Source: a virus. From it: DNA of 22,633 nucleotides. Below, piece by piece: positions 1-22,633 of this stretch (within the stretch, counting starts at the first letter, position 1; each line of letters opens with the position of its first letter). The stretch spans positions 1 through 22,633 of IMG/VR virus record IMGVR_UViG_3300035703_002457. One strand, written 5' to 3'. The notes under the pieces were generated by a model, which made no database searches, was not told the origin of the DNA, and saw nothing but the letters and a program-made list of their open reading frames with translations. Both the position numbers and the translations under genes were made by a program.

Positions 1-2730
1 AACAATATTTTCCCCTGAAATTGGATCCCAATTTACTTCACAGGAAGACAATAAGAATAACTCATCATGAGTTCTTAAACTTGAAAAGATTTCTAGGTCT
101 ACGTATCTAGGAGAAGATGTAGACATGATAAGAGACCCAGGAGATGACGAAGAGTCTGCAAACAAAATATCTACATAATCTATGTTGGTTTCATCGTAGA
201 ACCTAGTAACAACATTTGGTCTGCCAGTGACTATTTGACCGGTCTTGCTAACAGTATAGTTTAATGGATTTCTTCTACCTAAATAACCATCAAATTCGCC
301 CGTGACCGAATCATAATTTAATACGTAGAATCTTAAATATTTATTAAAAGAAAGAGCGCTTCCATCAGTATATCCTCTTAATTTTGAAGATACATCAATT
401 ATATGAAAATTATTTGTTCCTAATAAATCTCCCGACTCAAGCTGAATGGGCATTCTCATTCTTTCATGAGAAAATGTCTTGCCTTGATCTGTTAAATAAA
501 TATCATGAAATCTCTTATAATCTGTAGATGTTGATATGGGGTTAATTAAATTTTCAAAATTAAAACCAACAGAATCATAAGAGAAATACAATTTCACTGG
601 TAAATTTGGTTCCGCCGAGGCTACCGCAGGCAAAATAGAACCAGAAATAGAATTAAGAACTGTAATTTGAGTGTATGCAGGGGCTGTTCCGCAAGATCCT
701 ATGAAATTAACAGACTTAATTATAAATCTACCATAATCAACATCACTATACAAGCCATCATCAAAAGAAACCGTAGGCTGAACAATAATTGTTTTTCCGG
801 CTTTAATTCCAGAAGGGGCTAAATTAGCATTAACCGTATAAGTAGTTTCTACGGTTGTGAATCCTAATTGGGTTCTGTTTGAAATATAACCATCCCAATA
901 ACCATCGGTGGTTAAATACATTTCTTGGAAGCGATCTACTTTGGCTCCGTTTACAATTGCATATCTGCGATTCAAAGGTCTGATTACCTTTGTAGGAGAC
1001 TGTGCCGATAAAGAATTAATCCAAGTACTTTGATAAGCTGGAGATGCTAAGTTTGCTCCAATAGAGCCAAAACCAAGAGCGTCAAAAGTATCAGTTAATG
1101 TATTATTTCCACCAATAACATTATTAGTGTATGAGCCTGTTGCTAACGTGCCTGATGCATTGGTTCCATTGATAATAGCAAAAGAAGCATTGTTAATAAC
1201 ATCTGCTAGCATAATTCCAAATTCGCCATTATGCTCAAATGCAATAAATCTATAGTTGTAACCAAACTCTCTAAACCTATCATTGGTAGTAGCAACCACA
1301 GATGACAAGGAATAGAGACCAGGAGTAGCTCCCGCATTGCCAGTAACATCAATTCCTGGCAATGAAATAACTTTATCGGCAGGATTTCCTGTAGGGTAAA
1401 ATTCTAAATATAAATTATAGTGAGTTGAATTTAGTTGGTTAGAATCAAAGTTTAATCCTAACGCCATAGCTCCACGAGGGTCCCCTACAATTATACTTGA
1501 TAAATTATTTGTAGCAGTTGGTGTTCCAAAAGCCCTTGCATTTGCTGAAGCGGTAGCAAATATGCCAGCAGTATCAACATCATACAATGCTTTATCTATT
1601 CTAGCAGAAGCGTAGCCATCAATGGATGAACATAAATTGACTCCGTTGATTCTAACCAACCACTCAGAGCCAGGCGTAAATCTTATTGATGTAATTGGGT
1701 AGCTTGCCTCTAGTCCATTTGCATAATCAACTCTAATGATATCGCCAACTCTAACCTGAGAAAATAATGCATCAAATTTAAAATTAGCATTATCAGGAAC
1801 AAATTTAATAATATCATCGCCGAAAAATAAATCATCAACTGGGAACGTATTAGGAGGCTCTGTTAAATAGGTATAACACGTAGTAGACGGAACTACGCTA
1901 TGACCATAGCCATCAAGACCAATGACTTCAGATCTGGAAATTTTTGGAATTGCATTTGCGTGCTGGGTAGCTCTATGCTGCCCCATATTTAATATCTCTG
2001 CCTGATCTAAATAATTAAATACAGATTGAGCATCTGTTGCAGTCATTGGAATTTCTTGAAAATTATCCGTATCTACTACGATAGCAGAGGCAATGTGGGC
2101 TTGAGATGTGGCATTTTGATGGCTCGTAAAATCATCATTAATTTGAAGTAAAGCATCGGCTACATTTGTAGCTGGTCTTAAATTGTTATTTTTATCTTTA
2201 AGACCCGTCCAAGTAAAGAAAGGATCTCTAATATCAGATGGAACAGAATTTAAATCAATATGACTTAAAACGTGACGAGCAGAAGAAAATCCATCTGATA
2301 AATAAGTTGCGCCAGAAATATGCAAATTTAAATCTGCATAAACAGTATTATTAACAAAAGAATTTAAAGAGTTTAATAAGCCAGAATTTGCCGAAATTAA
2401 TGTATATAAATCAGTAGTAGAATGAACTAAAGACAGTTTACTCTCTTCAATTCCAGCATTTGTTCCAACTTGATTGTTTGTAATTGGCAACGTCACTAAC
2501 CCAATAGAAGTTAATGCGCTAGATTTAATTGTGCCATCAGGATTTAATGAAGTATCTAATCTATTAGCAACCGTAGTTACAGATCCCTGAGGTTCAACTC
2601 CAAGAGTTTCTTGAACATTAAAAACAGCGTCACGCAAAGCATTAATAGCTTCCTGACCTGTTTCTGTAATATTATCATCTACACGGGGAAGTGTAATATC
2701 ATCATCTAACTCAAAAGGATAAACGCTCAT
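1..2730 (-). CDS. Large tail-fibre / virion structural protein (C-terminus off window)
   Basis: An uninterrupted frame of 910 codons runs from ATG at 2730 to the left edge without a stop, so the C-terminus is missing. The start follows an AGGA Shine-Dalgarno (TAGGAAATAA-ATG). I translated it by hand. It begins MSVYPFELDDDITLPRVDD, followed by a segment with NALRDAVFNVQETLG, GSVTTVANRLD and NAGIEESKLSL. From memory that pattern is common at the N-terminus of tail-fibre and baseplate-associated proteins of large phages. The remainder is rich in S, T, N, G and aromatic residues, with no enzymatic motif, as expected for beta-rich fibre modules. The tripeptide DGY occurs five times, twice within TTDGYWDGYIS. 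It is the last gene of a minus-strand run after the tailspike and the small membrane protein. A virion role is inference from composition, the N-terminal motif and neighbours. Confidence 0.75.
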   Translation of the reverse strand, partial: MSVYPFELDDDITLPRVDDNITETGQEAINALRDAVFNVQETLGVEPQGSVTTVANRLDTSLNPDGTIKSSALTSIGLVTLPITNNQVGTNAGIEESKLSLVHSTTDLYTLISANSGLLNSLNSFVNNTVYADLNLHISGATYLSDGFSSARHVLSHIDLNSVPSDIRDPFFTWTGLKDKNNNLRPATNVADALLQINDDFTSHQNATSQAHIASAIVVDTDNFQEIPMTATDAQSVFNYLDQAEILNMGQHRATQHANAIPKISRSEVIGLDGYGHSVVPSTTCYTYLTEPPNTFPVDDLFFGDDIIKFVPDNANFKFDALFSQVRVGDIIRVDYANGLEASYPITSIRFTPGSEWLVRINGVNLCSSIDGYASARIDKALYDVDTAGIFATASANARAFGTPTATNNLSSIIVGDPRGAMALGLNFDSNQLNSTHYNLYLEFYPTGNPADKVISLPGIDVTGNAGATPGLYSLSSVVATTNDRFREFGYNYRFIAFEHNGEFGIMLADVINNASFAIINGTNASGTLATGSYTNNVIGGNNTLTDTFDALGFGSIGANLASPAYQSTWINSLSAQSPTKVIRPLNRRYAIVNGAKVDRFQEMYLTTDGYWDGYISNRTQLGFTTVETTYTVNANLAPSGIKAGKTIIVQPTVSFDDGLYSDVDYGRFIIKSVNFIGSCGTAPAYTQITVLNSISGSILPAVASAEPNLPVKLYFSYDSVGFNFENLINPISTSTDYKRFHDIYLTDQGKTFSHERMRMPIQLESGDLLGTNNFHIIDVSSKLRGYTDGSALSFNKYLRFYVLNYDSVTGEFDGYLGRRNPLNYTVSKTGQIVTGRPNVVTRFYDETNIDYVDILFADSSSSPGSLIMSTSSPRYVDLEIFSSLRTHDELFLLSSCEVNWDPISGENIV

Positions 2731-2796
2731 TTATTTCCTAACTTAATTTAATATTTAGCATCTATATGCTTAGATATTAGAACATTAAAAAAAATA
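2731..2796. other. Short intergenic gap with weak hairpin
   Basis: This 66-nt gap separates the 141-aa gene from the tail-fibre gene. AGCAT (2757-2761) and ATGCT (2766-2770) can pair around a CTAT loop, with outer AATAT/ATATT arms across a small internal loop. It is AT-rich and lacks a convincing T-tract, so it may be only a weak transcript feature. The Shine-Dalgarno of the downstream gene lies at its left end. Confidence 0.25.
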
Positions 2797-3222
2797 TCAG
2801 CTAGAACTTTCAACAGATTCTTCTTTTTTGTTTTTATTTTTCTTTCCGTATTTCTCTGCAATGCCTGAAATATAACCATTAAATAATTGTTTTGTCATTC
2901 TGTATACGTACCCGCTAAAAAATCCGGCAAAAATACCCCAAATAATTCTATTTGCAGGCGAAGTATTAAACATTTCAGGATAAGGATAAGATTGAACTAG
3001 CCATGTAAAAATTATTCCCGTTCCAGGGGCACCGGATGGTAATAAAATATCTTTCCATAATTTATTTTGCCACTTCCCCTCTTTGAGCATAGCGGGTAAA
3101 AATTTAGAGAAAAATAATTCTAAAACTTTTCGTTGAAGTTCAACTAAAATATAAATTACTACGCAAAGAACTAAAAAAGCAGGACCAAATAAACTAGTTA
3201 CTGAAGATATAAATTCATCCAT
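2797..3222 (-). CDS. Small membrane protein, holin-like candidate
   Basis: This 141-aa protein has a strongly hydrophobic N-terminal segment (about residues 12-30, FGPAFLVLCVVIYILVEL). A second weaker hydrophobic stretch lies around residues 88-105 (RIIWGIFAGFFSGYVYRM). The C-terminal tail is highly charged (KKNKNKKEESVESSS). One or two membrane spans followed by a basic tail is the usual outline of phage holins, and its place among tail and host-recognition genes fits. No family signature is recognised and no endolysin is visible beside it, so holin is a hypothesis. An inner-membrane or virion-associated protein is equally possible. ATG at 3222 is supported by AAGG six bases upstream (AACAAGGTAAATT-ATG). 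A TATAAT-like box sits 24 nt before the start. Confidence 0.6.
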   Translation of the reverse strand: MDEFISSVTSLFGPAFLVLCVVIYILVELQRKVLELFFSKFLPAMLKEGKWQNKLWKDILLPSGAPGTGIIFTWLVQSYPYPEMFNTSPANRIIWGIFAGFFSGYVYRMTKQLFNGYISGIAEKYGKKNKNKKEESVESSS

Positions 3223-3239
3223 AATTTACCTTGTTTAAG

Positions 3240-3272
3240 ATTTAAATTATACAAAATTATGCCAATTTAAAT
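3240..3272. repeat. 9-bp inverted repeat plus TATAAT box between tailspike and membrane-protein genes
   Basis: ATTTAAATT (3240-3248) and AATTTAAAT (3264-3272) are perfect inverted copies separated by 15 nt. They lie immediately after the tailspike stop on the minus strand. TATAAT reads leftward at 3251-3246, upstream of the 141-aa gene, without a good -35. It may be a weak processing or termination hairpin combined with a promoter. Chance is a real possibility in such AT-rich DNA. Confidence 0.3.
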
Positions 3273-3274
3273 TT

Positions 3275-6200
3275 TTAAAACATATAAGTAATTTCAATAT
3301 CAGTAATAGTTGCAGCTATACTTGTAGATGAATCTATTTGTAAAGTAATTTCAATATACGCAGGATCTGAGCCCTGTACAATATAATCATTCACTCCAGC
3401 TGTAACAGTAAGCGTGTCACCACTTGTAGTTAATGGCGAAGAGGTATCTGAAACGGAGGCTCCGCTATTTATTAAAGATAAAGTAGCAATTGAAGTTGTT
3501 GTAGGGTTGGCACTAACATCCACACCTACACTAACCTCCATAATTGATGCGCCTTCTGGAATTACAGTCTTTAAAGGAATAGTCCACAAAGCTGTAAGGT
3601 CATCTCCAGTATCTCTATAATTTAAAACAACATTTGTTGCCGATAATGAGTTTCTAAATACAAAATCAGAATTAAATGTTGTAACGCCATTAACTAGCCC
3701 CGCTACGCTATAATAAGTAGATCCGGTGCTTTTCAAGCCAAGCTGACCATATCCGCCAAAAATCTTAATAGTTTGAGTTTGATTTTTATTTCTAGCAACA
3801 ATCCAATTATTTGCAGAAGAAGTATTATCCTCTACCAACGTAGTGGTCGTACCAGAAATATAAGGACTTACAAATGAATTATCTATTATCTGACCACGGA
3901 CATCTGTGGTGGAAGCAACTAAAACATATCCCCTGTATAAGGTAGTTAATGCCCCTGCTGAAGAAGTTCTGTCAAAAATATTATTAGAAACTATTGAATC
4001 TCCCGCACTTGACCTAGCTCTACAATCTAAAGCTAAACAGCCCTTAAATCCGGTACCTGTAGCTGCTAATCCGCCAGAATTATTAGCATTAATTCTGTTG
4101 CCATTTGCGTTAATATAATTAGATTTTAACGATACGGAAGAATAATATGAGCCTGTACCAGGAGCAATATTTTGAACATTTACATCAACTGCATTATTAT
4201 TAAAATTAATAAATGAAGTCTTACCATCAGTATCATAAGTATTTAAAATTATACCTGCATGATTAGTAAATGGGGTTGATGTAAATGGCTTAGATCCAAG
4301 AGAAAGATAATTATTATTAAATGAAATATCAGCCCCCTGTGCATAAACTTGAACAGAGCCGCCAACATCATAATTAGTAGATGTAACTACAGTATGCTGA
4401 GCGTACAATCCGCCAGAAGCCGAATCGGATGTACTTAAAAATTGATTTGACTCTATAGTAATTGCTCTATAAATAGAATCAGTAGCATCCATATCAACAT
4501 CAAAATCTAATATTGTAATATAATTATCATCTATTAAAGAAATTTTATTATTTGAAATATTGCAATAATTTTGATTTGCAGTAGATGAGCTTCCGGTATC
4601 ATTTATTTTTACTTGAATAGGAAGACCCCCAGAATTAAAAACATTATTAACTACATTGATACTATTAATCCATTGCAAGAAAAGACCAACAATTGGATAA
4701 CTAATTAAAGAATCTATATAGGTATCGCTGGGAGTATTAAAATAACAAGATTCTATATTTACATCTGAAGACCTGATTCTAATAAAATAATTAGCCGTAG
4801 TTATACCGCTAAATATATTTGCAACAGATTCTCCATTAAGGCTACATATAAAAGAAGAGTTTTTAATATTTAATTTTGTAGTTAAAGAAGAAATATTTAC
4901 ATAGTATGGATTCCCTACATATGGCAAATTATTTATAGTAATTCCAGAAGCATCAAACACGCATCCGTCAATTGTAAAATTAGTATTATTTGTTCCAGTT
5001 GCAAATGTGTCTCCAAAAAGAAGAGCATAACCTGTTCCATGAAAATATGAATTGCTTAGCTTTATAATATCTATTTCAGGTAAGAATAGAGACCAATTTC
5101 TATCAAAAAGACCAGTTTGATAGAATCTACATTTTGAAATAATAGCCTGCATTCTTGTCGCATCTGCATCGTAAGAACCAAGAACATTAGTAGAGCTATC
5201 AGAGCCAGTTGTATCAACATAAAGATTTATATCTTTAAATATACAATTATCAACTTCTATAACTTCAGCTCGTGAATCTGAGTTGCTTGTAAAAGCAGAG
5301 CTTACATGAATTGAATGAAATTCTCCCCTAGAAGAAAAATAAATATTTTTTAAACTATTTCCAAGTATAATATATTTATGATTTAAATTGTTTGTAGTTG
5401 CTCCAGATGTTTCAATTCTAATTCTAGGATATCTTTTTCCTATTGGATTTCCCTCTAATTTTAAAGAAGTAAAAGTTCCGCTGCTAGCAGTTATCTTGTA
5501 ATCGCCTGGATTTAAAATTATTTTAGTTGGTATTTCTGAAGCTGCATCATAAGTAGATAATATTAAATCTAATCCATCTGTACCTAAAATATCACCTTCA
5601 TCCATGCCCAAAACAATGGTCCAAGGCTTGTTACCATCTTTTCCGGCGCTAAATGCATTTCCATGCATTGTAGCTCGAATAGGGCTTGTATATGCAGGAT
5701 CACAAAGTCTAGAAATATTACCTATAGTATAACCAGAATTTCCTACCACTTTAACACTGCAATCCGTTGGATTTGAAACTACATCGGATAAAATCCCTAA
5801 TAATGTCTCAGAATAAGTACCAGCCCCCAAAAAGAAATTATTTTCTATTTCTATATTTGCTAGCGAGGAAAGAACTCCGCAATCATTTGTGGAGTAAGAT
5901 GTAGATTCCTCTCCGTAAAATTTAATTTTGCTATTTTTAATAGATAAATAATCTGCCCTTCCAAGCTGCGGTCTAAAAAATACAGAATTTCTTAAACCAT
6001 CAAAATAACATTTATTTATGTTAATTGATGTTCCCCTTGCCAGCCCCGCTGGTAAAGTAAATATCGCTGTAAGTGTTTTTTGTCTATTTAATACGGGACC
6101 GTCATTTAATCTGCCAATAAATGTTACTTTTTCAAATTCAACATTTGAACCACGGTCTACTAAAACCATCGCCCCAGTAGACAATGTTGTATTTCCAGAA

Positions 6201-6841
6201 TTTACATACCCGTCAGAATTATCTGTAATAATTAAATTTTTAAATAATGTCTTTTTTACATCAGTTCCTAATATTAAATTTTGGTCTCCAGAACCAGAAT
6301 CTCCATTTATAGAAAAATCGGTAGTAATAGCTGAAATATTAAAAATAGAATTTCCGCCAGAAGTCTCTCCAATAATATAAACTCCTGGTCCTTCTCCAAT
6401 TAAAGAAATGCCATTTGGAATTGTAATTGTACTAGAAACTCTATAATATCCAGGTAATAATAATATTATTCCACCATTTGCAAGTCTAGCATCAGTAACC
6501 GCAGCGTTTATCGCATCTTTTAAAGTGGGAGTCTCTACAGAATTAACATTATATTTTCCTGTAGCATAAAATCCAGAGTATCCATCCAAGCTACCAATAG
6601 AGATAAATCCAGTCCCATTACCATTAACATAATTATATATACTCTCTATTGCCGATTGTACAGTTGAACCGTTTAACACGGCAGGATTCATGTCAATTGC
6701 ACTTGCCTCGTGCCGCCAGTCAGTTCCACCAGTATGTGCGATAAAATCCTGATAGTGAACTACAGGACGACCACCTTCTCTTAATCTACTTGATCCTACA
6801 AATTTTGTCATGCCATTATGCCAAATCATTACCTTAGCCAA
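3275..6841 (-). CDS. Tailspike / tail fibre with parallel beta-helix (pectate-lyase-like) domain
   Basis: This 1188-aa protein shows three zones. Residues 1-105 form an N-terminal segment with HEASAIDMNPAVLNGSTVQS, a pattern seen in fibre attachment regions. Residues of about 106-1020 begin with a pectate-lyase-3-like first turn (DAINAAVTDARLANGGIILL, GYYRVSSTITIPNG) and continue with many short Asn-rich repeats (IENNFF, ISNNKI, FNNNYL) typical of a right-handed beta-helix. A C-terminal beta-sandwich-like domain spans about 1030-1188. Such proteins bind and often depolymerise surface polysaccharide, but no catalytic residues can be assigned from sequence alone. The frame opens with TTG at 6841. 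An ATG four codons later (6829-6827) is the alternative start, and neither has a strong Shine-Dalgarno. A 344-nt leader region precedes it, which suggests a separately controlled transcript. Confidence 0.85.
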   Translation of the reverse strand: MAKVMIWHNGMTKFVGSSRLREGGRPVVHYQDFIAHTGGTDWRHEASAIDMNPAVLNGSTVQSAIESIYNYVNGNGTGFISIGSLDGYSGFYATGKYNVNSVETPTLKDAINAAVTDARLANGGIILLLPGYYRVSSTITIPNGISLIGEGPGVYIIGETSGGNSIFNISAITTDFSINGDSGSGDQNLILGTDVKKTLFKNLIITDNSDGYVNSGNTTLSTGAMVLVDRGSNVEFEKVTFIGRLNDGPVLNRQKTLTAIFTLPAGLARGTSININKCYFDGLRNSVFFRPQLGRADYLSIKNSKIKFYGEESTSYSTNDCGVLSSLANIEIENNFFLGAGTYSETLLGILSDVVSNPTDCSVKVVGNSGYTIGNISRLCDPAYTSPIRATMHGNAFSAGKDGNKPWTIVLGMDEGDILGTDGLDLILSTYDAASEIPTKIILNPGDYKITASSGTFTSLKLEGNPIGKRYPRIRIETSGATTNNLNHKYIILGNSLKNIYFSSRGEFHSIHVSSAFTSNSDSRAEVIEVDNCIFKDINLYVDTTGSDSSTNVLGSYDADATRMQAIISKCRFYQTGLFDRNWSLFLPEIDIIKLSNSYFHGTGYALLFGDTFATGTNNTNFTIDGCVFDASGITINNLPYVGNPYYVNISSLTTKLNIKNSSFICSLNGESVANIFSGITTANYFIRIRSSDVNIESCYFNTPSDTYIDSLISYPIVGLFLQWINSINVVNNVFNSGGLPIQVKINDTGSSSTANQNYCNISNNKISLIDDNYITILDFDVDMDATDSIYRAITIESNQFLSTSDSASGGLYAQHTVVTSTNYDVGGSVQVYAQGADISFNNNYLSLGSKPFTSTPFTNHAGIILNTYDTDGKTSFINFNNNAVDVNVQNIAPGTGSYYSSVSLKSNYINANGNRINANNSGGLAATGTGFKGCLALDCRARSSAGDSIVSNNIFDRTSSAGALTTLYRGYVLVASTTDVRGQIIDNSFVSPYISGTTTTLVEDNTSSANNWIVARNKNQTQTIKIFGGYGQLGLKSTGSTYYSVAGLVNGVTTFNSDFVFRNSLSATNVVLNYRDTGDDLTALWTIPLKTVIPEGASIMEVSVGVDVSANPTTTSIATLSLINSGASVSDTSSPLTTSGDTLTVTAGVNDYIVQGSDPAYIEITLQIDSSTSIAATITDIEITYMF

Positions 6842-6949
6842 GGCTTTTGTTTCTTTTAATTATATTTTAATTTTAACTTAGACTTTAATTAGTCATGCCA
6901 CTCTCGCCTACCCAAATATATAAACTCATTTCTAATCTATAATTTTGTT

Positions 6950-7048
6950 TAAAGAATAATTATCTAAAGTTCCTTCCAAGATCGCCTGGACAGTCTGCAG
7001 CCTAATCTGCTCAGTCTAAATTAGCTCTTGGTTAAAAATTATTCTTTA
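6950..7048 (-). ncRNA. Candidate structured RNA element closed by a 12-bp stem
   Basis: TAAAGAATAATT (6950-6961) pairs perfectly with AATTATTCTTTA (7037-7048). Inside, CCAAGA (6976-6981) pairs with TCTTGG (7026-7031). Further in, an AGC-CTAAT/ATTAGCT stem with one bulged base can form, as can a CTGCAG palindrome. The nested arms give one continuous fold of about 99 nt in the leader of the tailspike gene. The core is less AT-rich than its surroundings. It is not a recognisable tRNA or a riboswitch class I can name. The strand is chosen because both flanking genes read leftward. Confidence 0.4.
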
Positions 7049-7085
7049 TTATACGCGCGTAACACACACGCACACGCGATATATA
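7049..7085. repeat. Alternating purine-pyrimidine tract (CG/CA/TA steps)
   Basis: From TATACGCGCGTA through ACACACACGCACACGCG to ATATATA the bases alternate purine and pyrimidine with only two breaks (7061/7062 and 7078/7079). Such CG- and CA-rich alternation is the classical sequence requirement for Z-DNA. It contrasts with the roughly 30% G+C surroundings. Confidence 0.6.
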
Positions 7086-7175
7086 AGATCTATATATAAT
7101 ATATATATTAAGATCTAGATCTAAGATCTATATATAAGATCTGATCTAGATCATGATCTTACGAAGTAAGATCAT
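7085..7175. repeat. Dense GATC/AGATCT cluster with 15-bp direct repeat and terminal hairpin
   Basis: Nine GATC sites lie at 7087, 7112, 7118, 7125, 7138, 7143, 7149, 7155 and 7170, five of them inside AGATCT palindromes. AAGATCTATATATAA occurs twice (7085-7099 and 7123-7137). At the right end ATGATCTTAC (7153-7162) and GTAAGATCAT (7166-7175) form a perfect 10-bp inverted repeat with a 3-nt loop, just after the stop of the kinase-like gene. That hairpin lacks a T-tract, so it is not a standard terminator. It may block or mark the transcript end. Confidence 0.7.
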
Positions 7176-7185
7176 ATGAGAAATT

Positions 7186-8265
7186 TCACCCAAACTCAAA
7201 AAGTCCAGGATCAGAAATTACAATATCCTTATTTTTTCTTTGCATGAGATTTGATTTGTGCAAATCTCTAAAAGAGATATTATATTTATTTTTTAATATT
7301 TTTAATAATTTAATTAAAGACTTTGCTTCAGGATAACTTTCTAGAACTCCCATTTTCAAAGGTGTATCCAAAGATTCATAATTTTTAGGAAATAACCCAG
7401 TATCTAAATTCCAAAAAAATGAATAGAACTCTTGACTGCAATCTTGAGCGTATTCATTGATTAATATTGTATTTTCAACTTTTTGATATTTTAATATAAT
7501 TTTAATTATTTCACTGATAGCTTCAGTAAGAATTGGTAACTTATTTTTAAAATCACCATACTGTTTAGGAAATTTATAATTATATAATAATTCTGATATC
7601 TTATTTAATAAGATTAAAAAATTTTCTTTTTTAAACAAAAATTCTTTATAAACATCTTTGTTAGATAACAACATTGATCTAACTAAAGATTTTAAAAATT
7701 GATCATCTGCTTTGATTTTTTTAATTAAATTAATATATGATTGACCTTCTGTTTGATTTTTCTGTTCATAATCGGAATCATATTGAAAAATGCTTTTTAA
7801 AATATCTGTAGAAAGAGGTTCTAATTCTTCAACAATTGCAACATGAGGAAGTATAGTTGGTTGCTTAAATCCTCTTTCTTTAATAGATAAAGATTTAAAT
7901 TTTTTAAAAATTAAAGAATTATCTGCATATATAATTTTATAAATATTTAATATGTGTTTTTGTAAATCGCTTGGTAAAGAATTTTTTATTGCATTTAGCT
8001 TGTCTAAAGCTTCAATATCTTCTTTGTTGTACGTAACTTTTGCTACCGCTGGAATTCCATTATAAATTACTTTATATACAGTAGAAAATGTACCTTTCCC
8101 TAGGTGAGAAATTCCTTTTTCATCTCCCGAACCAATATCTACTGGAATCGCTCCCAAAGATAATAAATAAGCCTCTTCAAAAGAAAGAGCTTGCTCTTTC
8201 TCCATCTGCTCTTTTAATCTAGCTTCAAATTCATCAGCTAACTTTAATATGAACTGATATTTCAT
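7186..8265 (-). CDS. Protein-kinase-like protein
   Basis: This 359-aa protein carries recognisable kinase signatures. The glycine-rich loop is LGKGTFSTVYKV (55-66). An AVAK lysine sits at about 76 in the place of VAIK. The catalytic loop FRDLHKSNLM (332-341) matches the HRDLKxxN pattern, with Asp334 and Asn339. SDPG (351-354) stands in for the metal-binding DFG. By family knowledge these residues transfer phosphate from ATP to protein or another acceptor. It is unusual in ending only seven residues after Asp352, leaving no room for a normal activation segment and later C-lobe helices. About 200 mainly helical residues lie between the N-lobe and the catalytic loop. It starts at an ATGA overlap with the upstream structural gene and has no Shine-Dalgarno, so translation is probably coupled. 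Target and virion packaging are unknown. Confidence 0.75.
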   Translation of the reverse strand: MKYQFILKLADEFEARLKEQMEKEQALSFEEAYLLSLGAIPVDIGSGDEKGISHLGKGTFSTVYKVIYNGIPAVAKVTYNKEDIEALDKLNAIKNSLPSDLQKHILNIYKIIYADNSLIFKKFKSLSIKERGFKQPTILPHVAIVEELEPLSTDILKSIFQYDSDYEQKNQTEGQSYINLIKKIKADDQFLKSLVRSMLLSNKDVYKEFLFKKENFLILLNKISELLYNYKFPKQYGDFKNKLPILTEAISEIIKIILKYQKVENTILINEYAQDCSQEFYSFFWNLDTGLFPKNYESLDTPLKMGVLESYPEAKSLIKLLKILKNKYNISFRDLHKSNLMQRKNKDIVISDPGLFEFG

Positions 8266-9863
8266 AATATTATTGTATGAATATGCCCATCAGCTCCGGG
8301 TTGAACGATTCCATTTACAATTTGATGCGTATGATGCTGTGAAGTATTCGATCCGCCAATACTTGTTAATTGATTAACTTGAGAAATATTGGTAACTTTC
8401 TCACTTACGGTAACTGTATGTGAATGTGGTAAAAATATTCCACCCATGTTAATACTAGTAGTTAATTTACTAGGCATCATAGAACTATCAGAAAACACTT
8501 TAATTTTATAAGCAGAATCAGTTTTGCGAATTCTTTGTGCTCTGAATTTTTGAGCACCACTTATTCCATAAAATAAAACGTTTCTATTTACAGAAAGTAT
8601 TTCATAACGTGCATCTTCTAAAGTTTTATTGTAAGTATCGTAAAGAATAATTACATCACGATCTTTAATTACCGGATAAACTAAAGTCCAACCATTTGGT
8701 GTAAATGTATTTTCTAGACCAGCTTCCTGTTGTGCAATATCCTCATCTGTAGGATCTATTCTAACTAAAATTCTTCCATCGCTTCTTCTGGGATTAAAGA
8801 ATTGCTCATATCCAACAGTAAATCCTGTTCCAAAACAAGTTGGACAACGATCATCTGGCTGCTCAACTTCTGCCATAAAGCACCTGCAACGAGTCCCTGT
8901 ATGGTATCTTCTTAGCAAGACAGCTTCTCTTCCAGTTTGCTCTAGTAATAATTCCTCTCTTCTGTTATTTTCGTCACTAACAGAAACTCCCCTAACTTGT
9001 CTTCCTACTCCATCATATCCATCTGCACAGTAAATTTCTCCGCCAAAATAACTTCCAATGCATTTTCCAGTTAAATAATCTTTAGGATTAGTTCTTCTCC
9101 ATCCTACTAAATCATACTTTGGAAAATCAGATTCATTAGCTTCTGTGTTTTCTAAATTAGAATAAACAATATCTTGACTGTATTTGTAGCCATCTGCTTG
9201 AGTAGATGCAAAATCAGGATAAGCATAATTTATAGTTTCCATAAAAGATTTGGTATTCTTCTCTTCAAATCCTTTAAAAAACTTTACAAATGGATCCCAT
9301 TGCTCATATCCATCATAACCATCAACATCATGAGCACGAGCTGTGGTTTTTAAAATTCCACGAGTTAGTCCGGTAAGAGCACTATTTGGAATATCTTTAT
9401 TTGTATAGCTTAATAGTTCTATTCCAACTTGCACAATTCCATAATTAGGAAATAAATTAATATCTTCTACATACATAGAAGTATCAGCCTCTGTCATCGC
9501 CGATAATAATAAAGATTCTGGATAAATTTTTGCTACGCCTAAATCTGGAAGACCTGATAAAGAAACTACCGCAGGATCAAATTGAGTTGCCCTAACTGCA
9601 AAATGATAACTGTCACCTGGAGTGAAATCCAATAATTCAATAGATGTTTTATTATCTATGACTAAATATTTTGGACCTTCTGCAAAAACATCCTCTTTAA
9701 CACTAGAATAATAAATATTATATCCTAATTGATAATTATAAGGACTAGGATAAGCCCTAGTCCAATTTAAAATAATGGCTTGACCATCCGAACTGCAAGA
9801 TACTTTTTGCAGCCCAGTGATTGTTACTGGTAAATACGTAGGTACAGGAGGTTCACATGCCAT
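8262..9863 (-). CDS. Virion structural protein with Fn3-like domain, Cys4 zinc motif and His-rich C-terminus
   Basis: This 533-aa protein has three visible parts. Residues of about 12-105 look like a fibronectin type III fold (AIILNWTRA, YNIYYSS, TPGDSYHFAVRAT). Residues 326-343 hold CRC and CPTC, with CPTCFGTGF resembling a DnaJ-type zinc knuckle, so four cysteines probably bind one zinc. The last 60 residues contain HSHTV, HHTHQ and HIHTI, like the metal-binding HxH clusters of trimeric tail-fibre tips. DGY recurs four times. These features suggest a tail, baseplate or neck protein whose fold needs metal, though no precise homologue is recognised. ATG at 9863 has no Shine-Dalgarno, and TATGAT lies directly in front of it. 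The gene overlaps the kinase-like gene by 4 nt. Confidence 0.75.
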   Translation of the reverse strand: MACEPPVPTYLPVTITGLQKVSCSSDGQAIILNWTRAYPSPYNYQLGYNIYYSSVKEDVFAEGPKYLVIDNKTSIELLDFTPGDSYHFAVRATQFDPAVVSLSGLPDLGVAKIYPESLLLSAMTEADTSMYVEDINLFPNYGIVQVGIELLSYTNKDIPNSALTGLTRGILKTTARAHDVDGYDGYEQWDPFVKFFKGFEEKNTKSFMETINYAYPDFASTQADGYKYSQDIVYSNLENTEANESDFPKYDLVGWRRTNPKDYLTGKCIGSYFGGEIYCADGYDGVGRQVRGVSVSDENNRREELLLEQTGREAVLLRRYHTGTRCRCFMAEVEQPDDRCPTCFGTGFTVGYEQFFNPRRSDGRILVRIDPTDEDIAQQEAGLENTFTPNGWTLVYPVIKDRDVIILYDTYNKTLEDARYEILSVNRNVLFYGISGAQKFRAQRIRKTDSAYKIKVFSDSSMMPSKLTTSINMGGIFLPHSHTVTVSEKVTNISQVNQLTSIGGSNTSQHHTHQIVNGIVQPGADGHIHTIIL

Positions 9864-9893
9864 ATCATATATATACGAAATTAATCTTATGTT

Positions 9894-10694
9894 CTACCAA
9901 GGTCTATTTTTTTTAATTTCTTCAAGATGTTTCATTAAAGCATCAATCCTTGCTCTGCTTTCTGGATCTATTGGTAGTGGCTTTTTTAATTTTCCATAGG
10001 ATTTAGCTCTCATCCGAGCATCTTCCTCTCTATATGCCCTGAGTCTTTCTAGAGCTTCAGGGTCTCCTTGTTCTATTAATTGTAATTCTTTTAATATGTT
10101 CCCAAAGCCTTCTGCATATGACATGGGATAGTTTGAAGGCTCTTGTTCTATTGATTTTGGCTTTTCGGAAGGAAATAAGCTTAATTGTTTTGCTGCAATT
10201 TTATAAATATTTAATCTATCCTTAACAGAGGAGGTAGATAAAAGTGCATCTTTCTTATCTTCTTTTTCTTCTTCGGGAACATCATGATGTTCCAAAACTT
10301 TATCTATATATTTTTTAGCTGCTTTTGGACCATCTTCCTCTGTAATAAATTTTGTTTGATTTTTAAATCCTTCTTGCTCATAAGGATTATCTAAATAAGT
10401 TTTTGCTGTAGAACCTTGAGTTGGACCATCTGCAAAACATTGCTGCAATACATGTGTAATCTCGTGTACCATGTAATGATCAATTTCTTCCGGATGCTTT
10501 CTTAGCTTTTCATTAAAATAAATAATTCCATGTTGAGTGCGAGCAGAAACTTCCAATGGGGCAAAACACATTGGCATATGATCAATTAAATCTAAAGATT
10601 TTTTTTCTTTTTTAAAAATTTCTTTAATTGTATCGCTTGATTTAATTTTTTCTTTAATTTTATCAATTATTTTAAGATCTTCTTTTACACTCAT
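9894..10694 (-). CDS. HExxH zinc metallopeptidase
   Basis: This 266-aa protein carries the zincin motif VHEITH (His77, Glu78, His81), a zinc-binding and catalytic site. It is followed by NPYEQEGF (103-110), whose Glu106 or Glu108 is a plausible third ligand. That arrangement is familiar from phage and bacterial HELTH-type peptidases. The N-terminus (1-35) and the region after 130 are charged and probably helical, and the C-terminus is strongly basic and acidic without a signal peptide. It could process virion proteins, be packaged and injected, or act on host protein, and the sequence does not decide. The start overlaps the stop of the GIY-YIG gene (ATGA). A weak AGG Shine-Dalgarno lies seven bases upstream, inside that gene. 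Confidence 0.75.
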   Translation of the reverse strand: MSVKEDLKIIDKIKEKIKSSDTIKEIFKKEKKSLDLIDHMPMCFAPLEVSARTQHGIIYFNEKLRKHPEEIDHYMVHEITHVLQQCFADGPTQGSTAKTYLDNPYEQEGFKNQTKFITEEDGPKAAKKYIDKVLEHHDVPEEEKEDKKDALLSTSSVKDRLNIYKIAAKQLSLFPSEKPKSIEQEPSNYPMSYAEGFGNILKELQLIEQGDPEALERLRAYREEDARMRAKSYGKLKKPLPIDPESRARIDALMKHLEEIKKNRPW

Positions 10695-11677
10695 GTTTTG
10701 CCTGAAATTATATTTTTAATATCTTTAGTTGTCTTGTTATTATCTTTAAGTATCCCATCAAATATGTATTTTGATAAATTAAGCTTATCGCAAAGTTCTT
10801 TTATAGTTTTAACAGAAGGTGCTTCTTGCAAAATAGATTCTATATTTGCTTTGGAATTTTTAACTTTAAATTCCAGTTTAACTCTTTTCTTTAAATAAGA
10901 AATGTGAGAAGTGGTGCATTTTAATATTCTTGCTAGATCTGCTCCGGAATAACATTGCTTGGCAAGCTCTTGAACTTCTTCATAGTCGTATTTACTAAAA
11001 TGCATGTCCTTTCTTGTTTTAATAGATGCCTCAATGCCTTTCTGTCTTTGTTCGGCGGTCATTAATTTAAAGTTAGAAATAAAATTATCAGAGGAAGCCA
11101 TTTTTTTAGAATGTTCTGATATAATTTTTTTAATTTCTTCTGAATGTTTTTTTCCATGAAATGGATTAGGATTATTTTCGTAATGTTTTTTAATTTTTTC
11201 TGACATCTTTAGCTTAGATTCTTCAGTGTGCTGCTTGCCTTTAAATGGATTTGGATTGTTTTGATAGTATTCTTTCATTTTTGCAGATTGCAAAGCTAAT
11301 CGTTCAGGTGTAAGGCTTTCTTTTGTTATTTTAGATAATTTTTCTCTTACTTCGGGCGTGAGATTATTTATCTTGCCGCCTGAAGTACTATTGTATCCGT
11401 ATAACCTATTGTTTGATTGGTAGATTTCTATCCATTTAATTTCACAAGCTTCTGCGTCTTCTACGCTAAAGCATTCTACCACTTCTAAAACTATGTGATG
11501 CCAATCTTCTTTTCCGTATTTTTGGATTGCTCGGTGAAAGTAACAAGAGTTTTTTGGATTGTTTTTACCGGATTCTATTACATGACGATTCCAGCGCCTT
11601 GTAATGTTTGTTTTAGTGATTCCAATATAGACTTTTCCAGTGGTTTTATTAATATGCGCGTAAACTTCATATCGCAT
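10691..11677 (-). CDS. GIY-YIG homing endonuclease with NUMOD3 repeats
   Basis: This 328-aa protein begins MRYEVYAHINKTTGKVYIGI. The YEVYAHI and VYIGITK strands are the GIY-YIG pair, followed by the catalytic-type Arg in RRWNRH and a Glu in DAEACEIKWIE. GYNSTSGG ends the nuclease domain. Two NUMOD3-like DNA-binding motifs follow (NPNPFKGKQHTEESKLKMSE and NPNPFHGKKHSEEIKK), then a helix-turn-helix-like segment (YSGADLARILKCTTSHISYL). The layout matches free-standing phage homing nucleases, which cut near their own insertion site and spread by repair. An upstream TTG would add 14 residues but overlaps the previous gene. ATG at 11677 with a strong GAAGGGG site is preferred. It lies 14 nt after the 301-aa structural gene and overlaps the metallopeptidase gene by 4 nt. 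Confidence 0.88.
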   Translation of the reverse strand: MRYEVYAHINKTTGKVYIGITKTNITRRWNRHVIESGKNNPKNSCYFHRAIQKYGKEDWHHIVLEVVECFSVEDAEACEIKWIEIYQSNNRLYGYNSTSGGKINNLTPEVREKLSKITKESLTPERLALQSAKMKEYYQNNPNPFKGKQHTEESKLKMSEKIKKHYENNPNPFHGKKHSEEIKKIISEHSKKMASSDNFISNFKLMTAEQRQKGIEASIKTRKDMHFSKYDYEEVQELAKQCYSGADLARILKCTTSHISYLKKRVKLEFKVKNSKANIESILQEAPSVKTIKELCDKLNLSKYIFDGILKDNNKTTKDIKNIISGKT

Positions 11678-11683
11678 GTCTTT

Positions 11684-11690
11684 CCCCTTC
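11684..11690 (-). promoter_or_regulatory. Shine-Dalgarno GAAGGGG deciding the GIY-YIG start
   Basis: GAAGGGG reads leftward with a 6-nt spacer to ATG at 11677. It is the strongest ribosome-binding site in the window and lies in the 14-nt gap after the 301-aa gene. It rules against the upstream TTG at 11719. Confidence 0.75.
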
Positions 11691-11691
11691 T

Positions 11692-12597
11692 TTAGTAGAT
11701 CTGTCTTGCTCTTAACCAACGCAAACGAGCGAATTGAGGAGCCCTCATTACGCTTCCTGTTAATGAACCGATTGCCTGCGGAGCGGGTTTCATCGTCGCC
11801 TTAGCCATCTTACACTTATCCATATAATTCGTCAGTTCCGTACTCCACTGCGTATTCAATAGTTCGCTAATCGTGGGAGGCGTTAAGCTCACTCCATTAT
11901 CGCTTAAACTATATTCTCTTCCACGTTCAATTAGAGCCTGGCTAGACAAGGCTAACAATGTCGCTCCTTGGACTAAAATATCATAAAATATAGTGATAAT
12001 TTCAGTATGATGAAATTCAAACATTGTAAAATGCGGAATTTGATTAAACATGCTTAAAGATTGAGCTAAAAATGTTACTAATTGATCCGTACTATAAATG
12101 TCACAGTCTACATAAATAGGATTATTAAACTGATCTACACCTGCAGATTTACCACTAGATTTTAATCTTGCTTTTAATCCTTTTAATAATTTATTAATAT
12201 TTAAGATTGCAGTTTGAGAATAATTAAATGGAACATCATCCCCTAATGCCCAATAACCATCACTGTTTGTTAATGGAGTTTGAGTGTAGAAAACATTAAA
12301 ATTAAATTCTTTAACAACAATTTCTCCGGATGGAATCTGACCTCTCCATAGATCTACCCAAACTCCTTGGCTGACTTGCAAGGCAGTGGTATAATCAAAT
12401 CCATATAAGCCGGTATTTACACGATACACGCCCATGCTAGTAGGACCGATTACTACGTTTCCACTGGGCTGAATAATTGTAATTTGAGGAGCTGTTGGTA
12501 AATCTACAGGATTTCCTGATAAATCATAAAATTGAGCACGGAGACTTACCCCTTCGGTAGGATGAATTATTTGAGAACGGGGTTTTAAAGTAGCCAT
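11692..12597 (-). CDS. Virion structural protein, N-terminal Ig-like segment
   Basis: This 301-aa protein is not recognised by name. Residues 1-105 read like a beta-sandwich: SLRAQFYDLSGNPVDLP, a GVYRVNTGLYGF turn, then WRGQIPSGEIVVKEFNFNVF. Residues of about 130-300 are more helical, with TDQLVTFLAQSLSMFNQIPH and repeated hydrophobic helices. There is no signal peptide or catalytic motif. Its place in a run of virion genes and a DGYWALGDD motif shared in style with its neighbours suggest a head-tail connection or tail accessory role, which is inference. ATG at 12597 lacks a Shine-Dalgarno. The upstream gap of 30 nt is nearly pure AT. The GIY-YIG gene was probably inserted just downstream. 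Confidence 0.65.
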   Translation of the reverse strand: MATLKPRSQIIHPTEGVSLRAQFYDLSGNPVDLPTAPQITIIQPSGNVVIGPTSMGVYRVNTGLYGFDYTTALQVSQGVWVDLWRGQIPSGEIVVKEFNFNVFYTQTPLTNSDGYWALGDDVPFNYSQTAILNINKLLKGLKARLKSSGKSAGVDQFNNPIYVDCDIYSTDQLVTFLAQSLSMFNQIPHFTMFEFHHTEIITIFYDILVQGATLLALSSQALIERGREYSLSDNGVSLTPPTISELLNTQWSTELTNYMDKCKMAKATMKPAPQAIGSLTGSVMRAPQFARLRWLRARQIY

Positions 12598-12627
12598 ATT
12601 AATATGCTAAAATATTAATATTACAAA

Positions 12628-13023
12628 CTACTTTTTATCTTTTCTCTCGTGTGGATTCCAGAGCATCTGCTCTTCTTCAATTAATTGCTTGATGAATTCA
12701 TCATCTGAAATATTTACATCTTCTCCAAAAACTTCACTATATATTGATGAATTTTTATTCAAAATTCCAATGGGATTATCTGTTAATCCAGGAAATTTTG
12801 ATACCATAATGTTAGCTATATATGGAGCAGGTGCTTCTTCTACTTTTACTAATTTATCTTTTTTTCTAAAAATAGATCCATTAGTATAAGACTTTTCTAT
12901 TTGATCTAAAGTAATTCCAATTTTATTATTTAATAAGTTAACAGTTTTACCGGGAGGAATATTAATTCTTAAATCCCCGATAGAAACTGCTACTTTAGAT
13001 CGATTATGAATTAAAAATTTCAT
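12628..13023 (-). CDS. Hypothetical phage structural-type protein
   Basis: This 131-aa protein has a compact beta-rich N-terminus (VAVSIGDLRINIPPGKTVNL) followed by TLDQIEKSYTNGSIFRKKDK. Similar short proteins with an IppG-then-S-x-SGS pattern occur among virion genes of other tailed phages, as I recall, but no function is established. The C-terminal third is acidic (DVNISDDEFIKQLIEEEQML) and ends in a basic tail (NPHERKDKK), suggesting a binding extension. The start overlaps the cold-shock gene stop by 4 nt (ATGA). There is no Shine-Dalgarno of its own, so coupled translation is likely. Confidence 0.6.
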   Translation of the reverse strand: MKFLIHNRSKVAVSIGDLRINIPPGKTVNLLNNKIGITLDQIEKSYTNGSIFRKKDKLVKVEEAPAPYIANIMVSKFPGLTDNPIGILNKNSSIYSEVFGEDVNISDDEFIKQLIEEEQMLWNPHERKDKK

Positions 13024-13253
13024 TTAATAACGGTAACTTCAACAGCTTTTGGATTTCCGCTGTGATTTTTACCAACTTTGAAAGTTACTTCTTGATCTTT
13101 AGCTAATGTTTTAAATCCTTCACAGACAACATCTGAGAAGTGAACGAACATATCTTTTTGCTTTACTCCGTTATCTGACCATTCAATGAAGCCGTAGCCA
13201 TTCTTAGGGTTGAACCAGATAACTTTTCCATTAAATTGTTTTTCCATATTCAT
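13020..13253 (-). CDS. csp: Cold-shock-domain protein (CspA family)
   Basis: This protein of 75-77 aa is a single cold-shock domain, the usual length. RNP1-like NGYGFI follows GKVIWFNPK, and RNP2-like MFVHFSDV lies about 18 residues later, both within a five-strand OB fold. Such proteins bind single-stranded RNA or DNA and melt secondary structure, acting as RNA chaperones or antiterminators in the cytoplasm. Two ATGs are available. The first (13253) is only 2 nt from the CAGGA site, while the second (13247) has an 8-nt spacer and gives MEKQFNGKVIWF, so the second is probably used. A candidate promoter (13279-13308) and a long upstream hairpin give it a separate transcript, and it overlaps the next gene by ATGA. 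Single-domain Csp genes are often acquired from hosts. Confidence 0.9.
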   Translation of the reverse strand: MNMEKQFNGKVIWFNPKNGYGFIEWSDNGVKQKDMFVHFSDVVCEGFKTLAKDQEVTFKVGKNHSGNPKAVEVTVIK

Positions 13254-13278
13254 ATTCCTGTTCTTAATGAAATATGTA

Positions 13279-13308
13279 ATTATAGCCAGATTTTATTTCA
13301 TTAGTGAA
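13279..13308 (-). promoter_or_regulatory. Candidate sigma70-type promoter for the cold-shock gene
   Basis: Reading leftward, TTCACT (13308-13303, 4 of 6 to TTGACA) and a perfect TATAAT (13284-13279) are separated by 18 nt. The predicted start is about 20 nt before the gene. The -35 lies in one arm of the hairpin at 13296-13327. Confidence 0.45.
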
Positions 13309-13327
13309 ATATTTTTCACTAATGAAA
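13296..13327 (-). terminator. 14-bp perfect hairpin after the 94-aa gene
   Basis: TTTCATTAGTGAAA (13296-13309) and TTTCACTAATGAAA (13314-13327) pair perfectly around a TATT loop, starting four bases past the stop of the 94-aa gene on the minus strand. The stem is long but AT-rich, and no clear T-tract follows on the minus strand. It could be an operator or an mRNA-processing hairpin instead. It separates the desulfurase-HNH-94-aa cassette from the cold-shock gene. Confidence 0.5.
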
Positions 13328-13330
13328 AAA

Positions 13331-13615
13331 TCAGCCGGAAATTCTATATTTTGCTGGATCAAAATTTTCTGCTTGAGGTATAATAATTTGACCATTAACA
13401 ATGAGTGCGCCTCTCATACCCATTAGTGTGTGTAATTCGCTAACTCCTGCAAGACCTATCTGATATCGCTCTGTAGGGTCTACGCAATTCTTTAATAAAG
13501 AATCATATTTTTTAAATATAGTCTCTACTTCAGGAACACACCCTAATAATTTAGCCATTTTAATGACTCTTGTTCGCATTTCTCTTTCTGGGACTGGTTT
13601 GCTTGTATCTTTCAT
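13331..13615 (-). CDS. Hypothetical protein coupled to HNH nuclease gene
   Basis: This 94-aa protein is not recognised. It begins with a basic, probably helical segment (EREMRTRVIKMAKLLG) and has a helical middle (VETIFKKYDSLLKN, TERYQIGLAGVSELHTL). It ends in a short beta-like part (GALIVNGQIIIPQ). No catalytic motif is visible. ATG overlaps the HNH stop (ATGA) and has an AAGGA site 5 nt upstream, so it is co-translated with the HNH gene. The gene is followed at once by a 14-bp hairpin, making it the last of a three-gene cassette. Linkage to HNH suggests a partner or DNA-processing role, which is inference only. Confidence 0.6.
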   Translation of the reverse strand: MKDTSKPVPEREMRTRVIKMAKLLGCVPEVETIFKKYDSLLKNCVDPTERYQIGLAGVSELHTLMGMRGALIVNGQIIIPQAENFDPAKYRISG

Positions 13616-13935
13616 TTTTTCCTTATTTTAAGCCCTTTTGGCTTTGGTTGATAGTAGGGTTTTGTTATTCCTGGAACGTTAGAAGCTCCATTTAATTCGT
13701 AAACTAAAATTCTTCCATTATTATGCGTCGATGGATAAGGTCCAATAATTTTCAGCTTGCCTGCATGAACTAAGTTGTGATGTACAGCGCAAATTACACA
13801 AAGATTCCAAATGCTGTTGTCAGTTCTTAAATCATTTTGCTCTATTATATGATGGTAATGCAAAGCTGCAGAATCAGTTATATTACATTCTGATATTTCA
13901 CATTTTATTTTAGGTAATCCTTTGACATGTTTCAA
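13612..13935 (-). CDS. HNH endonuclease, TTG start
   Basis: This 107-aa protein has a compact HNH fold. CEISEC (residues 12-17) is the first zinc-knuckle pair. LHYHHIIE supplies the first catalytic histidine, NSIWNLCVIC the central Asn and the second cysteine pair, and HHNLVH the last histidine. HNH proteins of this size nick or cut DNA and serve in phages as packaging cofactors, homing nucleases or defence effectors. The start is TTG at 13935, supported by AAGGA four bases upstream and by a TTGA overlap with the desulfurase stop. The nearby ATG is out of frame. The C-terminal tail is basic (KPKGLKIRKK). No terminase genes adjoin it here. Confidence 0.85.
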   Translation of the reverse strand: MKHVKGLPKIKCEISECNITDSAALHYHHIIEQNDLRTDNSIWNLCVICAVHHNLVHAGKLKIIGPYPSTHNNGRILVYELNGASNVPGITKPYYQPKPKGLKIRKK

Positions 13936-15032
13936 GCTTTCCTTAAAACATCAACAACTTTCTTAGCTTCTTTTTTGCCATATTCTCCCCACTGAGAAAT
14001 TCTCATAAAATCATGAGGAGAAAAACCGCGATATTCTAATGGGTATACAAAGTTTTTAAGAGATTTGCTAACACCTGTAGCATGTGATCCGCAAGCAGAC
14101 CCTAGTCCACAATAAATATTATTATTATTTAATTTTAATAAATTAGTAATTGCATCTTTCTTATGAACAAAAGTAGTATTAGGAGAACGACAAGTATCCT
14201 CTGCTACCACGTAATAACCTAAATTTTTAAGCTCAGGTTCAATAGTAGATTGAAATTCTTGACAACGCTGGAAACGCTCTTTAAATGAAGCTAGTGCTTT
14301 TTCTAAAGCGAAGGCACTAGCCGCAACCATACAAGCATCTGGAGTGCCCGTTCGATCAGTGTAATAACGTGAGCCAGTCCCAAAAGGAATCCACCAGCTA
14401 GGATCTTTAAGATATAGAAAACCAACCCCATTCATACCTCCAAATTTATGGCAGGCGAAAGCACCTATATCTATGTCTAATTCTGTAACGTTTACGTGAA
14501 CTTTTCCTAAAGATTGACTTAAATCACAAAAAATTCTATCGCTTTTGTATTTATTTACATTAAAGACAGTTCCAAATTCGTTTTGCATGTGCATTAAAAT
14601 AGCACTGCCTTTTAATGGCAATCCCATGCTGTTAAATAATTTACCATTATTATTTTCAAAATAATCAAAATTATTTTTAGTTCTTAACAAATTTTTATAT
14701 TTATCTACTACATCTGAAACTGCGGTATGCTCATAAGGTCCTACCCGAACATAATCTTTCTCAGGAGTCTGCTTAAAAAGCATTTCTAAGCCCCATTCGC
14801 AAGCATGAGTGCAGCCATAAGTAAAAATAATCTGACTAGAAGATGTAGCACCAATTAACTGTGCAATCTTTCCTCTGGCTTCTTCAATTAAATTAGCGGC
14901 ACGTCTTCCAGGAGTAGTTAGGGAACTTGGATGACCATGACCTGAGACGGAGCTATTTAATTCTGTAAAATATTTTAATGTTTCTTTGCTGACCGGAATA
15001 TGTGCATTTGCATCTAAATATAGTTCTTTCAT
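13932..15032 (-). CDS. Cysteine desulfurase (NifS/IscS-like, class V aminotransferase)
   Basis: This 366-aa protein is close to full length for the family. It converts cysteine to alanine and carries the sulfur as a persulfide, using PLP. Expected residues are present: LDANA near the N-terminus, His102 in EHTAVSD, Asn151 in NEFGTV, Asp170 and Gln173 in CDLSQS, the Schiff-base Lys196 in CHKFGGMNGVGF, and Cys314 in the GSACGSHATG loop. The enzyme therefore looks intact. It sits among virion genes with no IscU, tRNA-thiolation or Dnd genes in the window, and is translationally coupled to an HNH nuclease. Sulfur may feed tRNA or DNA modification or Fe-S assembly. ATG at 15032 has no Shine-Dalgarno, and the 13-mer at 15039-15051 lies directly upstream. 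Confidence 0.88.
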   Translation of the reverse strand: MKELYLDANAHIPVSKETLKYFTELNSSVSGHGHPSSLTTPGRRAANLIEEARGKIAQLIGATSSSQIIFTYGCTHACEWGLEMLFKQTPEKDYVRVGPYEHTAVSDVVDKYKNLLRTKNNFDYFENNNGKLFNSMGLPLKGSAILMHMQNEFGTVFNVNKYKSDRIFCDLSQSLGKVHVNVTELDIDIGAFACHKFGGMNGVGFLYLKDPSWWIPFGTGSRYYTDRTGTPDACMVAASAFALEKALASFKERFQRCQEFQSTIEPELKNLGYYVVAEDTCRSPNTTFVHKKDAITNLLKLNNNNIYCGLGSACGSHATGVSKSLKNFVYPLEYRGFSPHDFMRISQWGEYGKKEAKKVVDVLRKA

Positions 15033-15038
15033 GAGAAA

Positions 15039-15051
15039 TAACTATATCAAT
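15039..15051 (-). promoter_or_regulatory. Repeated 13-mer ATTGATATAGTTA upstream of the desulfurase
   Basis: Reading leftward, ATTGATATAGTTA ends six bases before the ATG. The identical 13-mer precedes the 210-aa gene at 18519-18531. TATAGT inside it matches a -10 box at 5 of 6 positions. At this distance the transcript would start at or next to the ATG, giving a leaderless message. An alternative is a translation signal or chance. Confidence 0.35.
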
Positions 15052-15060
15052 TTATCTAAA

Positions 15061-15429
15061 TTAGATCTGCCATTTTGCAGCAATTGTAATATCTGTTAAT
15101 GGAGATACTCCGCATCTTGAGCCTGCATATTGAGCCCCGGTTGCATCTGGAGAACCAGTGACAACCCATGTAACATAAGTTAATGTTGGACAATCTGGAT
15201 CAATAGCACGCATGGCGTAATAGGTTGTTATTCCGCCGCCGCCACCCGTGCCACCAGGATCGTCGGATTCGTGTTGAATCTGATCTTTAGCAGAGCCTGC
15301 CTCAGAATCATCTAAGTCACTTTCGAAATTAATAATGCCAAATACTGCATTGCCAGATTCAGAATCATCTAAATCATTTTCAACCGTAATGGCATTAAAT
15401 CCTTGCCCAGGATAATCAGTAGATGGCAT
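15061..15429 (-). CDS. Small virion-type protein with internal repeat and Gly linker
   Basis: This 122-aa protein starts MPSTDYPGQGFNAI. Two acidic repeats follow: VENDLDDSESGNA and FESDLDDSEAGSA, mirrored at DNA level near 15301-15325 and 15358-15382. Then come QHESDDPGGTGGGGG, a flexible glycine linker, and a C-terminal beta-like domain with two cysteines (DPDCPTL and SRCGVSP). The layout of repeat stalk, linker and small head suggests a surface decoration or fibre-tip protein. That is inference. An upstream TTG at 15462 would overlap the previous gene. ATG at 15429 lies 2 nt after that gene's stop and has AAGG eight bases upstream, so it is preferred. Confidence 0.65.
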   Translation of the reverse strand: MPSTDYPGQGFNAITVENDLDDSESGNAVFGIINFESDLDDSEAGSAKDQIQHESDDPGGTGGGGGITTYYAMRAIDPDCPTLTYVTWVVTGSPDATGAQYAGSRCGVSPLTDITIAAKWQI

Positions 15430-15431
15430 AA

Positions 15432-16352
15432 TTATAACCTTGGAGTTGTAGTGCCATCCCAAGGCAATGAAATATCACCAAAGGATATTCTTGTTTTATT
15501 GCCTTTAGTTTGAGTGCTACTTCTGATATTTAATTCCCACATCATCATGGAACTAACTCCTTTATATCCAATAGGAGACCCTAAGCTGCTATGTCTAATC
15601 AAAACTAAAGGAAGTCGGTCATCTTTGCCACTATATACATTTGATCCTGAAGGTAAACCGCTATTATACACTTGATAATAACTTGCAGGTATTTCTACAA
15701 AGGTAGCTGGAGAACCTAAAAAGGCTTTGCATTCTGGCTGATTAGAAGATGGAAAATAACTTGCTAAATAATTTTTACTAAAGCAATCATCAGCTCTACC
15801 AATAAAAAATGCATATCTTTCACCAGTAGCTGTATCATTTGAATCCGTTCCAACTAAAGGATCCATAACTATAGCAGTAGTAGGCTGTCCACCAAATCTG
15901 TAACATGCCATCCAAAAACCATAACCATCACCGGCAGATATGTTATCATCAGCCCCGCCCTGCAAATAATAAGTTCCCGAGGAGGCAAATAATTCATCTC
16001 CTCCTGAACTCGTGCCAAATAAATTTATCTCATCTGAAGCTGTTGGCATAGTATTGCCAGATGGCGAAGTATTAAATGTTGCAGACCTAGAATATTTAAT
16101 CCAAGCATGCCTATCTGATCCGGAACCTCTTTGTACACATAATTCAGAAACTCCTCCAGGAATAGATGCCCGAAACCAAGCTTGAGAATTATTATAACCA
16201 GAAGTAAAAGAGGCATTGCCAGCAGCATAAGATGATCCATCCGAAGATTCTTGAATGGTCCAGCCAGCACCCTCTAGCATTGTCATAAATTTAAACAATG
16301 CTTCGCCACCAGAGCCAGGAATTTGATTTGTAATCCAACTTGTAAATGCCAT
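15432..16352 (-). CDS. Tail/appendage protein, paralogue of the next gene (copy 2)
   Basis: This 306-aa protein begins MAFTSWITNQIPGSGGEALF and ends ISLPWDGTTTPRL. It shares both ends and many internal blocks (LEGAGWTIQ, YYLQGGAD, GYGFWMACY, VMDPLVGTDSNDT, GYKG, MMMWE) with the gene at 16363-17286. The N-terminal pattern W-TNQ-P-SGGEAL followed by GAGW and SSDG recurs in phage tail proteins as I recall them. No catalytic motif is evident. Composition rich in S, G, Y, W and N fits a beta-rich surface protein. ATG at 16352 has only a weak GAG upstream. It lies 10 nt after the paralogue's stop. Confidence 0.75.
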   Translation of the reverse strand: MAFTSWITNQIPGSGGEALFKFMTMLEGAGWTIQESSDGSSYAAGNASFTSGYNNSQAWFRASIPGGVSELCVQRGSGSDRHAWIKYSRSATFNTSPSGNTMPTASDEINLFGTSSGGDELFASSGTYYLQGGADDNISAGDGYGFWMACYRFGGQPTTAIVMDPLVGTDSNDTATGERYAFFIGRADDCFSKNYLASYFPSSNQPECKAFLGSPATFVEIPASYYQVYNSGLPSGSNVYSGKDDRLPLVLIRHSSLGSPIGYKGVSSMMMWELNIRSSTQTKGNKTRISFGDISLPWDGTTTPRL

Positions 16353-16362
16353 GATTTATCTC

Positions 16363-17286
16363 TTAAACGCTAGGTGTTGTAGTGCCATCCCAAGGTAAGG
16401 AAATATTTCCAAATACAATCCTTGTTTGACTTTCTTTTGTGTCCGCACAAGAACGAGTAATACCTTCCCACATCATTAATCTTCCCTGACCCTTGTATCC
16501 ATAAGGGTAACCATTATTATTGGGCTTGGCATAAATTATAGGTATTCTATCATCTGTGCCACTGTACGAGTTAGATCCTACCTCGTTAGGAAACATAGTA
16601 TTTTGACTGTTTCTATAATAATTTGCAGGAACAATAGTCCAAGTGCTTCCTAAAAATGATACGCAATTTGCATTTATATTGCTAACTGATGATACTGAAA
16701 AAGTATTGTTATCTTGAGCTGAAAGATAAAATAAATTCCGCTTTCCAGAGTCCGTATCATTTGAATCAGTCTGCAATAGTGGCTCCATAACAAAACCAGT
16801 ACGAATGTTTTGAGAAAAGCCATAGCATGCCATCCAGAAACCATAACCGTTTGCATTATCTGCTCCGCCTTGCATATAATAAGTTCCACCCGTATCAAAT
16901 AATGGACCGCCAGTACTATTTGAATAAAATAAATCAATCTGATCAGTTGCAGTAGGGGTAGTTGTAGCATCTCCACCAGTACTAAAACCCGAAGAAGGAG
17001 ATTGCTTTATATAAGCATAATATTCAGTGGAAGAACCTCTTTGAAAAACAAGTTCATTTCCAGCAGGAGAAGTTAATCGTATCCAAGCCGATGAATTATT
17101 GAATCCTCCAGCCCCAGACCCGCCAGTAGTAATACCATCTACACCTGCAGAATTATTTAAATATGTAGTGCCATCAGAATATCCATTTACGGTCCATCCT
17201 GCACCCTTTAACATCTCTTTTAAATTATAAAGAGATTCCCCGCCGCTTGCAGGAGTTTGATTCGTAATCCAACTTGTAAATGCCAT
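16363..17286 (-). CDS. Tail/appendage protein, paralogue of the previous gene (copy 1)
   Basis: This 307-aa protein is the first copy in the tandem pair. It begins MAFTSWITNQTPASGGESLY and ends ISLPWDGTTTPSV. Conserved blocks include MLKGAGWTVN, ELVFQRGSS, TPTATDQIDLF, YYMQGGAD, GYGFWMACYGF, MEPLLQTDSNDT and MMWEG. The middle (about residues 160-250) differs most from its partner, as expected if that part contacts the receptor. No enzyme motif is seen. AAGGA lies seven bases before ATG at 17286, the best translation signal of the pair. A 52-nt gap upstream contains a TTGATATATAATA segment that may be a promoter. Confidence 0.75.
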   Translation of the reverse strand: MAFTSWITNQTPASGGESLYNLKEMLKGAGWTVNGYSDGTTYLNNSAGVDGITTGGSGAGGFNNSSAWIRLTSPAGNELVFQRGSSTEYYAYIKQSPSSGFSTGGDATTTPTATDQIDLFYSNSTGGPLFDTGGTYYMQGGADNANGYGFWMACYGFSQNIRTGFVMEPLLQTDSNDTDSGKRNLFYLSAQDNNTFSVSSVSNINANCVSFLGSTWTIVPANYYRNSQNTMFPNEVGSNSYSGTDDRIPIIYAKPNNNGYPYGYKGQGRLMMWEGITRSCADTKESQTRIVFGNISLPWDGTTTPSV

Positions 17287-17338
17287 CTGTTTTCCTTTAA
17301 ACTTTTCTTAGCTCTTAATTATTCTCAATTATTATATA

Positions 17339-17851
17339 TCAAGTGTAATTAAAAATTATTTCTGCCATTTTGCAAATTGCTCGATCCGTAGCCCCAGGAG
17401 AACCAGGTGCCGATATCCGCAATTGCAATTCATAATTCTGCGGTCCATTTACCAAATCAGGCGCACTTCCCACCGTTAATGCCGCCGTCAATAAATCTGG
17501 ACTGTTTGAACTCGTCGTCAACGTCGATCCGCTTACCGCAGTCCCTGTATCCAAATTATATAATCGAATCTCTGCAGTTACCCCAGTAGTAGCCTCCACT
17601 AATGCACGAAACTCTACCGATAATGCAATTGCCGAATTACCACTGAATATTGCACTTGGGTCCAATTCCCTTGCTCCCAAACCAGCAAATACAGAACTGT
17701 CAGCTGTCTGTACTCCAGTCAATAATGTATAAGGTATTGACATGGGCAATAATGAAATTACCCCATATCCATCTGATAAAATAGCAGGCGAACCAGATGG
17801 CGCTTGATACTTCAACTCTCCCGTAACACTATCTATAAATACTGCCGACAT
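17339..17851 (-). CDS. Virion protein with C-terminal beta-sandwich shared with the tailspike
   Basis: This 170-aa protein starts MSAVFIDSVTGELKYQAPSG and contains SDGYGVISLLPMSIPY. Its last 120 residues resemble the C-terminus of the 1188-aa tailspike: AEIRLYNLDTGTAVSGSTLT parallels the tailspike's ATLSLINSGASVSD, and YELQLRIS followed by KMAEIIFNYT parallels YIEITLQID followed by ITDIEITYMF. A shared jelly-roll or trimerisation fold is likely. A role as a small virion or fibre accessory protein is inferred. AAGGA lies four to five bases before ATG at 17851. The codons are richer in G and C than those of the genes to the left. Confidence 0.65.
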   Translation of the reverse strand: MSAVFIDSVTGELKYQAPSGSPAILSDGYGVISLLPMSIPYTLLTGVQTADSSVFAGLGARELDPSAIFSGNSAIALSVEFRALVEATTGVTAEIRLYNLDTGTAVSGSTLTTSSNSPDLLTAALTVGSAPDLVNGPQNYELQLRISAPGSPGATDRAICKMAEIIFNYT

Positions 17852-17881
17852 ATTTTCCTTTTACCTATGCCGAATTATTAT

Positions 17882-18514
17882 CTAAATTTTTACCGTATAA
17901 TCCGCTAATATGCTATTAAATAACGATGGTGTAAATGATTTGAAAAATATCGTATCATACCCAGTTCCCGCCCCACCACTCTCCGATATATCATAATCTA
18001 AATCCGGATCCATTCCCCTACCATTGTGCCGTATCCTAATTCTATAAGTGGATCCCAAATATGTTCCATTTATAAACTTCTCAGGTGTCATAAATATTCT
18101 GTTAACACCGTCTCTAGCACCCAATAACATCACGTTCTCCCGAACAATTACATTCCCCGCACCGCCCAATGCAATGTTCGGATCCAATTGTTCAATTCCA
18201 ATCTCTAATCCTTTAATAACTCCAGCATTTTTCAAAAATTGCTTTTGCTCATTATTGAATTGCAATAAATCAATGTCACTCTGCACTACCTCAATCTCTT
18301 TATTCTTAATCTTCATCATCAATTCGCCCTTCAATAATGAATGACGAATATCCGCCTCAGATACATATGGAATTGCCAATAAATCCCGAGTCTGCTGATT
18401 AGCTATCGGGTAACGAAATACCTGAATCCGTTTTCCACGAGGAGCTATGTTCTTAACTACAAAACATGTAGAAGAATTTTTCTCAAACTCCGTAGTGCGA
18501 TGTACTCCAGACAT
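17882..18514 (-). CDS. Virion structural protein (SDIDLLQFN / DGVNRIF type)
   Basis: This 210-aa protein has an N-terminal half with RDLLAIPYVSEADIRHSLLK and VVQSDIDLLQFNNEQKQFLK. The C-terminal half has ARDGVNRIFMTPEKFINGTY, IRIRHNGRGMDPDLDYDISE and GAGTGYDTIFF. From memory this pairing occurs in neck- or capsid-adjacent proteins of unrelated tailed phages, the second half being a small beta-sandwich also found alone. No enzymatic motif is seen. ATG at 18514 has no convincing Shine-Dalgarno. The 13-mer ATTGATATAGTTA (18519-18531) overlaps the upstream stop and abuts the start region. Confidence 0.7.
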   Translation of the reverse strand: MSGVHRTTEFEKNSSTCFVVKNIAPRGKRIQVFRYPIANQQTRDLLAIPYVSEADIRHSLLKGELMMKIKNKEIEVVQSDIDLLQFNNEQKQFLKNAGVIKGLEIGIEQLDPNIALGGAGNVIVRENVMLLGARDGVNRIFMTPEKFINGTYLGSTYRIRIRHNGRGMDPDLDYDISESGGAGTGYDTIFFKSFTPSLFNSILADYTVKI

Positions 18515-18518
18515 ATCT

Positions 18519-18531
18519 TAACTATATCAAT
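18519..18531 (-). promoter_or_regulatory. Second copy of 13-mer ATTGATATAGTTA
   Basis: Identical to the 13-mer at 15039-15051, it sits four bases from the ATG of the 210-aa gene and overlaps the stop of the 256-aa gene. Its TATAGT is a possible -10. See the desulfurase copy for the leaderless interpretation. Confidence 0.35.
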
Positions 18532-19297
18532 CTAATACCGTGTCTTTAATCGTAATCGTAATCGTCCTCTCTACCGTCTTCTCACCCTCTCTTCTAATAT
18601 TGTTGTTTCCAAATATCGCATTGACTATCGACTCTTGAGTAATACCACCATTACCATCTTTAACTACCACTTTCTCAGGCTCTCGCTTTACCATCTCCTT
18701 CAAAAAAGAACCTTTCTTAAGTAACTTCTCATCTTTCTTCAAAATTACCCCACTCAATTCTTCCGAAGACATCTTGGCAATATCATCCAAACTTAATCGA
18801 TATCGCAAATCCAAGATCTGTGATAAATATTCTATCTGAGGACGAAATACCTCTACATCAGATTCTTTAACGACCAATGCCTTGTTTAAATTATCCAATA
18901 AAACTCTGGCATAACTATCATGCCAGTCCGTATCTGCTCCATATTTGCTCTTAATGTCATTTAATGGAGCAATTAATCTTGCTAAAATTTCAATCTTTTT
19001 CTCATCATCTCGGTTTAAAAATTCTTCCGAACGATGATAATGCTGAAGTCCCGCCCGTGGATTTCTCTCCGTTTCAGAATTAAATTTGCGAGTATCAAAT
19101 GCTACCTTCTTAATTCCTACAGATTCCAATGCCGTGCGGTAAAATACCAATCTGGCAGAATTTTCTACCATCAAATCTTCGCGAGTGTCATTTACCTTGT
19201 ATTGTATGGATTCGGGTACAACGCGACTCTCAACGGAAAAATTAAAATCTTCCGCCAATTTTGTCAAAATATTAATCTTGCCTTTTAAATTCAACAT
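18527..19297 (-). CDS. Hypothetical phage protein near the capsid gene
   Basis: This 256-aa protein is not recognised. It is mostly charged and helical, with NILTKLAEDFNFSVESRV near the start, a long helical middle (EKKIEILARLIAPLNDIK, VFRPQIEYLSQILDL) and a lysine-rich region (ILKKDEKLLKKGSFLKEMVK). The end is beta-like (EKTVERTITITIKDTVLD). The N-terminal KLAEDF phrase resembles the KLADEF start of the kinase-like protein, possibly a shared sorting or scaffold-binding segment. It is the first minus-strand gene left of the inserted plus-strand module and may be capsid-associated. ATG at 19297 has only a weak GAG upstream, and a TATAGT lies 11 nt before it. Confidence 0.6.
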   Translation of the reverse strand: MLNLKGKINILTKLAEDFNFSVESRVVPESIQYKVNDTREDLMVENSARLVFYRTALESVGIKKVAFDTRKFNSETERNPRAGLQHYHRSEEFLNRDDEKKIEILARLIAPLNDIKSKYGADTDWHDSYARVLLDNLNKALVVKESDVEVFRPQIEYLSQILDLRYRLSLDDIAKMSSEELSGVILKKDEKLLKKGSFLKEMVKREPEKVVVKDGNGGITQESIVNAIFGNNNIRREGEKTVERTITITIKDTVLD

Positions 19298-19363
19298 CTC
19301 ACAATAATACTATATTATTAGCCAAATGTAAAACTAAATATTTGTGCATTAATTTAATTCCAC

Positions 19364-19391
19364 TTGACATCTTCAAGCCGCTTGCTATATT
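19364..19391 (+). promoter_or_regulatory. Consensus sigma70 promoter of the endonuclease-methyltransferase gene
   Basis: TTGACA (19364-19369) and TATATT (19386-19391) are separated by 16 nt, matching the bacterial consensus at 6/6 and 5/6. The predicted start near 19398 lies downstream of the long frame's first codon (TTG at 19342) and about 28 nt before GTG at 19426, so it also decides the translation start. It is the best promoter in the window and the only convincing one on the plus strand. Confidence 0.75.
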
Positions 19392-19425
19392 CAAATTATA
19401 TCTATTTGAATTGGAAATTACTACC

Positions 19426-21534
19426 GTGAAAAAATTACCTCAAGAAACTATCCAAGAAGTCATTAGCCTCTATCAGTCCGGCATCCCTCCAAAAGAAATC
19501 GGAGAGAAATTAGGCATTTACAATAATTCCGTGACCCGCCTCCTTAGAAAACATGGCGTGGAACGTACCCAAGCCGCCCCCAGAGTCTCGCCCGAACATA
19601 CTCAATATATTATCCAAAAATATCAAGAAGGCGTTTCTTCGGAAATTCTTGCAAAAGAACTTAATATCAATAGTTCTACCGTTTTAAGAATCCTTAAAAG
19701 AAATAATATCGCCATTCGCAGCGATTCTGAATCCAAAAGAATATATCCACTTAACGAAAATTTCTTAGATCATATTGACTCCGAAGAAAAAGCTTATTTT
19801 CTAGGATTAATGTGGTCGGATGGTAATATTTCTAAAAAAGGAAATGACATCAGCATTCGCCTCCTTGCCAAAGATCAAGATATTTTAAAACAATTATCCG
19901 TTCTTTTCTATGGGCAAGATCGTGTCATCATCGCCAAAGATGGAAACAATAAAGAAATTGCTACATTTAGAATGTGCTCTCAGAAGTTAAAACAACGTCT
20001 GGGAGAACTCGGCTGCCATCCAAACAAAACTTTCACCAATAAATATCCAGTTGACTTAGACCCTTCTTTAGATAGACACTTTATTAGAGGCGTGATCGAT
20101 GGAGATGGATCGGTATTGGATTATGATAGTCCAATTATTATGATAGTTGGAACAGACGAATTTCTATGCAAAATAGCAGAAATTATTGAAAAAGAAGTAA
20201 ACTTTAAGCCTTATATTTTTAAAGCATCAAGACATAGAGAAAAAGATGTAAATATAAGCTGCCTTTCATATAAAGGTTTTAAAAAATTTAAACAAGTTTC
20301 TGATTGGATTTATGACGGCTGCACAATTAAACTAGAAAGAAAATATCAAAATTATCTTTCAGCCCGAGAAAAAGAATCAGATAAACTATTCTCTGTAGAA
20401 GAAGAAAAAGAAATAATTAAACAATTTATTTCAGAAAAATCATTTGGTGAAATATCCAGAGAAAATAATGAACATTATTCCAATATTAAAAAAATTACTC
20501 AAAGAAATGTTCCCTTCAACTATGGGTCTACAGATATTATCAATTATAAAGATCAACTCTTAACAAAAGAATATATTCTATCTTTAACTCTAGAAGAAAA
20601 ACAAAAAGTTAAAGAATATCTTTTTCACTATTTTCGAGGTTACGGATTCCCTTACCCAAAACATTCAAATTTTGAGCTGTATGATGACTGGCAAACCATC
20701 AAAAATTTTGATTCATCCTCTGTCATAGATGGAAATAAATTAAAAACTAAAAATTATACAGGTAATAAATTAACAAAACATTTCTTCGAAAATTTCTACC
20801 AAGTATCTTTCGATAAAAATAAATCCATGTTAGATGCTTTTAATAACGATGAGCTTCTAAATAAAGTTTTAGAAAATAGACTTGGAATCTCTTATAAAGA
20901 AACTTTTAATATGTCAGGCGCTATGCTTAGACAAGGATTAAGAAATTCTAGAGCAGCTACCCCTGCTAGTATGTTTATGGCTACCGTAGCTAAATATATT
21001 TATGATACTTACGCAGAGCCAGAAGGAATTGTATATGATTACTCCGCTGGATTCGGTCAGCGTTTAGTAGGAGCTATGGCTTCTAAAAATAATTTAAAAT
21101 ACCTTGGAGCAGAACCTTGGACAGAATCATTTGAAAATTTAAATTTCTTGTATAAATCTATCTTTCAACATCATCGTTGCAATTTGCATAATATCGGATC
21201 TGAAAACTTCTACCAAGAAGAATTTAATGAAAAAATTTGCCTTGCCTTTAGCTCTCCGCCATATTTTGATACGGAAATTTATTGTAATGAATCCACTCAA
21301 TGCAACTTAGGTTCTTATCAAGATTATTTGTCCTATTGGGATAAAACCTGTCAAAATATATTTAAAATGTTAAAATCAAATGGATGTTTTATTGTAAATA
21401 TTTCAGAAAAATATAAATATGATTTAGCTATGATTGCTTCAAAATATTTTAATCACGATCATGATTTGTACTTAAGCTATGGAACAGAAGGAAATTCTAA
21501 AAATGAACCTATAATTGTCATGCGAAAAAAATAA
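19426..21534 (+). CDS. HTH-LAGLIDADG homing endonuclease fused to DNA methyltransferase
   Basis: This 702-aa protein uses GTG at 19426 (GGAA about 10 nt upstream). Earlier codons in the frame precede the promoter. Two helix-turn-helix units (5-44 and 54-94) are followed by two LAGLIDADG helices: AYFLGLMWSDGNI (123-135) and RHFIRGVIDGDGSV (217-230), each with its catalytic acid. A third HTH-like segment lies near 323-361. The C-terminal 300 residues are a SAM-dependent DNA methyltransferase: MLRQGLRNSRAAT, motif I YDYSAGFGQR (537-546) and the catalytic SSPPY (609-613), the amino-methyltransferase signature for m6A or m4C. A single protein may cleave an unoccupied target and methylate sites. 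It is the only plus-strand gene, inserted between the capsid gene and the 256-aa gene. Base composition drops sharply after about 20110. Specificity is unknown. Confidence 0.85.
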   Translation: MKKLPQETIQEVISLYQSGIPPKEIGEKLGIYNNSVTRLLRKHGVERTQAAPRVSPEHTQYIIQKYQEGVSSEILAKELNINSSTVLRILKRNNIAIRSDSESKRIYPLNENFLDHIDSEEKAYFLGLMWSDGNISKKGNDISIRLLAKDQDILKQLSVLFYGQDRVIIAKDGNNKEIATFRMCSQKLKQRLGELGCHPNKTFTNKYPVDLDPSLDRHFIRGVIDGDGSVLDYDSPIIMIVGTDEFLCKIAEIIEKEVNFKPYIFKASRHREKDVNISCLSYKGFKKFKQVSDWIYDGCTIKLERKYQNYLSAREKESDKLFSVEEEKEIIKQFISEKSFGEISRENNEHYSNIKKITQRNVPFNYGSTDIINYKDQLLTKEYILSLTLEEKQKVKEYLFHYFRGYGFPYPKHSNFELYDDWQTIKNFDSSSVIDGNKLKTKNYTGNKLTKHFFENFYQVSFDKNKSMLDAFNNDELLNKVLENRLGISYKETFNMSGAMLRQGLRNSRAATPASMFMATVAKYIYDTYAEPEGIVYDYSAGFGQRLVGAMASKNNLKYLGAEPWTESFENLNFLYKSIFQHHRCNLHNIGSENFYQEEFNEKICLAFSSPPYFDTEIYCNESTQCNLGSYQDYLSYWDKTCQNIFKMLKSNGCFIVNISEKYKYDLAMIASKYFNHDHDLYLSYGTEGNSKNEPIIVMRKK

Positions 21535-21540
21535 AAGAGA

Positions 21541-21558
21541 CGCTGGATTTCTCCAGCG
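21541..21558 (-). terminator. Rho-independent terminator after the capsid gene
   Basis: On the minus strand CGCTGGA and TCCAGCG form a 7-bp G+C-rich stem closed by a GAAA (GNRA) tetraloop. TCTCTTTTATTTTTTT follows directly. It lies 70 nt beyond the capsid stop. The same hairpin follows the plus-strand methyltransferase gene by 6 nt but has only CCCCTTTA after it there, so it is weaker in that direction. Confidence 0.85.
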
Positions 21559-21571
21559 CCCCTTTACAGCT

Positions 21572-21620
21572 TAATTAACTCGTGTCATGCTAGGTTCGCT
21601 AGCAGGCACAATGTTAATTA
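21572..21620 (-). other. Composite long hairpin in the capsid mRNA 3' UTR
   Basis: TAATTAAC (21572-21579) pairs with GTTAATTA (21613-21620), GTGTC (21582-21586) with GGCAC (21605-21609, one wobble), and TGCTAG (21588-21593) with CTAGCA (21599-21604) around a 5-nt loop. The three stacked helices lie between the capsid stop and the terminator. A stabilising role for the abundant capsid message is plausible. Confidence 0.65.
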
Positions 21621-21627
21621 GGGTTCA

Positions 21628-22358
21628 TCAGCCAGCTGCGACTGATTTGCGACCAGCAGCTACGCCACGGGGGACGAGGATGCCGATGCCGATTTCTTCT
21701 GAAACAACCCAGCCGAGGCTGAGGCGCTTGGGTTCATCGGCGGGGAGAACTTCGATGTCTTGACGGACTGGCATGACGCCGACGAACTCTGGATCTGCGC
21801 AAGCGTAAACTGTGCCGACTGGAACAATTTTGCTGACCATGATGTCTGCGCCCCAGATGCGAGCGTAGAGACCGGTTTGGAGGATTTCGCGTTGGGTGAC
21901 GGGATCGATTTCACCGCCGCCTGCGCCTTGACCGCCACCGGATGCCCATTTGAGGATATCGGTGAATTCTTTGATGTTCATGAAGTATTTGCTGGTTACG
22001 AGGTCCCATTTGTCAACTTCTGCTTTGAGTTCGAGAAGGTCGGCTTTGAGGAGACCGGTATCAGCAATGTCTTGGAGGGTGTTTTCGACGCTTGCAGCTG
22101 CATCAAGGGCTGCGAAGACGTTGGCGTCTTCTTGAGCCATGATTTCTTGACGAGCTTTTTGGACTGCACGGTCGATAACGTTGAAGCGACGGCGACGTAC
22201 TTCAGCGATACGGACGGTGGGGTTTGAAGCAAGTTCGAAAGTGGGAACGGTTACTGATTCACCGAAGATACGTGATTCGGGAGGTGAACCGTTGCTTGAA
22301 ACTACAACAGCGGTTACGTCGATATCACGGTGGTAAACGGGGAGTGCGCCTTGGGGTA
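21628..22358 (-). CDS. Major capsid protein, 3' exon
   Basis: About 242 C-terminal residues are readable, from near LPQGALPVYHRDIDVTAVV through PPESRIFGESVTVPTFELA, RRRFNVIDRAVQKARQEIM and AQEDANVFAALDAAASVEN to WVVSEEIGIGILVPRG. Sequences of this kind, with a VYHRDI segment, a RAVQ-KA-QE helix and a C-terminal DP-FVGVMPVRQD block, are typical of major capsid proteins in tailed phages. The internal ATG at 22140 is not a start, because the frame and the similarity continue upstream until 22358. There the sequence turns into group I intron, and the frame meets a stop at 22375-22377. The 5' exon lies outside the window. G+C is far above that of the neighbours (37 of 60 bases at 21721-21780), consistent with codon optimisation of an abundant protein. 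Confidence 0.85.
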
Positions 22359-22633
22359 CAAGGTAATTGTTAAATCACATTTTGTGATTGATAAGTCATT
22401 TCTGCTTATCTCTTCATATTCCTATGAAGTTCAGACTGTATCATCATCCTTTTGGGATGTTTGGCATTCTAGTCGTTGAGGAGCGGTAATTAATAGATTT
22501 TGTATTTCATACAATCTATAAAATACTCTTCGGTTAATCTGCTTAACTTTAAAGTATTTTCTTTATTAATGGATAGGTAGCAGTAAATTTTATCATTTCT
22601 TTTATATCTACAAATTTTAGATTTGATACCAAA
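22359..22633 (-). ncRNA. Group I self-splicing intron, 3' part
   Basis: Reading leftward, CTCAACGACTAGA (22480-22468) matches the conserved R element, CATCC/GGATG (22445-22459) forms P8, and GATACAGTCTGAAC (22442-22429) matches the S element. GACT and AGTC pair as P7. Three hairpins follow: CTTCATA-GGAA-TATGAAG (22412-22429, P9), GATAAG/CTTATC (22390-22410) and AATCACA/TGTGATT (22373-22389). The likely terminal guanosine is 22359, after which capsid coding resumes. The 5' splice site, internal guide and P1-P3 lie beyond the window. The order HEG-core-exon is the usual one for an intron with an ORF placed upstream of the 3' core. Confidence 0.85.
22490..22633 (-). CDS. Intron-encoded LAGLIDADG homing endonuclease, C-terminal fragment
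   Basis: The last 47 codons and the TAA stop are visible, beginning FGIKSKICRYKRNDKI and ending LTEEYFIDCMKYKIY. The phrase FG-KS-I-R-KRN, then a beta-strand, then L-L---YFI--MKYK matches the C-terminus of intron-borne LAGLIDADG enzymes as I know them, where the sequence usually ends near a PSMKYKL-like motif. The catalytic helices are upstream of the window. The stop lies ten bases before the intron's R element, so the ORF ends just short of the ribozyme core. The protein would spread the intron into intronless capsid alleles. Confidence 0.75.
   Translation of the reverse strand, partial: FGIKSKICRYKRNDKIYCYLSINKENTLKLSRLTEEYFIDCMKYKIY

Follow-up and report, generated by a model that had tools for sequence, protein, structure and literature searches.

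How does a free-standing homing gene avoid damage to its own genome when its neighbor is an essential gene with little room to change? Genes of this kind are located between conserved genes, one of which they cut in genomes that lack the element (PMC6083498), and two ways of sparing the carrier are known, namely inefficient cutting of the donor allele (PMC13096335) and an intron within the target, as with F-CphI (PMC6083498). The question is raised here by a 22.6-kb virus record from a large phage (positions 1 to 22,633, hereafter the window), in which an insert next to the major capsid protein gene encodes a nuclease and a methyltransferase (MTase) as one protein. The explanation that best accounts for the evidence overall, and that we favor somewhat more than not, is a free-standing homing gene with an MTase domain of its own, most likely modifying and sparing the DNA of its carrier.

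The fused gene (19426-21534, + strand) is open over 702 codons, from a GTG start at 19426 to a stop at 21534. A longer reading from a TTG at 19342 (730 aa) is unlikely because the best promoter-like match lies inside that extension and because L002, a homologous fusion from another phage, has an ATG at the position of the GTG. The promoter-like site itself (TTGACA-16-TATATT, 19364-19391, + strand) is a candidate from a consensus match (11/12, with TG preceding the second hexamer), and a terminator-like hairpin of 14 pairs followed by a T run (21534-21565, - strand) lies between the capsid gene and the fused gene. All domains of the protein are encoded on the + strand. Two N-terminal helix-turn-helix (HTH) units (residues 6-42 and 56-92; 19441-19701), recognized both by Pfam and as helices in a structural model, precede a LAGLIDADG nuclease domain of two repeats (residues 118-296; 19777-20313), for which Pfam, AlphaFold2, fold comparison, and conservation agree and whose predicted catalytic acids, judged from conservation, are D132 (19819-19821) and D227 (20104-20106). 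A third HTH-like segment (residues 324-360; 20395-20505) leads to the MTase half (residues 386-702; 20581-21531), delimited by homologue alignments, AlphaFold2, and conserved motifs, with motif I at 21037-21063 and the SSPPY motif at 21250-21264.

Pfam placed HTH_23 (two stretches) and LAGLIDADG_3 above its cut-off and N6_N4_Mtase below it (E 1.6e-4). Residues 16-313 matched the PHROG endonuclease family phrog_4645 (E 4e-57), and residues 386-701 aligned with a stand-alone Vibrio phage protein annotated as an N-4 cytosine-specific DNA methylase; a sequence search of the PDB with each half singly returned nothing significant. The AlphaFold2 model of the 702-aa protein (mean pLDDT 86.9) contains both LAGLIDADG repeats and the Rossmann domain in complete form, so that both halves fold well; its pTM of 0.56 makes it informative on each half and leaves their mutual arrangement unfixed. 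The nuclease half, with two LAGLIDADG helices that each carry a predicted catalytic acid in a two-repeat fold, groups by sequence and fold with the LAGLIDADG homing endonucleases, and its fold neighbors are PI-PfuI (Z 18.4) and I-Tsp061I (Z 16.8). The third HTH forms three helices in the model and is called as an HTH by Pfam in the homologous segment of L013, L015, and L016; L002 has lost it by deletion, and L014, L018, and L065 do not have it, which makes it a real but dispensable linker. The first-pass annotation, made from the sequence alone, had described a single polypeptide joining HTH units, a LAGLIDADG nuclease, and an MTase, with both acids, motif I, and SSPPY in place and a third HTH-like segment between the halves, and the searches and the model bear this description out. 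An intein was considered and rejected, given that the nuclease is N-terminal, that there is no N-extein, and that a complete MTase follows the nuclease.

The convergent neighbor of the fused gene is the 3' part of a major capsid protein gene (phrog_2522; 21628-22140, - strand), the probable homing locus. This position recurs: in 16 of the 16 fused contigs that were found without the capsid gene as bait and that have DNA on the capsid side (the window, L002, L004, L006, L007, L011, L013, L014, L016, L018, L065, L081, L092, L093, L095, and L182), the fused gene adjoins the major capsid gene; in a few, a further homing gene intervenes. L003, L015, and L100, being truncated by contig ends, were left out of the counts. 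Two capsid families are found at the fusions, a phrog_2522-like family (two branches, about 35% identical) and the T4 Gp23 family, to which the capsid proteins of L007 and L011 belong (Pfam E 8e-69 and 2e-79). The insert is antisense to the capsid gene in the window, L002-L004, L100, L102, and L105 and sense in the others. For the large outer clade of stand-alone MTases, the available stretches contained no capsid gene of the phrog_2522-like or T4 Gp23 families, the two that were tested.

A census that started from the capsid gene covered 80 loci, 57 of which have at least 3 kb of sequence behind the capsid stop. Eleven of these carry the fused gene, 3 carry separate nuclease and MTase genes, 2 carry a nuclease alone, 41 carry neither, and none carries an MTase without a nuclease. 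With near-duplicates removed, 51 loci remain (14 with both, 2 with nuclease only, 0 with MTase only, and 35 with neither), and nuclease and MTase are linked at a Fisher p of 9e-11, a value that ignores relatedness. Outside the census, L017 has a stand-alone MTase near the capsid gene and no LAGLIDADG gene detected nearby. At the empty sites of L115 and L133, the capsid stop is followed by about 110-130 bp and then directly by a homologue of window gene 18527-19297 (- strand), which in the window stands beyond the fused gene, on the far side of the insert. In the cleanest pair, L165 (fused) and L141 (empty), capsid DNA is 90.6% identical up to the stop, and homology resumes right behind the insert at 80% over 2.1 kb. 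The fused gene is therefore a sporadic mobile insert, a gene of its own between conserved genes that is present in some relatives and absent from others (L115, L133, and L141), and it behaves as the mobile gene that had been proposed from the window alone. Invasion of a resident MTase gene by a nuclease is not supported, as the empty relatives also have no MTase.

Several other genes of the window may be recorded here. A GIY-YIG homing endonuclease gene with NUMOD3 (10691-11719, - strand) lies within the structural gene cluster, as does a gene resembling class V aminotransferases of the cysteine desulfurase type (13932-15032, - strand), which is kept in L002. By eye, the N-terminus of the ORF at 7186-8265 (- strand; GKGTFSTVYKV...AVAKVTY) resembles a protein kinase, and the tandem paralogues of about 306 aa at 15432-16352 and 16363-17286 (- strand), both of which start with MAFTSWITNQ, are probably structural proteins.

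A model for the fused gene can be outlined as follows. A free-standing ('intronless') homing endonuclease gene would sit in the gap behind the major capsid gene, with the MTase as its C-terminal domain. During co-infection, the N-terminal HTH units would guide the LAGLIDADG half to the capsid locus of a phage free of the element; the LAGLIDADG half would cut this locus, and repair from the carrier would copy the fused gene into the cut phage. Because the gene lies next to its presumed target without interrupting it, insertion need not inactivate that target, and self-protection would be needed. The MTase half would most likely meet this need by SAM-dependent modification of the carrier's DNA, much as restriction-modification enzymes do. 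Carrying a DNA methyltransferase in one chain with the nuclease would then be a third self-sparing route, useful where the capsid target can hardly change. Protection of the carrier by methylation against its own nuclease is a plausible part of this model, to which we give slightly less than an even chance.

Protection by an intron is possible in the window, since its capsid gene carries the 3' part of a group I intron (22412-22546, - strand) that is cut by the contig end and scores below the Rfam gathering score (RF00028, 37.2 bits, E 3.6e-7); the homologues in L002 and L004 score above it. Capsid genes split by group I introns, several with LAGLIDADG ORFs, were observed beside the fused gene in the window (22360-22633), L002 (8380-11300, up to three inserts), L003 (2000-4200), and L004 (2600-4420). 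As a general protector ('collaborative homing'), the capsid intron was rejected, as uninterrupted capsid genes stand beside fusions in L014, L018, L065, L092, L095, L102, L105, L118, and L130. Nor is the MTase a strictly necessary protector in general: nuclease-only copies adjoin uninterrupted capsid genes in L116, L122, L131, and L138, which indicates that the MTase is not always needed for the survival of the carrier. L132 was discarded as a further nuclease-only copy, its nuclease being identical to that of L130 and its contig ending inside the nuclease.

Because of these nuclease-only copies, the main rival is a model in which the nuclease homes and the MTase is beneficial cargo, unrelated to the target, that benefits the phage, by broad modification of its DNA (e.g., as a defense against host restriction) or in some other way, and the phage keeps the homing gene for this reason. 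Antitoxin genes of large phages have been suggested to be such useful partners of homing genes (PMC12619734), and phages often carry related stand-alone MTases outside the capsid locus. Moreover, the MTase can outlive a broken nuclease, as it is intact in L118, where the nuclease is degenerate, and in L004, where a frameshift (real or an assembly error) lies in the nuclease half. Nevertheless, in the census the MTase occurs at the capsid site only together with a nuclease, and repeated fusion into one chain exceeds what cargo would need. We consider the cargo model possible, if rather unlikely.

The repetition of the fusion was traced in a scan of the MTase family that gave 528 relatives. The best 80 of these, which were examined, are mostly stand-alone proteins of about 350 aa, along with fusions of about 700 aa. 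LAGLIDADG_3 is joined to the MTase in the clade of the window, in L013-L016, L018, L065, and in others; LAGLIDADG_2 in L006 (two copies, with C-terminal zinc fingers), L081, and L182; a Vsr-like nuclease with zinc fingers and NUMOD3 in L007; and a TnsA-like domain in L011. The 540-aa proteins of L029-L048, counted as fusions in a first tree, were removed because they consist of a longer MTase only, with no nuclease match. The MTase copy of L007 may be impaired, as its motif IV reads TSIPY. Since fusion with related MTases thus recurs with four types of nuclease, the pairing looks selected. Across 16 LAGLIDADG_3 fusions, MTase distances follow nuclease distances (r 0.89), compared with r 0.37 against the capsid. 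The MTases of L102, L105, and L065 belong to the L013 clade and their nucleases are nearer to the clade of the window, a mismatch that suggests partner exchange or repeated fusion.

Neighboring genes at these sites were also recorded. L081 has two different LAGLIDADG_2-MTase fusions near each other behind the same capsid gene (1088-3058 and 3987-6026). In L102, an orphan 211-aa MTase fragment similar to the clade of the window (8546-9181) adjoins a fused gene whose MTase is of the other clade, as if one element had overwritten another, which would be a trace of serial invasion. In L011 (2588-4045) and L007 (1281-2993), a second gene with a Vsr/EDxHD-like segment and a C-terminal Mom-like domain (PF25680, E 3e-6 in L011; the L007 protein aligns over 245 residues, E 2e-26) separates the Gp23 capsid gene from the fused gene; it may encode a further homing nuclease that carries a different DNA-modification domain at this site.

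The model of a homing gene with its own MTase presupposes that the MTase acts on DNA. By its SAM-binding motif I and a (D/N/S)PPY motif IV in a class I fold, the C-terminal half resembles the N6-adenine / N4-cytosine DNA MTases, and PADLOC listed MTase_II for it and no type IIG model. Sequence profiles favor DNA as its probable substrate, and the best structural neighbors are the tRNA methyltransferases Trm11, TrmN, and Trm14 (Z 17.5-18.6). These neighbors, together with a weak NCBIfam match to TrmN, would fit an enzyme that acts on tRNA or rRNA, with the fusion serving translation or being cargo. Such an RNA substrate is improbable, in that the profile matches are to DNA N4/N6 methylases, Pfam reported no THUMP domain for this half, and the Vibrio phage relative sits among replication and nucleotide genes; in addition, many DNA N4 enzymes are circularly permuted and are therefore underrated by a sequential fold aligner.

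Whether both halves are maintained was assessed over 17 fusions. D132 is kept in all 17 and D227 in 16, the exception being L118 (D227 to K), and motif I (D538, G542, G544, and R546) and SSPPY (609-613) are kept in 17 of 17. The whole fusion is present at 69% identity in L002, a 301-kb contig, which shows that it is not an assembly artefact; L003, whose contig begins inside the gene, is 98% identical to the window gene. NG86 dN/dS between the window and L002 is 0.25 for the HTH units, 0.12 for LAGLIDADG, 0.30 for the linker, and 0.16 for the MTase, and in seven further full-length pairs, some with dS near saturation, it is 0.13-0.39 for LAGLIDADG and 0.07-0.27 for the MTase. Both halves are thus under purifying selection. 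In L118, a separate LAGLIDADG gene (6638-7654) directly precedes the fusion (7644-9575) in which the second acid is lost (DGKG) and the MTase motifs are intact. Individual copies such as L118 and L004 do appear to decay, as the alternative raised in the first-pass annotation would have it, namely the takeover of the N-terminus of an ordinary MTase by a dying homing gene, of which the nuclease half is a remnant, but with both acids kept in 16 of 17 fusions, LAGLIDADG dN/dS at 0.12-0.39, and an intact nuclease domain in the AlphaFold2 model, that account is very improbable. It is, in turn, highly probable that a mobile fusion occupies the capsid locus and that both of its halves are maintained.

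Among known systems, T4 SegF, T4 SegG, and cyanophage F-CphI are similar in being free-standing, optional genes between two conserved phage genes that encode a homing-family nuclease and are present or absent among close relatives. Unlike these, the window protein has an MTase domain in the same chain, and its nuclease is of the LAGLIDADG type and not of the GIY-YIG or Endo VII type. Type IIG enzymes combine a PD-(D/E)XK nuclease with an N6-adenine MTase that carries NPPY and with a target recognition domain. The window protein shares with them the union of nuclease and MTase in one chain, and to call it a homing analogue of type IIG, as had been suggested, is fair as an analogy. It is not a member of the class, however, having LAGLIDADG in place of PD-(D/E)XK and SSPPY in place of NPPY, with no target recognition domain listed for it; its gene is a sporadic insert at a phage capsid locus, and Vsr-like or TnsA-like nucleases occur in some other fusions at this site. 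The closest analogue located in the literature comes from Lactobacillales, where an Slx1-like GIY-YIG nuclease, of a superfamily shared with homing enzymes, is fused to a COG4123 class I MTase with NPPY and a restriction-modification-like role was proposed (PMC1564403). That fusion differs in being bacterial and chromosomal, in its nuclease, in its N-terminal MTase, and in showing no sign of homing. The intron endonuclease gp210 of phage PhiPA3 has been shown to act in competition between co-infecting phages (PMC11620839); it is similar in that a large phage gains from its homing nuclease an edge over a rival in the same cell, and it differs in being HNH and intron-encoded, with no modification domain described in the abstract. 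A search of the open-access literature turned up no report of a homing endonuclease fused to an MTase.

Selfish cutting is common to homing endonucleases and restriction enzymes. The fused gene of the window and the recurrence of such fusions with unrelated nucleases suggest an element that spreads itself together with a modification enzyme of its own. More tentatively, and with somewhat less confidence than we place in protection of the carrier by methylation, there may be a general class of homing elements with their own DNA modification domain, in which, at the capsid locus of large phages, unrelated nucleases repeatedly joined related MTases and, in adjacent genes, a Mom-like domain. These would be homing restriction-modification systems that mark the genome of their carrier and cut unmarked rivals at an essential, highly conserved gene. 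The presence of cutting and methylating domains in one protein, recurring at one locus, makes this link directly testable, and such proteins could yield long-site, methylation-sensitive nucleases.
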